From positions 100,204 through 164,203 of the forward strand of contig JADLHA010000028.1 in NCBI GenBank assembly GCA_020848995.1: a stretch of DNA of 64,000 bases. Reading direction: 5' to 3'. The DNA comes from Saprospiraceae bacterium (GTDB lineage: Bacteria; Bacteroidota; Bacteroidia; Chitinophagales; Saprospiraceae). A program made the position numbers and the translations under genes. The notes below the pieces were generated by a model. That model was given only the letters and a program-made list of their open reading frames with translations. It searched no databases and had not been told where the DNA came from. Shown here piece by piece: positions 1 to 64,000 of the stretch (within the stretch, counting starts at the first letter, position 1; the number at the start of each line of letters is the position of its first letter).

Positions 1-110
1 AATGCACGCTTTGAAGGGGATCGAAATGTTGAGAGGACCTCGACCTCATTCTGAGGGTTAGGGGAGGAGTGCAAACATACTGACCTCACGTCTTTGGCCA
101 GGACCGGCTA
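1..110 (+). ncRNA. Possible 3' part of 6S RNA (ssrS), cut by the window edge
   Basis: No ORF fills this stretch ahead of rny. It contains a short hairpin, CCTCATTCTGAGG at about 45-57, followed by a purine-rich run (GGGTTAGGGGAGGAG). This resembles the hairpin and GGGTTA run in the 3' half of bacterial 6S RNA. From memory, Bacteroidota often carry 6S RNA between zapA and rny, and the position here fits. The 5' half that would pair with this segment lies outside the window, so the closing stem cannot be tested. The alternative is a plain rny leader. Confidence 0.3.
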
Positions 111-122
111 AATTTATGGTTC

Positions 123-1766
123 ATGCAAGATCTATTAGTCGCCATTCTCGGAGGCCTCATGGCCGGTATGGGCATTGGGTATTTCATCGTTTTTTCCATT
201 TTGAAGCGCTCCAACCAGCGCAAGCTCGAAGAGATCAACCGGATCAGTGACCTGGAGATTGAAAAGGCCAGGGTAACTTCACAACGCATGGTTTCAGAAG
301 CAGAAACCAAGGCCGACAAGATCGTAGCCAAGGCCGAGCAGAAAAATGAGACGATCAAACAGCAGAAAATTCAGGAAGCCCGTGAGAACTTCACCAGGCT
401 GAAAGCTGAGTTTGAAAGTTTTAAGACGACGCAATCCGTAGAACTCAAAGAGCGGGAGATGAAGGCAATTTCCCTTGAAAAGGACCTGTCTGCAAAAACC
501 CAGGACCTCGAAAACCGCGAATCCGAAGTGAAGGTTTTGCGCGATAACCTCGACCTCCAAATGAAGATCGTTGCGAAGAAGAAAGAAGAGCTCGAGCAGG
601 CCAACGAAGCCCGCATTGCAGAACTGCAGCAAATTGCCCGGATGAATGAGTCCGATGCGAGGGAGCATTTGCTCAAAGCCGTTCGCGCCAAGTCGACGAC
701 AGAAGCGCTCGCCATTGAGCGCGAAGTGATCGAACAGGCTAAGGCCAATGCAAACAAAGAAGCCAAGAAAATTGTCATCCAGACCATCCAGCGCATGTGC
801 GCGGAATACACAATCGAAAATTCCGTTTCCGTTTTCAACCTCGATAACGACGACATCAAAGGCCAGATCATCGGAAGGGAAGGCCGTAACATCCGGGCCC
901 TGGAAGCGGCGACGGGTGCGGAAATCGTCGTAGACGACACGCCGGAAGCCATCGTCATTTCGAGTTTCGACCCCATTCGTCGCGAAGTGGCGCGGCTGGC
1001 TCTGAAACGCCTGGTTGCCGACGGGCGCATCCACCCGGCCAGAATTGAAGAAGTCGTCGCTAAAGTCAAAAAACAACTCGACGAACAGATCGTCGAAATT
1101 GGCGAGCGAACCATCGTGGACCTCGACATCCACGGCCTGGATCCCTACCTGGTGAAAATGGTGGGCAGAATGCGCTTCCGCTCGTCGTACGGACAGAACC
1201 TGCTGAAACACTCGATTGAGACCGCTAACCTCTGCGCGGTGATGTCGGCTGAACTGGGACTGAACCCCAAGCAGATCAAGCTGGCCAAACGCGCCGGACT
1301 GCTGCACGACATTGGCAAGGTGGCCGAAGAGGAATCCGAATTGTCCCACGCCTTATTCGGAATGAAACTGTGCGAGAAGTACAACGAGAATCCAGCCATC
1401 ATCAACGCGGTGGGCGCCCACCACGACGAAATAGAAATGAACAACATCATTTCACCGATCATCCAGGCCTGCGACGCCATTTCGGGAGCACGCCCCGGCG
1501 CAAGGCGCGAAATCCTGGAGAGCTATCTCAAACGGATCAATGAACTCGAGGAGCTGGCTATGGCTTACGAAGGCGTTTCCAAAGCATACGCCCTACAGGC
1601 TGGACGCGAACTCCGCGTCATCGTCGAAAGCGAAAAAGTGACCGACCAATATGCGGATGACCTGGCATTTATGATCTCTCAGAAGATCCAGGAAGAAATG
1701 CAGTACCCGGGTCAGGTCAAAGTAACCGTAATCCGCGAAAAACGGGCTACTGCCTTCGCCCGCTAA
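123..1766 (+). CDS. rny: Ribonuclease Y
   Basis: Membrane-anchored endoribonuclease that initiates mRNA decay. The 547-residue protein has the full family order. There is an N-terminal membrane segment (about residues 4-26) and a long charged coiled coil (about 30-200). A KH RNA-binding domain follows (about 245-310, with GREGRNIR). The HD phosphohydrolase domain is at about 365-465, with the metal-binding HDIGK at 395-399 and a second histidine pair in AVGAHHDE. Length is close to the usual ~520 residues. The ATG at 123 puts the membrane segment at the very N-terminus, as expected. The gene stands alone; its stop codon overlaps an AACGTT-centred palindrome. Confidence 0.97.
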   Translation: MQDLLVAILGGLMAGMGIGYFIVFSILKRSNQRKLEEINRISDLEIEKARVTSQRMVSEAETKADKIVAKAEQKNETIKQQKIQEARENFTRLKAEFESFKTTQSVELKEREMKAISLEKDLSAKTQDLENRESEVKVLRDNLDLQMKIVAKKKEELEQANEARIAELQQIARMNESDAREHLLKAVRAKSTTEALAIEREVIEQAKANANKEAKKIVIQTIQRMCAEYTIENSVSVFNLDNDDIKGQIIGREGRNIRALEAATGAEIVVDDTPEAIVISSFDPIRREVARLALKRLVADGRIHPARIEEVVAKVKKQLDEQIVEIGERTIVDLDIHGLDPYLVKMVGRMRFRSSYGQNLLKHSIETANLCAVMSAELGLNPKQIKLAKRAGLLHDIGKVAEEESELSHALFGMKLCEKYNENPAIINAVGAHHDEIEMNNIISPIIQACDAISGARPGARREILESYLKRINELEELAMAYEGVSKAYALQAGRELRVIVESEKVTDQYADDLAFMISQKIQEEMQYPGQVKVTVIREKRATAFAR

Positions 1767-1790
1767 CAAACGTTTGTTTGTTTGTTTTTT
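1765..1790 (+). repeat. AACAAACGTTTGTT palindrome with T-rich tail after rny
   Basis: A perfect 14-bp palindrome (1765-1778) begins within the rny stop codon and is followed by a T-rich tail. As RNA it could form a 5-bp stem with a 4-nt loop and act as a weak terminator. It belongs to the AACN-AACGTT-NGTT class seen elsewhere in the window. Confidence 0.6.
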
Positions 1791-1898
1791 TTTATCCGGG
1801 TTCGTTTTTGAAATGGAGGCTGGAATATGTCAGCCTAACGCTAACATACGCAGCTTAGGTGGAGCCTCAATGTGTTACCGGAATACTGATAAAATAAC

Positions 1899-1914
1899 TA
1901 ACTAACGTTAGTTA
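1899..1914. repeat. AACTAACGTTAGTT palindrome
   Basis: A 16-bp perfect palindrome (TAACTAACGTTAGTTA) between the convergent ends of rny and the GH97 gene. It has the same AAC(N)AACGTT(N)GTT design as the other copies. No promoter or gene start is nearby, so a classical operator role is not obvious. Confidence 0.6.
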
Positions 1915-1972
1915 ATCCTTTCAATGAGATGTACTGTGCAGGAAGTGAAAGGATCTTCAGAACAAGGTGAAT

Positions 1973-4087
1973 TCATTCTGCAGCCCTTAAACTGATGGCA
2001 CAACCCCCACCTGGTGCAAGGCGGATGTTGAGTGCGTCGCGGGCATCAACCCTCTGCTCGGTGATCTTGTAGGCCATTGGCCGGGTTTGCCAGTGGGCAT
2101 CGGGCGCATCTGCATAGATCCGTGCGACGTATTTCCGGCCGGGCTCGAGAAAGTCGAGACGGAGGGTAACCTTTCTGGCCAGTTCATCGGTGATCATCCC
2201 CACGTACCAATCTGCCGAATCCTTTTGCCTTCGGGCCGTGAAGACATAATCGCCTGGAACGGCATCCACGACCACCGTGCTGTCCCAGTCCGTGGGCACT
2301 TCGCGGATAAACTGAAAGGGCCCGGGGTGGCGCTCGTAATCTTCCACATTTCCGGCAGCCATTTGCAGTGGACTGTAAAGGGTCACGTACAAAGCAAGCT
2401 GCTTGCAAAGCGTGGTGTGTACGCGCCGCAAGGCAAAGGAGTCACCCGCAGCGGCGTGGGTTGGAAAAATGCCGGGCGTATAATCCATTGGACCACCCAG
2501 TAGCCTGGTGAAAGGCAGGATGGTTTCATGTTCGGGAGGATTGCCTGCACTCCAGGCGTTGAACTCGTTGCCACGGGCAGCTTCGCTGGAAAACCAGTTG
2601 GGATAGGTTCGATGCAGTCCTGTCGGACGCACGGACTCGTGGGAAACCAGGAAAAATTTGCGACGCGCCGTCTGCTGAGCCTGGTACAGGAAATGGTTGA
2701 CCATCCACTGTCCGTCGTGGTGCTCCCCACGTGGCACAAGGCGTCCCACATAACCCGTTTTAACCCCCTTGTAGCCCAGGTTTTCCATCAGATCGAGTGC
2801 AGCCGGCAACTGCCGTTCATAATCCGTTACCGCACCGTAGGTCTCGTGGTGCATCATGAGCCCGACGCCACGTTCTTGGGCGTATTGGCTGATGCGTGGC
2901 AGGTCAATGTCGGGATAGGCCTCGGTAAAACTAAATTTGCGTTCGCTCCAGCCGCCATCGCCGTGTTCCCATCCTCGGTTCCATCCTTCCGCCAACAGGT
3001 AAGTAAACCCATTTGCAGCGGCAAAGTCAATCAGGCGTTGCATAGATCCGGTCGTCGCGCCGTGGGGTAAGGACAGGGAATCACCTTCATCCCGGGGACC
3101 TGCCCAGGAACGGGTGCCGAGGTGCATCTCCCACCAGATCCCCATATACTTTCCCGGTTTGAGCCAACTGAAGTCGCCCTCTGCCGGATCCTCGTTGAGG
3201 TGAAGGATGATGCGATTGGTCAGCAATTCGGGAGCTCGCCTCGCGATCAGCAACACGCGCCAGGGCGTGCGGTCGCCAAGCCTCAAATACGCCTTATTGC
3301 CCACGGCATCGGGAACGAGGTGGGCGGCCAGGATGAGCTCCCCGCGGTCTATGTCGAGCTGCATGGCGGGGTAGTTAACCAGCGCCGCCTCGTGAATGCT
3401 TAGCCATAGGCCATCGGCAGTGCGCATCGTCAAAGGGGTCTGTACCGTGGAGTCGCTGATCTGACTTCGAAACCCGATGCCGTGGGGCCAGAGCTCCTGC
3501 GACGCATGAACCTGGCTCAGGGGTGTCCGGGCGTATGCATACTCGTTGGTGTCGTAGTCCCCCGGAATCCAGAAAGCCTCGTGGTCTCCGGCCAACGGAA
3601 AACTGGTCAGCTCTTCGGCTACAATAAAGGCCTCCTGTCGCCCGGATGAGGGAAAATGGTAGCGAAAGCCAACGCCGTCATTGAATACCATGCATTCGAG
3701 GTCGAGCCGTTTTCCGGAGGCCGTTTGCTCAAAATGCACGACCATCCTGCTGCAGCGCTTCCGGAGTTGGCGTTCCTCCCCCCATTGGGGTTCCCAGCGC
3801 TCATCCACTGACGAAGTATCGATGCTCAGCCAGCGGAAGCCCTTTTCGAGTGGACCCTGTCCAACGAGGTTAAAACCCATTTTTCCCTGCTTGATCAAGC
3901 TCTTCTTGTCGGCATAAACGGAATAGCGGATCTCCCCATCGGCGGTGAGCTGGATGTTGAATTGAACGGAGAGATCCGGAGAAAAAAGGTTGAAAAACCG
4001 GCTTGCACACACCGGTTCGAGCGCACAAAAGACCCAAAATACGCACAGCAGACTCATGCGAAAGGTAAAAGCAGGAATGAGCATCAT
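1973..4087 (-). CDS. Glycoside hydrolase family 97 alpha-glucosidase (SusB-like)
   Basis: Periplasmic or outer-surface alpha-glucosidase of family GH97. A signal peptide (ending VCA) is followed by the beta-sandwich N-domain, a TIM barrel (about 290-590) and a C-terminal domain. SusB landmarks are visible: WWEMHLG, AEGWNRGWE, HHETYG, HESVRPTG (Glu at about 482) and the glutamate of GNEFNAW. Where retaining GH97 galactosidases carry a nucleophilic aspartate (GVKVDF-like), this protein has GVKTGYVG. That fits the inverting, SusB-type mechanism using glutamates as base and acid. The start could also be the Met at 4057; both give a signal peptide. No SusC/SusD genes are next to it. Confidence 0.93.
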   Translation of the reverse strand: MMLIPAFTFRMSLLCVFWVFCALEPVCASRFFNLFSPDLSVQFNIQLTADGEIRYSVYADKKSLIKQGKMGFNLVGQGPLEKGFRWLSIDTSSVDERWEPQWGEERQLRKRCSRMVVHFEQTASGKRLDLECMVFNDGVGFRYHFPSSGRQEAFIVAEELTSFPLAGDHEAFWIPGDYDTNEYAYARTPLSQVHASQELWPHGIGFRSQISDSTVQTPLTMRTADGLWLSIHEAALVNYPAMQLDIDRGELILAAHLVPDAVGNKAYLRLGDRTPWRVLLIARRAPELLTNRIILHLNEDPAEGDFSWLKPGKYMGIWWEMHLGTRSWAGPRDEGDSLSLPHGATTGSMQRLIDFAAANGFTYLLAEGWNRGWEHGDGGWSERKFSFTEAYPDIDLPRISQYAQERGVGLMMHHETYGAVTDYERQLPAALDLMENLGYKGVKTGYVGRLVPRGEHHDGQWMVNHFLYQAQQTARRKFFLVSHESVRPTGLHRTYPNWFSSEAARGNEFNAWSAGNPPEHETILPFTRLLGGPMDYTPGIFPTHAAAGDSFALRRVHTTLCKQLALYVTLYSPLQMAAGNVEDYERHPGPFQFIREVPTDWDSTVVVDAVPGDYVFTARRQKDSADWYVGMITDELARKVTLRLDFLEPGRKYVARIYADAPDAHWQTRPMAYKITEQRVDARDALNIRLAPGGGCAISLRAAE

Positions 4088-4092
4088 GGAGG

Positions 4093-4100
4093 CAAAATTA
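4093..4100 (-). promoter_or_regulatory. Possible -7 element for the GH97 gene
   Basis: The minus strand reads TAATTTTG, matching the Bacteroidota -7 consensus TAnnTTTG. No clear -33 TTTG was found at the right distance. Transcription would begin close to 4087, which slightly favours the downstream start at 4057. Confidence 0.35.
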
Positions 4101-4256
4101 GACAGGAATCATTGCATAAATGGGAAGTTGGCCTTCAGCAAAGCTTCCGGACGGAACCCCTCAGAACAATGAACCAATGCGCTGACCCTGCGTTCCCTAA
4201 ACACTGGGCCGCCTGCAACGGAGCGTCCGGCGTGCGAAATCGAATTGCTTCAACCC

Positions 4257-4790
4257 ATGAAACTTTCTGACTTGTGGATAGGGGATCGCCTGTACAGCAA
4301 CGCGCTGAAAGAGATCGTTCTGTTCGACGGCGAAGCGGAGGAGGGATTGGCCCGCGTTATCCATCGCGGGGTCAAACATCATTTGCCGGTCGAGGACCTC
4401 TCTCCGGCTGGCGAAGAGGAATCATTGATCAACGAGGGGAAAGCTGAGGAGCATATCGCACTCCCTCCGCGCAAACGCCATGCACAAACGACCATAGACC
4501 TGCATTATGACCAGGGCCTTAACGCATCAGAGGCAGCAGGCCCGGTACTCAACATCCTTCAGCACCAAATGGAACGCTGCAGGGCATTTATGAATGCTGC
4601 CGTTGAACACCGCATGACCAGACTGGTGATCATCCATGGAAAGGGCGATCAGGGCGTCTTGCGAAAAGCGGTGCGCTCTTTGCTGGAAACATACCCGGAA
4701 GTAACCGGGCAACGGCCTTCGCCGGATGAAGGATCCATCGAAGTCTTGCTGACCTTCCCCAACTCCCCACAAAAACGCTCAATGGGATGA
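4257..4790 (+). CDS. Smr-domain protein
   Basis: Small protein with a C-terminal Smr (MutS2-like) domain, a fold that binds and often cuts nucleic acids. The hallmark IDLH motif is at about residue 79 and HGKGDQG at about 125. The N-terminal ~75 residues are an acidic segment without a recognised domain. Bacteroidota often have such stand-alone Smr proteins of about 180-350 residues, sometimes labelled DUF2027. The ATG at 4257 was chosen; a TTG at 4245 is in frame but less likely. The stop codon overlaps the ATG of the next gene (ATGA), so the two are probably translated together. Its role here is not known. Confidence 0.85.
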   Translation: MKLSDLWIGDRLYSNALKEIVLFDGEAEEGLARVIHRGVKHHLPVEDLSPAGEEESLINEGKAEEHIALPPRKRHAQTTIDLHYDQGLNASEAAGPVLNILQHQMERCRAFMNAAVEHRMTRLVIIHGKGDQGVLRKAVRSLLETYPEVTGQRPSPDEGSIEVLLTFPNSPQKRSMG

Positions 4791-5725
4791 AAACATCGAT
4801 AAAGATTCTGGGTCCACTCCTTTGTGCCGCTTTGTGGGCATTCACGGGATGCAAACAAAAAGATGCAACCCTGAGCACGCCGACCATGGGAGAAGTTGTC
4901 ATCGGTTGCGACGTGCAGTTGCGTCACCTGATGCAACAACAGGAGGAAATCTTCGAACAGCGCTATAAGTATGCCAAGGTCCATCTGAAATTTTTGACGG
5001 AGCGCGATCTTCTGCAACAATGGCTTTCGGACAGCTTTCGCACGGTGATTATGGGAAGGGAGCTGAGTCCGGAAGAAACGCAGTACTTCCAGCAGCAGCG
5101 CCAGGTATCCCCCCGTCAATTTCCATTTGCACAGGGCGCCATCGCCTTGCTCACCCATCCATCCAATCCGGACAGCTCCCTGACCTACGAGGAACTGCTA
5201 GCGCTTTGCCGCGGAGCCCAGCCCGGACCTGAGGGTTTTTCGGGGGTGGTGTTGGAGGATGCCGCCTCCGGTATATCGCATTACGTCCTGAAACTGCTCG
5301 GACAATCTTCGTTCTCAGGCCCCGTTTATGCCCTGGCGGACAAAGCAGAAATTTTTGAATACCTCAAAAAGAACCCGGGAGCGCTGGCTTTAGTCGACTG
5401 GGCGGAATTCAGCGATTCGGACGACCTCCAGCGCCAAAGGCAGCTGCGGGAACTCACACGGGTTGGAATCACCCGGCCTGCAGATTCCACCCAATATGGA
5501 TACCTTTTCCCCGACCAGTATTCCTTGCAAGACAGCCGTTACCCGCTTCAACGCACCTGGCAATTCGCCAGCTCTTCAGGGCGTTCAGACCTCGGTCTTG
5601 GATTTGCGTCCTTTGTCACTGGCGAGATCGGCCAGCGCATCATCCTCAAGGCTGGCCTCCTCCCTTTGTTTCAGACCGAGCGATGGATTGAGTTTGTACC
5701 AGGCGATTTTAGAGTCGTACAATAA
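4787..5725 (+). CDS. PstS-like substrate-binding lipoprotein
   Basis: A lipoprotein (signal peptide ending FTGC, Cys about 22) with a periplasmic phosphate-binding-protein-like fold. Recognisable features are the early GEVVIGCD strand, the ERDLL..W region and a QGAIALLTHPSNPDSSLTY stretch, which matches the PstS-family pattern of 'ava..n..np...lt..ql'. No pstC/A/B genes follow. In many Bacteroidota a protein like this sits beside exbB/exbD/tonB genes and a TPR protein. Here only the TPR neighbour is present. Phosphate binding is uncertain, because the serine-rich phosphate loop is not obvious. It overlaps the Smr gene by 4 bases. Confidence 0.75.
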   Translation: MKTSIKILGPLLCAALWAFTGCKQKDATLSTPTMGEVVIGCDVQLRHLMQQQEEIFEQRYKYAKVHLKFLTERDLLQQWLSDSFRTVIMGRELSPEETQYFQQQRQVSPRQFPFAQGAIALLTHPSNPDSSLTYEELLALCRGAQPGPEGFSGVVLEDAASGISHYVLKLLGQSSFSGPVYALADKAEIFEYLKKNPGALALVDWAEFSDSDDLQRQRQLRELTRVGITRPADSTQYGYLFPDQYSLQDSRYPLQRTWQFASSSGRSDLGLGFASFVTGEIGQRIILKAGLLPLFQTERWIEFVPGDFRVVQ

Positions 5726-5920
5726 TTTTTAAATTAATCTATATCAGATATTTATATATTATATTATTATTTAATGCTTCTTTTGCTGGGTTCTTCAAAA
5801 AAATTAAACACAATTTTAACTAAAGAAATCTAACGCATTGGTGCCTAAACTTGTCAAAAGGGAAAATGAACAAATGATGAAGACTGGTTTTTATGAAATA
5901 TCATCTCGCGCCAAAAGCAT

Positions 5921-5928
5921 TAATTTTG
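5921..5928 (+). promoter_or_regulatory. Possible -7 element for the TPR gene
   Basis: TAATTTTG matches TAnnTTTG and lies 30 bases before the ATG at 5958. It supports 5958 as the start over the upstream in-frame codons at 5838 and 5874. No good -33 element was seen. Confidence 0.4.
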
Positions 5929-5957
5929 GCCGCATTTTCGAAGAAAAATCGACCAGC

Positions 5958-7568
5958 ATGAAAGTTCTGTTGACCTCTGTTTTGACTCTGGGGGCCTTTT
6001 TGATCGCGTTGCGCGCGCAAACGACCGAAGAGGGCTTGCGACACCTCGAAAACGAGAATTTTAAATCGGCTTTGGGCGTATTTGACCAGTTGATCGCCAT
6101 GCAACCCAAGAACCATCTCCACCATTACAACAAGGGGGAGGTGCTCTTTGCCATGGAGGATTACCAGGCATCTGCGGCTGCCTACCGCAAAGGTCTGGAA
6201 GTGAGTTCAAAGTGCGATGAATGCCGGATAGGACTGGCAAAGATCGAGTTGGTGAAGGGGCAGCGAGATGAGGCCAACGATTTCATCGAATCGGCCCTGA
6301 AGGGCAATTCCAAAAGGGCGGGCATCCATGCACTCGCCGGCAGGGCCTACCTCTACGCCAGCACTCCGATGGTGGAACAGGCTTTGCCGCTTTTGGAGAA
6401 GGCCCGTGACCTCGACCCAAAACAAGCAAAGCACTGGATCTACCTGGGCGACGCCTATTATCAGAAAAAGGAATTGGGGCAGGCCATGACCGCCTATGAG
6501 ACCGCAGTTGAAAAGGATAAAAGCGATCCGGAAACCTACGTCAAAATGTCCAGGATCTGGGCGGAAGGAAAGAATCTGGACCTGGCGATCCAACAGCTGG
6601 AGACGGCCATTGAGATCAGCCCGGGATATGCTTTGGCGTATAAAGAGCTCTACGAGATGTTTATTCGTGCTCGCAAATTCGACAAGGTCGTTCCCGTACT
6701 GGAGAAATACGTGTCCCTTGCCGGAACGGACGTGGATGCCCGCGTGCGCCTGGTGAAATTTCTGAGCTACCAGGCCAAGGATTACCAGCGCGCCATCCTT
6801 GAAGGAAACAAAATTTTGGAAACCTATCCGGACCAATACACCATCCATCGATGGCTCGCATGGTCTTTTTATGAAACCGGTGAGTTTAACAATTCGCTGC
6901 AGTCGAGTTACCGCCTGCTTGACGCAGTGCGTCAGGGCGATACGGCTACGATGAAACTTTATCCAAGCGACTACGAGTATGCCGGGAAAGCTGCCATCAA
7001 GCTTAAACTCAAGGACACAGCAGATGCTTTTTTTGAACAGGTCATCGCTTTACAGCCGGAACGCCTGCAGGAAATTGCCGGCCAATTGGCCAAATCCTAT
7101 TACGACGTCAAATTGTACGAAAACGCCGTGGCCTGGTACCTGCGAAAAAACGAAATCACAACGCTCACCATTAACGAACTGCTCTACCTGGGACTCTCCC
7201 AAAAACTGCTCCGCGACTACAGTGGCGCAGACACCACCTTTGGAACGATCCTGGCCAAATCGCCGGCATACGAATACGGTTGGTTGCAGCGCGCCGACAT
7301 CAACCATAAGATGGATACGGCTGAAACAAAAGCGTTTTTAGCAAAGCCTTACTACGACAAATACATCGAGCTGGCTTCTGCCGCGCCGGAGAAGAATAAG
7401 GTCGGCCTCATCGAAGCCTATCTCTACATGCTCGTTTACAGTGCCCAGGCGGGCGAGTACGATACAGCCAGGTCTTATTGTGACCTCGTTCTGAACCTGG
7501 ATGCAAATGAATCCCGCGCACTCGAATACGCCAAGATCCTAAACGGCAACAAGTCGAAAGGACGATAG
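5958..7568 (+). CDS. Secreted tetratricopeptide-repeat protein
   Basis: A 536-residue protein with a signal peptide (MKVLLTSVL, cleavage after ALRAQ) and tandem TPR helices almost to the end. Typical repeats are visible: YNKGEVLFAMEDYQASAAAYRKGLE, AGRAYLYAS, WIYLGDAYYQKKELGQAMTAYETA and YVKMSRIWAEGKNLDLAIQQLETAIEI (each shortened here to its core). TPR arrays bind other proteins; no enzyme domain is visible. It follows the PstS-like gene after an AT-rich gap, the same pair order seen in Bacteroidota TonB-system operons. The open frame extends upstream to 5838, but the signal peptide and promoter position favour 5958. Confidence 0.85.
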   Translation: MKVLLTSVLTLGAFLIALRAQTTEEGLRHLENENFKSALGVFDQLIAMQPKNHLHHYNKGEVLFAMEDYQASAAAYRKGLEVSSKCDECRIGLAKIELVKGQRDEANDFIESALKGNSKRAGIHALAGRAYLYASTPMVEQALPLLEKARDLDPKQAKHWIYLGDAYYQKKELGQAMTAYETAVEKDKSDPETYVKMSRIWAEGKNLDLAIQQLETAIEISPGYALAYKELYEMFIRARKFDKVVPVLEKYVSLAGTDVDARVRLVKFLSYQAKDYQRAILEGNKILETYPDQYTIHRWLAWSFYETGEFNNSLQSSYRLLDAVRQGDTATMKLYPSDYEYAGKAAIKLKLKDTADAFFEQVIALQPERLQEIAGQLAKSYYDVKLYENAVAWYLRKNEITTLTINELLYLGLSQKLLRDYSGADTTFGTILAKSPAYEYGWLQRADINHKMDTAETKAFLAKPYYDKYIELASAAPEKNKVGLIEAYLYMLVYSAQAGEYDTARSYCDLVLNLDANESRALEYAKILNGNKSKGR

Positions 7569-7978
7569 ATCCTCACGGAGGAAATTGTGCTCATCTAATC
7601 CTCGGGATGCGATTTCTGCAAGATTGTTGGCAGCTCCACGGATCGGTGTGTCAACCACCGAAAAACGAAAGGGGACCGCGGTGAAGGAAGCTATGTGGAG
7701 CAACAACTGACTGAACCTAAACGAAGGATTGTGCAACTCTAAATTCATTTCGTGCTTAAGCCTGTGTGGGCTGGATGGCGCAATAGTGGGTTATTCGAGG
7801 TACCCGTTACTCTTGACAAACTTTGACTAACGGCAAAAACTGAAAACAACTGTGATTCAGGAAATTCAAGGGAAATGGGACATAACGGCCAGTATACGCG
7901 ATGCGAGGGGCGTTAGCTGAAGTGTCGTCTTATACATGGTTATGGGAGGTTTAATTCGAAGTCAAGTTATGAAAGTTG
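7569..7978. other. Gene-free stretch with two imperfect inverted repeats
   Basis: About 410 bases without a convincing gene. Two inverted repeats are visible: CCGTTA (7804-7809) with TAACGG (7828-7833), and TAACG (7883-7887) with CGTTA (7911-7915) around a roughly 24-base spacer. The second pair has the look of a recombination or dispersed-repeat end next to the AT-rich HicBA pair. Its ends do not fit the integron GTTRRRY rule exactly. Confidence 0.4.
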
Positions 7979-8161
7979 TTATTGTCTTATGATTGAATGC
8001 AACGTTCCAATTTTTATTTCCTTATGCATTGGAACAGGAACCGTGATCGTAGAGTTTGGTATTACTTTTTGCATTATTTGATGACTTCCTTTTTGTATTA
8101 CTTTAACAAATCCATGTTTTGACAAAATTAAGCAAATCTCTTTTCCAGAAAGATGCTTCAT
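7979..8161 (-). CDS. hicA: HicA-family toxin (mRNA interferase), short form
   Basis: A 60-residue HicA-like protein, a small RNase with a double-stranded-RNA-binding fold that cuts mRNA. Family features are the LSGKEI start, KHGF, KGSHQIM with the catalytic histidine, TVPVPMHKEIKIGTLHSIIRQ (shortened to its core). It ends right after SIIRQ, so it lacks the last ~10-15 residues that many HicA proteins have, which may or may not matter. It starts 4 bases after the stop of the HicB-like gene, giving antitoxin-first order. Base composition is much more AT-rich than the neighbours, which suggests transfer. Confidence 0.85.
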   Translation of the reverse strand: MKHLSGKEICLILSKHGFVKVIQKGSHQIMQKVIPNSTITVPVPMHKEIKIGTLHSIIRQ

Positions 8162-8165
8162 TTTG

Positions 8166-8390
8166 TTAAACGTTAACTGTAACCCTAGAAATTTGTATTT
8201 CGTTATTCAATCTTCTACTTATTTCACTTTCAGATGCAGTTTCATAAAACAATTCTATCGCTTCTATCAAGTTTGATTTTGCTTCTTCAGCATTATCCCC
8301 TTGGCTGGCAATATCAAGTTCTGGGCAAAGAGAAATAAACATTTTATCCTCCTTTTCTATCACAGCGGTTAATTCTATTTTTCTGTTCAT
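8166..8390 (-). CDS. hicB: HicB-family antitoxin
   Basis: A 74-residue protein with the HicB partial-RNase-H fold. Typical features are the first strand (ELTAVIEKEDKMFISLCPELD, here spanning about residues 6-26), the SQGDNAEEA turn and the helix SNLIEAIELFYE. No C-terminal helix-turn-helix or ribbon-helix-helix domain is present, so autoregulation by this protein alone is doubtful. Its expected role is to bind and block the HicA-like protein encoded just downstream. The AT-rich codon use matches hicA and differs from both flanks. Confidence 0.85.
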   Translation of the reverse strand: MNRKIELTAVIEKEDKMFISLCPELDIASQGDNAEEAKSNLIEAIELFYETASESEISRRLNNEIQISRVTVNV

Positions 8391-8394
8391 TCTT

Positions 8395-8402
8395 CAAATA
8401 TA
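8395..8402 (-). promoter_or_regulatory. Possible -7 element for hicBA
   Basis: The minus strand reads TATATTTG (TAnnTTTG) only 4 bases before the hicB ATG. The transcript would be leaderless or nearly so. No -33 TTTG was found. Confidence 0.35.
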
Positions 8403-8509
8403 ATGCTTTTTTAAATCTACCATAACTAGGCGCTATCTGTAGGCGCATTGGATCGCGTGAATCCGGAAAATGCTCTCCGGCCCTTGAGAACAATGACGAC
8501 TCTGGCTGA

Positions 8510-9118
8510 TTACCGGATGGAAAACTCAAACAGGCATTCGCCGTTGAGCAGGCCGCGGAGCTGGTCGCCGATGTTGACCGGCCCCACTCCAGCAGGCGTT
8601 CCTGTAAATAAAATGTCGCCTTTGTTGACGAGGAAGAACTGGCTTAGGTAATGGATGAGCTTCGGTACGGGAAACAGCATATCGCCAATCGTTCCCGATT
8701 GTACCAGCCGGTCGTTGACGAACAATTCGAATTGCAATGCGTTTTGCTGAACGCAGTCGATGGGAATCCAACGGCCACATACGGCCGACTGGTCGAACGC
8801 TTTGCTGATCTCCCATGGCAGCGAGCGCTCTTTGCACCGGCGCTGCAGATCCCTCGCAGTAAAATCGATCCCAACACTGACATGGCTCAGATAGGACCAC
8901 GCTTTTTCTTCCGGGATGGATTTTCCCTTGCGGCCAAACTTGAAAATGAGCTCCAGTTCATGGTGGACTTCCTTGGAGAAGGACGGATAATAAAATGGCC
9001 GGTTGTCGCGCAACATGGCCGAAGCCGGTTTGAGAAAGACTACGGGTTCTTCCTCGGCCTGATTGCTGAGTTCGCGGATGTGTTCGGAATAATTTCTTCC
9101 AATGCAAAACAGCGTCAT
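8510..9118 (-). CDS. Fumarylacetoacetate hydrolase family protein
   Basis: A 202-residue single-domain FAH-fold protein, similar to acylpyruvate hydrolases and FAHD1-type oxaloacetate decarboxylases. Metal-binding features are the HHELELIF motif (E-x-E, about residues 50-57) and the GIDFTARDLQ aspartate. The GDILFTGTPAGVG signature near the C-terminus is the family's oxyanion-hole region. The ATG at 9118 (MTLFCIGRNYSEH) fits the family start; the longer frame to 9184 would overlap trpS. It follows trpS after 34 bases on the same strand. The exact substrate cannot be told from sequence. Confidence 0.9.
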   Translation of the reverse strand: MTLFCIGRNYSEHIRELSNQAEEEPVVFLKPASAMLRDNRPFYYPSFSKEVHHELELIFKFGRKGKSIPEEKAWSYLSHVSVGIDFTARDLQRRCKERSLPWEISKAFDQSAVCGRWIPIDCVQQNALQFELFVNDRLVQSGTIGDMLFPVPKLIHYLSQFFLVNKGDILFTGTPAGVGPVNIGDQLRGLLNGECLFEFSIR

Positions 9119-9152
9119 AGACAAACGGTTGTTAGTGATTGTAACGGACCCG

Positions 9153-10169
9153 CTACCTGGACAATGGCTGTCCAAGTCCGACAATGGTTTTTACTTCAGA
9201 CAGCGTTTTGGCCGCGCGCTCGCGTATGTGGGCGGAAGACCGCCGGATGCGATCTTTGATGGCCTTTTTGTCTTCGAGTAAGCGGCGCTTTTCTTCCTGG
9301 AAGGGTAAGGCGATCGATACCAGCGATTCTGCAACCTGCTCTTTGAGCTTGCTGTATGCCAGCGACCCGCTCCCGTAGGCTTCGATCAACTCATCTGCAA
9401 CAGGAGAGTGAGCCGCTCGCAGCAACATGAATAAGTTTTCTACACCGGGGCTCATCTGGTCGCCGGATTCCTGACCGGTGTCGGTCACGGCAGATCTGAC
9501 TTGCTTGCGTATTTGTTCCGGGGTTGCAAAGACGTCGATGTAGTGCTTTTCTCCAGCGCTGGCACTCATTTTTCGCAAGGGGTCAGCGGTAGACATGACT
9601 TTGGGCACTTCGGTGAACAAGGGCTCGGGCAGGGTGAAATAGTCTGTGCGGTAAATGTGGTTGAAGCGCTCTGCAATGTTGCGCGTCAACTCGAGGTGCT
9701 GCTCCTGGTCCTTGCCTACAGGGACACAATCTGCCCGGTAGATGAGGATATCGGCTGCCTGTAAAACCGGGTAGATGAAAAGTCCAGCAGAAACGAAAAG
9801 ATCCTTGTCTTTCTCTCTGAGTTGCTGGGTTTTATCCTTGAACTGGGTCATGCGGCTCAACTCGCCGTAACTGCAGTTGCAGGCCAATATCCACGCGAGT
9901 TCAGCGTGCTCGGGAACGAGCGACTGGATAAATAGGTTCTCTTCCCGGATTCCGCAGGCCAGCAGGTTGATGGCCAAATCCCATACATTTTCCCGGAGCT
10001 GGGCAGGGGAATACGGCATGGTCATCGCATGATAGTCAACGACTGAAAAGATGCAGTCGTACGAAGATTGTAATTCGATCCAGTTTTGGACAGCGCCGAA
10101 GTAGCGGCCGAAATGCAGTTTTCCCGTGGGCTGGATTCCGCTGAGTACGATTTTAGTTGGCGAGGGCAT
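9153..10169 (-). CDS. trpS: Tryptophanyl-tRNA synthetase
   Basis: Class I aminoacyl-tRNA synthetase that charges tRNA-Trp. The HIGH-like motif is PTGKLHFGRYFGA near residue 10. The KMSKS loop is present as RKMSASAGEK, with GKDQEQHLELTR before it. At 338 residues it matches the family. The ATG at 10169 gives MPSPTKIVLSGIQPTG, the usual N-terminus; the in-frame codon at 10214 would overlap ridA and is rejected. ridA ends 7 bases upstream, so the two are probably one transcript, continuing into the FAH gene. Confidence 0.96.
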   Translation of the reverse strand: MPSPTKIVLSGIQPTGKLHFGRYFGAVQNWIELQSSYDCIFSVVDYHAMTMPYSPAQLRENVWDLAINLLACGIREENLFIQSLVPEHAELAWILACNCSYGELSRMTQFKDKTQQLREKDKDLFVSAGLFIYPVLQAADILIYRADCVPVGKDQEQHLELTRNIAERFNHIYRTDYFTLPEPLFTEVPKVMSTADPLRKMSASAGEKHYIDVFATPEQIRKQVRSAVTDTGQESGDQMSPGVENLFMLLRAAHSPVADELIEAYGSGSLAYSKLKEQVAESLVSIALPFQEEKRRLLEDKKAIKDRIRRSSAHIRERAAKTLSEVKTIVGLGQPLSR

Positions 10170-10176
10170 GTCTGTT

Positions 10177-10557
10177 TCAGTTGGCTGCAATGCAACTGAT
10201 CTCGATGTTGACAAAGCGCGGAAGCGCAGACACCTGCACCAACTCCCTGGCGGGTGGGTTCCCGTCGGTGAAATAGGTGGCGTAAACGGCGTTGATGGCG
10301 TTGAACTGGTGCATGTCTGCTACGAAAACCGTGCATTTTAGCACATGGGAGAAGTCCATCCCGGCAGCCCGGAGGATTGCGGAGATGTTGTCCAGCACGC
10401 GGTGGGTCTCCTCCTCTATGGTTGCAGTGCGCAACGCTCCCGTGGCGGGGTCAATGGCAATCTGGCCGGAGATAAAAAGCAGGTTGCCCGTCTGGACCGC
10501 CTGACTGTAGGGGCCAATGGGCTTTGGAGCGTCGGGGGTGAAAATGATCTTTTTCAT
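10177..10557 (-). CDS. ridA: RidA family 2-iminobutanoate/2-iminopropanoate deaminase
   Basis: A 126-residue RidA (YjgF/YER057c) protein that hydrolyses reactive enamine/imine intermediates from PLP enzymes. Family landmarks are PDAPKPIGPYSQA at the start, LLFISGQIAIDP, and NPPARELVQV with the substrate-binding arginine at about 104. All parts of the trimer-forming chorismate-mutase-like fold are present. It is the first gene after the rpmF terminator and is likely co-transcribed with trpS. Confidence 0.95.
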   Translation of the reverse strand: MKKIIFTPDAPKPIGPYSQAVQTGNLLFISGQIAIDPATGALRTATIEEETHRVLDNISAILRAAGMDFSHVLKCTVFVADMHQFNAINAVYATYFTDGNPPARELVQVSALPRFVNIEISCIAAN

Positions 10558-10577
10558 CGGTCAAATTTAAAATGCAA

Positions 10578-10606
10578 AAAGCTCCTCATACACCTATGGG
10601 AGCTTT
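10578..10606 (-). terminator. Rho-independent terminator after rpmF
   Basis: AAAGCTCC (10578-10585) pairs with GGAGCTTT (10599-10606). On the minus strand the stem runs into a short U run (TTTTTGCATTTTAAA). It lies between the rpmF stop (10631) and the ridA start (10557). Confidence 0.75.
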
Positions 10607-10630
10607 CCTGATGCTGAAATTTGAATGGGC

Positions 10631-10834
10631 TTATTCCGCCGCAGCCTCCTCAGGGGCACCCGCAATGACCACGTTACCACGGTAGTACATTTTGCCTTCG
10701 TGCCAATAAGCGTGGTGCATAATGTGGGTAACGCCGGTGGCTTTGCAGGTCGCCAGCTGAGGCGTTTCCGCTTTGTAATGGGTTCTGCGCTTTCTCTTGC
10801 GCTGTTTGGAGTGCCTCCATTTAGGATTTGGCAT
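10631..10834 (-). CDS. rpmF: 50S ribosomal protein L32
   Basis: Ribosomal protein L32, 67 residues. The basic N-terminus MPNPKWRHSKQRKRKRRTH is typical. The zinc-ribbon cysteine pairs of many L32 proteins are missing: only one Cys is left in PQLATCKATG. The region HHAYWHEGKMYYRG matches the zinc-free form I recall from Flavobacteriia. It follows the DUF177 gene by 12 bases, the common DUF177-rpmF order. The plsX-fabH genes that often come next are not here. Confidence 0.95.
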   Translation of the reverse strand: MPNPKWRHSKQRKRKRRTHYKAETPQLATCKATGVTHIMHHAYWHEGKMYYRGNVVIAGAPEEAAAE

Positions 10835-10846
10835 ATCGCAGGAATT

Positions 10847-11359
10847 TTACTTTTCCAATTTTTTGAGCGGGTCCCAGGCAGAATCATCTGTGTGCAACCC
10901 TTCGCTCCGGTCTATCCGGCTGAGTACCTCCAGGTCACAGGGCGGATTTTCCATCGCTCCGCAATCGATCGTCTGGGAAATGGGCAACGATAGGCACACC
11001 GACTCGTAAAGTACGCCGGCCAGCCGCAACTCCTGTTCGACGGGAGAAAGGCAGATGAGGCTCGGATCGGCAACTTTTTCATTGGCCGATTTGACATACA
11101 GGAGATGCTGCGCCGAGACCGGTATTTCTATGTCTGCAAGGCAGCGATCACAAACCGACCGGTATTTCCCCTCGATGTTGATTTGAAGGGTGCTCAGGTC
11201 GTTCTGTTTGTCGAGCAGCAACTGAACCTCAAAGTTTCCTTTGCGTATCGGACTCGCCTCGAAGTGCTCGAAAAAAGCGCCTCCAAGGGTCCAACGGTAC
11301 TCATGCATGCCGTTCCGCAAACTTTTTAGCGGAATTGCATATGCCTTCAGGGGGTCCAT
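10847..11359 (-). CDS. DUF177 (YceD family) protein
   Basis: A 170-residue member of the DUF177/YceD family, which is encoded next to rpmF in most bacteria; its function is poorly defined. The family's signature CDRC motif is present (VCDRCLADIEIPV, about residues 76-88) together with the acidic C-terminal SAWDPLKKL. The ATG at 11359 was chosen because the upstream TTG at 11386 lies inside a likely -7 promoter element. It forms an operon with rpmF. Confidence 0.88.
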   Translation of the reverse strand: MDPLKAYAIPLKSLRNGMHEYRWTLGGAFFEHFEASPIRKGNFEVQLLLDKQNDLSTLQINIEGKYRSVCDRCLADIEIPVSAQHLLYVKSANEKVADPSLICLSPVEQELRLAGVLYESVCLSLPISQTIDCGAMENPPCDLEVLSRIDRSEGLHTDDSAWDPLKKLEK

Positions 11360-11383
11360 CGCCAGTTGATCAAAAACGGATTG

Positions 11384-11391
11384 CAAAAGTA
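11384..11391 (-). promoter_or_regulatory. Possible -7 element for DUF177-rpmF
   Basis: The minus strand reads TACTTTTG, matching TAnnTTTG, 24 bases before the ATG at 11359. A -33 TTTG at the proper distance is not clear. Confidence 0.4.
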
Positions 11392-11441
11392 GACTTTTTT
11401 CTGCAATCGGGGAATAAATTCTACTCCACGCCCTCGCAAAC

Positions 11442-12746
11442 TCAGAGTTTGTAGAAACTGAGCCTCTGGTTTAAATATGGTATTTTAATATAATATAAAC
11501 CAGATTGTAAGTGACTTATTAATATATTATTACTATTTATAATGTGTTTTTCATTCACCATTCCCACTGCATCGAACAGAACAATGGGGGTCCCGGATGC
11601 CACCCCTCTGAAGCTCAGGTAGTCCCCTGCAGGGTTAGGGAAGGCAATGACCTTGTGTTGCTTTCCAGCGGGGTCGTCGCTCGCGACCGTACCTCCGCAG
11701 CGCACTTTTTCAAAGGCGCTCCACAGGTCGCGCGCCAGCAGGATGCTGACCTCGTCGTTGCCATTTGATTCACCCATTCGCAGCAACACCAGTTTAAGGC
11801 TCGGAACCACAAAAAGCAACTGGCCGTTCTTGCCAATGCCCGCAAACAGGTCGGCTGGAGCTTCAGGAAGCAGGGGGCCGGGAAAATCGATCTGAAGCCC
11901 TGGCAAACGAAACGAGGGCTGGCCATTGAGCCACCACAAGTAGCCATACGATGGATTCAAGCTTTGAGATGGCCGGGTCATAGCCTGGAAATAGCTGCTG
12001 TCGCGCATCAGTACATCCCGGTCCCATACGCCTTTGTTGAGCACGAGCAGACCAAAGCGGGCCATGCTGCGCGCATCGCTGAAGTAGATGTTGTTCCACC
12101 CGGATTGGAGCCACAAGCCTTTCATGCCAATCCGGCTTTTGAGTTTTTGCTGGATGTATTGGTTCTCATTGAGACCCGTGGCTGCCTCCAATACGTCGCG
12201 CAACAGGGTATAGGGTGCATTGTGGTAGGCCCAGCGCTGGCCAGGATGTGCCAGGCACAGCAGACAGGTATCCAGGGTGCAATGGTTGTCAGCCACCCGG
12301 TCGTCGAGACCAGTGGTCATGGTAAGCTGGTGCCAGATGGTGATCTCGTTTTCCTCAGCCCCGGAACAGGAAGTCCACCCTTTGCCCAGGTATTTTGCAC
12401 TGGGTTCATGCAGTCCCAGCTTCCCGTCTTCCATAGCCATACCGGTGAGAAAGGCCGTCAGGGTTTTGCCTGCTGAAGCCCAGTACCAGAGGGAATCCCG
12501 CGTGAAATGGCCAAAATATTTTTCCAGGACAATCCGTCCGTTGAGCAGCACCAAAAAGGCTTTCGACTTTTCTTCGGCAAGCAGGGTGTACAGCGGATCG
12601 ATCGCATCGGTGCACCACCCGACGGCCTCTGGTGACTCCGTCTCCCATTCCGTGCCGGCGAGCGGGGGAAAATACAATTCCTGGGTAAAACCCGCCATCG
12701 GGCAAATGAACAGGATCATGATAAGTAGGGCCCCGCGAACTGACAT
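11442..12746 (-). CDS. Secreted serine hydrolase (class C beta-lactamase fold) with T9SS sorting domain
   Basis: A 434-residue exported enzyme of the beta-lactamase/D-alanyl-D-alanine carboxypeptidase superfamily. The signal peptide ends GFTQ. The catalytic SxxK is SAGKT at about residue 90, and the YxN motif is YHN at about 173. The last ~75 residues (from FPNPAGDYLSFRG) look like a T9SS type A sorting domain, ending QSGLYYIKI...SFYKL. This predicts transport through the outer membrane to the surface or medium. Substrate is unknown: esterase, peptidase or amidase are all possible. The AT-rich tail is unlike the rest of the gene. Confidence 0.88.
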   Translation of the reverse strand: MSVRGALLIMILFICPMAGFTQELYFPPLAGTEWETESPEAVGWCTDAIDPLYTLLAEEKSKAFLVLLNGRIVLEKYFGHFTRDSLWYWASAGKTLTAFLTGMAMEDGKLGLHEPSAKYLGKGWTSCSGAEENEITIWHQLTMTTGLDDRVADNHCTLDTCLLCLAHPGQRWAYHNAPYTLLRDVLEAATGLNENQYIQQKLKSRIGMKGLWLQSGWNNIYFSDARSMARFGLLVLNKGVWDRDVLMRDSSYFQAMTRPSQSLNPSYGYLWWLNGQPSFRLPGLQIDFPGPLLPEAPADLFAGIGKNGQLLFVVPSLKLVLLRMGESNGNDEVSILLARDLWSAFEKVRCGGTVASDDPAGKQHKVIAFPNPAGDYLSFRGVASGTPIVLFDAVGMVNEKHIINSNNILISHLQSGLYYIKIPYLNQRLSFYKL

Positions 12747-12801
12747 CGGATGTGGAGATTTTAAATTAGACGGAAAATGTCTGTTCAGGTTTAAGCAAAA
12801 A

Positions 12802-12825
12802 AAAACCCCGGCTTGCCGGGGTTTT
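12802..12825 (-). terminator. Strong rho-independent terminator after the barrel protein gene
   Basis: An 11-bp perfect stem, AAAACCCCGGC (12802-12812) with GCCGGGGTTTT (12815-12825), and a 2-base gap. On the minus strand the stem is followed by a T-rich run. It ends the transcript of the gene at 12850-13398. Confidence 0.85.
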
Positions 12826-12849
12826 AAATTTAGACAATGTCTGTAATGA

Positions 12850-13398
12850 TTAGAAGTGGTACCACAGACCGAAAGTCAGCGAACTCATGTTCATGTTTAC
12901 GCTGAAATCCGTTTCGGAATCACCTACCTCCGGGCTGGTGCTGGTGAAGTCGATAAGCCCGAGTTCGGCATTGACAGACCACTTGTCAGCCAGCATATAG
13001 CTGATGCCAGGAGACAGTGAAATGCCGAGAATGCTCGTCGTGGCATCTTTGCCACCAAACTCAAGCTTTGAAGACAAATACTCGACACCGGGGGCCAGGT
13101 AAAAATAGAAGTTATCGCCACTGTGCCACGCCATGCGGTACTGGGCTCTAACCCCAAAAACGGTAGATTCCTTATCCGGATCGGTGGTTTTGTCTTTATT
13201 GGAACCGAACGTGATTCCACCAACAATGGCACCATTGTCGCTCAACCAGTAACCCAAACGGGGAGACAGGGCAAAGGAACTGTGGTGGTCATTGGATGAG
13301 AAGCCCAAATCGGCACCGAGAAAGAGTTTGCTTTGGGCAAAGGAGGCGGCTCCGAAAGCAAAGCAGAAGATCAGGGACAGGAAGATTTGTTTTTTCAT
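12850..13398 (-). CDS. Outer-membrane beta-barrel protein
   Basis: A 182-residue protein with a signal peptide (MKKQIFLSL..., cleavage after ASFAQ) and alternating amphipathic strands. It ends in the aromatic pattern SLTFGLWYHF that is typical of outer-membrane barrels. It resembles the OmpA-like or OmpW-like 8-strand barrels (YLSDNGAIVGGITFG, RAQYRMAW, YLAPGVEYL). No peptidoglycan-binding domain is present. The ATG at 13398 was chosen because the signal peptide starts there. It is a single-gene unit with its own strong terminator. The function is not known. Confidence 0.82.
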   Translation of the reverse strand: MKKQIFLSLIFCFAFGAASFAQSKLFLGADLGFSSNDHHSSFALSPRLGYWLSDNGAIVGGITFGSNKDKTTDPDKESTVFGVRAQYRMAWHSGDNFYFYLAPGVEYLSSKLEFGGKDATTSILGISLSPGISYMLADKWSVNAELGLIDFTSTSPEVGDSETDFSVNMNMSSLTFGLWYHF

Positions 13399-13567
13399 AA
13401 AGTTAAAGTTTTTCACATTAAACATGAAGAATCTCCGCAAGTTTAGGAAGAAGACTCCCATCTGCAAAATTTTTTAATATAAAATTTTCATACCCGTTAC
13501 AGCTTGCTAATCAGTCAACAAGGGCTGAGAAGCCCGATGGCTATGCAAAGCGTTGTGTGTTAAAGCA

Positions 13568-14689
13568 TTAATCGGGCTCACCGGGCCGGGTAGGCAGCCG
13601 GAGCGTTTGAAGTCTGGCCTCCCGTTGGTGGCGTTCAATCGCGAGATCGAGCAGCCGGCTCACCAACTCAGGATAGCCAAGGCCGGAATGCTCCCACATT
13701 TTAGGGTACATGCTGATACGGGTAAATCCGGGCAGGGTATTGATTTCGTTAACGAGGACCTGGCCGTCGTCTGTAACAAAGAAATCGACCCGGCTGAGCC
13801 CTTCGCAACAAAGGGTCTGGTAAGTCTGAACCGCTAGCTGCCGAAGTCGCTGCTCTGTGTCGCGATCTATGTTGGCGGGGATCTGCGTTCTCGCTCCCTG
13901 GGGGTCGAGGTACTTGGCTTCGTAGGAGTAAAACCGGTGGCTGGGAATGATCTCTCCGGGGCTGGCCGTTGCCACCGCCTCGTTGCCAAGGACGGCGCAT
14001 TCGATTTCCCGGCCTGTGATCTGTGCTTCCACGACAATTTTATCGTCGAAGGAAAAGGCCAATTCAACCGCGTTCCTGAATGATGATTCAGAGTCCGCGC
14101 GGGAAATGCCCACGGACGATCCAAGGTTGGCGGGTTTAACAAAGACGGGCAGGCCCAACTCATCGGCTACTTCCGAGAATACAGGCGCGGGCTCCCAGCT
14201 GCGAAAGGCCAGGTACGGCCCAATGGGAACCCCGGCTTCCCGCAAGAGGCGCTTCATCACTTCCTTGTCCATCCCTACGGCAGAACCCAACACACCCGGA
14301 CCAACGAAGGGCAGTTCTGCAATCCGCAACAGCCCCTGTACCGTGCCGTCCTCTCCAAATGGCCCGTGCAGGACCGGAAAGGCAAGGTCTAAGGCCTTCA
14401 ACTCGCCGAATTGACCGCTAAGCGCCATTCGCCCCTCCCCACCCGGCAACAAACAGGCTTCTACCGAAGAAAACCGCCCGGCATTCCACGCTCCAAAACT
14501 GAAATCGTGCAGGCTGTTGCGCTCGTCGAGCAGATGCCATTTGCCCGAAGGGTCAATGTAAATGAGCAAGGGCTCCCAGCGCTGCCGGTCCAGCGCCTCG
14601 AGGACGTTGGCTGCCGAAAGGATGGAAATCTCGTGTTCGGCAGATTTGCCGCCAAACAATATGCCTACCCGCATCCTGGATGTGTTCAT
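13568..14689 (-). CDS. ddl: D-alanine--D-alanine ligase
   Basis: Cytoplasmic ATP-grasp ligase making D-Ala-D-Ala for peptidoglycan. The N-terminus MRVGILFGGKSAEHEIS is diagnostic. Later motifs are HGPFGEDGTVQG (substrate-binding loop), VKPANLGSSVGISR (ATP-grasp lysine and serine loop) and VNEINTLPGFT (magnesium ligands). At 373 residues it is the expected length. Translation may start at 14689 or at the ATG at 14674. It is divergent from the PASTA-domain gene, also linked to the cell wall. Confidence 0.97.
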   Translation of the reverse strand: MNTSRMRVGILFGGKSAEHEISILSAANVLEALDRQRWEPLLIYIDPSGKWHLLDERNSLHDFSFGAWNAGRFSSVEACLLPGGEGRMALSGQFGELKALDLAFPVLHGPFGEDGTVQGLLRIAELPFVGPGVLGSAVGMDKEVMKRLLREAGVPIGPYLAFRSWEPAPVFSEVADELGLPVFVKPANLGSSVGISRADSESSFRNAVELAFSFDDKIVVEAQITGREIECAVLGNEAVATASPGEIIPSHRFYSYEAKYLDPQGARTQIPANIDRDTEQRLRQLAVQTYQTLCCEGLSRVDFFVTDDGQVLVNEINTLPGFTRISMYPKMWEHSGLGYPELVSRLLDLAIERHQREARLQTLRLPTRPGEPD

Positions 14690-14808
14690 GGCGAAATTGG
14701 AATTTTGTCCAAAATTACAAACATATTAAATAAAAATGTAATATATTATGGTCTGCTTCTGCATGCTTGGCCCCTGCTCCCGGAGTGCCCGGGCTGTTCC
14801 ATATTCTC

Positions 14809-14816
14809 TATCTTTG
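14809..14816 (+). promoter_or_regulatory. Possible -7 element for the PASTA gene
   Basis: TATCTTTG matches TAnnTTTG, 44 bases before the ATG at 14861, in the ddl/PASTA divergent intergenic region. The -33 element is weak. Confidence 0.45.
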
Positions 14817-14860
14817 CCCCGCGCCGTGCAGGGCACCTAAAGCCGGAAGGGCGCAGCGAA

Positions 14861-15694
14861 ATGGACCGCAAGGCAGAGGGCTTTAAACTTTCAGATCTCC
14901 CCGCATTTTTTAAAAGCAGGCTCCTGTTGCATACGCTCGTCAGGTTCCTGCTGGTACTGGCAATCTTGTGGATGCTCCACGCCATTGCCCTCCGGATTTA
15001 CACCCATCATGGACAACGCCTGAGAATGCCTAACTATGCTGGCGTCAGCCTCGATAAAGCGCAGGTGCACGCCAAGGGCCGCGATTTTAAGCTGGTCGTA
15101 AACGATTCGCTCTTTGTTAAGGGCAAACCTGGGGGCCTGATTTTATCTCAGGTACCCGCCAAAGGTTCTTTGGTCAAAGAGGGAAGGACGGTCTACCTCA
15201 CCCTGACGCGACACCGGCCCGACCAGTTTTTGTCGGGCGACCTGCCCGTATTGTACGGCAAGCGTTTTGATTTTAAAAGCCGCGAGCTCTTCAACCGGTT
15301 TGAAATCGTTTCGCGCATCGTTCGCATGGACTATGACCCCGGCCCCGAGCAGCACATCCTCCAGGTGCATTACAAGGGAACCCCCCTGGCAGACGCAGAG
15401 CGAAAAGAAGATAACATTCCCATTTTCCTCGGTGATACATTGGATTTTGTGGTTTCGACCCAGGAAGGTGGGCATGTGGAAATCCCCGACCTTTTATGCA
15501 ATACCATGGCAGAAGCCCAATTTCTGCTGGCAACGTACAAGCTTGCCTTGGACCAATGGGAGAGCGACGACGCCCTCGAAGAACCCGAATCGGCATTTGT
15601 CGTTTCGCAGCAGCCTGCTGCAGGGGAGCGCGTTGCACTGGGAACGGTAGTGAAATTGAAACTGCAGAGGGAAAAACCGGATTTTTGCGAGTGA
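14861..15694 (+). CDS. Membrane-anchored PASTA-domain protein
   Basis: A 277-residue protein with one N-terminal transmembrane helix (about residues 22-45) and three PASTA domains facing the periplasm. PASTA domains bind peptidoglycan fragments; the repeats are MPNYAGVSLDKAQ, LPVLYGKRFD and IPDLLCNTMAEAQ, each with the conserved 'P.l.G.....a' pattern and SQ-P endings. No kinase or transpeptidase domain is attached, unlike PrkC or PBPs. Bacteroidota commonly encode such a protein next to ddl and an RluD-type gene. The frame stays open to 14411, but the ATG at 14861 follows the promoter and gives the membrane anchor. Confidence 0.88.
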   Translation: MDRKAEGFKLSDLPAFFKSRLLLHTLVRFLLVLAILWMLHAIALRIYTHHGQRLRMPNYAGVSLDKAQVHAKGRDFKLVVNDSLFVKGKPGGLILSQVPAKGSLVKEGRTVYLTLTRHRPDQFLSGDLPVLYGKRFDFKSRELFNRFEIVSRIVRMDYDPGPEQHILQVHYKGTPLADAERKEDNIPIFLGDTLDFVVSTQEGGHVEIPDLLCNTMAEAQFLLATYKLALDQWESDDALEEPESAFVVSQQPAAGERVALGTVVKLKLQREKPDFCE

Positions 15695-15717
15695 TGGAGC
15701 CTATTTGAACGAACTAA

Positions 15718-16032
15718 ATGGAAGACATTAGTGTAAACGAGCTCAGACAGCGGTTGGACAGCGGAGAGCGGATTCGTCTGGTCGACGTGCGCGAAGCCTA
15801 CGAGCACGAAGAATTTAACATCGGTGGTGAACTCATGCCGCTGGGGGCCCTCATCCCAGAATACCTCGATGCGCTCAGAGGCGATGAGGATACGGAGATC
15901 GTCTTATACTGCCGCAGCGGAAACCGGAGCGGGGTCGCCAAAATCCTGTTGGCCAGGGCTGGATTCACCCGGGTCCGCAACCTCCTCGGTGGAATGCTCG
16001 AATGGCAGGGTCTTGACCCCTGTGAACCCTAA
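15718..16032 (+). CDS. Rhodanese-like domain protein
   Basis: A 104-residue single rhodanese domain. The active-site loop is YCRSGNRSG, with the persulfide-carrying cysteine at about residue 66; the LVDVREAYEHEEFNIGG strand-loop is also typical. It could move sulfur between proteins or act as a small thiosulfate sulfurtransferase; the partner is unknown. It is 23 bases after the PASTA gene and 9 bases before yraN, so the three may be co-transcribed. Confidence 0.93.
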   Translation: MEDISVNELRQRLDSGERIRLVDVREAYEHEEFNIGGELMPLGALIPEYLDALRGDEDTEIVLYCRSGNRSGVAKILLARAGFTRVRNLLGGMLEWQGLDPCEP

Positions 16033-16041
16033 AATGCTCCG

Positions 16042-16401
16042 ATGGAGCCCCGTCATCTCGACACCGGCAAACGCGGTGAGGCCATCGCCCGAAATTACCT
16101 TGAGGAAAAGGGGTATCGAATTCTGGATAGCAACTGGCGTCACGGAAAAACGGAACTTGACCTTGTTGCACTCCTGGGCAGCATACTCGTTTTCGTAGAA
16201 GTAAAAACGCGCAGCTCCTCGCGGTTCGGTGAAGCCGCCGGCTTTGTCGACGAGCGCAAGCAAGCCCTGGTCCAGGAGGCGGCTGCAGCCTACATGACGC
16301 AGATGAACTACCAGTGGGAGGTCCGCTTCGACGTCATCGGCGTGCAACTCGCTGCCAACGGCAGTTACGAAATAGAACATTACGAGGACGCTTTTTTCTA
16401 A
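16042..16401 (+). CDS. YraN family (UPF0102) putative endonuclease
   Basis: A 119-residue UPF0102 protein with the PD-(D/E)xK nuclease fold. The catalytic pattern is present: GKRGEAIARNYL at the start, TELDLVA with the aspartate, and VFVEVKTR with the E-x-K pair. Family members are thought to act on Holliday-junction-like or other DNA; the role is not settled. It ends 19 bases before the convergent gene at 16421. Confidence 0.92.
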   Translation: MEPRHLDTGKRGEAIARNYLEEKGYRILDSNWRHGKTELDLVALLGSILVFVEVKTRSSSRFGEAAGFVDERKQALVQEAAAAYMTQMNYQWEVRFDVIGVQLAANGSYEIEHYEDAFF

Positions 16402-16420
16402 TGCAAGGAAGGAAACGCAC

Positions 16421-16951
16421 TCAACGGGCCCCGGTCTCGCCCGGGTACCAGCTTGCGTAAACGGGGTAGTTTCTGGCGGTCCTGCGGATGTGAAATTCAA
16501 ATTGGTCTTCGTCGATGGGTTTCAACTTGCGCGCAGGAATGCCCGCATAGATGTATCCGCTTTCGAGTTCAACATTCTCCGGGACCAGCGCCCCGGCGGC
16601 AATGATGACGCGTGAGGGGACGACGCATCGGTCGAGCAGCATGGCTCCCATGCCTACGAGTACGTCGGAGGCCAGGGTGCATCCGTGTACGATTGCACGA
16701 TGTCCGATGGATACGCGGTCTCCAATGTTGGTTGCTGCCTTTTCGAAGGTGCAGTGAACGATGGCACCATCCTGGATGTTGACCTGGTTTCCGATGCGGA
16801 TCGCGTTGACGTCGCCCCTGACGACGGCCTGGAACCAAACGCTGCATTCGTCGCCCATGACGACATCGCCAATGATCGTCGACGTGGGTGCGAAAAAGCA
16901 CCCCTGGCCCCAACGGGGCTGCTGGTTGCGAAGGCTAATGATGTTTGCCAT
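16421..16951 (-). CDS. Gamma-carbonic-anhydrase-like hexapeptide-repeat protein
   Basis: A 176-residue left-handed beta-helix trimer protein of the gamma-carbonic anhydrase/PaaY/YrdA family. Hexapeptide turns run from residue ~15 to ~125 and a C-terminal helix follows. The three metal-binding histidines are present in IVHC and SIGHRAIVHG. The VRGDVNAIRIGNQVNIQDG core is the family signature. Whether it is an active carbonic anhydrase is uncertain; many relatives have little or no activity. It is 13 bases downstream of the TraB-like gene. Confidence 0.92.
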   Translation of the reverse strand: MANIISLRNQQPRWGQGCFFAPTSTIIGDVVMGDECSVWFQAVVRGDVNAIRIGNQVNIQDGAIVHCTFEKAATNIGDRVSIGHRAIVHGCTLASDVLVGMGAMLLDRCVVPSRVIIAAGALVPENVELESGYIYAGIPARKLKPIDEDQFEFHIRRTARNYPVYASWYPGETGAR

Positions 16952-16964
16952 GGTTCGGTGCAGG

Positions 16965-17834
16965 TTATTGTACGCGCTTCACCCTGAAGCCGGCTTCTCG
17001 AAGCCGGAAAAGAACACCCCCTTGCCCCCCGAGGTGACCGGCTCCCACTGCAAACAAACAAACGTTCGTTCGCATGGCGTCTGCGATCAGCGGAACCCAT
17101 GTGCGGTTGCGCCGGTCGAGCATCATTTCAATGTAAGGTGTCAGCGAAGCATCGCTGGTAGCCACCGACTCCGCAAGCTTTTCAATTTCTTGTTCCCGGT
17201 ACCAGCGGTACATTTCATCGGATGCGCTTTGGTGAGCGCGAACGGATTCGAGCAACATTTGCGCCTGAACGGAGTAGGGTATGCTGTCGAACAGCGACAA
17301 CTGGAATTCGAGCGTTTCAAGGCCTTCCAGGCCTTTTTCCTGAAGGCGGGCCATTTCGGCGAGTTCGAGTTCGTAGGATTTCAACCGCCCATCGCGAAAG
17401 GCCATGGGATTGCCTTCGGAAGCGGTCAGCGCACTCAGAAACAATGGCTTGAACCGCTCAAAAAATTGTAGGGGTATTCCGATGGAATCGAAATGGTTGC
17501 TGAGCAGTTGGTATTCGGATTCGCTCAACAGCTCCGAAAGGCGCAGATCCCCATCCATGAACAGGCGATCCATGATGCCCATCAGCCCGGAAAGTTCCTG
17601 CATTTCGTCCATGTCGACTTCCGTGTAGATCTTTTCAGCAGATGCAAAAGCCGCTTCAAAACCGGCAGGGAGAAAGTACTGATCAGACGGGATCACGTGG
17701 ACAGTACCAAAAAGGTATGCGTATTTACCCGATGCCGGGTCTTCAATTTTCCACAACAAACCCGGATCCTGGGCATTTAGGCCGGTCAGGCCCAGTAGCC
17801 AGGATAAGGAGGAGAACAGGTGTTTTAACTTCAT
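16965..17834 (-). CDS. TraB/GumN family protein
   Basis: A 289-residue secreted protein of the TraB/PrgY/GumN family, a fold proposed to be a metal-dependent peptidase. A signal peptide (cleavage after GLNAQ) is followed by LLWKIEDP and FGTVHVIP, with the conserved GTVH histidine. The C-terminal AVGAGHLGGQGGV motif carries the second conserved histidine. At residues 267-271 the gene contains an imperfect AACGTT palindrome (17057-17070). Its substrate is unknown. Confidence 0.9.
   Translation of the reverse strand: MKLKHLFSSLSWLLGLTGLNAQDPGLLWKIEDPASGKYAYLFGTVHVIPSDQYFLPAGFEAAFASAEKIYTEVDMDEMQELSGLMGIMDRLFMDGDLRLSELLSESEYQLLSNHFDSIGIPLQFFERFKPLFLSALTASEGNPMAFRDGRLKSYELELAEMARLQEKGLEGLETLEFQLSLFDSIPYSVQAQMLLESVRAHQSASDEMYRWYREQEIEKLAESVATSDASLTPYIEMMLDRRNRTWVPLIADAMRTNVCLFAVGAGHLGGQGGVLFRLREAGFRVKRVQ
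17057..17070. repeat. Imperfect AACGTT-centred palindrome inside the TraB-like gene
   Basis: AACAAACGTTCGTT: 12 of 14 positions are self-complementary, with one mismatched pair. It is part of the class seen at 1765, 1900, 36532 and 46879. It is read in a different codon phase from the other coding copies, so protein constraint does not explain the shared sequence. Confidence 0.45.
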
Positions 17835-17840
17835 TTTCTT

Positions 17841-18581
17841 TTAATGGCTGCGATTTTGCAGCATGTATTCATAAAAAAGGATCCCTGCGGCCACCGATAC
17901 GTTGAGCGACTGGATTTTGCCGGGGGTGGGGATGCCGGCCACTTCGTCGGCAATCGCCAAAATTTCGGCTGAAACCCCCGTACCCTCAGATCCGAGTACA
18001 ATGGCCAGGGGGCGACAAAGATCGACCTCCCGAACCGATTTATTTGCCCGCTCACTGGCACACAGAATAACAAGTCCGCTGTCTTTGAGTTGCCGAATTC
18101 CGTGCAATAGATTTTTTTCGCGGCAAACCGGCAGGCTCATCAAAGCACCAGAGGACGCTTTAATGGCCTCACTGTTTACCGGAGCACTGTTTTTGGTACC
18201 AATGAGCAATCCATGCAGACCAAACACTTCAGCAGACCGCGCAATGGCTCCGAAATTGCGCACGTCGCTGATGCCATCGCAGACGGCAACCGCCGGAGCA
18301 ATACCCTGAAGGAAAAGGCCGTCGACCAGGTTCTGGACCTGGTGAAAGGGTATGGAAGCCGTAATGGCGACGACGCCCTGGTGGTTGAAACGACTCAGGC
18401 GGTCGAGCTTGGACTTGGGAACCCGAAGGACGGGAATCCCGCTGCCACGGGCCAAGCGCACCAGCAATTTCGTCTCTTCCTTGTCCAGGGTTTCCGAAAT
18501 AAAAATTTTCTGTATGGCGGTTTGGGCAGCTATTGCCTCGCGTACTGCGTTTTTACCGAGAACCAATTCTTTTTTCTCCAT
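17841..18581 (-). CDS. rlmB: 23S rRNA (guanosine-2'-O)-methyltransferase RlmB-like
   Basis: A 246-residue TrmH/SpoU-class methyltransferase. The N-terminal L30e-like substrate-binding domain covers about residues 5-75. The knotted SPOUT domain has the three motifs: ISDVRNFGAIARSAEVFG, VLGSEGTGVS and QSLNVSVAAGILFYE. The full-length start MEKKELVLGKNAVREAI is the usual RlmB N-terminus. RlmB methylates G2251 in E. coli; other TrmH-like targets are possible. It is 6 bases from the TraB-like gene and divergent from the M36 protease. Confidence 0.93.
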   Translation of the reverse strand: MEKKELVLGKNAVREAIAAQTAIQKIFISETLDKEETKLLVRLARGSGIPVLRVPKSKLDRLSRFNHQGVVAITASIPFHQVQNLVDGLFLQGIAPAVAVCDGISDVRNFGAIARSAEVFGLHGLLIGTKNSAPVNSEAIKASSGALMSLPVCREKNLLHGIRQLKDSGLVILCASERANKSVREVDLCRPLAIVLGSEGTGVSAEILAIADEVAGIPTPGKIQSLNVSVAAGILFYEYMLQNRSH

Positions 18582-18632
18582 TTACAGCTTAAAATTATTG
18601 CTAATTTCACAATTCAAAACGCAATTGAATAT

Positions 18633-21600
18633 ATGAAAAATTTAATGTGTAAATTATTGATTACCACAATAATATTATTGCATGTACCACTTCATGCCCA
18701 ACAAGACCCGGCAGTCGGGAAAAGTCTGGAGCGCTTACGGTCCCTTGCTCCCGGAATGGGTTTGTCGATAGAGGACATTTCCGACGTCGCCGTTTCGGAC
18801 CTCTATCGCTCGGAGCACAACGGCATCACCCACGTGTACCTGATCCAGCGTTACCGGGAAATCCCGGTCTACAACGCCATTACCTCGTTTCACGTTGCAC
18901 CGGATGGAAAGGTATTCGATAGTCCGTCGCGATTTTATTCATCCCTGGCGGATAAGGTGAATGCCACCCGGCCGAGGATCAGCGAAGCGCAGGCACTGAC
19001 CCGCATCGTCGAAGACCTCCAGATCCCCAATGCACTGGTGCCGACCAACCTCGTCCGCAACGACCACGGAGGCCGGGAATTTCCCGCAACCAACTTTACC
19101 ATGAGTCCCATTCCCGTCAAATTGGTTTACATGCCCGTTGATGAAGGCCGAAGCCTCCATCTCGCATGGGACCTGACCCTGGAACTCTCCATGCGCGAAG
19201 ATTACTGGTCCATCCGTGTGGATGCAACGACCGGGGAGATCCTGGACCGGCATAACTTGACGGTAAAATGCAGTTTCGGACATGTGCATAACCAGGAAAA
19301 AATCTCTTCCGCTTCTGGAGAAAGGGAGCATACCTGCTCGGGAGTTGCGGCCATATCCATGCGCGAATCCGCTCTGGAGATCCCCGCGGCTGCTTCTCCA
19401 TCATCGACGGGTTCATACCGCGTCATTGCCGTGCCGGATGAAAGTCCGAAGCACGGCAGCCACCAACTCGTAGTCAAACCAGGATATTCCAATGCTTCCC
19501 CGTTTGGTTGGCACGACACCAACGGAGTCGATGGCGCAGAACACCAGATCACCCGGGGCAACAACGTCCATGCCTACCTGGACCGAAATGCAGACAATGT
19601 CGCAGATGGGCTTGAGCCCAGTGGGGGCAGCGACCTGCTGTTCGATTTCCCTTACGATGCAAACGTGGAGCCGGATGTTTACAAGGAAGCCGCACAGGTC
19701 AATCTGTTTTACATGAACAACATGATGCACGATATCAGTTACCAGTATGGCTTTAACGAGGCGGCGGGCAACTTCCAATCTAACAATTATGGCAAAGGTG
19801 GACGCGATGCGGACTACGTTCGCGCAGAAGCACAGGACGGATCCGGCACCAGCAATGCTAACTTCGCCACACCTGCCGACGGCACGGGAGGGCGAATGCA
19901 GATGTTCCTGTGGCTGGCCTCTCAGGAGGAAACCTACATCGTAGGTCCTGATTCATTAGCAGCTTCCATTGATTGCAGACGTGGAGCGTTCGGCGCAGCT
20001 CCCACAGACGTTCCCATTAGGGCGCAGGTCGCGGTTGCAAACGATTACTCGGCCAATCCCAGCCTAGGTTGTAAGGAGGGCTACAAACGGTCCGAAGTCG
20101 AGGGTAAGATCTTGCTCATCGAAAGGGGTACCTGTGAATTTGGCCTTAAATCGCTCAACGCACAAAAGGCTGGAGCCGTGGCGGTCATCATCTGCAATTT
20201 CGACGATACTTATGTGAATATGGGTGCTGGCGCCGTTGGTGGTCAGGTCACCATTCCTGCCTACTTCACCACAAAGTCGATCTGCACCCGCCTCAAACTC
20301 ATCGTGCAAACAGACACCCTCGTGATGGAGATCCGCCGGCCCGGAGCCAACGCAGGGCCTGACAGTTTGGATGGCGATTTCGACAACGGCATCATCGCCC
20401 ATGAATACGGGCACGGCATTTCCAACCGGCTGACCGGGGGACCTTCCAGTTCCGGTTGCCTTGGCAACGGTGAGCAAATGGGGGAGGGCTGGAGCGATTT
20501 TATGACGCTGATCACCTCTGCAAAAGCAGGCGATTTTGGTGCCATGCCACGCGGGATCGGCACCTTTGCACTCAACGAAAGGCCTGACGGATTGGGCATC
20601 AGGCGCAGGCCTTATACGACCGATATGAGCTTCAACGAATTCACGTATAAGGACATGACTGCTGAAGTCCACGATCTGGGCGAGATCTGGACCACAGTCA
20701 TCTGGGACCTCTACTGGGCGCTTGCCGACGAATATGGCTACGACCCGGATTTTACCAACAAGGCCGCCGGCAACAACATCGCCATTCAGCTTGTGTTTGA
20801 TGGTATGAAACTCCAACCCTGTTCGCCGGGAATGATCGATGGTCGCAACGCCATTTTAAAAGCAGACACCATCAACAATAAAGGGGCTAATGCCTGTTTG
20901 ATCTGGAATGTATTTGCCCGCAGGGGGATGGGCTATTTCGCCAAACAGGGATCGAACAACCAGGTTGGTGACGAGACCCTGAGTTTTATTGCTGCGCCCA
21001 TTTGCGTCGACAGGATCCTCTTTTCCAAGCGAGCCGGTTATTACAAAGATCCCGCAACCTTTGTCAAAAATGACGTCGTCAAACCGGGAGACGCTTTCCG
21101 CATTACCCTGGAAATCGACAATTACCGACCCGGCGCTGCCAATGATGTCGTAATCCGGGATCGAATTCCACAGGGATGCAGTTATGTAAGCGGCTCGGGA
21201 TCGATTGCTCCCCAGGTTATTGGTGACGAGCTCGTATGGAACCTGGGTCAGATGAAATCTTTGGAATCGCGGCGCATCGAATATTCCCTGCAGAGCAGCA
21301 TTGCAAATGCTTCTTCTACTCTTTGGTACGACGATTGCGAATCAGGCGAAGGCATTTGGGAAGTTGACATACTGAAAGGTGACCGGCTATGGTACCACGA
21401 CGAGGGATTTGGGGTGGACGACTCCTATTCCTGGATTGCTGAGGAAGGAGAAAATGGTTCCGATGACTTCTTTTTTTACAACAGGGACCCCCTCCCACTT
21501 CCCGACGACAATCCCGCCTTATTGTTCCAACACTTCTTCAACACCGAAACAGGTTTTGACGGTGGCGTCGTCGAAGCTTCGACCGACGGATTTGTGTGGA

Positions 21601-22223
21601 AGCAGTTGACCGACGACAAATTTTCCTTGAACGGCTATACCGGCCCCATTGACTATCAAGCCTTTGTTGTGCCAAACCTGCTGGCTTTTTCGGGACAATC
21701 GGGAGGTTTTATTCCTTCAGTGATCGACCTGTCGGATTACAAGGGCAAAAGCATCTATTTGCGCTTCCGCTTTGGCAACGACAGTCTGAACCTTAGCTCG
21801 GACCAGACTACGATCCTGGGATGGGTTGTAGACAACATCGAGCTGATCCTTCCCCGGTTTTACAATTCCGAAGCCTGCCTGGCAACCGCAGAAGGGATCG
21901 CGGAGTGCGCATCCCTCGACCGCAAAGGGGTTCTTGCCGATTCAGATAAGATCGTTGACACCCAGGACGGCGAAAATTCCTCCGGAGCGTTGATGGTTTA
22001 TCCCAACCCCGGAGCCAAACAGGTGTATGTCCGCATCGACGATGACGCGGCGTATGACGAATTGTCACTGATGCAAACAAACGGTCAGGTGCTGCAACGC
22101 ATTCCCCTCGGGGGCGGAAATCCGCTTTACCGCATCGATACAGAAAATTTGCCCAGGGGTATGTTGATCCTGCGGGCACAAGGTCCAAATGGCACTGCCG
22201 TTCGTAAGCTGTTTATGAGGTAA
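18633..22223 (+). CDS. Secreted M36 (fungalysin-type) metalloprotease with PA domain and T9SS sorting domain
   Basis: A 1196-residue exported zinc protease. In order: signal peptide (cleavage after PLHAQ), an FTP/PepSY-like propeptide (about 25-210) and the M36 catalytic domain with HEYGHGIS at about 589 and the third zinc ligand in EGWSDF. A PA domain is inserted at about 470-555 (GKILLIERGTCEFGLK). After the protease come a DUF11-like beta domain (NDVVIRDRIPQG), a jelly-roll module (WYHDEGFGVDDSYSW) and a T9SS type A sorting domain (MVYPNPGAKQVYV to KLFMR). The frame is open to 18213, but the signal peptide begins at 18633. It likely digests extracellular protein. Confidence 0.95.
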   Translation: MKNLMCKLLITTIILLHVPLHAQQDPAVGKSLERLRSLAPGMGLSIEDISDVAVSDLYRSEHNGITHVYLIQRYREIPVYNAITSFHVAPDGKVFDSPSRFYSSLADKVNATRPRISEAQALTRIVEDLQIPNALVPTNLVRNDHGGREFPATNFTMSPIPVKLVYMPVDEGRSLHLAWDLTLELSMREDYWSIRVDATTGEILDRHNLTVKCSFGHVHNQEKISSASGEREHTCSGVAAISMRESALEIPAAASPSSTGSYRVIAVPDESPKHGSHQLVVKPGYSNASPFGWHDTNGVDGAEHQITRGNNVHAYLDRNADNVADGLEPSGGSDLLFDFPYDANVEPDVYKEAAQVNLFYMNNMMHDISYQYGFNEAAGNFQSNNYGKGGRDADYVRAEAQDGSGTSNANFATPADGTGGRMQMFLWLASQEETYIVGPDSLAASIDCRRGAFGAAPTDVPIRAQVAVANDYSANPSLGCKEGYKRSEVEGKILLIERGTCEFGLKSLNAQKAGAVAVIICNFDDTYVNMGAGAVGGQVTIPAYFTTKSICTRLKLIVQTDTLVMEIRRPGANAGPDSLDGDFDNGIIAHEYGHGISNRLTGGPSSSGCLGNGEQMGEGWSDFMTLITSAKAGDFGAMPRGIGTFALNERPDGLGIRRRPYTTDMSFNEFTYKDMTAEVHDLGEIWTTVIWDLYWALADEYGYDPDFTNKAAGNNIAIQLVFDGMKLQPCSPGMIDGRNAILKADTINNKGANACLIWNVFARRGMGYFAKQGSNNQVGDETLSFIAAPICVDRILFSKRAGYYKDPATFVKNDVVKPGDAFRITLEIDNYRPGAANDVVIRDRIPQGCSYVSGSGSIAPQVIGDELVWNLGQMKSLESRRIEYSLQSSIANASSTLWYDDCESGEGIWEVDILKGDRLWYHDEGFGVDDSYSWIAEEGENGSDDFFFYNRDPLPLPDDNPALLFQHFFNTETGFDGGVVEASTDGFVWKQLTDDKFSLNGYTGPIDYQAFVVPNLLAFSGQSGGFIPSVIDLSDYKGKSIYLRFRFGNDSLNLSSDQTTILGWVVDNIELILPRFYNSEACLATAEGIAECASLDRKGVLADSDKIVDTQDGENSSGALMVYPNPGAKQVYVRIDDDAAYDELSLMQTNGQVLQRIPLGGGNPLYRIDTENLPRGMLILRAQGPNGTAVRKLFMR

Positions 22224-22240
22224 ACGAACGTCTGTTCGTT
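22223..22240. repeat. Split AACGAAC/GTTCGTT inverted repeat after the M36 stop
   Basis: AACGAAC, 4 bases, then GTTCGTT, starting at the last base of the TAA stop codon. It is a gapped version of the AACGTT palindromes, and like the copy after rny it abuts a stop codon. Confidence 0.45.
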
Positions 22241-22253
22241 ATAAGATCTGTTG

Positions 22254-22285
22254 AAAATCCGGATACCCGAAAGTGTCCGGATTTT
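22254..22285 (+). terminator. Rho-independent terminator after the M36 gene
   Basis: AAAATCCGGA (22254-22263) pairs with TCCGGATTTT (22276-22285), followed by more T residues. It is 30 bases after the stop codon. Confidence 0.8.
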
Positions 22286-22370
22286 TTGTTGAAAAGGTGC
22301 AGACTGCATGATTGCATGGCCGGGTTCTTACCAGCGATTGAATGAAATGTGAGAATACCAGTAAACAGGA

Positions 22371-22805
22371 TTAGGGTTCAAAGACCTGAACCTTTCGGGT
22401 GATCTCCACGAAGCGCTTTGTGAATTTGCCTTCGTATCGCGTTGCGCGGATGAGGTGGTTGTCGATCCAATGGTAATTGCCGCCTCTGGGCTTATTGAGC
22501 AACAGATAGTGGTATTTGAAGCCGCGCAGTTTAAGCCAATTTTCCGTGATCTCCCGGTGCGCTTCAGTGCGCGAAGAAAAAAACGTGATGATGTGCCCTT
22601 CGTCGTACCAGTGGTTGATGACTTTCAACGCATCGGGATATGCCTCGGCGCTAACCATGCGTTCAGGTTCCTCGTTGGGAATGTCGTCACAAATCGTGCC
22701 GTCAATATCGATCAAGAAATTTTTGACTTCCGGGGGTAAAATGGGCGAGGCCCGGTGGCCTTCGGCATCGGTGTTTTCTTTGAGAATGGATTCCTCGTTA
22801 TTCAT
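22371..22805 (-). CDS. HAD-superfamily phosphatase-like protein
   Basis: A 144-residue HAD-fold protein. Motif I is FLIDIDGTICDD (about residue 31, nucleophile Asp), motif II is FFSSR, and a lysine plus acidic residue follow in NKPRGGNYHWIDN. This small capless form is common in Bacteroidota and is often labelled a phosphoheptose- or polynucleotide-phosphatase-like protein; the substrate is not known. The gene lies 15 bases after the coiled-coil gene in the same direction, so the two may share an mRNA. Confidence 0.85.
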   Translation of the reverse strand: MNNEESILKENTDAEGHRASPILPPEVKNFLIDIDGTICDDIPNEEPERMVSAEAYPDALKVINHWYDEGHIITFFSSRTEAHREITENWLKLRGFKYHYLLLNKPRGGNYHWIDNHLIRATRYEGKFTKRFVEITRKVQVFEP

Positions 22806-22820
22806 CTGAACGCGATGGGT

Positions 22821-24173
22821 TCATTCCTCATCCAGGGTGCTTTCAACATTGTGGCTTGAAGGACTTTCCTCTTCGGGCTGCACCTCAGTAACAGATGATG
22901 ACTCTTTTGCTTCGCCTGGTTCGGCACTTGGCAGGTCTTTTTTGCGGCTTCCTCTCTTGCGGACTTCTTTGAGTGATTCAGCCGCTTTGGTGAGTTTTTC
23001 CTGAACTTCCTCAGAAATGTTTTCGTGAGATTGCACAATGGAATCCGCTATCTGGGCTTTTACCTTTTCCTTTTCCGCTTCTAGGAGTGCTTTTTGCTCG
23101 AGGCGTTTCTGGTTTTTCTCCTCGCGTTTTTTCATTGAGGTCTGTTGGCGGTCGAGCTTTTCACGGGTGGCCAGCAATTCCTCCAGTTTCGCTTCCTTGG
23201 ACTTCAGGCGCTCTTCGATCATGCGGATCTTCGCCACCCGGATCTGGGCTTCCAGTTGACCGTCGGTAACCGCGATCCGCCTGTTTTCAAATTCGATGTT
23301 CTTGCGCTCAAAGGCGATGGAATCTTCGAGCCGCTTAATGGCCCCCAGCAGACCTTCGTATCGCTTGTTGAATTTGTCGGCGGAGCCTTCGTCTTGCTGG
23401 CGGTGTTGAGGGCGGCTTTCGCGTTTGCTGCGGATGAGGTTGAAGTTGTCGTTGATCCGTGCCAACAGCGCTTCAAAATCCTTGCGCAGCAATCCTCGTT
23501 GCTTAATGTCCTTCTGAATGGCGATCATTTCGTCGACCAGGGGCTTGATCACGGCGCCATTTTCGATTTTCGCAGTGATCGCCGAAAGCTTATCTGAAAA
23601 TTGCTGGGCCAATTCACGGGATTTTTGAACCATGACCGACTGACGTGCTTTCCTTAGTTTTTTGAGCTCGTCAAACAGTGCATTCGATTTTTCCCGGAGC
23701 GAGTCCGAATGATCGCGCAAAATATTTTTGTCGAATATGTGCTGCTGAACACCTCCCCACAGGTCCCGAAGCTCATTCCACAGGTTATCGTCAAATTCCT
23801 CCAGGCGCTTGATCTTATCGGACAAGTCCTCCAGCTGGTTCTTGAAATTCTTGTAAAGCTTTGTGGAGAGTACGACAAAATGCCATTCCATCTGTGCCCG
23901 CTGAACAACGTCGGACTTTTCAACCTTGAGGTCGTCGGGGAGAATGGTCTCTGCCATGGTCAGTTCCATCACGCGGTGCGAGGCGGAAACCGGAAAATCC
24001 AAATCGGATCCCACACGCCAGTGAGACATCATCTGGTTGTAAAAATCTTCGGTGATGTCTGCTTCCGGAATGCTCCAAATGTCGACTTTATTTTCGTCGG
24101 CATTGAGTGAAATGGCCAGCAACACGCGCTCCTCATTGTTATTGGTCCCCCAAATGACCAGCCTGGATTTCAT
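22821..24173 (-). CDS. Coiled-coil protein of a Bacteroidota-conserved family, function unknown
   Basis: A 450-residue protein. The N-terminal ~110 residues form a folded domain (RLVIWGTNNNEERVLLAISL...IWSIPE), then comes a long, highly charged coiled coil (about 115-390) and an acidic, low-complexity tail (about 395-450). I recognise the N-terminal pattern from uncharacterised Bacteroidota proteins, some labelled DNA-repair ATPase without a visible ATPase motif; no Walker motif is seen here. It has no signal peptide, so it should be cytoplasmic. The HAD gene follows it closely. Confidence 0.75.
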   Translation of the reverse strand: MKSRLVIWGTNNNEERVLLAISLNADENKVDIWSIPEADITEDFYNQMMSHWRVGSDLDFPVSASHRVMELTMAETILPDDLKVEKSDVVQRAQMEWHFVVLSTKLYKNFKNQLEDLSDKIKRLEEFDDNLWNELRDLWGGVQQHIFDKNILRDHSDSLREKSNALFDELKKLRKARQSVMVQKSRELAQQFSDKLSAITAKIENGAVIKPLVDEMIAIQKDIKQRGLLRKDFEALLARINDNFNLIRSKRESRPQHRQQDEGSADKFNKRYEGLLGAIKRLEDSIAFERKNIEFENRRIAVTDGQLEAQIRVAKIRMIEERLKSKEAKLEELLATREKLDRQQTSMKKREEKNQKRLEQKALLEAEKEKVKAQIADSIVQSHENISEEVQEKLTKAAESLKEVRKRGSRKKDLPSAEPGEAKESSSVTEVQPEEESPSSHNVESTLDEE

Positions 24174-24345
24174 GAAATCTCGTTTACTTTCCCCAATTTG
24201 TAATATATAGACCTCTGATAAAGAGGTTTTTGTATGTTGTTATCCCCATTTGATTCCCAATGTCCCGATGGTCTGGCAGGGTAGATGGGTCCCGGAGTAA
24301 ATGCAAAAATCAATCCAAATTCCCGAAATTCCAATAAAATTGAAA

Positions 24346-25344
<999 letters not shown>

Positions 25345-25363
25345 CGCTCTTTGAGATTTTTTG

Positions 25364-25394
25364 CAAAGTTAAACTGCTTCAAAGCACGGGCAAA
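25364..25394 (-). promoter_or_regulatory. Bacteroidota-type promoter of asd
   Basis: On the minus strand TTTG (25394-25391), a 19-base spacer and TAACTTTG (25371-25364). This matches the Bacteroidota consensus TTTG-N19-21-TAnnTTTG exactly, 19 bases upstream of the ATG. Confidence 0.75.
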
Positions 25395-25558
25395 CGAAAG
25401 TCAACCTTAAGGTCCTTACCGCTTTTTAGAATGCCGGGTTTACATTTCCAAGCCGCAAATGGACAAGGCTTTTTCAGGTACTGATCTATTTATTCAATTC
25501 CCCAAAGTGCTTATGGAATAGCTTGTTGCTTCGGATTCGCAGGGCGTAGCTTCGCCTT

Positions 25559-28129
25559 ATGAGAACCACCCTGCAGATCATGGTGCTGTGGGCAGTTGTG
25601 TATGCGTGCTCTGTGGCACAATGGGTCGACCAATTCGACCACACTTTGGACACAGCCTGGTTCGGGGACCGCAGCCATTTCGTCGTCGACCCACTGGCGC
25701 GATTGAGGCTGCAGTCGCCGGCAGCCGGATCGTCTGCGCTCTGGAGGCGATATGCCATGATGGATTCTGTGGTGCTCTCCTGTTCCGCATTCCTGGAGTT
25801 CAGTCCTTCTGCAACCAACAGGCTGGTGATCTATTTGGCATCTGCTGAACCCCGGACGGATGCCAGTGCCCATCTGCGCCTGGAAATAGGGGAAAATGGT
25901 AACCTCGACACCTGGAAACTGTATTGCTTTGCAAGCGGCAAAGATACCCTGCTGGCTTCTGGAGAGCCGGGAGCGATGGCTACCGGCCCCCTTGCCATTC
26001 GCTTCGAGCTGAAGCGGCTTCCACCAGACAATTGGACCCTGTACGCCGGGACGGTAGCGCGTGATACGTCCTTTTCCGGAATTTCATTCACCACCACCTG
26101 GCCTGGCGGCGAGGAAGCCGTTTACTTTGGAATCCGTTGTATTTACACAGAAACCAGGAAATCCGCCTTTGCGTTCGACGACATCTCAGCTTCTGTAGAC
26201 CGAACCCCGCCGTCCATTTCCAGTCACCAGATTTCAGGAAATGAAACCATTGCCTTCCGTTTCGACGAACGCCTCGATAGCGCATCCTGCAACAAAACCA
26301 TGCGCTTCAAGCTCGATGACCGGGAGGTTCCGGTGTCCGCTCAGTGGAGCTCAGAAACGGTTTTGCGGCTGACATTTGGCAGCGCCTTTGTTTCAGGTAA
26401 GCGCTACACCCTCGACTACGAGGGTATTGCGGACCTTTCCGGCAACGTCAGTCAACCCCAGCGCTATGCGTTTCGCACAGGCAACGGAAGGACTCCACAG
26501 CCGGCTGAACTCGTCATCTCCGAAGTCATGCCGGATCCCTCACCACCCTTTGTACTTCCCGAAGTGGAATACGTGGAAATCCACAACCGCACACCAGATT
26601 TTCTGAATCTCTCCGGCTGTCGCTTTTCGGATGGCTCCTCCTGGGTTGTGCTTCCCGACAGCATCCTCCCACCAGGTGCCTATGCCATTCTCTGCCCGGG
26701 AACCGCTGTCGAGGCTTTCCGTGCATTTGGCTTGACGGTCGGCGTGGATGCTTTTCCTGCGCTGAACAACACCGGCGATGTGCTGGAGCTGCGCGATCCC
26801 GGTGATCGATACCTCTTTCAATGCAGGTATTCATTGGCAGATTATGGCGATGTCGTCGTGGCAGAGGGCGGGTATGCGCTGGAATGGATTTCCTTGGAAG
26901 CCCCCTGCATCGCCAAGGGCGGATTTGTGCCAAGCCGGGATCCAAAGCGGGGCACACCGGGAACCGCCAACTCATGGATTTCCCTTGAGCGCGATACCTC
27001 GGGTCCGCAACTTACCCAAGTGTATGCCCTCAGCGAATGGGAAGTTTCGCTTCGTTTTGATGAATTGCTTCATCCGGATCTGGTAATGCACCCGGGAGAT
27101 TTTCGTGTAGAACCTGGCATTGGGGTCGCCGCCGTGGATTTCGGCGATGCCCGGAATGAATTGCATTTGGTGCTGCACCAACCCCTGGAGCCGAGTCGCT
27201 GGTATGTCGCTGTTTGCGATCGGGTAGCAGACTGCAGTGGCAGGGTCGCACATCTCACCAGCGGATCCTTCGCAAAACCTAAAGTACCGGTACCTGGTGA
27301 CCTGGTCTGGTCAGAGGTCCTGTTCAACCCATGGAGCTACCATTTCGATTTTGTCGAGATCCATAACCGCTCCGGATCGCCCATAGCCCTCCGGGGGCTC
27401 GTATTGTCAAATCCGCTGACCGGCGAGGCAAGCTATCCCATGCACGGACAGCGGGTGATTGCTCCCGGCGGATATTTCGCACTGACTTCCGATCCCGAAG
27501 ACCTCGCATCCGTTTATCCGGCATGCGATCCGATCAATACGGCTGCGGAGACCATACCTCCGATCGATGACGATGGTGGTGTCCTCGTGCTCGCTTACGC
27601 AGACGGTCAACGCATACTAACACTTGATAGTTTTGTATGTTCCGCTGAATGGCATCACCCATGGGCCGGGGATCCGGAGGGAAAGTCCCTGGAAAAAATA
27701 AATCCGTCATTGCCCTCAGCATTTCCTGGCAGCTGGCAAACTGCCCTGGCCGGAATTGGTTTTGCCACACCCGGGAAACCCAACAGCCAATTCGTTTCGC
27801 TGCTCGACGCCGGCAAGGGAAAACCCTATGCCATTCAGTCGCGAAGGGTCAGTCCAAACGGCGACGGATTCGAGGACAGCTGGATCCTAACATTTGGTTC
27901 CATTGAGACCGGTTGGCATGCTTCCATCGATTTGTACGATCTGTCGGGCAATGCCGTATGCAGGGTTTATAGTGGTTTGGTGGCGCCGCTTCAATGGATC
28001 ATCTGGCACGGGCAGGGCCCCCAGGGGCTGCCATTGACTCCGGGAAACTACATTGCCATCATTACTTTGAAACATCCTTCCGGGAAGCGATCCGAATACA
28101 AAGAAGCCGTTGCCCTGCTTCGCGAATGA
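25559..28129 (+). CDS. Large secreted protein with lamin-tail domains and a gliding/T9SS-type C-terminus
   Basis: An 856-residue exported protein. Signal peptide (cleavage after YACSVAQ), a jelly-roll domain (about 20-215), Ig-like Big_5 modules (IAFRFDERLDSASCNKTM and VSLRFDELLHPDL), and two lamin-tail domains (EYVEIHNRTPDFLNLSGC and DFVEIHNRSGSPIALRG). The C-terminus (SPNGDGFEDSW ... DLYDLSGN ... PLTPGNYIAIITL) resembles FlgD-like and CHU_C T9SS domains. Such proteins are surface or secreted; lamin-tail domains here are probably structural or linked to nucleases and calcium. No catalytic domain was seen. The ATG at 25559 gives the signal peptide directly. Confidence 0.85.
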   Translation: MRTTLQIMVLWAVVYACSVAQWVDQFDHTLDTAWFGDRSHFVVDPLARLRLQSPAAGSSALWRRYAMMDSVVLSCSAFLEFSPSATNRLVIYLASAEPRTDASAHLRLEIGENGNLDTWKLYCFASGKDTLLASGEPGAMATGPLAIRFELKRLPPDNWTLYAGTVARDTSFSGISFTTTWPGGEEAVYFGIRCIYTETRKSAFAFDDISASVDRTPPSISSHQISGNETIAFRFDERLDSASCNKTMRFKLDDREVPVSAQWSSETVLRLTFGSAFVSGKRYTLDYEGIADLSGNVSQPQRYAFRTGNGRTPQPAELVISEVMPDPSPPFVLPEVEYVEIHNRTPDFLNLSGCRFSDGSSWVVLPDSILPPGAYAILCPGTAVEAFRAFGLTVGVDAFPALNNTGDVLELRDPGDRYLFQCRYSLADYGDVVVAEGGYALEWISLEAPCIAKGGFVPSRDPKRGTPGTANSWISLERDTSGPQLTQVYALSEWEVSLRFDELLHPDLVMHPGDFRVEPGIGVAAVDFGDARNELHLVLHQPLEPSRWYVAVCDRVADCSGRVAHLTSGSFAKPKVPVPGDLVWSEVLFNPWSYHFDFVEIHNRSGSPIALRGLVLSNPLTGEASYPMHGQRVIAPGGYFALTSDPEDLASVYPACDPINTAAETIPPIDDDGGVLVLAYADGQRILTLDSFVCSAEWHHPWAGDPEGKSLEKINPSLPSAFPGSWQTALAGIGFATPGKPNSQFVSLLDAGKGKPYAIQSRRVSPNGDGFEDSWILTFGSIETGWHASIDLYDLSGNAVCRVYSGLVAPLQWIIWHGQGPQGLPLTPGNYIAIITLKHPSGKRSEYKEAVALLRE

Positions 28130-28159
28130 GATGCGGAATTCCCTCCATGTCCGTTTGGT

Positions 28160-29143
28160 TTGGACAGGTTGTCTATTTTTGTTGGATTGAGCACGCGATG
28201 GACATCCGGATCTTCAGCATGGCAGTGGGCTGTCGTTGGGCTGATCATTGCCGTTAGCATAATCTTTTTATTCCCTCCCGATTTGCTGATCGCAAAGCTC
28301 TTTTCCAGCTATGCCGTACACTGGATGCTCTTTTGCCTGCTGGCGGGCATTGTTTCGCTTTTTATGGGTTACGAGCGCCTGTTGTACACCTGTTTCATTT
28401 GCACCGGTGTGCTGGCCTTCTACCTGATGAATTCGTTCAACACGGACTTAAAATTTTCCAAGCTCTCGCGACCGAATTCCATCCAGGTGCTGTTTGCAAA
28501 TCCCACGTTGAGCACCGACAGACTCGATGAAACAATGGAACATTTGTTGGGTCAGGGAGCTGACCTCATCATCTTGGAAGAATTTACGCCGGTGGGAGTG
28601 GAGCTGGCAACCCATGGTCGGAGCGATTATCCACATCAATACCTGTTGCCCCGGGCAGATACCCAGGGCAAAGGCGTGTTGTCTAAACTCCCCCTCATCG
28701 GTGCCAGGCAACAGGAATGGATGGGAAATCTCGTCGTGGATTTCGGAGTGACCATTCCTGGAAGCGACACCTTGCACGTATGCATCAGCACCCATTTACC
28801 GCCGATCACCATGGATGGATATCGCAAACTCGGTTCTTTTCTAGACACCCTGGCGGGCGAATTGAGCCGAACCACCTCCCGCCAATTGCTCGTTGCCAAT
28901 TTTAACCTCGTTCCCTGGTCCCGCGAGTTGCGGAACTTTCGCAGATTGTCCGGTCTCAAAGCCAGTCGCAGGGACAATGCCGATGCGGGGCAGGCAAACA
29001 GTCCGATCGACATCCTCAATGCACCCAACTTCGAACTGATGTACAGCAATGACCTCGAATGCACCGGTTATAGCACAGTCGTCGATTCATCGGGCAAGAC
29101 GATAGGCCTGGTGGGGCGATATCAGCACAAGTTTGGCTTCTGA
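28160..29143 (+). CDS. Endonuclease/exonuclease/phosphatase-fold membrane protein with degenerate active site
   Basis: About 327 residues: two or three N-terminal membrane helices (about 25-95) and an EEP domain of the YafD type. The glutamate motif (LIILEEFTP), GKGVLSKLPL and STHLPP are kept. The GDLN-type motif is ANFN, changing the key Asp to Asn; the IDH motif is PIDILN, losing the His; and the final SDH is absent (the protein ends GRYQHKFGF). It is probably not catalytic. The start is unclear: the frame opens with TTG codons at 28160 and 28187, and no ATG precedes the first helix. It begins 30 bases after the lamin-tail gene. Confidence 0.72.
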   Translation: MDRLSIFVGLSTRWTSGSSAWQWAVVGLIIAVSIIFLFPPDLLIAKLFSSYAVHWMLFCLLAGIVSLFMGYERLLYTCFICTGVLAFYLMNSFNTDLKFSKLSRPNSIQVLFANPTLSTDRLDETMEHLLGQGADLIILEEFTPVGVELATHGRSDYPHQYLLPRADTQGKGVLSKLPLIGARQQEWMGNLVVDFGVTIPGSDTLHVCISTHLPPITMDGYRKLGSFLDTLAGELSRTTSRQLLVANFNLVPWSRELRNFRRLSGLKASRRDNADAGQANSPIDILNAPNFELMYSNDLECTGYSTVVDSSGKTIGLVGRYQHKFGF

Positions 29144-29256
29144 TATGCGATGTCTTTACCCTGCCCGGCGTTGCTCAATCCGGCAACCACATGGTTTGCA
29201 GCCGGGGTTTGCGGTGATTTGATTAATATTGTTCCCGTTCTGGTGCCACTGCACGT

Positions 29257-30489
29257 ATGGGAAGGGAAATCAGGTGTTGCGCCTCCACGATCGCATTGGC
29301 GGTCATATGCACATTCGCGTGTGCAGAGGCTCTTAGTGCCACTTCAATCCCGACGGAAAAAGCAATCAGGATCCCGTTTCGTTATGTGCAATCCTTCATC
29401 CTGGTAGATGTTCAGATCGAGCGGCTGCTGCCACTGAAACTCATTTTTGATACCGGGGCTGAACATACCATACTCTTTGATCGCCAGGTCACCGATTTGT
29501 TCGAAAACATCTACCAGCGCGAGATCAGGGTCATTGGATCAGACCTCCAAACGGAATTGCCCGCACTGCTGAGCGTGCCGGTGAGCCTGTCTTTTGGCAA
29601 AGCGTTTCAATACCAGACACCGCTCATCATTTTACAAGAGAACAATACGTCGATTTCGCGCATCATCGGCGAAAACGTTCACGGAATACTCAGTGCATCC
29701 AACTTTAGCAATTACCTGATCCAGATTGACTATTCCGGAAAATGGATCTACCTGCATCCCCGCTCGCAGAAAATTCCGGACGCCTTCCACGAGGTGGACC
29801 TCAACATGTATAAAAACAAGCCTTACCTGGAAACCGAGATCGCACTGGCCAACGGAACCAGGCAAAGCGTTCAATTGTTAATTGATACGGGCGCAAGCCT
29901 TTCTTTACTGCTCTACCGCGATTCAACCGATCGCTTCGCGATTCCCAAGGCGCTTGTGCCTGCCTATCTGGGCAGTGGTCTCGGAGGATTGCTCACGGGT
30001 TATGTTGGCAAAATCGATGCCTTGCGGGTTGGAACCTACGAACTCCGGGAAGTCGTCTCCCATTACATGATGGTAGAAACCCCGCTTGCAAAGGCGGAAA
30101 AGCAGGTCAAAAACGGACTCATCGGCAACCTCGTTCTCGAACGCTTTCACCTTTACCTGGATTACCTCCATTCAAAACTGTACCTGAAGCCGTCCAGAAA
30201 ATTTGACGAGGAAATGCCCTATGACAAATCGGGTATGCTGGTCATTTGTGGCGGAGCAGACCTTCAGCATTACATGGTCGGATTTGTCGTGCCCGGATCG
30301 CCAGCCTTCGAGGCCGGTATCCGCGAAAGCGATGAGATCCTGCGGGTCAATGGCATGCCGGCATCCATGCTCAACCTGGGTAAGTTGAATGCCCTTCTCC
30401 AGAAGCGCGATGGAAAAAAGATCCGTCTTGTAATGCGGCGTAACAATAGCAAATACAAATGCAGCTTCCTGCTGCGTTCGATGATCTGA
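29257..30489 (+). CDS. Secreted retropepsin-like double aspartyl protease with PDZ domain
   Basis: A 410-residue exported protein. A signal peptide (cleavage near EALSATS) is followed by two retroviral-type aspartyl protease domains, with LIFDTGAEHTIL at about residue 63 and LLIDTGASLSLLL at about 207. A PDZ domain (about 335-395, VVPGSPAFEAGIRESDEILRVNG cut here to VPGSPAFEAGIRESDEI) closes the protein. The two DTG motifs could form a pepsin-like active site within one chain. Similar proteins are common in Bacteroidota; their substrates are not known. It stands alone between the EEP-like gene and the isomerase gene. Confidence 0.88.
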   Translation: MGREIRCCASTIALAVICTFACAEALSATSIPTEKAIRIPFRYVQSFILVDVQIERLLPLKLIFDTGAEHTILFDRQVTDLFENIYQREIRVIGSDLQTELPALLSVPVSLSFGKAFQYQTPLIILQENNTSISRIIGENVHGILSASNFSNYLIQIDYSGKWIYLHPRSQKIPDAFHEVDLNMYKNKPYLETEIALANGTRQSVQLLIDTGASLSLLLYRDSTDRFAIPKALVPAYLGSGLGGLLTGYVGKIDALRVGTYELREVVSHYMMVETPLAKAEKQVKNGLIGNLVLERFHLYLDYLHSKLYLKPSRKFDEEMPYDKSGMLVICGGADLQHYMVGFVVPGSPAFEAGIRESDEILRVNGMPASMLNLGKLNALLQKRDGKKIRLVMRRNNSKYKCSFLLRSMI

Positions 30490-30537
30490 TTCCACCCGAT
30501 TGACCAGGGCAGGACTAGATGTCTGACCCGGGCAGAT

Positions 30538-30545
30538 TATTTTTG
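30538..30545 (+). promoter_or_regulatory. Possible -7 element for the isomerase gene
   Basis: TATTTTTG matches TAnnTTTG, 12 bases before the ATG at 30557. Transcription would start near 30551. The -33 element is weak. Confidence 0.35.
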
Positions 30546-30556
30546 CGACTCATACC

Positions 30557-31567
30557 ATGCGCATGAATGCCGATATGCTCGAAATGATCAGGGCTTTTCC
30601 CGACCAAGTCCTGGAGGCTATTGAGATCGGACGAAAGGCAGCCATCAGGCCAGCAGACCCGGAAACGTCCCTCGTCATGGTCTGTGGAATGGGCGGGTCG
30701 GCCATTGCCGCAGATTTTGTCGCTGGCTACGTGCGCGACCGATGCCGGCTGCCGGTCCTTGTAAACAAAAGCTATGATATTCCTGCCTGTGTTGACCGAA
30801 AAAGCATCGCTGTGCTTTCCTCTTATTCCGGTAATACGGAAGAGACCTTGGCTGCCTGGGAACGCGCGGGTCGTGCAGGGGCCCGAAGGATTGCCCTCAG
30901 CTCAGGGGGGGAATTGCTGCTTAGGGCGGCGTCGCATGGACAGGAAGCAGTGGTCATTCCTTCGGGTTGGCCCTCTCCACGCGCATGCCTGGGTTATTCC
31001 CTTGTGCTGCAACTCTTCCTCCTGCACCGCTTGGGATTGATCGACGATTTTTTCGTTGAGGTCCTGGAATCCACCGCTCGGCAGCTCTCGGGTTCAAGAG
31101 AAGAGATCGAATCTGCAGCCAGCCACCTGGCTGGGCTGTTGCAACACCAGCGGATCGTCGTGTACGCCCCAGACCACCTCGAACCCGTGTGCCTGCGGTT
31201 CCGCCAGCAACTCAACGAAAATGCCAAAATGCTTTGCTGGCACCACGTCATTCCGGAAATGAATCACAACGAGCTGGTGGGCTGGAGAGACCAGCAGGCC
31301 GCGCTGGCGGCTTTGTTCTTGCGTGACCGCGAGGAATCTCCCCGAATCAAGGCCCGCATGGAATTGACAAGGGAAGTCGTTGGGCACTATGCCTCATCCA
31401 ACCTGGAAGTTTTTGCGCGCGGAAACACTCAGATTGAAAAATCCCTTTACCTCGTCCACTTGCTCGATTATACCAGTCATTACCTCGCCAAATTGCGAGG
31501 TGTCGACCCGGTCGAAGTGCGCGTTATCGACTTTCTGAAAGCCGAACTTTCAAAAGAGGGCGAATAA
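30557..31567 (+). CDS. Bifunctional phosphoglucose/phosphomannose isomerase
   Basis: A 336-residue two-SIS-domain isomerase interconverting glucose-6-P or mannose-6-P with fructose-6-P. Landmarks are VCGMGGSAIAADFVAGYV, the SIS loop VLSSYSGNTEETLAA and the catalytic region NHNELVGW with HHVIPEMNHNE before it. The C-terminal 'SLYLVHLLDYTSHYLA' helix matches the archaeal/bacterial PGI-PMI family. Two in-frame ATGs (30557, 30563) are possible. Its 3' end overlaps the convergent lnt gene by 44 bases. Confidence 0.93.
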   Translation: MRMNADMLEMIRAFPDQVLEAIEIGRKAAIRPADPETSLVMVCGMGGSAIAADFVAGYVRDRCRLPVLVNKSYDIPACVDRKSIAVLSSYSGNTEETLAAWERAGRAGARRIALSSGGELLLRAASHGQEAVVIPSGWPSPRACLGYSLVLQLFLLHRLGLIDDFFVEVLESTARQLSGSREEIESAASHLAGLLQHQRIVVYAPDHLEPVCLRFRQQLNENAKMLCWHHVIPEMNHNELVGWRDQQAALAALFLRDREESPRIKARMELTREVVGHYASSNLEVFARGNTQIEKSLYLVHLLDYTSHYLAKLRGVDPVEVRVIDFLKAELSKEGE

Positions 31568-33293
31568 GGGTCCAGAGCAGGATTCCCAAGCTGAAGGCCA
31601 GAGCGAGATGGGCGATGTAGTCACCATGCCTCAGATAAAAGGTCTCCCCTTTGGAAAAAAGAAGGATACCCTTTACAGCAATGCGCTCTCCGTAGGCCGT
31701 GGCATTGTGCACCGCGCCCCGCGCGTCGACAAAACAGGAAATTCCCGTATTGGCTGCACGTGCGATGGGCCGCCTGTATTCAATGGCGCGAAGAGTTCCA
31801 AATGCCAGGTGTTGGCGGTAGCCCGGCGTATCGTCCCACCAACCGTCGTTGGTCATGACAAAAATGGCTTGCGCTCCTTTCCGTATGTATTCACCAACGT
31901 AGGCCCCATAGATCGATTCGTAACAGATGACCGGCGCAATGGAAAAACCTGCGCTCTTAAAGACAGATCGCTCCATCTGTCTGCCCAGCCCGTAAACGCT
32001 GCCTCCCAATTGGTCGACAATGGGTTTCAAAAAGGGAAGCAATTGCCGGTAGGGAAAGGTCTCCACACCGGGAACGAGCTTGGACTTTACATAGATTGGA
32101 AGTTCTTCCACTCCATTGCAGACTTGTATAGCGCTGTTTTGTACTTCAAAATGCGCCGAATTGCTACCTGGGCGACTTGTTCGCGCTGCTGAAGTCAATG
32201 GTTCTCCGGGTGCAAATTCACGGATGCTTCCAATCCCGCTGACCAGGCACAAGGCTGGGTTTGCCTCCGCCAGTGATCGCATGCGTTGAACGCGCCAGTC
32301 TCCTGCAAGGGCATGGGTTCGCAGGTACTCAAAACTCGTTTCGGGCCAGACGAGGTATCGGGTATCCGGGGTGATCTTTTGTCTGCTCAACGCTTCAAAA
32401 CTCCCCATTTGGATGGCGGGGTCCACGGCGAATTTTTCGTAATGCGGCTCGTAATTGGGCTGTACCACAACGACTTCTACCGGAACGCCCTCAGGGACAA
32501 GCCTCCCAAGTATGCTCGACGAAACCAGTACGGGCAAAATGGCTGCGGAGCACCACCCAATAACCCATTGGAGCCGTTTAGACTTATGGATCCAGGCGGC
32601 AAAGGCCAGTAAATTGAGCATCCAGATCCAAAGACCGCCACCAAAAGCTCCGGTGTATTCGTACCATTGAACCCAGTCAGGAAAAAAAGCCATGGCGTTT
32701 CCCAGCGACAACCAGGGCCATGAGATCTCCCATTGGTGGTGCAGCCATTCAAAACTTAGCCAGAAGCAGACCAATGCCGGCAACCAGGCGGCAGCCCACC
32801 GCCGGCGCACCCATAGAGCAGCCAGCCAAACCGTCGTCATAAAAAAGCTGTTGAGACCAAAAGCTACGCAACCGGGAACCAGCGATGCGTTGGCTACCCA
32901 ATACGTTGCGGCAATGTTCCACACCACGAAAGCATGGAAAGCGTGAATGCCATGGGGAAGATACTTTCGCCGCCCTTCTGCATCCAGTTCCAGGGTGGAG
33001 ACGAGCAGGGGTACGAAACCTATCCAGGACAGGGGACTGGTGTAGACAAAAGCCTTTCCGAGCAAGAGCCCGCTGAGGCTTGCAAGATAAAATGGCCTGC
33101 GGGAGCGCCCCGCAAAGGTCAGACGGAGGGCGTACAGCGCACTAAAGAAAATCCAGCAGCCCATACAGAAGAAGAGCGTGAGCTGCCCCCAAAGAAGCCG
33201 CTGCTGCATCTCCAGGCCGCTCCAAACCGCTGTGCCACAAGCGCCAAGGGCAAGAATGCTGAGCAGGATCCTTTCAATTTTCGCGACCGGCAT
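31524..33293 (-). CDS. lnt: Apolipoprotein N-acyltransferase
   Basis: Inner-membrane enzyme that adds the third acyl chain to lipoproteins. Several membrane helices (about residues 5-245) are followed by the periplasmic nitrilase domain. The catalytic triad is visible: Glu in [10 protein letters not shown] (about 316), Lys in KSKLVPGVE (about 402) and Cys in VICYESIYG (about 454). [16 protein letters not shown] is another conserved stretch. At 589 residues it is somewhat longer than the ~510 of E. coli. The many lipoproteins in this window (4787, 38743, 52180, 52759, 56098) are its likely clients. It overlaps the isomerase gene end-to-end. Confidence 0.95.
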
Positions 33294-33357
33294 GGTGGCG
33301 AAAGGTACAAAAAGGGGCGCAGCAACCAGAGGGCAGAAGGCCCAGGCTCATTTTTCG

Positions 33358-33389
33358 TTTGGTCAATTAATTATTAAGGAGTACCTTTG
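33358..33389 (+). promoter_or_regulatory. Bacteroidota-type promoter of rpmE2
   Basis: TTTG (33358-33361), a 20-base spacer, then TACCTTTG (33382-33389): a full match to TTTG-N19-21-TAnnTTTG. It is 20 bases upstream of the rpmE2 ATG. Confidence 0.78.
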
Positions 33390-33408
33390 CCGTCCAAAAA
33401 TTTTCTTT

Positions 33409-33672
33409 ATGAAAAAGGGCATACATCCGGAATCCTACCGATTTGTCGTCTTCAAGGATTTTTCCTGCAACGAAGCCTTTTTGACGCGTTCCTGTGCTGC
33501 CACCAAGGAAACCATCGTTTGGGAGGACGGTAAGGAATACCCGCTGGTTCGCCTCGAGATCTCATCAAAGTCTCATCCGTTTTTCACCGGCAAGATGAAG
33601 TTCGTCGACACCGCAGGACGGATCGACAAATTCAACAAGAAATTTGCGGGATCCAAATTCGCTAAAAGTTAA
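33409..33672 (+). CDS. rpmE2: 50S ribosomal protein L31 type B
   Basis: An 87-residue L31 of the zinc-free type [18 protein letters not shown] and [18 protein letters not shown] are typical, with [25 protein letters not shown] (core: [17 protein letters not shown]) after them. The CxxC zinc motifs of the type A form are missing. The ATG at 33409 lies after a good promoter; the longer frame to 33178 runs inside lnt's upstream region and is rejected. A terminator follows 8 bases after the stop. Confidence 0.96.
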
Positions 33673-33680
33673 CCCGTTTG

Positions 33681-33702
33681 CCCCGCTTCTGCGGGGTTTT
33701 TT
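33681..33702 (+). terminator. Rho-independent terminator after rpmE2
   Basis: CCCCGC (33681-33686) pairs with GCGGGG (33691-33696) around a TTCT loop, followed by six T. The next ATG is only 5 bases further on, so the downstream gene may depend on readthrough or on a promoter inside rpmE2. Confidence 0.88.
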
Positions 33703-33707
33703 ATTTT

Positions 33708-34916
33708 ATGAGCCATCGCAACCTCATCCTCGTTGAACCCAAAGACAGGGATCATTTCAAACCCCTGAACTGGGCCCGGCCAGTGGCCACTTTCCGGCTG
33801 GGCATCCTGACCATCGCCGAGAAATGGGCACTGCACTTCCATTCGTCTACGAGCCATTCCGTTCCGGAATACCTGGCAGAACGGTTTCCCACCCAGGTCG
33901 AAGAGGACAACTATTTGGTGCCAGGCAACACATTGCCCTCCGACGAGTTTTGCTCTGTGCTCTCCAAGCTCGCAACGGGAGAATTCCTGGTTTGCGAAGG
34001 ACAGTGGATTGGGGCACACCTGCGGCGCGACCAGTGTCTCGAATTCCTCGCCACAGGCGATTTTCAAGCATTTCAGCAACAGGAAGGAGGGCGACAGCTC
34101 TACCGGAGCCTGAACAGAAATTGGGAGATCTTTCAATGGAACGAATCAGAACTGGAAAGCGATTTTGAATGCATCACCCGGGGAAGGACATCCGCCGAGC
34201 TGCCTGCGGGGAACCAGTGGCATGGGTCGCGCATTTTCCTCGAGGAAGGAGCCCGCGTGCTTTCGAGCAGCCTCAACGCCACTGCGGGACCCATATACCT
34301 CGGACGGGGAACCGAGATCATGGAGGGAAGCCTCATCCGGGGTCCCTTTGCATTGTGTGAAGGAGCCCAGGTGAAAATGGGGGCCAAAATATATGGGGCT
34401 ACAACCATAGGGCCAGGTTGCAGGGTGGGTGGCGAATGCAACAACGTGGTCATGCAGGCCAACAGCAACAAAGCGCATGATGGGTTCCTTGGCAACAGTG
34501 TTATCGGTGAGTGGGTCAACATCGGTGCCGATTCGAATGGCTCCAATCTCAAAAATACCTACGAAGAAGTCCGGATTTGGAATTACGCAACCGGCAACTT
34601 CGAACCTACCAGCAGCATATTTTGTGGCCTGATCATGGGAGATCACGCAAAATGCGGCATCAATTCCATGTTCAACACAGGTACCGTGGTAGGTTACGGC
34701 GCGAACGTATTTGGAACGGGATTTCCCAGACCATTTATACCCGATTTTGCATGGGGAGGTGCAGCGGGGTTTTCCACCTTTGACCTGCCGAAATTTCACA
34801 AGACCGCTTCCTCCGTGCTCCAACGCCGTCAGTCAAGCTGGGAGGATGCTGACCAAATGATCGCCAGATCCATTTTCGAGCAGAGCCGCGTCTACAGGAA
34901 CTGGGAATCTCAATAG
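33708..34916 (+). CDS. GlmU-like putative sugar nucleotidyltransferase with left-handed beta helix
   Basis: A 402-residue protein of a Bacteroidota GlmU-like family. The N-terminal domain (about 1-170) resembles a nucleotidyltransferase but lacks the LxGGxGTRM nucleotide-binding loop: it reads NLILVEPKDRDHFKPLNWARPVATFRLG (core: PLNWARPVATFRLGILT). The second half (about 180-370) is a hexapeptide-repeat beta helix ending in a GHN-type turn region (GDHAKCGINSMFNTGT). Catalysis is therefore uncertain. The ATG at 33708 is used because the longer frame begins inside the rpmE2 terminator. The next gene starts 5 bases after the stop. Confidence 0.85.
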   Translation: MSHRNLILVEPKDRDHFKPLNWARPVATFRLGILTIAEKWALHFHSSTSHSVPEYLAERFPTQVEEDNYLVPGNTLPSDEFCSVLSKLATGEFLVCEGQWIGAHLRRDQCLEFLATGDFQAFQQQEGGRQLYRSLNRNWEIFQWNESELESDFECITRGRTSAELPAGNQWHGSRIFLEEGARVLSSSLNATAGPIYLGRGTEIMEGSLIRGPFALCEGAQVKMGAKIYGATTIGPGCRVGGECNNVVMQANSNKAHDGFLGNSVIGEWVNIGADSNGSNLKNTYEEVRIWNYATGNFEPTSSIFCGLIMGDHAKCGINSMFNTGTVVGYGANVFGTGFPRPFIPDFAWGGAAGFSTFDLPKFHKTASSVLQRRQSSWEDADQMIARSIFEQSRVYRNWESQ

Positions 34917-34921
34917 GCCCG

Positions 34922-35620
34922 GTGAAAGCGGCACGCATCAACGGCTTTCGAACAATTCTCAGCCATCTCGGTGACATCCACCTGGAAACCATTTCAACGC
35001 CGTTTCATCCGGTATTGAAACTCTACCTTTCGCGTGGCGAATTCAAACTGGTTAGCCGCGGCGCCATCTACAGTTATGGCCTGCACTACTACCACTTTGT
35101 CGATGCTTTCCGCCGTCTGCAGCTGAACGACCGCGCTCCGCAAAAGGCCCTGATTCTGGGATTGGGATTTGGCAGCATTCCCCGCATCCTCGAAAAGAAA
35201 TTCGGCATTGAGCCGTCAACCGACATCGTTGAACTGGATCCGGACATCATTCGGCTGTTTGAGAAATACCAGCATCAGGTTTGCTCGGGCAGGCCTGGGC
35301 TGATCCTTGCCGACGGTCAGGAATACATGCGCAGAACTCAGGCACAGTATGACCTCATCTGCATGGATATTTTTGAGGACCGAACCGTTCCTGCGGTTTT
35401 TGAACGCGAAGCGTTTCTGCGCGATCTGTCGCGAGCCCTTTGTCCCGGGGGGCTGCTGCTTTACAACCGGCTCAACGTGACCCTGGAAGATCAAAGGGCC
35501 AACGAAAATTTTCTGAGAGATTTTCGAAGGGTATTTCCTGATGGCTATGCCGTCAAATGCGCCTATAACTGGATCCTGGTTTCGGAAGCGCCGCCTTTAG
35601 CGTGCGAGGAGCGACCGTAA
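34922..35620 (+). CDS. Spermidine-synthase-like methyltransferase-fold protein
   Basis: A 232-residue class I methyltransferase-fold protein similar to the catalytic core of spermidine synthase. The nucleotide-binding strand-loop is ALILGLGFGSIPRILEKKF, followed by the acidic DIVELDPDII and the YDLICMDIFEDRTVP region. The N-terminal tetramerisation part of SpeE is not obvious, so it may be a SpeE-like fold with another substrate. It begins with GTG at 34922, 5 bases after the GlmU-like gene, indicating one transcript. It ends 7 bases before the convergent GH20 gene. Confidence 0.8.
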   Translation: MKAARINGFRTILSHLGDIHLETISTPFHPVLKLYLSRGEFKLVSRGAIYSYGLHYYHFVDAFRRLQLNDRAPQKALILGLGFGSIPRILEKKFGIEPSTDIVELDPDIIRLFEKYQHQVCSGRPGLILADGQEYMRRTQAQYDLICMDIFEDRTVPAVFEREAFLRDLSRALCPGGLLLYNRLNVTLEDQRANENFLRDFRRVFPDGYAVKCAYNWILVSEAPPLACEERP

Positions 35621-35627
35621 ATACCCC

Positions 35628-37937
35628 CTACCAGACTGCCAGTTCTCCGACAAATAGCCATGCGCGGTTGCCAGCACCCGGCAGGCCGGCTTCAATTTCT
35701 CCGTGGTTGGTAACGGTGATTTCAAGATACCGCATCGACTCCTCGCCTATGCTGATTTCCATTTGAACATGCCGGTCCAGGGTCTGGCTGATGATTTGCC
35801 GGTGGGCCTCGCCGAACACTTTGCCGTCAGCACTGGTCCGCACGACGACTTCTGATGGCCGGTGGATCCACGATCCGGGATCGTGCAGGAACTGCATCGC
35901 CAGCGACCGGATGTTTCTGGCTTGCCCGAGGTCGATGACGCCAATGAAATCCACGCCTTCCATGCCCACCCACTCGGCAGAGCCATGCCGCTGCGGATTT
36001 GCGACAATTCCGTTGACCAGACATTGCGTTCCTCCTGAAAAATAGCGCGGGGCAGGACGCTTGTCGAGACGAATGGCGGCTCCCGCAGCGAGGTGTTTTT
36101 GGAATTTCAGGCTGAGCGGTTTGCCAAGGTACCCTTCGTGAAGCTGGTACCAGACCCTGAATTCGATGTCGCGATCGAGGATGAAACTATCCTGGGTCAG
36201 GTACTCGCTGATCACGTCGCCTTCGCGCGTACTTTCCAGAAGGATCTTGCCGTCGACAGGGGGTCTCGCAAAATACAAGCCGACGCGCCCATCCTCAGTC
36301 ACGGCGGTCCGGTAATCCATTTCTGCCATGTTTGAACTGATGTCTGTCCCGTTTTGCCGGAACCACGCAATGTGTTGCTGCAACCGGCCCAGGAAATCGC
36401 TGTAGTCGCGCTGTTCCGCTGCAGACCAGGCGACTTCTGACAGGGCCACGGCCCGGGGATACGCCATGTACAACATTTGTGAAGCATTTGGCAGGTATTC
36501 CGACCAGACGTTTCCCTGTACGCCGATTACAAACGAACGTTCGTTAGGTTTGAGAACATCGGGAATGGGTTCGAAGGAATACGTTTTTTCGAGCGGCGTG
36601 TAGCCGCCAATGGCAAGGGGTTCGTGGGGCGAGGCCGACTGGTAATGGTCAAAATAACAATGGGTCGACGGACACATGATGACCGGCAACTGTTGTCGCG
36701 CCGCGGCAATTCCACCTTCAACTCCCCTCCACGACATGATTGTCGCAGAACGCGGGGCTCCAATTTCGACGATCTCATCCCAACCCACCAGCGATTTTCC
36801 CTTGTTGCGCAGGTGCCGCTCGATCTCCCGAACGAAATGGCGTTGAAGTGCGGATTCCGAACCGAGCTGGTTTCGGCGCATGACGGCCTGGCAATGGGCA
36901 CAGGATTTCCACGCATCGGTGATCACCTCGTCACCGCCAATGTGGATGTATCTGCCGGGAAAGAGCTCGCACACTTCCGAGAGCACTTCCTTGACAAACC
37001 ACAGCGCCGTATCGCGGGTACAGAACACTCCGTCGGCGAAAGTACCCCAGGTGGTCGCAACTTCCCGCGGCGCCCCGGTGCAACTGAATTCGGGATAGGC
37101 AGCCAGGGCCGCCAGACTGTGTCCCGGCAGGTCAATTTCAGGGATGACTTCCACATAATGGTCGGCTGCAAAACGCACGATATCCCTGATCTCATCCTGG
37201 GTGTAATGGCCCCGGTATTCAGTCGTGTCGTACCGTTCCGGATAGCTGCCGGCATGCCCGATACGCGTTGCTTTGCGCACGGCGCCGCGGGCGGTCAGTT
37301 CCGGGAATTTGAGGATCTCGAGACGCCATCCCTGGTCGTCGGTCAGGTGCCAGTGAAACGAGTTGAACTTGAACCGCGCCATCAGTGCAATGTATTGTTT
37401 GATGGTCTCTACCGGATAGAAATGCCGGCTGACGTCGAGGTGCATTCCGCGGTAGGCAAAACGGGGTGCATCTTCGATCAGACCATAAGGTAAAATGCGG
37501 TCTTTGGCATTTTTAGCATCCAGGCCGAGCAATTGTTCAAGTGTTTGCAACGCGTAAAACCAGCCCCTGGGCTGACCCGCCTGAACCCAAATGCCGTTTT
37601 TGGAGATGTTGATCTTGTAAAAGCCGTCGCGCGATTCGCCCGGGACAAGCGACAGGGTAATGCTTCCAGACCGGGGGTGCCGGATTTCTTTACTGCGAAT
37701 GGTCTTGAGACCACTCAGGCCCAAGCCGGATGTATACCGGAGGGCCATTTTTTCTGCCTCCGGATTTCCCGAAGGGATGACCACGGTACTCAGACGGCTG
37801 AGTTCGTAATGCCCGCCTGCGAGTTGCACCGATCCGGGCCTTGGGATCACGGGCAGACTGCGCCCTGCAGGACCCTGGGCCAGACACGGGGTCAGCGATA
37901 ACAAGACAGTTAAAATCGTACAGTATTTGCGCAGCAT
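35628..37937 (-). CDS. GH20 beta-N-acetylhexosaminidase
   Basis: A 769-residue exported hexosaminidase that removes terminal beta-GlcNAc or GalNAc. A signal peptide (cleavage after PCLAQ) is followed by the GH20b N-domain (about 25-145), then the catalytic barrel with FHWHLTDDQGWR and the catalytic pair in HIGGDEV (about 333-334). C-terminal modules include a discoidin/F5-8-like domain (VIDLGQARNIRSLAMQFL), likely sugar binding. The ATG at 37937 fits the signal peptide. It is divergent from the GH92-glycosylasparaginase genes, and together they suggest N-glycan degradation. An AACGTT palindrome lies inside (36532-36545). Confidence 0.95.
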   Translation of the reverse strand: MLRKYCTILTVLLSLTPCLAQGPAGRSLPVIPRPGSVQLAGGHYELSRLSTVVIPSGNPEAEKMALRYTSGLGLSGLKTIRSKEIRHPRSGSITLSLVPGESRDGFYKINISKNGIWVQAGQPRGWFYALQTLEQLLGLDAKNAKDRILPYGLIEDAPRFAYRGMHLDVSRHFYPVETIKQYIALMARFKFNSFHWHLTDDQGWRLEILKFPELTARGAVRKATRIGHAGSYPERYDTTEYRGHYTQDEIRDIVRFAADHYVEVIPEIDLPGHSLAALAAYPEFSCTGAPREVATTWGTFADGVFCTRDTALWFVKEVLSEVCELFPGRYIHIGGDEVITDAWKSCAHCQAVMRRNQLGSESALQRHFVREIERHLRNKGKSLVGWDEIVEIGAPRSATIMSWRGVEGGIAAARQQLPVIMCPSTHCYFDHYQSASPHEPLAIGGYTPLEKTYSFEPIPDVLKPNERSFVIGVQGNVWSEYLPNASQMLYMAYPRAVALSEVAWSAAEQRDYSDFLGRLQQHIAWFRQNGTDISSNMAEMDYRTAVTEDGRVGLYFARPPVDGKILLESTREGDVISEYLTQDSFILDRDIEFRVWYQLHEGYLGKPLSLKFQKHLAAGAAIRLDKRPAPRYFSGGTQCLVNGIVANPQRHGSAEWVGMEGVDFIGVIDLGQARNIRSLAMQFLHDPGSWIHRPSEVVVRTSADGKVFGEAHRQIISQTLDRHVQMEISIGEESMRYLEITVTNHGEIEAGLPGAGNRAWLFVGELAVW
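36532..36545. repeat. AACGAACGTTCGTT palindrome inside the GH20 gene
   Basis: A perfect 14-bp palindrome within coding sequence (it encodes N-E-R-S). It shares the AACN-AACGTT-NGTT design with the copies at 1765, 1900 and 46879. Confidence 0.6.
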
Positions 37938-37990
37938 GGGCGTTTGTTTGGTGTATGATATCATGAACGAAGTTCCCGGGAATTATTGCG

Positions 37991-37998
37991 CAAAGATA
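37991..37998 (-). promoter_or_regulatory. Possible -7 element for the GH20 gene
   Basis: The minus strand reads TATCTTTG, 53 bases before the ATG at 37937. A clear -33 element is lacking. Confidence 0.4.
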
Positions 37999-38084
37999 TC
38001 CTGTGAGCCTGCTTTCACAGGTACCCGGAGAAAGGGAATGGGATGCAGGCATTACCTTTATCCCCTCAACAGGGACTTGAACAT

Positions 38085-38690
38085 ATGTTTACCATCAACA
38101 TTTACCTGAAATTTGCCCTCATACTGATCTTTCTCGGAGGAGGCATCGCTTTGAGCTTCACCGTGAGCTTCTGGTATGCGTTCCCGGTGCTGCTCGTTGG
38201 CACCTTGCTGTTGGCCAGCTACCTGCTGCTCGGAACCGTGCAATCGGCTGCAGTGTTCATGCAGTCCAATCAATTCGAAGCCAGCGAACAGCGTCTTAAC
38301 CTTACGCTGTTTCCCCGGCTGCTTTACGTGACCAACCGGGCGTATTATTTCCTGATCAAGGGGGCAATTTCCATGCATCGCAACGACATGGATCAGGCTG
38401 AACAATGGCTGGATCGCGCCCAGCAACTGAAGCTCCCCTCCGACAATGAAAAAGCCATGATCCTCATCCAGATGGTCAACATCCACTTGTCGAAAAACAG
38501 GTTGACCCAGGCGAACAACGCGTATCGCGAACTCAAAAAGCTCAACGTAACTACCGACCTGTTCAAAGAGCAAATGAAAATGCTAGACGACATGATGAAA
38601 CAACAGGGGCGACTGAAGATGGCCGGACAGATGGACAAGCGCATGATGTTTCGGCCGGGAGGAAAGCGCCGCATGCCTCGAATGCGATGA
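38085..38690 (+). CDS. Membrane protein with TPR-like helices
   Basis: A 201-residue protein with two adjacent hydrophobic helices at the N-terminus (about 5-47) and a helical, TPR-like cytoplasmic part (RAYYFLIKGAISMHRNDMDQAEQWLDRA and ANNAYRELKKL). The C-terminal tail is very basic with repeated Met (MKMLDDMMKQQ, RMMFRPGGKRRMPRMR). The ATG at 38085 gives the first helix; the frame opens at 38043. I do not recognise a named family. It lies between the divergent GH20 and GH92 genes, but a link to glycan breakdown is not evident. Confidence 0.75.
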   Translation: MFTINIYLKFALILIFLGGGIALSFTVSFWYAFPVLLVGTLLLASYLLLGTVQSAAVFMQSNQFEASEQRLNLTLFPRLLYVTNRAYYFLIKGAISMHRNDMDQAEQWLDRAQQLKLPSDNEKAMILIQMVNIHLSKNRLTQANNAYRELKKLNVTTDLFKEQMKMLDDMMKQQGRLKMAGQMDKRMMFRPGGKRRMPRMR

Positions 38691-38742
38691 ACCTCGCAAT
38701 GCCAGGCATGGGGCAGGCGGCCGTTCGTTTAAACGGGGCGGC

Positions 38743-41607
38743 ATGACGCGTTTTTCAAGGTTCCATGGAAAGAACGCCAGAGCGGCAAGGGCATGCATAC
38801 CGGCCATTGCTGCTTTGCTCATGCTATGCAACTCCTGTGCGGGTCCCGGTTACGGGAAACTGGTCAACCCTTTTGTAGGTACCGGCGATCATGGCCATAC
38901 CTTCCCGGGGGCCTGTTACCCTTTTGGCATGATGCAACTCAGTCCCGACACCCGGACAGAAGGTTGGGATGCCTGCTCTGGCTACCACTCGAGCGACTCG
39001 GCCATACTGGGCTTCAGCCATACCCACCTCTCGGGAACCGGAGTTCCGGACTATTGCGATTTCCTGGTCACTCCACTGCGTTCAGACGAGGGCTGGCCGG
39101 ATGCCAAGCTCAGGGGCATTCCACTGGCCAAAGGCAAAGAAGTGGCCAGGGCGGGGTATTACAAAGTGAGCTTTCCGGCGGAGGGGATCGATGCAGAATT
39201 GACCGTTGGCAAACGAACGGGAATGCACCGCTATCGCTTTGCGGGAAACAATCGCCGGTTTGTGCTCTTTGACCTCAGCCACCGGGATGTCCTCATCTCC
39301 GGAGGCTACACCGGTTGGGATTCGGCGGGGATCACGGCTTTCCGGCGCTCAACCGGCTGGGCTAAGGACCAAATGCTGTACTTCGCCGCCAGGTTTAGCC
39401 GTCCGTTTATCAGCATCCGGTTTTCAAAAGACTCGCTGAAGGCCTTGCTGGAATTTGCTGCTGGCCATGAGGAGCCACTGATCATCCACACCGCCATCTC
39501 AGCAGTCGATTCATCCGGGGCAGAGGCCAACCTGGCTGACGAATGGGTGCATTTCCACTTTGACCGGATGCTTGTGCAGACCGAACGCGCATGGAACCAA
39601 CACCTCGGTCGGATTGAGGTCAAAAGCCTTGAACCTTCGCGATTGCACACCTTTTATACCGCTCTTTATCATACCCTGATCCATCCCAGCCTTTTCCAGG
39701 ATGCAGATGGCCGGTATCGTGGTGTGGATGGTTCCATTCGACAAACCGGCTCCGACGACCACTATACCGTATTTTCGCTGTGGGACACCTACCGGGCTGC
39801 ACATCCGCTTTACCAGCTCGCATTTCCCGATTACAACGATCGCTTCGTACGCACCTTTCTCAGACAGTTTGAAGCTTCCGGCTACCTGCCCGTCTGGGAG
39901 TTGGCGGGAAATGAAACCTGGTGCATGATCGGCAACCACGCCATTCCCGTCATAGCCAACGCATTTGCTGCCGGTGCACCCAATTTCGATACGACGTTGG
40001 CCAGAAGGGCCGTGCGGGAAACGCTGATCGCCGCGCGCCACTCCGGGCTTCGTCATATGAACAAGGGTTTTATCGCTGCAGAAGACGAAGCAGAGTCCGT
40101 TTCCAAGACCATCGAGAACAGCCTCGACCTGGCAGCAGCAGCAGCCATTGGGGTTTCCGTGGATGATGGCCGGAGCGCTTTTGCCTACTGCAACCTGTTC
40201 AATCCGGCAACCGGCTTTTTTCAGGCCAGGTCCAACAACCAATTCCTGGAGCCATTTGATCCCCGGGAAGTCAACTTTCACTATACCGAAGCCAACGCCT
40301 ACCAATACCTGTTTGGGGCGCACCACGACGTGGGCGGAATGATAAAACTGTTTGGAGGCGCAGAGGCTTTCGAAAGAAGGCTCGACGAGATCTTCAACGA
40401 TGCTACCGAGCTGACCGGCCGTCAACAGGCAGACATCACGGGACTGATCGGCCAATGTGCTCACGGGAATGAGCCCAGCCATCACCTGGCATACCTCTAC
40501 AATGCAGTCGGAAGACCCGACAAAGCACAAGACCGCATAATACAGTTGCGGGATGGCTTCTACCAGAATGCTCCCGATGGATTGATCGGCAACGAAGATT
40601 GCGGCCAGATGTCGGCCTGGTACGTCTTCAGTGCGCTGGGATTTTATCCTGTACATTCCTTTAATGGAAGTTTCGACCTGGGCTGCCCGTCGTTCGAACG
40701 GGCTACCATCAGCATCCCGGGCCGGAAGCCCATTCGCATCCGAAGTAAGGGTTCGATAATGGGGAACCGGGTTGAACATTTTTCGATAAACGGACACTTT
40801 CCCGGTACGCGTTTCCTCCTCTCGTATGGGGATGAACTGGAATTCGGGATGGGCCCGGATGCGAGCCGGTTTCCCCCAACCCCTGGCCACATGGCAACCG
40901 GGGATGGGGCTCTGCAACCCTTTGTATTACACGGATCCCGCGCATTTATGAACCATACCGAGGTAGCCCTGGCAGTCGCCGACGGGGCTCCCGTTGAGTA
41001 CTGTTTTGACACCCTCCTCGAAATACCGCGGATCTACCAGGATCCGTTGGTGATCGATTCAGAAAAGAGCTTGTTCTTTCGAAGGGTCAACCGAACCCTG
41101 ACCCAGCCTTGGCAGCTGGCGCAATTTGCACCCAAACCCCTTGGATTCAAGCTTTCATTGGGCTGCCTCTTTGACAATGCCTATGCAGCCTCAGGAGCAG
41201 AAGCCCTTATCGACGGTCTGACCGGGGGACCGGATTTCAGGGATGGGAACTGGCAAGGCTACCAGGGACAGGATTTTTGGGCGGAATTGCATTTTGATTC
41301 GTTGCAAACAACGGTTTCGGGATCCTTGCGGTTTTACCAGGATGAGCAATCCTGGATCTTGCTTCCGAAAGTCGTTTGGCTGGAATGTAGCACAGACGAT
41401 GGCACTTATCAATCGCTGGTGCCACTGAAGCCCAGGCAAAGCCTTGAAAGGGATGCCGCCGGTGTGTCGGTGTATGAGTTTTCGTGTCCAGGAGCATGCA
41501 ACTCATTGCGCATCCGCGCTGAATACCCGGGTCCCATGCCCCCAGGCCATCCCGGAGCTGGTGGGAAATCATGGATTTTTAGTGACGAGATCATCATTCA
41601 ACGTTGA
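38743..41607 (+). CDS. GH92 alpha-mannosidase (lipoprotein)
   Basis: A 954-residue calcium-dependent exo-alpha-mannosidase. A lipoprotein signal (LLMLCNSC, Cys about 32) is followed by YGKLVNPFVGTGDHGHTFPGACYPFG, the family N-terminal signature (core: FVGTGDHGHTFPGA). Other hallmarks are GFSHTHLSGTG, FSLWDTYRAAHPL, NETWCMIGNHA and GNEDCGQMSAWY. GH92 enzymes trim mannose from high-mannose N-glycans. The C-terminal ~170 residues form an extra discoidin-like module (DFWAELHFDSLQTTVSGSL). It starts an apparent operon with the glycosylasparaginase, whose ATG is 4 bases after this stop. Confidence 0.96.
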   Translation: MTRFSRFHGKNARAARACIPAIAALLMLCNSCAGPGYGKLVNPFVGTGDHGHTFPGACYPFGMMQLSPDTRTEGWDACSGYHSSDSAILGFSHTHLSGTGVPDYCDFLVTPLRSDEGWPDAKLRGIPLAKGKEVARAGYYKVSFPAEGIDAELTVGKRTGMHRYRFAGNNRRFVLFDLSHRDVLISGGYTGWDSAGITAFRRSTGWAKDQMLYFAARFSRPFISIRFSKDSLKALLEFAAGHEEPLIIHTAISAVDSSGAEANLADEWVHFHFDRMLVQTERAWNQHLGRIEVKSLEPSRLHTFYTALYHTLIHPSLFQDADGRYRGVDGSIRQTGSDDHYTVFSLWDTYRAAHPLYQLAFPDYNDRFVRTFLRQFEASGYLPVWELAGNETWCMIGNHAIPVIANAFAAGAPNFDTTLARRAVRETLIAARHSGLRHMNKGFIAAEDEAESVSKTIENSLDLAAAAAIGVSVDDGRSAFAYCNLFNPATGFFQARSNNQFLEPFDPREVNFHYTEANAYQYLFGAHHDVGGMIKLFGGAEAFERRLDEIFNDATELTGRQQADITGLIGQCAHGNEPSHHLAYLYNAVGRPDKAQDRIIQLRDGFYQNAPDGLIGNEDCGQMSAWYVFSALGFYPVHSFNGSFDLGCPSFERATISIPGRKPIRIRSKGSIMGNRVEHFSINGHFPGTRFLLSYGDELEFGMGPDASRFPPTPGHMATGDGALQPFVLHGSRAFMNHTEVALAVADGAPVEYCFDTLLEIPRIYQDPLVIDSEKSLFFRRVNRTLTQPWQLAQFAPKPLGFKLSLGCLFDNAYAASGAEALIDGLTGGPDFRDGNWQGYQGQDFWAELHFDSLQTTVSGSLRFYQDEQSWILLPKVVWLECSTDDGTYQSLVPLKPRQSLERDAAGVSVYEFSCPGACNSLRIRAEYPGPMPPGHPGAGGKSWIFSDEIIIQR

Positions 41608-41611
41608 GCAT

Positions 41612-42580
41612 ATGCAAACGAGAAGGAGCTTCCTGGCATCGGGTATCGTAGCCGGTTTGACTGCCGGCTCTCTGCCAAAATCACTGTCTGCTCTTCAGTT
41701 TCGGGGAAAAAAGGGTTTCCCCTGTGTTCTGGCAACCTGGCACAACCGAAAGGCCGTAGAGGCTGCGTGGGAGGTGCTCCAAACCGGGGGATCTGCCCTG
41801 GATGCGGTGGAAGCCGGTGCCAGAGTTCCCGAAGCCGACCCGGATGACAGCTCAGTTGGTTATGGAGGCCTGCCTGACCGCGAAGGCAGGGTCACCCTCG
41901 ACGCGTGCATCATGGATTCCCAAGGAAATGCCGGTTCCGTGGTATTTCTGGAAGGCATCCTGCACCCGGTTTCCGTTGCGCGTAGGGTCATGGAGCAGAC
42001 CCCCCACGTCATCCTCGCAGGTGAAGGTGCCCTGCAGTTTGCCCTACAACAGGGATTCAAACAAGAGGAGCTGCTGACCCCGTTCGCACGGGAAGCCTGG
42101 CAGCGATGGAAGGTCGAATCCAGGTATCAGCCCGTCATCAATCAGGAACGGCACGACACGATTGGCATCCTGGCCATGGACGCAGAGGGCTTTGTGGCAG
42201 GAGCCTGCTCCACCAGTGGCCTGGCATTTAAAATGCGCGGCAGGGTGGGCGATTCTCCGATCATTGGAGCCGGACTTTACGTCGACGGCGAAGTAGGGGC
42301 AGCAACGGCCACAGGCCTGGGAGAAGCCGTGCTCAAGAAGCTGGGAGCCTTTTCGATTGTGGAGATGATGCGACAGGGGATGAGCCCGCAAAAGGCTTGC
42401 CACGAAGCGGTGCGCCGGCTGCTGTCGGTGCGGGCAACTGAAGCCTTCCAGGTGGGCTACGTCGCCGTGGACCACAGGGGTCGCACCGGGGCCTGTTCCC
42501 TCCGACCCGGCTTTCAGGCTTCCCGGAGAAGGGCCGCCGGATTCGAACTTCAGGACGCTCCAAGCCTGTTGGCGCACTAA
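41612..42580 (+). CDS. N4-(beta-N-acetylglucosaminyl)-L-asparaginase (glycosylasparaginase)
   Basis: A 322-residue Ntn hydrolase that cleaves the GlcNAc-asparagine bond, the last step in N-glycoprotein breakdown. The N-terminus TRRSFLASGIVAGL looks like a twin-arginine export signal. The precursor is cut before the nucleophile Thr183 in RHDTIG; SSVGYGGLP and ACSTSGLAFKMRGRVGDSP (core: STSGLAFKMRGRVGDSP) are the family's substrate-binding segments. The frame opens at 41444 inside the GH92 gene, but 41612 gives the signal. The 4-base gap to GH92 implies translational coupling. Confidence 0.95.
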   Translation: MQTRRSFLASGIVAGLTAGSLPKSLSALQFRGKKGFPCVLATWHNRKAVEAAWEVLQTGGSALDAVEAGARVPEADPDDSSVGYGGLPDREGRVTLDACIMDSQGNAGSVVFLEGILHPVSVARRVMEQTPHVILAGEGALQFALQQGFKQEELLTPFAREAWQRWKVESRYQPVINQERHDTIGILAMDAEGFVAGACSTSGLAFKMRGRVGDSPIIGAGLYVDGEVGAATATGLGEAVLKKLGAFSIVEMMRQGMSPQKACHEAVRRLLSVRATEAFQVGYVAVDHRGRTGACSLRPGFQASRRRAAGFELQDAPSLLAH

Positions 42581-42840
42581 AAGGGAAGTCGCAAAGCCAG
42601 CCAGTTGCTGACTTCCGGCACGTATTTTCGGGGGGTACTGCAACACATGGAGAATTATTATCATTTTTTAAATAGTATAATTATATTTTATTTTAATATA
42701 TAATATCCAAATAATCAATTACTAATAAGTAAATCTTTCCTTTTATTTCAAGGCGTTCCCGCTACGGACGGCTCCGGGCCGCGGTTTTGGCACTCATTTT
42801 GCTTATTCCTAATATGTTCCAGACAACCGGAACTTGACAC
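42581..42840. other. AT-rich intergenic stretch before the response regulator
   Basis: About 260 bases with a very AT-rich core (roughly 42655-42720, TATA and TTTTA runs) in a moderate-GC genome. No gene or convincing promoter pair was identified. Similar AT-rich islands follow gene ends at about 5726-5780, 11470-11545 and 59570-59640. Confidence 0.6.
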
Positions 42841-43500
42841 ATGGACGGGATCCGATACGTTGCGGCTGATGACCACAGACTTTTTCTCCGGGGATTCAGG
42901 CTGCTGCTCGACCGGATCCGGACTGCCAAACCACTGGTTTGTGTTGGTGAAGCTTCCAACATACAGGAAGTGCTGAGACTGATACAGCCCGAAGAAGTCG
43001 ACCTGTTGTTTTTGGACCTCAACCTGGCGGATACTGACGCCACGCAACTCATACCAAAATTCAAAGAACTCCATCCGGGTTTGCGGATCCTTTGCATCAG
43101 CATGTACACAGATACAAAGCTGGTTCGCGAAGCCCTGAAGAAAGGTGCCGATGGGTTCCTTTCTAAAAATGTGGATCTACCCGAACTGGAAGCTGCCATT
43201 GATTCGGTGATGGAAGGGGAAATCGTGCTGGGAAAAGACATCAGCCTCTCCGCCGCTGCCCTCCGCCAATTGGGAACGAGGCCCGGCATCAACCGCTTCA
43301 ATGCTCCTTTTCAGCTCACCAGGAGAGAAAAGGAAATTCTCGATCTGGTCGTCAAGGGAAAATCCAACAAAGACATTGCAGCGCTGCTGTTCATCAGCAA
43401 GGAAACCGTGAGCGCTCACCGAAAGAGCCTGATGCGAAAATTGAATGTGCGAAATGCTTCAGGTCTGATCAGGGTGGCTTACGATTTTAACCTGGTCTGA
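42841..43500 (+). CDS. NarL/FixJ-type response regulator
   Basis: A 219-residue two-component regulator. The receiver domain (about 1-125) has the acidic pair ADDH, the phosphate acceptor Asp59 in LFLDLNLAD and the lysine of FLSKNV. The LuxR-type helix-turn-helix (about 150-215) contains LTRREKEILDLVVKGKSNKD (core: LTRREKEILDLV) and KETVSAHRKSLMRKL. No histidine kinase gene is adjacent, so it is an orphan here. It precedes the large adhesin genes and might control them, but only position supports that. Confidence 0.95.
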   Translation: MDGIRYVAADDHRLFLRGFRLLLDRIRTAKPLVCVGEASNIQEVLRLIQPEEVDLLFLDLNLADTDATQLIPKFKELHPGLRILCISMYTDTKLVREALKKGADGFLSKNVDLPELEAAIDSVMEGEIVLGKDISLSAAALRQLGTRPGINRFNAPFQLTRREKEILDLVVKGKSNKDIAALLFISKETVSAHRKSLMRKLNVRNASGLIRVAYDFNLV

Positions 43501-43604
43501 TTCCGGCGGCTGCACAAAATGAAACATCGTCGCGCTTTTGCGCGGTGTACATAAATGACTTTGCATTGACAACTGATTTACTTCAATCCTTAAACCGAGT
43601 TAAC

Positions 43605-46600
43605 ATGAAAAAGGAAACGTTTACGATCCTGCAATTACTCCAAAAGTCCAGTCGCTGGGTTATGGCCGCAGCGCTTGCGCTTTTGCTTTTTGCGCAGGAC
43701 GGCCTGGCGCAATGTCCGCTCGCCTGCAACAATCTGGTGCAGGTCTCAGTGGATGAAATGTGCAAGGCCGTGATCACAGCCGACATGATCCTGGAGGATC
43801 CCGGAGCAAATTGCAATTACGTGGTGGTCGTATATGGCACCAACGGACAGCCCATACCAGGCGCTACGGTTACAAACGCTCACATTGGACAAACCCTTAC
43901 GGTGTCGGTTTTCCTCGGCAGCAATTCCTGCTGGGGTTCCATTTTTGTAGAAGACAAACTGCCACCGGTGATCACATGTCCCCGGTTGGATACGGTGTTT
44001 TGCAACCAGCACAACTATGTATTGATACCACCGGTTGTAACGGACAACTGTTCGGGGGTGACCCGTCACGTCATATCGGACGAGATCATCAAATACCCTT
44101 GCGACTCGGTCTTTGCCGGCAAACGCGTGATCAAATACTATTATACCGATGCATACGGCAATCGTTCGGATACCTGTGAGCAGTGCGTGTATTTCGATAA
44201 AATTGATCCCATCACCGACGTAGACTGGCCTTTGGACACCATCTTCGATTGTGAAGATATGGATACGGTTCCTTCACCGGCAATCACCGGAGTGCCTACG
44301 GTTGCAGGAGAGCCGCTGTACCCAAGCTGGGGAGTATGCCAGATCGCCATCACCTATGAAGACCAGATCCTGCCGATCTGTCCCAAAAGCTTCAAGGTAC
44401 TTCGCAAATGGACTTACCTCGACTGGTGTCGCACCAGCTCAACCCCGGATAACCCATATTACAAATACCAGGTGATCAAAGTCATCGACACCAGTGGGCC
44501 GGTGCTGTCCTGCTCGCCCAATATAACGGTCAATACCGATGTGTGGAAATGCACGGGAACCGCCCTGCTGCCACCGCCCACCATTCTTCAGGAATGCAGC
44601 TACGTCGATTCGATTTACGTAGGGTATAAGATCGTAACCACCGCCAACGATACGCTGACGTACGACGGGACAAACTCCAACAACATCGTCAAACTCAAAA
44701 ACGGCCTATACAGCATCAGCGATTTGCCGCTGGGTTTGAATTGGGTCGTCTTCCGGGTGTGGGATGCCTGTGGCAATTACACGGAATGCGCCACGGAAGT
44801 GTTTGTAGAGGATAAAGTACCTCCGGTTGCCGTGTGCGACCAGAAAACCACCGTTACCCTTACGCTTGACGGTACGGCAAAAGTTGCTGCCATCACGTTC
44901 GATGATGGTTCCCACGACAATTGCGGAATCTCGCGATACGAAGCGCGGCGAATGGACAATGGCGTCCCCTGCAACACGCCCGACGGCGATGAGTTTAACC
45001 CCTATGTCTTTTTCTGTTGCGATGACATCGGGAAAACGCTTATGGTATCCATGCGCGTTTGGGATATCCATGGAAATTCGAACACCTGCATGGTAGAGAT
45101 CGAAGTACAGGACAAACTCGCTCCGTTCATCATTTGTCCACCGCACATCACTGTTTCGTGCGAATTCGACTACACCGACCTGTCTGACTTTGGAACGGTG
45201 AGGGATGACGCTGCCGACCGCGAGCCCATCGTGATTTCTGATAAATACCTGAACGCATCAGGTCCTCTGCTCGACGGCTATGCTTACGACGGCTGCGGGG
45301 TCAAAATCAAAGAATCAGTATTCACCGACCTGAAATGCGGTGAAGGTACCATTCGGCGCACATTCACGTCCACCGACGATGCAGGCAACAGCGCGAGCTG
45401 TACACAGATCATCACGATCGACGATCGCACTCCGGACAATGTGCAAGTATTTTTCCCGGACGACACCATCTTTACCACGATTTGTCTGACCAAACAGCAG
45501 CTGACGCCCGAGATCACCGGAAAGCCCGTCATCAAGGGTGCCGATAAATGTTCCAATATCGTGACCACGTATGAAGATCTCGTCTTTACGCTCGATCCGG
45601 ATGCGTGCATCAAGATCCTGCGCAAGTGGATCGTCATCGACTGGTGCGTGTGGAAGCCAAACGAAAAGGAATCTCCCGGGTATTGGTCATGGACGCAGGT
45701 CATCAAGGTGGTCAACAACGTACCTCCGAAATTCACCAGCAGCTGCAGCGACCGCACCGTCGACGTTTTTGGCCCGGGCTGCAAAGGGCAGGTTGACCTG
45801 GTCGCTTCAGCCGATGACGACTGCACCGACGATGCCGACCTCAGTTGGACCCACACGGTGGATCTGTTCAATGACGGCACCAACGACGCTTCGCATTCCG
45901 GTCCCGGAAGGGATGCATCGGGAGTATATCCCGTGGGTGTGCACAAAGTGCAGTTTACGGTGTACGACGCGTGCAACAATAAAAATACCTGCACCTTCCT
46001 GCTGACCGTTCGCGACGGCAAAAAGCCAACGCCGGTTTGTCTGGGCTCTGTTGTAACGACGGTGATGCCAAGTTCGAAGAGCGTCGCAATCTGGGCAAAG
46101 GACTTTGACCTCAAAAGCGAGGACAACTGCACGCCGCACGAGCGCTTGCGCTTTGCATTTCTGGTCAACGGCCGGTTCGATTCTTCGTTGGTCCTGACCT
46201 GTTCCAACATCGGCATCAACATCCTGAGGGTATATGTCATCGACGAGGCAGGCAATTCGGATTACTGCGAAGTGCAACTCGATTTGCAGGACCCCAACAA
46301 AGTGTGCCCGACAGGGCTGACCATCACGGGTAAATTTACGACCATCAAAGGAGGTCCCGTGGCCGGAGTAACGGCGATATGGGAACGCATCAACCCCGCG
46401 GGGACCAACGCAACGTATTCTGACAAAACGGGAGCATTTGCTTTCTACAACATCACTCCAGGTATGGATTATACCCTGCGGGCAGAAAAGACCAACGGCC
46501 AATACGTAAATGGCGTGAGTACCTACGACATCGTGCTGATCCAAAAGCACATTCTGGGAATCCAGCTCTTTGATTCGCCGTACAAATTCCTTGCTGCTGA

Positions 46601-47552
46601 CGTCAACGCCAGCTGTGGCATTACCGCAGCCGACATTTCCGAGATCAGGAAGCTCATTTTGGGCACCATTTCAAAATTCGATAAGACGCCTTCGTGGAAA
46701 TTTGTTCCGGTTGCCTCCGCAATGCCCAATCCCGTACAACCTTGCGGTTTTGCAAACAGCATTACATACAACCTGATCAACCGCAACGAGACGAGTGCCG
46801 ATTTCTATGGCATCAAAATGGGCGACATCAACATCGATGTTGACGCCGGCAACTTTGGACAGACCAGTACCCGCAATGCGAACAAACGTTTGTTCGTCGC
46901 CGACGAGGTGATCCTGGAAGCAGGCCGCGAATACGACATCCCCGTGTACTTCGGTCAGGATGCCCACCTGGATGGACTCCAGCTTGCAGTCCAGGCCGTT
47001 GCCTCACGGGCAGAGATCCTGGGTCTGAAACCGGGTAAGCTGCCGATCGCAGAAGATGAATACGCACTCGATGGCAGGCAAATTCGCATAGCCGTAGCCC
47101 TCGCGGGAGACCATCAACTGAACGCGGGAGAAACGGCATGGTACCTTCACCTCCGCGCTACTGTCTCCGGCCGGCTCTCGCAGGCATTGCAGCTTGGCGA
47201 GGCGCTTGCGGCAGAATGCTATGAAGTACATACAGGCCTTGTGCCTCTCGATTTTGCTGTTCGCGATGCAGACAAAAACGACCTGGGCAGATCTTCTGTG
47301 CTGTATCAAAATGTTCCAAACCCATTCACGGGCTCGACTCGCGTAGGCTTTGAGATCGAACGCGACCAGGAAGTAGAATTTGTTGCCAGCGAGCTCAACG
47401 GCAAAGTGCTGTTCCGCACGAAGAAATTCTACGCAAAAGGTTACCACGAGCTCGACCTTTCGGCAGATCTCCTGCCCGGAGAAGGCGTCTTCTTCCTGCA
47501 GATGAATACGCACGACTACAGCGAAACCAAACGATTAATTCACATCAGATGA
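43605..47552 (+). CDS. Giant HYR-like repeat protein with dockerin-like module and T9SS sorting domain
   Basis: A 1315-residue secreted protein. The signal peptide (about 1-36) ends DGLAQ. The main body has repeated cysteine-rich Ig-like HYR modules, with recurring junctions such as VEDKLPPVITCP, VEDKVPPVAVC, VQDKLAPFIICP, and the motif VLRKWTYLDWC. At about 960-1030 a dockerin-like pair of helices appears (VSTYDIVLIQKHILG and ADVNASCGITAADISEIRKL). The second loop keeps D-x-N-x-S calcium ligands; the first is degenerate. A type A T9SS sorting domain (about 1230-1315, YQNVPNPFTGSTRVGF) ends the protein. The ATG at 43605 is set by the signal peptide. The next gene encodes cohesin-like domains. 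Confidence 0.9.
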   Translation: MKKETFTILQLLQKSSRWVMAAALALLLFAQDGLAQCPLACNNLVQVSVDEMCKAVITADMILEDPGANCNYVVVVYGTNGQPIPGATVTNAHIGQTLTVSVFLGSNSCWGSIFVEDKLPPVITCPRLDTVFCNQHNYVLIPPVVTDNCSGVTRHVISDEIIKYPCDSVFAGKRVIKYYYTDAYGNRSDTCEQCVYFDKIDPITDVDWPLDTIFDCEDMDTVPSPAITGVPTVAGEPLYPSWGVCQIAITYEDQILPICPKSFKVLRKWTYLDWCRTSSTPDNPYYKYQVIKVIDTSGPVLSCSPNITVNTDVWKCTGTALLPPPTILQECSYVDSIYVGYKIVTTANDTLTYDGTNSNNIVKLKNGLYSISDLPLGLNWVVFRVWDACGNYTECATEVFVEDKVPPVAVCDQKTTVTLTLDGTAKVAAITFDDGSHDNCGISRYEARRMDNGVPCNTPDGDEFNPYVFFCCDDIGKTLMVSMRVWDIHGNSNTCMVEIEVQDKLAPFIICPPHITVSCEFDYTDLSDFGTVRDDAADREPIVISDKYLNASGPLLDGYAYDGCGVKIKESVFTDLKCGEGTIRRTFTSTDDAGNSASCTQIITIDDRTPDNVQVFFPDDTIFTTICLTKQQLTPEITGKPVIKGADKCSNIVTTYEDLVFTLDPDACIKILRKWIVIDWCVWKPNEKESPGYWSWTQVIKVVNNVPPKFTSSCSDRTVDVFGPGCKGQVDLVASADDDCTDDADLSWTHTVDLFNDGTNDASHSGPGRDASGVYPVGVHKVQFTVYDACNNKNTCTFLLTVRDGKKPTPVCLGSVVTTVMPSSKSVAIWAKDFDLKSEDNCTPHERLRFAFLVNGRFDSSLVLTCSNIGINILRVYVIDEAGNSDYCEVQLDLQDPNKVCPTGLTITGKFTTIKGGPVAGVTAIWERINPAGTNATYSDKTGAFAFYNITPGMDYTLRAEKTNGQYVNGVSTYDIVLIQKHILGIQLFDSPYKFLAADVNASCGITAADISEIRKLILGTISKFDKTPSWKFVPVASAMPNPVQPCGFANSITYNLINRNETSADFYGIKMGDINIDVDAGNFGQTSTRNANKRLFVADEVILEAGREYDIPVYFGQDAHLDGLQLAVQAVASRAEILGLKPGKLPIAEDEYALDGRQIRIAVALAGDHQLNAGETAWYLHLRATVSGRLSQALQLGEALAAECYEVHTGLVPLDFAVRDADKNDLGRSSVLYQNVPNPFTGSTRVGFEIERDQEVEFVASELNGKVLFRTKKFYAKGYHELDLSADLLPGEGVFFLQMNTHDYSETKRLIHIR
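46879..46896. repeat. CGAACAAACGTTTGTTCG palindrome inside the giant protein gene
   Basis: A perfect 18-bp palindrome, the longest of the AACGTT-centred class. It encodes N-K-R-L-F in the host gene. It contains the same 14-mer as the copy at 1765-1778. Confidence 0.65.
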
Positions 47553-47583
47553 TGAGGATTGGGTAGTAAATGCAGTGTTTTTT

Positions 47584-47616
47584 GCCTGATCGCGGGGACG
47601 CGGTCAGGCTTTTTTT
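47584..47616 (+). terminator. Rho-independent terminator after the dockerin-like protein gene
   Basis: GCCTGATCGCG (47584-47594) pairs with CGCGGTCAGGC (47599-47609) with one G-U pair and a GGGA loop, then seven T. It is 31 bases after the stop codon and separates this gene from the cohesin-like gene. Confidence 0.88.
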
Positions 47617-47827
47617 ATTGAAAAATCAGGATTGGTGCGGACAAATGTGGCCAAAAGAACGCTTTTTATGCAAATCGCTTATGGATTGCTGGCTCAAAAC
47701 CTTATATTTGCCCTGGATCACCCGTCGCCTCCCTCAATATTCCCGAATTCAAGACTAAAAACCATTAAATTTGCCCGTTGGCTCATTGGGTGGCGCTTAG
47801 AATTGTATTAAAGGAATTTTATATATT

Positions 47828-47860
47828 CATTGAAAAGATTTATAAAGACATATTAATTTT
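47828..47860 (+). promoter_or_regulatory. Bacteroidota-type promoter of the cohesin-like gene
   Basis: TTG (47829-47831), a 21-base spacer and TAATTTTG (47853-47860). This matches TTTG-N19-21-TAnnTTTG apart from the first T. It lies 31 bases before the ATG at 47892. Two other TAnnTTTG matches at 47703 and 47766 have no -33 partner. Confidence 0.55.
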
Positions 47861-47891
47861 GTTTGCGCTTTCAGCGCTCAATTTGCACGAA

Positions 47892-50800
47892 ATGAACCGA
47901 ACCATGAAATTCTACTTGAAAATATGCTGCATGCTCGGCATTGCACAGTTCGCCTCGGCCCAGATCACCCTTCAGCCCGACGCCGTGACAGGTGACGCCG
48001 GGGATACGGTGTTGGTGCCGGTCAAGGTCACCGGTTTCAACAAGATCACTTACACCCAGTACAGCTTTCATTACGACTCTAACGTCGTTGAATTGCTGGG
48101 CATCGTCAAGACGACTGCGTACAAAGACCTCTTTTCCAGTCTGGATTTTGGTCCACTCAACGTAAAAGGGCGCATCGGTTTCAACTGGGAGGCCGAACAG
48201 GGCATTCCCCAAAACATAGCCAACGGAACTGTGCTTTTCAGTTTCCGCTTTCGCCTGATTGGGGAGGAGTGCGATTCGACTGCCATCACCATCGCGAATG
48301 AGCCCACCCGGATTGAAGCCGGCGACGAAAACCTCGACCCGATCGAGTTGAAGGCGACCACCGGAAAAGTCAAGATCAACGGAGCCAATTGTCCAGGAGG
48401 GCCCCCACCGGATACGACGAGCCTGCAGATCATTGCCTCAACGGAGACGACCCCTGCCGGCGTTGTCAAGTGCATCAAAGTGACGACCAAGGCATTCAAA
48501 AATATACAAACCGGACAATTTACCATCCACTGGAACCGCAACATCGCGGTATTCGACACGGTCAACTCCGGAGCCTGGACGATGACCTGGGGTCAGAATT
48601 ACGCAGCGCTTGCCGATCGCAGCGGAGTAGGCATTACCTGGGATGCCGGACGCACACCCCTAACCCTGCCAGATGATGCCGTGCTCTTCGAAGTCTGCCT
48701 CCAGCCCGTCGGAAGTCCTGGCAGCTCGACCGACATCACCTTCGACGGGAACCCCATCATCATCGAGTTCACCGACGGCAACACCGACCCGGTAAACGCC
48801 CGCTTTACATCGGGCAAACTGACCATCACCGATGCCCCAGCCCAAACCCTTAAACTTTACGTCCGCGATACCATGGTTGAGGAAGGGGCCGAATTCTGTA
48901 TCCCGATCCGCGTTGATAACTTTACCTGCGTTCAGAATTTTCAGTTCAGCGTGCTCTTCGATACCTCGAAACTCAAGTTCAAACGCATCGCCAACATCAA
49001 CCTGCCTTCCCTGGGCACCCAAAACTTTAATGTGGCCAACGACTCGGTTCGCGTGACCTGGGATGCCTCCACGGGGCCTCAGGACCTTCCCAACGGGGGC
49101 TTTCTGTTCTCCATTTGCTTTGAATCGCTGCTGGCTGCACCCAATTGTCCTTTTGACACCAAACTGCGCTTTGCCGACCTGCTCGGAAGCCCGGTTGAAT
49201 TTTCGGATTGCAACAGCAACAATTTTACCGTGGTATTCGAGGAACCCGAATTTACCGTAAAATGCAGAACGGTTGTGCAACCCGTGGTGATCAGCCTGGG
49301 CACAAAGACAGATGTCAAGTGCTTTGGTGACTGCAACGGACGCATACAGGGGACTCAGGTTACCGGCGGCAAAGGCCCCTTCGATTACGAATGGCAACTG
49401 CAGCCATCGGGAGTCGTCATCTCGACGGTACTGGAGCCCGCAGACCTCTGTCCCGGAGAGTACCGGCTGGTGGTCGTCGACCGCGGCAACAACAATGCGC
49501 GCACCTCTTCCGTGGCCATTACCATCTCCGGACCTGCAGCAGCCATCGAGTGCTCAGCGGTGGTGACCCACGTGCAAACCGTCAGCGACGGCAAGATCGA
49601 CCTCACCGTGACCGGAGGGACCCCACCTTACACATTTACCTGGTACCGCTTGCCCAACCGGCTAAATCCACCACGTACCGAAGAAGATCCGGCCAATTTG
49701 CCGGCAGCGAGCTACGAGGTGACCATACGCGATAACAACGGATGCGAGAAAGTCTGCACCTTCACCGTCAATCCCGCTCCGATCAAGGTGGCCGGCATTA
49801 CCGAACTTGCCAAGAACAGATGCTATGGCGACTGCGAAGCCTCGTTGAATGTCAGCGCATCCGGAGGCAAAACTCCCTACCAGTTGGCTCAGTGGAGCAA
49901 CGGCGACCGCGGAAACGTTGCAGATTCTCTTTGTGCAGGAAGCTACACCGTAACGGTTACAGATGCCGACGGCAATACCGCAACGGGTACCTATGTCGTT
50001 ACCCAGCCCGACGAAATCGTCACTACCCTCGATAGCACCCGTAAGTCCTCGGGGAATGACGGTGCCATCTACGTAACCGTTAAAGGGGGAACTCCAGGTT
50101 TTACTTATCAGTGGAAAAACTCCGCCGGCGCGGTGGTTGGAAACACCGAAGACCTGATCAACATCCCCCCCGGAACGTATCAGTTGTGTGCGACCGACCA
50201 GAACAACTGCGTCAAATGCGAAAACTACATCTGCGACCCGGTCAACACCACTCCTCCAACGATCACGGTCAACCTCAAAATTGAGCTCAAAAATGGCAAC
50301 CAGGCGGTGACGTGTAAGGGCAAATGCGACGGAAGGATTACCGTTGAAGTGACCTCTTCCGATCCACGGTTGCCGTATCGCTATCGCTGGTCGCACGACT
50401 CCTTGCTCAATTCAGCCACGGCCTCAAACCTTTGCCCGGGGATCAGCTACCGGGTAACTGTAACAGATGCTGCGGGCAACTCCAAGGTTTCCAATGCGAC
50501 CGTCCTGCCCGATGCCGCTGCCATCACCCTTACGACCAAGCGCATCAAATGCGCAAGCACCTCTTCCTCTGCTGACGGCAGCTACGAAGCCCTGGTCAGC
50601 GGGGCAGTTCTACCGGTGAGTTATACCTGGTGCAACAACAGTTTTGGACAGGTAGCCAATGACCTGCAGGGTGGAGATTGCTCCGTCCAGATCGTCGATG
50701 CCAACGGATGCACCGCTTCTGAGAATTTTACGGTCTGCATTGGCACCGCCCCGAACGCCGACTGCTTCAAGGGCAGGCTGGCCATATCCCCGAACAGCGA

Positions 50801-51035
50801 CGGCCTGAACGACTTTCTCGACATCGCCTGTGCGGTCAATTTTGAAAATACCCTTACGATTTTCGACCGTTGGGGCAACCAGGTCTTTGCGGCCAACAAC
50901 TACAATGGCACCTGGGCCGGGACAGATGAAGAAGGCAACGAGCTCACTGAGGGCACCTATATGTGGATCCTGCAGGTTCGCGAAGCCGGCGCCGACGACC
51001 GCTATTTCAAAGGAACCGTCACGATTGTAAGATAG
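47892..51035 (+). CDS. Surface protein with three cohesin-like domains, SprB-like repeats and type B T9SS sorting domain
   Basis: A 1047-residue secreted protein. After the signal peptide (cleavage after QFASAQ), three cohesin-like domains follow at about 25-155, 175-315 and 320-455. Their features are GDTVLVPVKVTGF, YSFHYDSNVVELLG, GRIGFNW and NGTVLFSFRF, and each domain repeats this order. From about 467 to 950 come SprB-like repeats (CFGDCNGRIQ, GGKGPFDYEW, CYGDCEASLNVSASGG). The C-terminus (NSDGLNDFLDI, IFDRWGNQVF, LTEGTYMWIL) is a CHU_C type B T9SS domain. It resembles mobile gliding adhesins such as SprB. SprF-like protein follows 28 bases later, as in the sprB-sprF pair. Confidence 0.9.
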   Translation: MNRTMKFYLKICCMLGIAQFASAQITLQPDAVTGDAGDTVLVPVKVTGFNKITYTQYSFHYDSNVVELLGIVKTTAYKDLFSSLDFGPLNVKGRIGFNWEAEQGIPQNIANGTVLFSFRFRLIGEECDSTAITIANEPTRIEAGDENLDPIELKATTGKVKINGANCPGGPPPDTTSLQIIASTETTPAGVVKCIKVTTKAFKNIQTGQFTIHWNRNIAVFDTVNSGAWTMTWGQNYAALADRSGVGITWDAGRTPLTLPDDAVLFEVCLQPVGSPGSSTDITFDGNPIIIEFTDGNTDPVNARFTSGKLTITDAPAQTLKLYVRDTMVEEGAEFCIPIRVDNFTCVQNFQFSVLFDTSKLKFKRIANINLPSLGTQNFNVANDSVRVTWDASTGPQDLPNGGFLFSICFESLLAAPNCPFDTKLRFADLLGSPVEFSDCNSNNFTVVFEEPEFTVKCRTVVQPVVISLGTKTDVKCFGDCNGRIQGTQVTGGKGPFDYEWQLQPSGVVISTVLEPADLCPGEYRLVVVDRGNNNARTSSVAITISGPAAAIECSAVVTHVQTVSDGKIDLTVTGGTPPYTFTWYRLPNRLNPPRTEEDPANLPAASYEVTIRDNNGCEKVCTFTVNPAPIKVAGITELAKNRCYGDCEASLNVSASGGKTPYQLAQWSNGDRGNVADSLCAGSYTVTVTDADGNTATGTYVVTQPDEIVTTLDSTRKSSGNDGAIYVTVKGGTPGFTYQWKNSAGAVVGNTEDLINIPPGTYQLCATDQNNCVKCENYICDPVNTTPPTITVNLKIELKNGNQAVTCKGKCDGRITVEVTSSDPRLPYRYRWSHDSLLNSATASNLCPGISYRVTVTDAAGNSKVSNATVLPDAAAITLTTKRIKCASTSSSADGSYEALVSGAVLPVSYTWCNNSFGQVANDLQGGDCSVQIVDANGCTASENFTVCIGTAPNADCFKGRLAISPNSDGLNDFLDIACAVNFENTLTIFDRWGNQVFAANNYNGTWAGTDEEGNELTEGTYMWILQVREAGADDRYFKGTVTIVR

Positions 51036-51063
51036 TTTACTGAAAACGTAATACTTGAATATT

Positions 51064-52110
51064 ATGAAAAATTTATATATAATTGTTCTTTCGCTCGGAA
51101 TGACCTGGTGTTTGGTCAACAGGGCCGTAGCTCAGGACGATGCAGTTGCCCTAAAGGCACAATCCGTCTACAACCACTATCCCCTTAACCTCTTTCTGCT
51201 CAACCCGGCGGCTACCGGAGTGCAGGGCACAAGCCAGTTGCTGTTCAACTTCCGCAACCAGTGGGCCGGATTCGACGGCTCTCCGAAGGTGCTTACATTC
51301 GGCATCGACGGAAGTCCTGCGCGCAATATGGGTCTGGGGGCCATGATCTACAATGAAAATTATGGGGTGGCCAACCGCTTTCTCGGACAGGTAAACTACG
51401 CCTATCATTTCCAGACCAACGAGGACGTAAAAATGTCGCTGGGCCTGTCGGGCGCATACATACAGTACAACCTCGACAATGAGACCATCACTGATCCACT
51501 GCACCAGGGACCGGATCCCGTGATCAACCGCGCCATCAACGGCGAGAAGTTTTTTGCTGCTGACCTGGGCTTCTACTCGGTGATCAAAGGTAAATACCGA
51601 ATCGGGTTTAGCATTCCCCACCTCGTCCAGACCCGCCTCGATGACACCAACATCACCGGAGTGGCCGACGACAAAGGCGATAAGCCCGTCAGCCTCACGG
51701 CTTTCCTGGGAGCCATCTGGCGATTGCCTGAATACCGCCTGATCCTCGAGCCGTCCGTTGGTTTGCGCAAGATTTCCGACGCTCCGTTTGGCACCGACAT
51801 CAATTTGCTGGCCAAGTTGCTCGAAGAGCGCTTATTTGCCGGTTTTACCTACAGTTTCAATCCCTCCTGGCACCGCATCGGCATGTTGGCCGGTGTGAAG
51901 GTGGACCGGCTGGGCATTTTTTACTCCTACGACCAGTCCTACCTCGATTTTCAGCAGTTTAATAGCGGATCACACGAGATCACCCTGTCGTTCGACCTTC
52001 ACAAAAAGCATGCTCCACCAGCGGCCGAGCCCCTCGACATGGAAAAAATGCAAACAGGCAGCGAGACCGGCAAAGAAGACATTCAGGCACCAATGGAGAA
52101 GAATCAGTAA
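51064..52110 (+). CDS. T9SS outer-membrane protein, PorP/SprF family
   Basis: A 348-residue outer-membrane barrel of the PorP/SprF family. The signal peptide (cleavage after NRAVAQ) is followed by the typical HYPLNLFLLNPAATGVQG start, LLFNFRNQWAGFDGSPKVLTFGID (core: NFRNQWAGFDGSP), and LFAGFTYSFN and SFDL barrel strands. SprF family members are needed for secretion or surface attachment of SprB-type type B substrates. Its place directly after the cohesin-like type B protein predicts that it handles that one cargo. A TTG at 51055 is possible, but the ATG at 51064 is preferred. The last 40 residues are a charged, proline-containing tail. Confidence 0.95.
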   Translation: MKNLYIIVLSLGMTWCLVNRAVAQDDAVALKAQSVYNHYPLNLFLLNPAATGVQGTSQLLFNFRNQWAGFDGSPKVLTFGIDGSPARNMGLGAMIYNENYGVANRFLGQVNYAYHFQTNEDVKMSLGLSGAYIQYNLDNETITDPLHQGPDPVINRAINGEKFFAADLGFYSVIKGKYRIGFSIPHLVQTRLDDTNITGVADDKGDKPVSLTAFLGAIWRLPEYRLILEPSVGLRKISDAPFGTDINLLAKLLEERLFAGFTYSFNPSWHRIGMLAGVKVDRLGIFYSYDQSYLDFQQFNSGSHEITLSFDLHKKHAPPAAEPLDMEKMQTGSETGKEDIQAPMEKNQ

Positions 52111-52179
52111 CTCTTCGGGAGTCCAGCATAACGCTTCTCTGGGCAGGTAGCGCAATGATCATTGCCCTATTTGGAAGGA

Positions 52180-52641
52180 TTATTCTTCGGCAGGCGGCGG
52201 AGTTACCACGGTGCTGTCCTTTTCCTTAGGTTTTGAAAATAGACGGACTTTGAGGATTTGGTTTCGCACCTCGTCATTGATCTCGAAGACCACAGCTTCG
52301 ACCGCATGCCCTTCCTCGTTTGCATACATTTGCATGAACATCGGTTTTTCGGGGTTATCCATGATTTCCCAACTTACATCGTTTCCGTATTTGTCCTTGA
52401 CCGGAAAATCTTTTTTGAACATCCCACTGGTTCCCAATTCGTACATCTCCAGGATCGTTAGTTTGCGAAGTCCTTTTGGCTCGTAATAGCCTTTGGGAGT
52501 TGGGACTAAGAGAGGATTTTCCGGGTCAAGGGTCATGGTACTGCTAACCTGATCGGAATCCTCTGCGGGTGTATTCCTGCAGGAACCTAGAAAAATGCTC
52601 GCGCACGTGGCGATGAGAACAATGCAAACATTTCGCTTCAT
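52180..52641 (-). CDS. Hypothetical lipoprotein
   Basis: A 153-residue lipoprotein. The lipobox is IFLGSC with Cys about 21. After a low-complexity linker comes a small folded domain (YEPKGLRKLTILEMYELGTSGMF (core: GLRKLTILEMYELG), VSWEIMDNPEKPMFMQ, AVEAVVFEINDEVRNQILKVRLF (core: EAVVFEINDEV)) and a proline-rich tail. I do not recognise a family. The ATG at 52641 gives the signal; the frame extends to 52689. A -7 element lies at 52660-52667. It is divergent from the CRTAC1 genes and convergent with the SprF-like gene. Confidence 0.75.
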   Translation of the reverse strand: MKRNVCIVLIATCASIFLGSCRNTPAEDSDQVSSTMTLDPENPLLVPTPKGYYEPKGLRKLTILEMYELGTSGMFKKDFPVKDKYGNDVSWEIMDNPEKPMFMQMYANEEGHAVEAVVFEINDEVRNQILKVRLFSKPKEKDSTVVTPPPAEE

Positions 52642-52659
52642 AATGAAAAGATTATGAAG

Positions 52660-52667
52660 CAAAAGTA
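52660..52667 (-). promoter_or_regulatory. Possible -7 element for the lipoprotein gene
   Basis: The minus strand reads TACTTTTG, 18 bases before the ATG at 52641. The best -33 match is 23 bases away, slightly too far. Confidence 0.4.
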
Positions 52668-52758
52668 GGTTTTCGCCTGGCTTAATCATGCAACAACTTG
52701 TTAATTTGGCACCCGTTTTTCCCCGGAATTGGTACTTTTACAGCCCAAATATCTGAGA

Positions 52759-55700
52759 ATGAGTAGTTTTTGGAGAGGATGCCCGTACTGGATCTTGGTT
52801 TTAAGTCTTTTTGCTTGCGGCGAGAAGCCGAAGGGTGGTTTTAATGGCAAACTTTTTACCCTGGTGCCGCCACAGGAATCGGGAGTGCAATTTTCCAACG
52901 ACATCACCGAAACGCCTTCGGAACACATCTACACGTTCAATTACATCTACAACGGGGCGGGCGTTGCTATTGCGGATTTCGACAACGATGGACTGCAGGA
53001 CATTTACTTCGTAGGCAACCAGGTTTCGGACCGGTTGTATAGAAACCTTGGCCATTTCATTTTTGAGGATGTTTCCGACAAAGCGGGAATCGACAAATTG
53101 GGTGGGTGGCGAAGCAGTGTCTCAACCGCAGATGTCAATGGGGACGGATTGCTCGATCTCTACATTTGCAGGGGAGGGTTCCTCAATATTCCCGAGAAGA
53201 ACAGCAACATCCTGCTGATCAATAAGGGCAACATGCAGTTTGCCGATGAAGCTGCAGCATACGGCCTCGACGACCCGGGATATTCCATCGCGTCAACCTT
53301 TTTTGACTACGATTACGACGGCGACCTCGACCTGTTTGTAACCAACCGTCCGGAACGGTGGACCATTCAGGAGGATTCCATCGTAGCGGTCAAAACACGT
53401 ATGGAAAAAGGCAGTTTCGACCCGCTGACCACCAGCAAACTTTTTCGCAACGAGGGCAATGGCAAGTTTTCAGATGTGAGCCGCGATGCGGGAATCTATC
53501 CAAGTTACAGTTACGGCCTGGGGGCAGTTGCTGGAGACCTAAACAAAGACGGCACCCAGGATCTCTACGTTGCCAACGATTTTATTGAAAACGATTATTT
53601 CTACATCAATTACGGTGACGGGACCTTCAAGGAAAGCGTAAAAACACTGACCAACCACGTTCCCTACTATTCCATGGGGGTCGATTTCGGCGACATCGAC
53701 AACGACGGCAATGAGGAGGTGCTGGTGGTTGAAATGAGACCTGAAGATTACCGGCGTTCAAAGACGACCATGCCGGCCATGCAGCCCGAATATTTTGCCC
53801 AACTGAAAAGTATGGGCTTCCAGGACCAGTACATGCACAACGTCCTGCAATACAACCACGGCAATGGATTTTTTACCGACATATCGCAGTTGGCTGGTGT
53901 TGATAAAACGGACTGGTCTTGGGCGGCGTTGCTGAGCGACCTCGACAACGATAGCTACAAAGACATCATCGTCACCAACGGATACCGGCGGGATGTTTAT
54001 GACCGCGACACCAACGAGAAAATGCGACAGTACCTCAGGGAGCGCAACAATCTGGTAGACAGCGTTGAACAGGTGCTGGGAATCCTTCCTTCCGTTAAGT
54101 TGGTAAATTACGTTTATAAAAATCAGGGCAACCTGAAATTTGAAAAGATGATGAAGGACTGGGGCTTCAGCGAGACGAGCTTTTCGAATGGCGCAGCACT
54201 GGGCGATCTGGACAATGATGGTGACCTCGACCTCGTCGTCAGCAACATCGATGACCCCGCATTTATTTACCGCAACAACGCCGACGGGCAGCAAAATTAC
54301 TTGCGCGTTGCCTGTACGGGAAATCCCAAAAATCATTTTGGCATCGGCGCAAAAGTCACCATACACTACGGAGACAAAATACAATATGCCCAACTGAAGA
54401 CGTCTCGAGGCTACCTTTCTTCCTGTGAACCTTTTATTCATTTTGGTATGGGAAGCACTGAAAAAATAGACAGGATCGAAATTGACTGGCCCGATTTTAA
54501 AAAACTCGTACTGGAAAACGTACGCGCGAATCAGACGATCATCGCAGACTATACTCAGGCAAACCAACAATCAGATTTTCAACAGACCTATTATCCGGTA
54601 TTTGCAGAGCACACCCAGGCCAGCATACTACCCATGTATATCCACGAGGAAAACCGTTTCAACGATTACCTGAAGCAGGTTTTATTGCCTCACCAGTTGA
54701 GCAGGCTGGGACCGTTCATCAGCGTAGCCGACGTCGACGGGGATGGACTGGAAGATTTTTATGCAGGTGCCCCCCATTTTAAAGCCGGGCAATTGTACGT
54801 GCAGACGGACTCGGCAACCTTCCGGGCGAAACCAATTCCTCTGTTTGATAAGGACAGGGATTACGAAGATATGCAAAGCCGTTTCTTTGACGCTGACCGC
54901 GACGGCGATATGGACCTGTACGTCGTTTCCGGTGGAACTGAGATGAAGGAAGATTTGCCGATCTACCAGGATCGCCTGTACCTCAACGACGGGCGAGGGA
55001 ATTTTACAAAGAACATCACCGCTCTTCCCAAAATTCGTTCCAGCGGATCGTGTGTTGTAACCTGGGATTACGATGGAGACGGCGATATTGACATTTTTCG
55101 TGGAGGACGTACCATTCCGGATAAATATCCCTACCCACCGAAATCCTACCTGCTTCAAAACGATGGCAAAGGAAACTATTCAGATGCAACCGATGCTCTG
55201 GCCCCAGAATTGCGCCAAATTGGAATGGTCACCGATGCGGTATGGCTCGATCTGAACGGCGACAGCTTTCCGGAGCTGATCGTCGTTGGAGAATGGATGC
55301 CCATTGTGGTTTTTGAAAACGACAAAGGCAAACTAATCAGGGCAGAATCTTCCAAATACGGTGTTCAGCAGACAGAAGGGTGGTGGAACCGGATCGCCAA
55401 AGGCGATGTCGACGGCGACGGCGACATCGACCTCATCGCCGGCAACCTGGGAACCAACTACAAGTTTCACGCCAGTGTGGACAAGCCGTTTATGGTTTAT
55501 TGCGATGACTACGACCAAAACGGTACATACGACATCGTCCTGGCCAAATACAACGGCAAAGACCTCGTGCCGGTAAGAGGCAAGCAATGTTCTTCTGAGC
55601 AGGTTCCATCCATCGCCCAGAAATTTCCAAACTACAATTCGTTTGCCGATGCCAGTTTGCAGGACATCTATGGCGAGGGACTTGAAAAGGGATTGGTGCA

Positions 55701-56082
55701 TAAGGCACACTTATTCGAAAGTGTGGTGTTGAAAAACGAAAAGGGTCGTTTTTCCATCGAGCCTCTTCCTCAGACCTGTCAATTCAGTACCGTGCAGGGC
55801 ATTGTTGTAGAAGACATCAATGGCGATGGAATAAAAGACATCGTACTTGCAGGCAACCTGTTCAATGCTGAAATTGAAACAACCCGTGCAGATGCTTCGG
55901 TTGGAGTCGTTTACCTTGGAGGAAAATCGGGCTTGTTCGATCAAAATCTCAAGCCAAATGAATCGGGCTTTTTCGTTCCTTACGACGTCAAAGACATTCA
56001 GGCCATCCGCATCGGAGGGAAACCTTCCCTGCTTGCAGGCGTCAACAACAACGTCATGTACTTTTTTAGAAACATAAAGTAA
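52759..56082 (+). CDS. CRTAC1-family FG-GAP lipoprotein with ASPIC/UnbV domain (first of two)
   Basis: A 1107-residue lipoprotein (signal LVLSLFAC). It carries many FG-GAP/VCBS repeats with calcium-binding D-x-D-x-D-G loops, for example DFDNDGLQDIYF, DVNGDGLLDLYI and [12 protein letters not shown]. They probably form two beta-propellers, before and after the ASPIC/UnbV domain (about 507-605, FGIGAKVTIHYGDK). Such proteins are exported calcium-binding scaffolds or adhesins, often near SusC/SusD genes, which are absent here. The frame opens at 52729 but the ATG at 52759 gives the lipobox. The second copy follows 15 bases later. Confidence 0.92.
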   Translation: MSSFWRGCPYWILVLSLFACGEKPKGGFNGKLFTLVPPQESGVQFSNDITETPSEHIYTFNYIYNGAGVAIADFDNDGLQDIYFVGNQVSDRLYRNLGHFIFEDVSDKAGIDKLGGWRSSVSTADVNGDGLLDLYICRGGFLNIPEKNSNILLINKGNMQFADEAAAYGLDDPGYSIASTFFDYDYDGDLDLFVTNRPERWTIQEDSIVAVKTRMEKGSFDPLTTSKLFRNEGNGKFSDVSRDAGIYPSYSYGLGAVAGDLNKDGTQDLYVANDFIENDYFYINYGDGTFKESVKTLTNHVPYYSMGVDFGDIDNDGNEEVLVVEMRPEDYRRSKTTMPAMQPEYFAQLKSMGFQDQYMHNVLQYNHGNGFFTDISQLAGVDKTDWSWAALLSDLDNDSYKDIIVTNGYRRDVYDRDTNEKMRQYLRERNNLVDSVEQVLGILPSVKLVNYVYKNQGNLKFEKMMKDWGFSETSFSNGAALGDLDNDGDLDLVVSNIDDPAFIYRNNADGQQNYLRVACTGNPKNHFGIGAKVTIHYGDKIQYAQLKTSRGYLSSCEPFIHFGMGSTEKIDRIEIDWPDFKKLVLENVRANQTIIADYTQANQQSDFQQTYYPVFAEHTQASILPMYIHEENRFNDYLKQVLLPHQLSRLGPFISVADVDGDGLEDFYAGAPHFKAGQLYVQTDSATFRAKPIPLFDKDRDYEDMQSRFFDADRDGDMDLYVVSGGTEMKEDLPIYQDRLYLNDGRGNFTKNITALPKIRSSGSCVVTWDYDGDGDIDIFRGGRTIPDKYPYPPKSYLLQNDGKGNYSDATDALAPELRQIGMVTDAVWLDLNGDSFPELIVVGEWMPIVVFENDKGKLIRAESSKYGVQQTEGWWNRIAKGDVDGDGDIDLIAGNLGTNYKFHASVDKPFMVYCDDYDQNGTYDIVLAKYNGKDLVPVRGKQCSSEQVPSIAQKFPNYNSFADASLQDIYGEGLEKGLVHKAHLFESVVLKNEKGRFSIEPLPQTCQFSTVQGIVVEDINGDGIKDIVLAGNLFNAEIETTRADASVGVVYLGGKSGLFDQNLKPNESGFFVPYDVKDIQAIRIGGKPSLLAGVNNNVMYFFRNIK

Positions 56083-56097
56083 AAGCTTATTCATACT

Positions 56098-59000
56098 ATG
56101 AGCCTCAGAACTGTGTCGCGCCGGAATTTTGCCAGCATGTTGTACATACTCTTTTCTGGACTTGTTTTTAATGGCTGTGGTTCCGGTAGTGACAGCCGGC
56201 CAAAATCCAATCCATCATTGACGGCATTTGAACTGTTGGATTCCTCTGCAACAGGAATTGGATTTCGCAATGACTTGCGCCCCGACCTGCTTCCCAATCC
56301 GCTGGAATACATCAATGTATTCAACGGAGGCGGTGTGTTGATGATCGACCTCAACAACGACCAACTCACCGACATTCTGCTCACGGGGAATATGGTGCCA
56401 AGCCGTTTGTACCTCAATAAGGGCAATTTCCAGTTTGAAGACATTACCGTGCGCTCCGGACTCTCACAATACCCGGGCTGGTTTACCGGAGGCGCTGTAG
56501 CCGACATCAACAACGACGGATTTTCAGACATTTATTTGTGCAGGTCTTTTTATCCGGATAAAGGGCCGGAAGCAAGGCGCAACCTGTTGCTGATCAACGA
56601 CGGTAATCTTGGCTTTACCAACCAGGCAAAGGAATTTGGCGTGGACGACGGTGGGTACAGCATCTGTGCAAGCTTTTTCGACATGGACCTCGACGGCGAC
56701 CTCGACCTCGTGGTCGGCAACCATCCTCCCGACCGGATGGCGGGAGAATTGACCCACTATCAACGATTCAACAAGCCTCCCAGAGAAACATCCAATTCAC
56801 TTTTTCGCAACGAGGGCAACGGCAAATTCACTGACGTGACAACAACTTCCGGTTTACTCTCGTATGGCTGGACCTTGGGATTGGTCACCTCCGACCTCAC
56901 AGGCGACGGCTATCCTGACATTTACATTTCTGTGGACCATGAGCAGCCGGATTATTTTCTGGAAAACATTGGCAACGGTACCTTTAAAAACATCCTACCA
57001 TCTGCAGTGCAGCATACCAGCCACAGCAGTATGGGTCTGGATGCAGCCGATATCAACAACGATTGCCTGACCGATTTTTTGGTGCTCGACATGCTGGCCG
57101 AAGACAACTACCGCGAAAAAGTCAATATGGCCAGTATGGACATCGAGCGATTCTGGCGTTACCATGCCGCGGGTTACCATTATTCGTACATGCGCAATAT
57201 GCTCCAGTTGAACAATGGCAACAAAACGTTTAGCGAAATTGGACAAATGTCCGGCATCCACAACACCGACTGGAGCTGGAGTGTGCTGCTGGCCGATTTC
57301 AACATCGACGGGTGGAAAGACATCTACATTTCAAATGGGTATTACCGGGATTTCCTGAATAAAGATTTTTTCAAACCGATGATCCATCACGCCAACGAGA
57401 TGCGCGCAAAGGGCGAATCGAATGAATCCATCGTTCGCTTCCTCCGCCAGCAAAATGTAGCCATGGTCGCAACGAAAGTTGCAAATTTCTACTACGAAAA
57501 CAACGGCGACCTGACGTTTGTGGACCAGTCAGCTGAAGCAGGGCTCAACTACATCAGTTTCAGTTCAGGTGCTGCCTACGGGGACCTCGACAACGACGGG
57601 GATCCCGACCTGGTCGTCAACAACATAGACGATGCTGCCCTGGTCTATCGCAACAACGCCATCGAGCGCAGCGACCACCATTATTTAAAAATACGCCTGG
57701 ATGCTCCAAAAGATGCCTACCGGTACAATGCCCGGGTTGAAATCGAGACAGCATCAGGCCGCCAGATGGCTGAACTCGTCACCACCCGCGGATACCAGTC
57801 CGTCGTTGACGACGGCATTTATTTCGGGCTTGGCAACGACGACCGCGTGCTGCAACTTACCATTACCTGGCCTGGCAATAAAATGCAAATTCTGAATGAT
57901 GTTCGCGCAGACCAACACATCGTGTTGCGTTATGCCGATGCAAAGCTGGCAGATCCGGCAGCGAATAAAAAGGCTTCCCCAATCTTTTCCGACCGCACTT
58001 CCGAGCTCAACATCCATTTTGTGCATCGCGAAAACGAATACGACGACTACCATCGCAGACAGATCTTATTGCCCCACAAAATGTCGCAGTTTGGCCCCGC
58101 ACTGTGCGTGGGCGATGCAAACGGCGACGGAGCCGACGACGTCTTTGTGGGTGGCGCCGCCGGGCAACCGGGAGCCTTGTTTCTTCAAAACCCCTCCGGT
58201 CTTTTTTCAGAAGCTGACCCCTCCGCATTTGAGCGGGATGCGGCTTACGAAGACGTAGGAGCCTGCTTCTTTGATAAAGACGGCGATGGCGACCTGGATC
58301 TTTACGTCGTCAGCGGGGGCAACGAGTGGGATGAAGAAAAGAAATACCAGGACCGGCTCTACGAAAACGATGGCAACGGCAAGTTCACAGCCACCACGTC
58401 TCTTCCTCCTATGGGGGCGAGCGGTTCTTGCGTGGCGCCGTCAGATTTTGACGGTGACGGAGACCTCGACCTTTTTGTAGGAGGCCGGTTGTCTCCGGGA
58501 CGATATCCCTTCCCTGGAAGGTCCTACTTGCTGGAAAACGACAAAGGCCGGTTTAATGATGCAACGGACCAATGGTCAACCGGCCTGACATCTTGTGGAA
58601 TGGTAACGGCTGCCTGCTGGTCAGACATCGACGGAGACGGCAAAAAGGACCTGATGGTCGTTGGAGAGTGGATGGAAATTACTCCCTTCCTGCAAAAAGA
58701 CGGAAAGCTGGTGGCTTCAGGGGAAGCCCTGGGACTCAGCGGGACCGGAGGGTGGTGGAACTGCATTCAGCCGGCTGATGTCGATGGAGACGGGGATACT
58801 GATTACATTGCAGGCAACCTGGGTACCAATTACAAATACCAGACATCTAAAAATAAGCCCTTCCAGGTGTACGCAGGGGATTTCGACGGCAACGGAAAAT
58901 CGGATATCGTTCTGGGCTGGTACAAGAAAGATGGCAACCTCTTTCCAGTAAGGGGACGGCAGTGCTCTTCCGAACAGATGCCTTCCATACTGGACAAATT

Positions 59001-59484
59001 CAAATCTTACGATGCGTTTGGAAAATCGACCCTGGAAGAAGTGTACGGTGAGATGCTCCAGGGAGCACTCAACTACAGGGCATCTAACTTTCAGTCCGTG
59101 TTGCTGATCAACCAGGGAGGCCGGTTCGAGTTGGTGCTTCTGCCCAACCGGGCACAGACTGCCCCGGTGAACGGAGTCCTGGCAGATGATTTTGACGGCG
59201 ATGGCACCATTGACTTGGTGGTCGCTGGCAACCTTTTCGTCTCCGAAGTCGAAACGGGTCGTGCCGACGCAGGCACGGGATTGTTTCTGAAGGGGGATGG
59301 CAAAGGGGACTTTGCAGAGTATAGCCCTCATCTGAGTGGACTGTACCTGCCCGGTGACGTAAAAAACATCGCCCTGATCCGCAAATCCTACTCCGGAGAT
59401 CCCTACGTGGTCGTGGCCAACAACAATGCCCCGCTGCAGGTTTTCGCCGTACGATCAAGCGAAGCGACCCGCAATCCTCAATAG
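56098..59484 (+). CDS. CRTAC1-family FG-GAP lipoprotein with ASPIC/UnbV domain (second of two)
   Basis: A 1128-residue paralogue of the preceding protein, collinear through most of its length. The lipobox is SGLVFNGC (Cys about 27). FG-GAP repeats include [24 protein letters not shown] and [12 protein letters not shown]; the UnbV domain lies at about 530-625. Both copies share stretches such as [22 protein letters not shown] and [18 protein letters not shown], and both end with an interpreted 'NNNAPLQVF' or 'NNNVMYFF' strand. The 15-base gap suggests an operon that arose by duplication. Confidence 0.92.
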
Positions 59485-59660
59485 CGCCCCCAGCCATATC
59501 GCGCCTTTTACACCAGGCCATTGGCCGGCTTTCTGCCACATTTAGTTCGCCCACGTTAAGAATTTTTTAAGAAAAATATTACTATATACAATTGATTTAC
59601 AGGGTTATATGTATTGAATAATAAAATATTAAAAATATGTACACCCAAAATCTGAAACTG
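59485..59660. other. AT-rich intergenic region
   Basis: No gene was found. From about 59570 the sequence is strongly AT-rich and leads into the TATCTTTG element at 59663. GGCC-rich inverted pieces near 59517 are too short to call a terminator. Confidence 0.6.
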
Positions 59661-59662
59661 TA

Positions 59663-59670
59663 TATCTTTG
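59663..59670 (+). promoter_or_regulatory. Possible -7 element for the structured leader RNA
   Basis: TATCTTTG matches TAnnTTTG. The expected start of transcription, about 6-8 bases later, coincides with the first base of the folded segment (59678). A clear -33 TTTG was not found. Confidence 0.5.
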
Positions 59671-59675
59671 CGTAG

Positions 59676-59850
59676 ATGGATTGAACCCCTTGGGGTAACC
59701 GTATGGTATGAAACGGTTGCACAGGGGAGGATGAAGCCGACGAAGCAAATCCGCAGAGATCTGACAAATTAGATGGCCCGCTCATCGGGGTGTGTTTTCG
59801 ACTGAATGGTCGTTGGCATGACCGCTGTGTGTTAGCTATATGAACGAAGC
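59676..59850 (+). ncRNA. Probable structured leader RNA or small RNA, unassigned
   Basis: A GC-richer non-coding segment between AT-rich sequences and 36 bases before the next gene. Nested pairings are visible: GGATT (59678-59682) with AATCC (59748-59752) encloses CCCC (59686-59689) with GGGG (59724-59727), which encloses AACCG (59697-59701) with CGGTT (59714-59718). CCCC could also pair locally with GGGG at 59692-59695, an alternative state. Further hairpins are ATCT...AGAT (59759-59774), CCCG...CGGG (59777-59789) and GGTC...GACC (59808-59823). It did not match a riboswitch class that I know. Confidence 0.45.
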
Positions 59851-59886
59851 AAAAAAATTAATTTAGTAACCAAAACTATTTTTCTC

Positions 59887-60345
59887 ATGAAAAAGATGAA
59901 TTTGTATGTTCTAAAATCCTGCGGGGTTTTAATTGCATTGAGTTTTGTCCTTCTCGGACTGACTTCATCTTTTCAATCGGCGAATGCTCAGAACAGTTCA
60001 CCCCTGCCCAAGTTGGTGCAGATAAGTGAGGCGATCAGCATCCTGACGGTTGAAATGGACGAGTTGGCCCAGAAGAGTCAGGGAGATCCGGCAAACCTCA
60101 CCGCCGGAGAGCAGGAGCGGATGCGCATGATGGGCGCGATTCGCGGAGAGTTGACGAATAACAAGGATTTCGTCGGCTACAAAACGGAGTATGCTGTACA
60201 CCTGGCAGCCACACAGGCTGTATTTAACCAGTTGCAGCAGGGAAATCCCAATGCTGAAGTTGCACTGGATCCTTTCACATGGATCCGCTACAAGTACGAC
60301 AACGATCCCGAATACCGGTATGTCGTCCAAAAACTGAAGTTATAA
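59887..60345 (+). CDS. Small secreted protein, function unknown
   Basis: A 152-residue exported protein. The signal peptide (about 1-35) ends SANAQ. The mature part is mainly helical (LPKLVQISEAISILTVEMDEL, core: QISEAISILTVEMDEL) with a C-terminal 'DPFTWIRYKYDNDPEYRYVVQKL' (core: DPFTWIRYKYDNDPEYR). No cysteine-rich or catalytic motif is visible and I do not recognise the family. It sits between the structured leader and the giant protein gene, 51 bases before the latter. A shared transcript is likely. Confidence 0.8.
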   Translation: MKKMNLYVLKSCGVLIALSFVLLGLTSSFQSANAQNSSPLPKLVQISEAISILTVEMDELAQKSQGDPANLTAGEQERMRMMGAIRGELTNNKDFVGYKTEYAVHLAATQAVFNQLQQGNPNAEVALDPFTWIRYKYDNDPEYRYVVQKLKL

Positions 60346-60396
60346 TTTCCCCGCGGGACTCGATTTCAAGAAGTTTAATAATCAAAACCAAATCTC

Positions 60397-63300
60397 ATGA
60401 AAATAACTCTATCTAATCCTCTGAGGACCTTCGGCAGTTTTTGTCTGCTTCTGTTGGGCCTTGGGCTGAGCATTTCGGTCAATGCTCAGGGGTGTCCGGG
60501 GAAATCCCCTACCTGCCGGTTCGCGGGAACCACTGCGACCGATGACACCATCCGGCCGGCAATCATTCTCGGTCTCAATCCAGGCACCTGTGCTGCAACG
60601 GTCAACGTACCTAGACCTGCATACAACATCCGGGGTTGCGGCTCCGCTGCGGATTACACGGGCGGAGTGACATTGGGGCCCCTCGTATTGAGGAACGACG
60701 TAGGCTGTTCATTTGCTGAAGCCTGTAACTCCTCTTTTGGTTGCGGAATCATTACGACGACTAACGTTTTCGCACCCGTTGCCCCGGCGACAAACTCAGG
60801 ACCCTCTTCGTCTCCTTACGACGTAAACTGCGGACCGGTGCGAATCGTCATGTTCGACAACGGAACATCCAGCTGGTCTGACACGTACCAAATGCTGGTT
60901 GCCGGTTGCGCAGTAGGTACGTATACTTCAGGAAACAACCAAAACGATACCCTTCGCGTACCTCGTGGAGTGTATAACAACGAGGTAACTACCACTACCG
61001 GTGGTTATGTGCGCGTTCAACCGGATCACGCCTGGGGTGGCAACACTACTTTTGGAGAATGTGTTCCTACTTTCCAGATCAACGTGCCAAACCTTTGCTG
61101 TGAGTCCATCAACAACATTACCAATAACTGCAACACGCCTACGATTACGGGTTCCGGCGGTCGTTATTTCGTCCGCTGGACGGGCGATGCCAACGATGGC
61201 ACTGTGTTGGGTATTCAGGAAGTGATCATCCAGGATACCGAGCCTCCAACCTTCGTCGGTTGTCCTAAAGCAGTCATCATCAACCTCGGCCCCGGCGAAT
61301 GCGAAGGTTCCTGGGATGCGCCTCCGATTATGGCCATGGACAACTGTCCTTCTGCCATTGTCCGTACCGGAGTTGAGCGCATTGCTCCGGGTTGTCAGGT
61401 TTCACCAAATATTGTGTGGAATCCCGGTTTCTACGGAGGCAATATGTGGGATATCCAAAACATAGGTACACAGCCCATCATTTTCCATGGCATCGATGTT
61501 CATTGGAGAAATATGGACACGGCTACCGTATGGTATACCACGGCTCCGGGTAGCCACGTTCCGGTTCGCTTTAACAGGGCTTCCTGGACTCGCTGCAACA
61601 GCGGCGTATGGGTACCAGGAACCGGTGGTACCTTCCCACCTCCTGCCAGAGTGTACATCGATCTCAGAACGATCAACGTATTCCAGAATTCGACATGTAC
61701 AGGTGTAACATTTGACACCGTCCGTGGCGGATGCCCGGTACTCCAACCAGGCGAAATTCGCGGTATTTACATTGCCGGTATCCTCGGACAGGGAGGGATG
61801 TACTGGAGCAGCGGTGGTTGTACAACCGCGGGAGCTCCTTGGGGAGATGCCAATCTAGCCATTTTGAAGAATCCTCCCATGTCCTGCGTTTACGGTACAG
61901 GTCTGTTTGGTGCAGGTGGTGGTCTTGCTACATCGGGTAACCAGCAATTTGTTGGCAATATCCGGTATAGCTTCCCCGCGGCTGATAACATGGTGCAAGT
62001 GGTACAAACCTGCGGCCAGCCTTATGGCCCCGGTTGCTTCTTCCCAATTGGCTGTACAACTCTTTGCTACGAGGCTACCGATGCCCAGGGCAATGTTGCA
62101 ACTTGCCAGTTCGACGTATGCGTAAACGAATATGCGAATACGGTAACCGCTCTTGCATGCCATGACGAAATCCAGATCAGCCTCGACGAAGACTGTCTGG
62201 CTACCATTTCTGCTGATGAAGTTTTGGCAGGTGGCCCCTACAGGTGCTATGACGACTATACCGTTGAGGCACGCGACTGGGTTACCAATGCCCTCGTCGA
62301 CCGTGATCCGCAAACGGACGGTACTCAAGTGGGCAGCCAGGACATCGGCCGCGAGTTGAAAATCACCGTGCGCGATCCCCTCACGGGCAATAGCTGCTGG
62401 GGTCATGCACGCGTAGAAGACAAATGGCCACCAGACATCACCTGCCCAAGGGATACCTGCGTTCCCTGCTATTCACCGACTTCTCCGGCTTATACCGGCG
62501 TAGCTTCAGTGGATGAGAACTGCGGTGGTTATTCCCTGAGCTATAAAGACAACGTCACCTTCGGTAGCTGTGCCGCCGGTTACGACCGCATCATCCGCCG
62601 TACCTGGACAGCCGTTGACGCTTCCGGAAACAAAGACGTCTGTGTACAGGAAATTACCGTAAGCCTCGGTAGCCTGTTTGATGCACAAGTGCCGCTCAAC
62701 TGGGACAACATCGAAAATCCAATGCTTTCCTGCGACGGAAAATACGATCCCAACAAAGACGTTACCCCGCACTACCTGCCTTATCCATATTGCGTGGATG
62801 GCTACCTGCTCGACTCCGCACATTGGTTTGCTACGGGAGGATTCCTGCCCAGCCCAACCGGAGACCTTGCCGGTGAACGCCTTCCGATGGTACTTGGATG
62901 GAATTGCATCGATGCCGGCGAATACGCTGGCCACCCAAGCCCCTATCCGATCTACTATCCCGCACACCCAAGCTGGAGACCAAACAACCCGGTTTGCTGG
63001 GGTCCGGACGAAATCGTCATGTGGCATGGCACGGGCTTCCCGGGCGGTGTAAACTGCAAAAACCTGGGCGTAACTTGGAAAGACATCACCATCGACCTGG
63101 CAACCCCAGGCTGCGATGCCGGCGAAGTTGGCTGCTTTAAAGTACTGCGCCAATGGACTGTCATGGACTGGTGTACCAGCGAAATCGGCGGACACAACCA
63201 GGTGATCAAAGTGGCTGACGCAGAAGGTCCGAAGATCCTCTATCCGGATACCCTCATCGTCAACATGGAAGTGTGGACCTGCACGGGCCGTTGGGAAGTT

Positions 63301-64000
63301 TCCCCGGCTTGGCTGATCGACAACTGCAGCAACGAAGTACATTATACGGTAGAAGTTGAAGCAGGTACTGTACTCGGCAACGAGGTCAGCGGATACGTCG
63401 TAGTCGATATGCCTGTAGGCATACAGAGCGGTTACATCGTAGCTGAAGACTGCTGCGGCAACATCACCAAAAAGCGCATTGCCCTCGACGTTCAGGACAA
63501 CGTTCCCCCGGTAGCAGTTTGCGAAGCCAAAACAGTCGTATCGATCAACGGCAACCAGTCTGCCGGCGAAAACTTCGCCAAGATCTTTGCCGAATCCTTC
63601 GACCAGGGATCCTTCGATAACTGTCAGCCGCACATCTTCTTCAAGGTGATCCGCATGGAGCATCTGCGTGGGACGAACAACGGAAGCAATACTGCACAAC
63701 CCGATAATGGCACCAATTGCGCCGGCATCAACGGCGACGACAATGCCATCCTCGACGGCAACCAGATCTATTTCGACGATCATGTCAAGTTCTGCTGTTC
63801 AGACGTGGGCAATACCGTGATGGTAGTATTCCGCGTATTTGATCGCGAACCTGGCGCAGGCCCGATCGCTCCGACCCGCATGAACCCGGGTGGAAACCTG
63901 TTCAACCGCTTCAGCGACTGCATGGTCGAGGTGGAAGTACAGGACAAGAGCGTTCCGACGGTAGTTGCACCGCCAAACATCGTGGTGAGCTGCTGGTTCT
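60397..64000 (+). CDS. Second giant HYR-like repeat protein (3' end outside the window)
   Basis: The frame stays open from the ATG at 60397 to the window edge, at least 1201 residues. A signal peptide (cleavage after SVNAQ) is followed by a cysteine-rich N-terminal part, then HYR-like modules with junctions IQDTEPPTFVGCP, VEDKWPPDITCP and VQDNVPPVAVC. It shares VLRQWTVMDWC and VEVWTCTG-like segments with the protein at 43605, so the two are paralogues. Dockerin-like and T9SS sorting domains would be expected beyond 64000 but cannot be seen. It is not shown as a complete reading frame because no stop is in the window. Confidence 0.88.
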   Translation, partial: MKITLSNPLRTFGSFCLLLLGLGLSISVNAQGCPGKSPTCRFAGTTATDDTIRPAIILGLNPGTCAATVNVPRPAYNIRGCGSAADYTGGVTLGPLVLRNDVGCSFAEACNSSFGCGIITTTNVFAPVAPATNSGPSSSPYDVNCGPVRIVMFDNGTSSWSDTYQMLVAGCAVGTYTSGNNQNDTLRVPRGVYNNEVTTTTGGYVRVQPDHAWGGNTTFGECVPTFQINVPNLCCESINNITNNCNTPTITGSGGRYFVRWTGDANDGTVLGIQEVIIQDTEPPTFVGCPKAVIINLGPGECEGSWDAPPIMAMDNCPSAIVRTGVERIAPGCQVSPNIVWNPGFYGGNMWDIQNIGTQPIIFHGIDVHWRNMDTATVWYTTAPGSHVPVRFNRASWTRCNSGVWVPGTGGTFPPPARVYIDLRTINVFQNSTCTGVTFDTVRGGCPVLQPGEIRGIYIAGILGQGGMYWSSGGCTTAGAPWGDANLAILKNPPMSCVYGTGLFGAGGGLATSGNQQFVGNIRYSFPAADNMVQVVQTCGQPYGPGCFFPIGCTTLCYEATDAQGNVATCQFDVCVNEYANTVTALACHDEIQISLDEDCLATISADEVLAGGPYRCYDDYTVEARDWVTNALVDRDPQTDGTQVGSQDIGRELKITVRDPLTGNSCWGHARVEDKWPPDITCPRDTCVPCYSPTSPAYTGVASVDENCGGYSLSYKDNVTFGSCAAGYDRIIRRTWTAVDASGNKDVCVQEITVSLGSLFDAQVPLNWDNIENPMLSCDGKYDPNKDVTPHYLPYPYCVDGYLLDSAHWFATGGFLPSPTGDLAGERLPMVLGWNCIDAGEYAGHPSPYPIYYPAHPSWRPNNPVCWGPDEIVMWHGTGFPGGVNCKNLGVTWKDITIDLATPGCDAGEVGCFKVLRQWTVMDWCTSEIGGHNQVIKVADAEGPKILYPDTLIVNMEVWTCTGRWEVSPAWLIDNCSNEVHYTVEVEAGTVLGNEVSGYVVVDMPVGIQSGYIVAEDCCGNITKKRIALDVQDNVPPVAVCEAKTVVSINGNQSAGENFAKIFAESFDQGSFDNCQPHIFFKVIRMEHLRGTNNGSNTAQPDNGTNCAGINGDDNAILDGNQIYFDDHVKFCCSDVGNTVMVVFRVFDREPGAGPIAPTRMNPGGNLFNRFSDCMVEVEVQDKSVPTVVAPPNIVVSCWF

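Follow-up and report, generated by a model that had tools for sequence, protein, structure and literature searches.

The DNA analysed, a stretch of 64,000 nucleotides referred to throughout as the window, forms the end of contig C28 in a Saprospiraceae genome of 3.14 Mb and 52 contigs. It contains a block of four genes encoding a response regulator, two surface proteins (p1 and p2) and an outer-membrane protein (p3). The named homologues of p1 and p2 are mostly from Saprospiraceae MAGs, and the p2 of the closest named contig shares 94% identity. Both surface protein ORFs and the subsequent PorP/SprF gene lie where the first-pass annotation had placed them, and the features of the region are as follows.

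42841..43500, plus strand: LuxR-type response regulator (PF00072 and PF00196), first gene of the conserved block
43605..47552, plus strand: p1, HYR-repeat surface protein with a dockerin-like module, an in-cis cohesin-like domain and a type A T9SS signal (Pfam/NCBIfam, orthologue alignment)
46311..46499, plus strand: p1 residues 903-965, first part of a CarboxypepD_reg/transthyretin-like domain (PF13620 E 2.4e-4, below cut-off; AF2 model; PDB alignments)
46500..46679, plus strand: p1 residues 966-1025, dockerin-like module (PF00404 22.1 bits, cassette profile, AF2 helices)
46599..46634, plus strand: p1 residues 999-1010, second calcium-loop-like segment (sequence; conservation over 39 cassettes)
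46689..46832, plus strand: p1 residues 1029-1076, strands likely completing the transthyretin-like domain, with the K-x-G-D motif at the end (AF2 strands, PDB alignments)
46875..47267, plus strand: p1 residues 1091-1221 (about), divergent cohesin-like domain in cis (reading by eye, AF2 model, PDB alignments)
47316..47540, plus strand: type A T9SS sorting domain of p1 (PF18962 E 0.018, TIGR04183 E 0.0017, both below cut-off)
47892..51035, plus strand: p2, scaffoldin-like protein whose three cohesins are followed by SprB repeats and a type B T9SS signal (Pfam/NCBIfam)
47967..48377, plus strand: p2 cohesin 1 (PF00963 45.7 bits alone)
48426..48833, plus strand: p2 cohesin 2 (profile of domain 2 orthologues against solved cohesins)
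48843..49247, plus strand: p2 cohesin 3 (PF00963 16.5 bits, below cut-off; profile to 4ums cohesin 5.7e-7)
49269..50741, plus strand: SprB repeat region of p2 (PF13573 E 1.4e-30, five stretches)
50781..51023, plus strand: type B T9SS sorting domain of p2 (PF13585 E 8.3e-21, TIGR04131 E 1.5e-9, both over cut-off)
51064..52110, plus strand: p3, PorP/SprF-family outer-membrane protein (PF11751 E 9.9e-52, TIGR03519 E 4.1e-51)
60397..63999, plus strand: 5' part of a further HYR protein (PF02494), cut by the contig end

The block is immediately preceded (38743-42580) by GH92 and Asparaginase_2 genes, possibly concerned with N-glycan processing, and several other members of the genus have homologues of both in this position. 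Two large FG-GAP/ASPIC-UnbV proteins are encoded in tandem beyond the SprF gene, on its downstream side (52729-59484), and homologues of these adjoin the block at loci L042, L043 and L044. The truncated gene at the contig end has an intact counterpart on a longer contig of the closely related genome G006, encoding a 2106-aa protein with a dockerin and a cis cohesin-like domain (95.5% identity over residues 1-1201), and a further three dockerin ORFs come after it in the next 19 kb (L109, L110).

p1 is 1315 aa long, with HYR repeats (PF02494, 3.5e-11) and a weak CarboxypepD_reg match. The first-pass annotation had the gene at 43605 ending in a dockerin-like module; the module is present, although it is not terminal, and the cohesin-like domain and sorting signal that follow residue 1025 rule out a dockerin at the C-terminus. 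The Pfam dockerin profile (PF00404), proposed as a check on this region, gives 15.1 bits with the whole protein and 22.1 bits with the module alone, neither of which reaches the cut-off of 22.9, and p1 is therefore described here as dockerin-like. A profile of 39 cassettes of this kind (transthyretin-like part, dockerin, K-x-G-D segment and cis cohesin-like domain) matches solved ScaB dockerins at 8.5e-8, and the module has three helices in the AF2 model. The second loop does retain plausible calcium ligands (D, N, S, T and D at residues 999-1010) and the first is degenerate, as originally read; p1 has no ligand-type residues in loop 1, where most of the 39 cassettes have N or D. The dockerin-like module is predicted from the model to be inserted in the transthyretin-like domain, and PDB alignments of the cassette model run from model residue 1 to 167-171. 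The pTM of the AF2 model of the p1 cassette, 0.88, implies a fixed packing of the cis cohesin-like domain against the rest of the model, and in this arrangement the domain may cover a face of the dockerin. We note that a K-x-G-D-V/I-N motif after the dockerin (window 46815-46832, p1 residues 1071-1076; K in 38/39 cassettes, G and D in 39/39) resembles the beginning of a calcium loop of a dockerin. The type A T9SS signal reported for p1 is supported, though PF18962 and TIGR04183 both fall below their cut-offs.

The second gene was said to encode three cohesin-like domains, and the profile evidence agrees. With the whole 1047-aa p2 protein the Pfam cohesin profile, the other check proposed, scores 51.9 bits (PF00963, E 1.2e-13) against a cut-off of 24.1; taken singly, domain 1 exceeds the cut-off with 45.7 bits, domain 3 falls under it with 16.5 bits and domain 2 has no Pfam match. 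All three cohesins nevertheless stand, because profiles of the orthologues of domains 2 and 3 match solved cohesins (4.1e-5 and 5.7e-7, respectively). The cohesin beta-sandwich fold was found too, and the absence of domain 3 from the matches listed in the fold comparison is no argument against that domain. The earlier reservation that the domains might be unrelated beta-sandwich and EF-like folds is thus not sustained, chance similarity of such folds being ruled out by the profile and fold evidence. Pfam scans of p1 and p2 show no enzyme domain, in keeping with the first reading, and p2 is accordingly a non-catalytic protein with three cohesins, where a scaffoldin has at least two.

p2 also has the properties of a SprB-like type B substrate, namely SprB repeats, a type B CTD (PF13585 and TIGR04131 over cut-off, as annotated) and a PorP/SprF gene directly downstream. 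SprA is present in the host genome, as is a GldJ-like protein that scores under its curated cut-off. According to the accessible text of two publications, a type B CTD protein depends on a PorP/SprF protein and binds to it, and the gene for this partner commonly lies directly downstream (PMC9143113, PMC12618676). By analogy p3 is likely to be the cognate shuttle and anchor of p2: since published type B CTD proteins do so with their PorP/SprF partners, p2 would be exported by the T9SS through its type B signal, taken from the translocon by p3 and held at the outer membrane.

Dockerin sequences are numerous in the host genome. At E<=0.08 the PF00404 profile finds 25 matches, spread over 24 ORFs, and at E<=0.01 it finds 23; other than that of p1, 15 exceed the cut-off, and a sixteenth does so only with its neighbours in frame. 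PF00963 has ten matches at E<=10, eight of them over cut-off. Eight of the nine outside p2 are the cis domains of dockerin-bearing ORFs and the ninth (C9, E 0.5) is insignificant, which leaves p2 as the sole PF00963 protein without a dockerin that was found in the genome. Weak dockerin matches alone mean little, because PF00404 also matches control genomes: among 14 well-known genomes it has matches in nine at E<=10 and in two at E<=0.01, and over cut-off in two, with PF00963 matching 2/14 at E<=10.

Read by eye, the cassette is present in 19 of the 24 dockerin ORFs, p1 included; D12 is a doubtful twentieth, and D03, D11, D15 and D22 do not have it. Pfam scans covered 20 of the other 23 dockerin ORFs (D11, D13 and D23 lay outside, and D04, D10, D16 and D21 were scanned without their 5' parts), and the domains found in these are HYR, DUF11, SdrD_B, CarboxypepD_reg, Big_9, cadherin-like domains and one AhpC-TSA redoxin. 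No glycosidase was detected by Pfam on p1 or on these 20. The redoxin carries a dockerin-like module (L027 3918-5627, contig C48 of the same genome) and is the sole enzyme-like domain among the 20 ORFs scanned besides p1. Contig C41 has three head-to-tail tandem dockerin ORFs separated by about 50 to 70 bp (L031 4668-17993).

The order response regulator, p1, p2, p3 is kept in all nine genomes of the genus searched (the window and eight others), and the co-occurrence of these neighbours in related genomes, another of the points to be checked, thus holds. Loci from other genera were picked by p2 or cohesin matches irrespective of their neighbours. Among 28 relatives, eight of the genus and 20 of other genera, there are 29 ORFs with at least two cohesins and no dockerin, G031 having two; the counts are from a profile of p2 and its orthologues at E below 1e-5, and three of the 29 ORFs are cut by contig ends. 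Each has from 2 to 8 cohesins, with 8 in G023 and 7 in G026 and G028. No such p2-type ORF was obtained from eight of the 37 family genomes, a locus having been fetched from one of these eight. A PorP/SprF gene is directly downstream in 24/29; of the remaining five loci, L086, L088 and L105 are cut by contig ends, and L101 and L108 have room for the gene yet lack it. A dockerin ORF lies directly upstream of the p2-type ORF in 13/29 (in six of 21 genera) and on the same strand somewhere in the fetched stretch in 20/29.

Across 60 genomes, our own included, 33 of the 37 from the family have both a Pfam cohesin and a Pfam dockerin, the exceptions being G011, G013 and G021 (dockerin only) and G029 (cohesin only), whereas in the 23 of other families the numbers are 4 with both, 8 with dockerin only, 1 with cohesin only and 10 with neither; these are raw counts (cohesin E<=0.001, dockerin E<=0.01), confounded by kinship, and the cohesin matches include cis domains. 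A multi-cohesin protein of this kind recurs across the family, in genomes that also encode many dockerin proteins, and the p1-p2 pair is a single case of it.

A small ORF with a single cohesin (256-313 aa) lies upstream of the multi-cohesin gene in ten of the 29 loci (L089, L090, L091, L092, L093, L094, L096, L098, L102 and L105). Three of these were scanned, with PF18962 over cut-off in one and just under it in another, and no Pfam match in the third; the six that were read have a similar tail at the end. The product resembles a one-socket surface anchor.

The conservation of p1 bears on the partner of its dockerin. Among 11 orthologues (the set excludes P0001, which is 93% identical) the mean pairwise identity is 0.80 in the dockerin, 0.71 in the HYR repeats, 0.63 in the sorting signal, 0.57 in the first part of the transthyretin-like domain and 0.29 in the cis domain, and the cohesins of 16 p2 orthologues (excluding P0122 and the incomplete P0105) have values of 0.62-0.66. 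In Clostridium thermocellum, an accessible part of one paper gives the cohesin-recognition residues as Ser-Thr at positions 11/12 and Lys-18/Arg-19 of each F-hand (PMC4728124). Counting F-hand positions from the conserved Asp and mapping them ourselves onto the C. thermocellum numbering, we find R in 37/39 and K/R in 37/39 cassettes at positions 18/19 of F-hand 2, and Q in 32/39 and R/K in 38/39 at those of F-hand 1. The Ser-Thr pair is kept in neither, F-hand 1 having T973 (36/39) followed by a variable residue and F-hand 2 mostly Ala. The pattern on balance favours a shared partner outside p1, because the dockerin is far more conserved than the cis domain and positions 18/19 are near invariant; a rigid cis arrangement argues against such a partner. 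A locus of G031 (L108 7055-10395) provides the cleanest natural hint of docking in trans: a two-cohesin gene is directly followed by one for a 209-aa protein with a transthyretin-like part, a dockerin and a signal-like N-terminus, in which neither a cis domain nor a T9SS signal is visible.

We consider it marginally probable that the dockerin-like module of p1, and likely those of its sister proteins, dock on the cohesins of p2, which would make p2 a scaffoldin-like surface protein. This reading is based on the domain content, the block kept in 9/9 genomes, the 2 to 8 cohesins of p2-type proteins in 20 other genera, and the 24 dockerin ORFs against one dockerin-free cohesin protein. p1 and the sister HYR proteins would dock in trans through the dockerin helices in a calcium-dependent manner, and the docked HYR proteins would build a non-enzymatic coat or adhesin array on the cell surface. 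Several observations count against docking in trans: the p1 dockerin is below the Pfam cut-off, its first loop is without the usual ligands and the Ser-Thr pair is not kept; a dockerin ORF directly upstream is missing in 16/29 p2-type loci of relatives (some on short contigs); and four family genomes have only one of the two domains, with dockerins alone in eight genomes of other families. The p2-SprF loci of G010 and G015 (L103, L104) have no dockerin ORF within the fetched stretch. A more elaborate version, in which each HYR protein is both plug and socket and docks on p2 and then on its fellows as an enzyme-free self-assembling coat, strikes us as improbable; branched adhesive chains would then grow from a single outer-membrane anchor, the p2 scaffold being held and possibly moved by SprF.

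The cis cohesin-like domain seen by eye in p1 and 18 sister proteins raises the alternative that the dockerin is held by the next domain in its own chain, an intramolecular clamp that would stiffen the HYR C-terminus and leave p2 to other ligands. The fixed packing implied by the pTM speaks for such a clamp. We think it unlikely, since the supposed partners differ so widely in identity among orthologues (0.80 and 0.29), since dockerin ORFs without a profile-detectable cis domain occur (two in L097 and one each in L099 and L108, with L098 cut and uncounted), and since neither the conserved p1-p2 neighbourhood nor the p2-type cohesin arrays would be explained. It is also conceivable, if doubtful, that the modules are plainly structural, with the cohesin folds serving to space the chain or, as adhesin domains, to bind ligands, the dockerin-like insert acting as a spacer stiffened by calcium, and the neighbourhood reflecting co-regulation of surface proteins only. 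Cohesin-like folds have been solved outside cellulosomes (archaeal 2xdh; Clostridium perfringens 2jh2 and 2w1n), the dockerin genes cluster together in the host genome and the first loop of p1 is degenerate; against this, near-invariant residues lie on both dockerin helices over 39 proteins, and cohesin and dockerin co-occur far more often within the family (33/37) than outside it (4/23), a comparison confounded by the cis domain and by kinship. Least of all do we expect the dockerins to bind cohesins other than those of p2, for example the cis domains in sister proteins or the domain of the small proteins with one cohesin that other genera encode. The position of the single-cohesin ORFs just upstream of the multi-cohesin gene in 10/29 loci would suit this, but no such small ORF precedes p2 in the nine genus loci, and p2 is the one dockerin-free cohesin protein found in its genome.

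Published accounts of these domains in related bacteria are scattered, and the statements here are those of the accessible portions of each text. A 2018 study of a rumen member of the Bacteroidetes identified no cohesins or dockerins, in line with other Bacteroidetes genomes (PMC5831590), while a 2023 single-cell study has Pfam dockerins in some gut Bacteroidetes, the one named cohesin genome being of Christensenellales (PMC10266427). The word 'cohesin' is absent from the corresponding text of a survey of abundant wastewater Saprospiraceae (PMC9304909). In C. cellulolyticum, an HYR protein that carries a CBM3 (HycP) has been investigated in connection with adherence (PMC3723904). No cohesin-dockerin system in Saprospiraceae appears in the titles and abstract openings of the literature matches listed, among which PMC8547425 is the one paper to contain both 'Saprospiraceae' and 'dockerin'.

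If the docking proposed for p1 and p2 is true, the cell would hang non-enzymatic surface proteins on a scaffold, as cellulosomes do enzymes. Were the pairs to bind, a whole bacterial family would arrange structural surface proteins on T9SS adhesins with cellulosome glue. This would open the construction of such cell surfaces, and the adhesion between cells, to experimental test, and new cohesin-dockerin pairs for use in protein assembly might also follow.

The main known role of cohesins and dockerins is to hold together complexes that degrade cellulose, the cellulosomes of Clostridia, although a 2009 paper reportedly dealt with both outside cellulosomes. Like a clostridial scaffoldin, p2 would work with dockerin cargo through putative docking, but it has no CBM family among its Pfam matches at E<=1, and the cargo is HYR or adhesin-like, a single enzyme-like domain having been detected in the 20 ORFs that were scanned in addition to p1. 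A further difference is that the dockerin is here predicted to be inserted in a transthyretin-like domain, with a cohesin-like domain in the dockerin chain and export by the T9SS. Enzymes and CBMs were sought and, except for the one redoxin, none was found in the scanned ORFs, so that filing the system as a cellulosome is ruled out. The nearest published system found is the complex of Candidatus Stygibacter (Cloacimonadota), in which, according to the text accessible, an inferred T9SS scaffoldin and dockerin enzymes are encoded in the same genome (PMC8542988). Dockerin proteins in the same genome are common to both, although the named ones of Ca. Stygibacter are enzymes and its scaffoldin has CBMs, whereas here there are HYR proteins, SprB repeats, a type B signal and a downstream PorP/SprF gene. 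A different likeness is to SprB-SprF of Flavobacterium johnsoniae and PG1035-PorP of Porphyromonas gingivalis, where a PorP/SprF protein shuttles and anchors a type B CTD surface protein (PMC9143113, PMC12618676), the gene being directly downstream in the case of SprB, as with p2 and p3. Cohesins are unmentioned in the parts of these accounts that were available, and to this arrangement p2 adds an N-terminal cohesin array.
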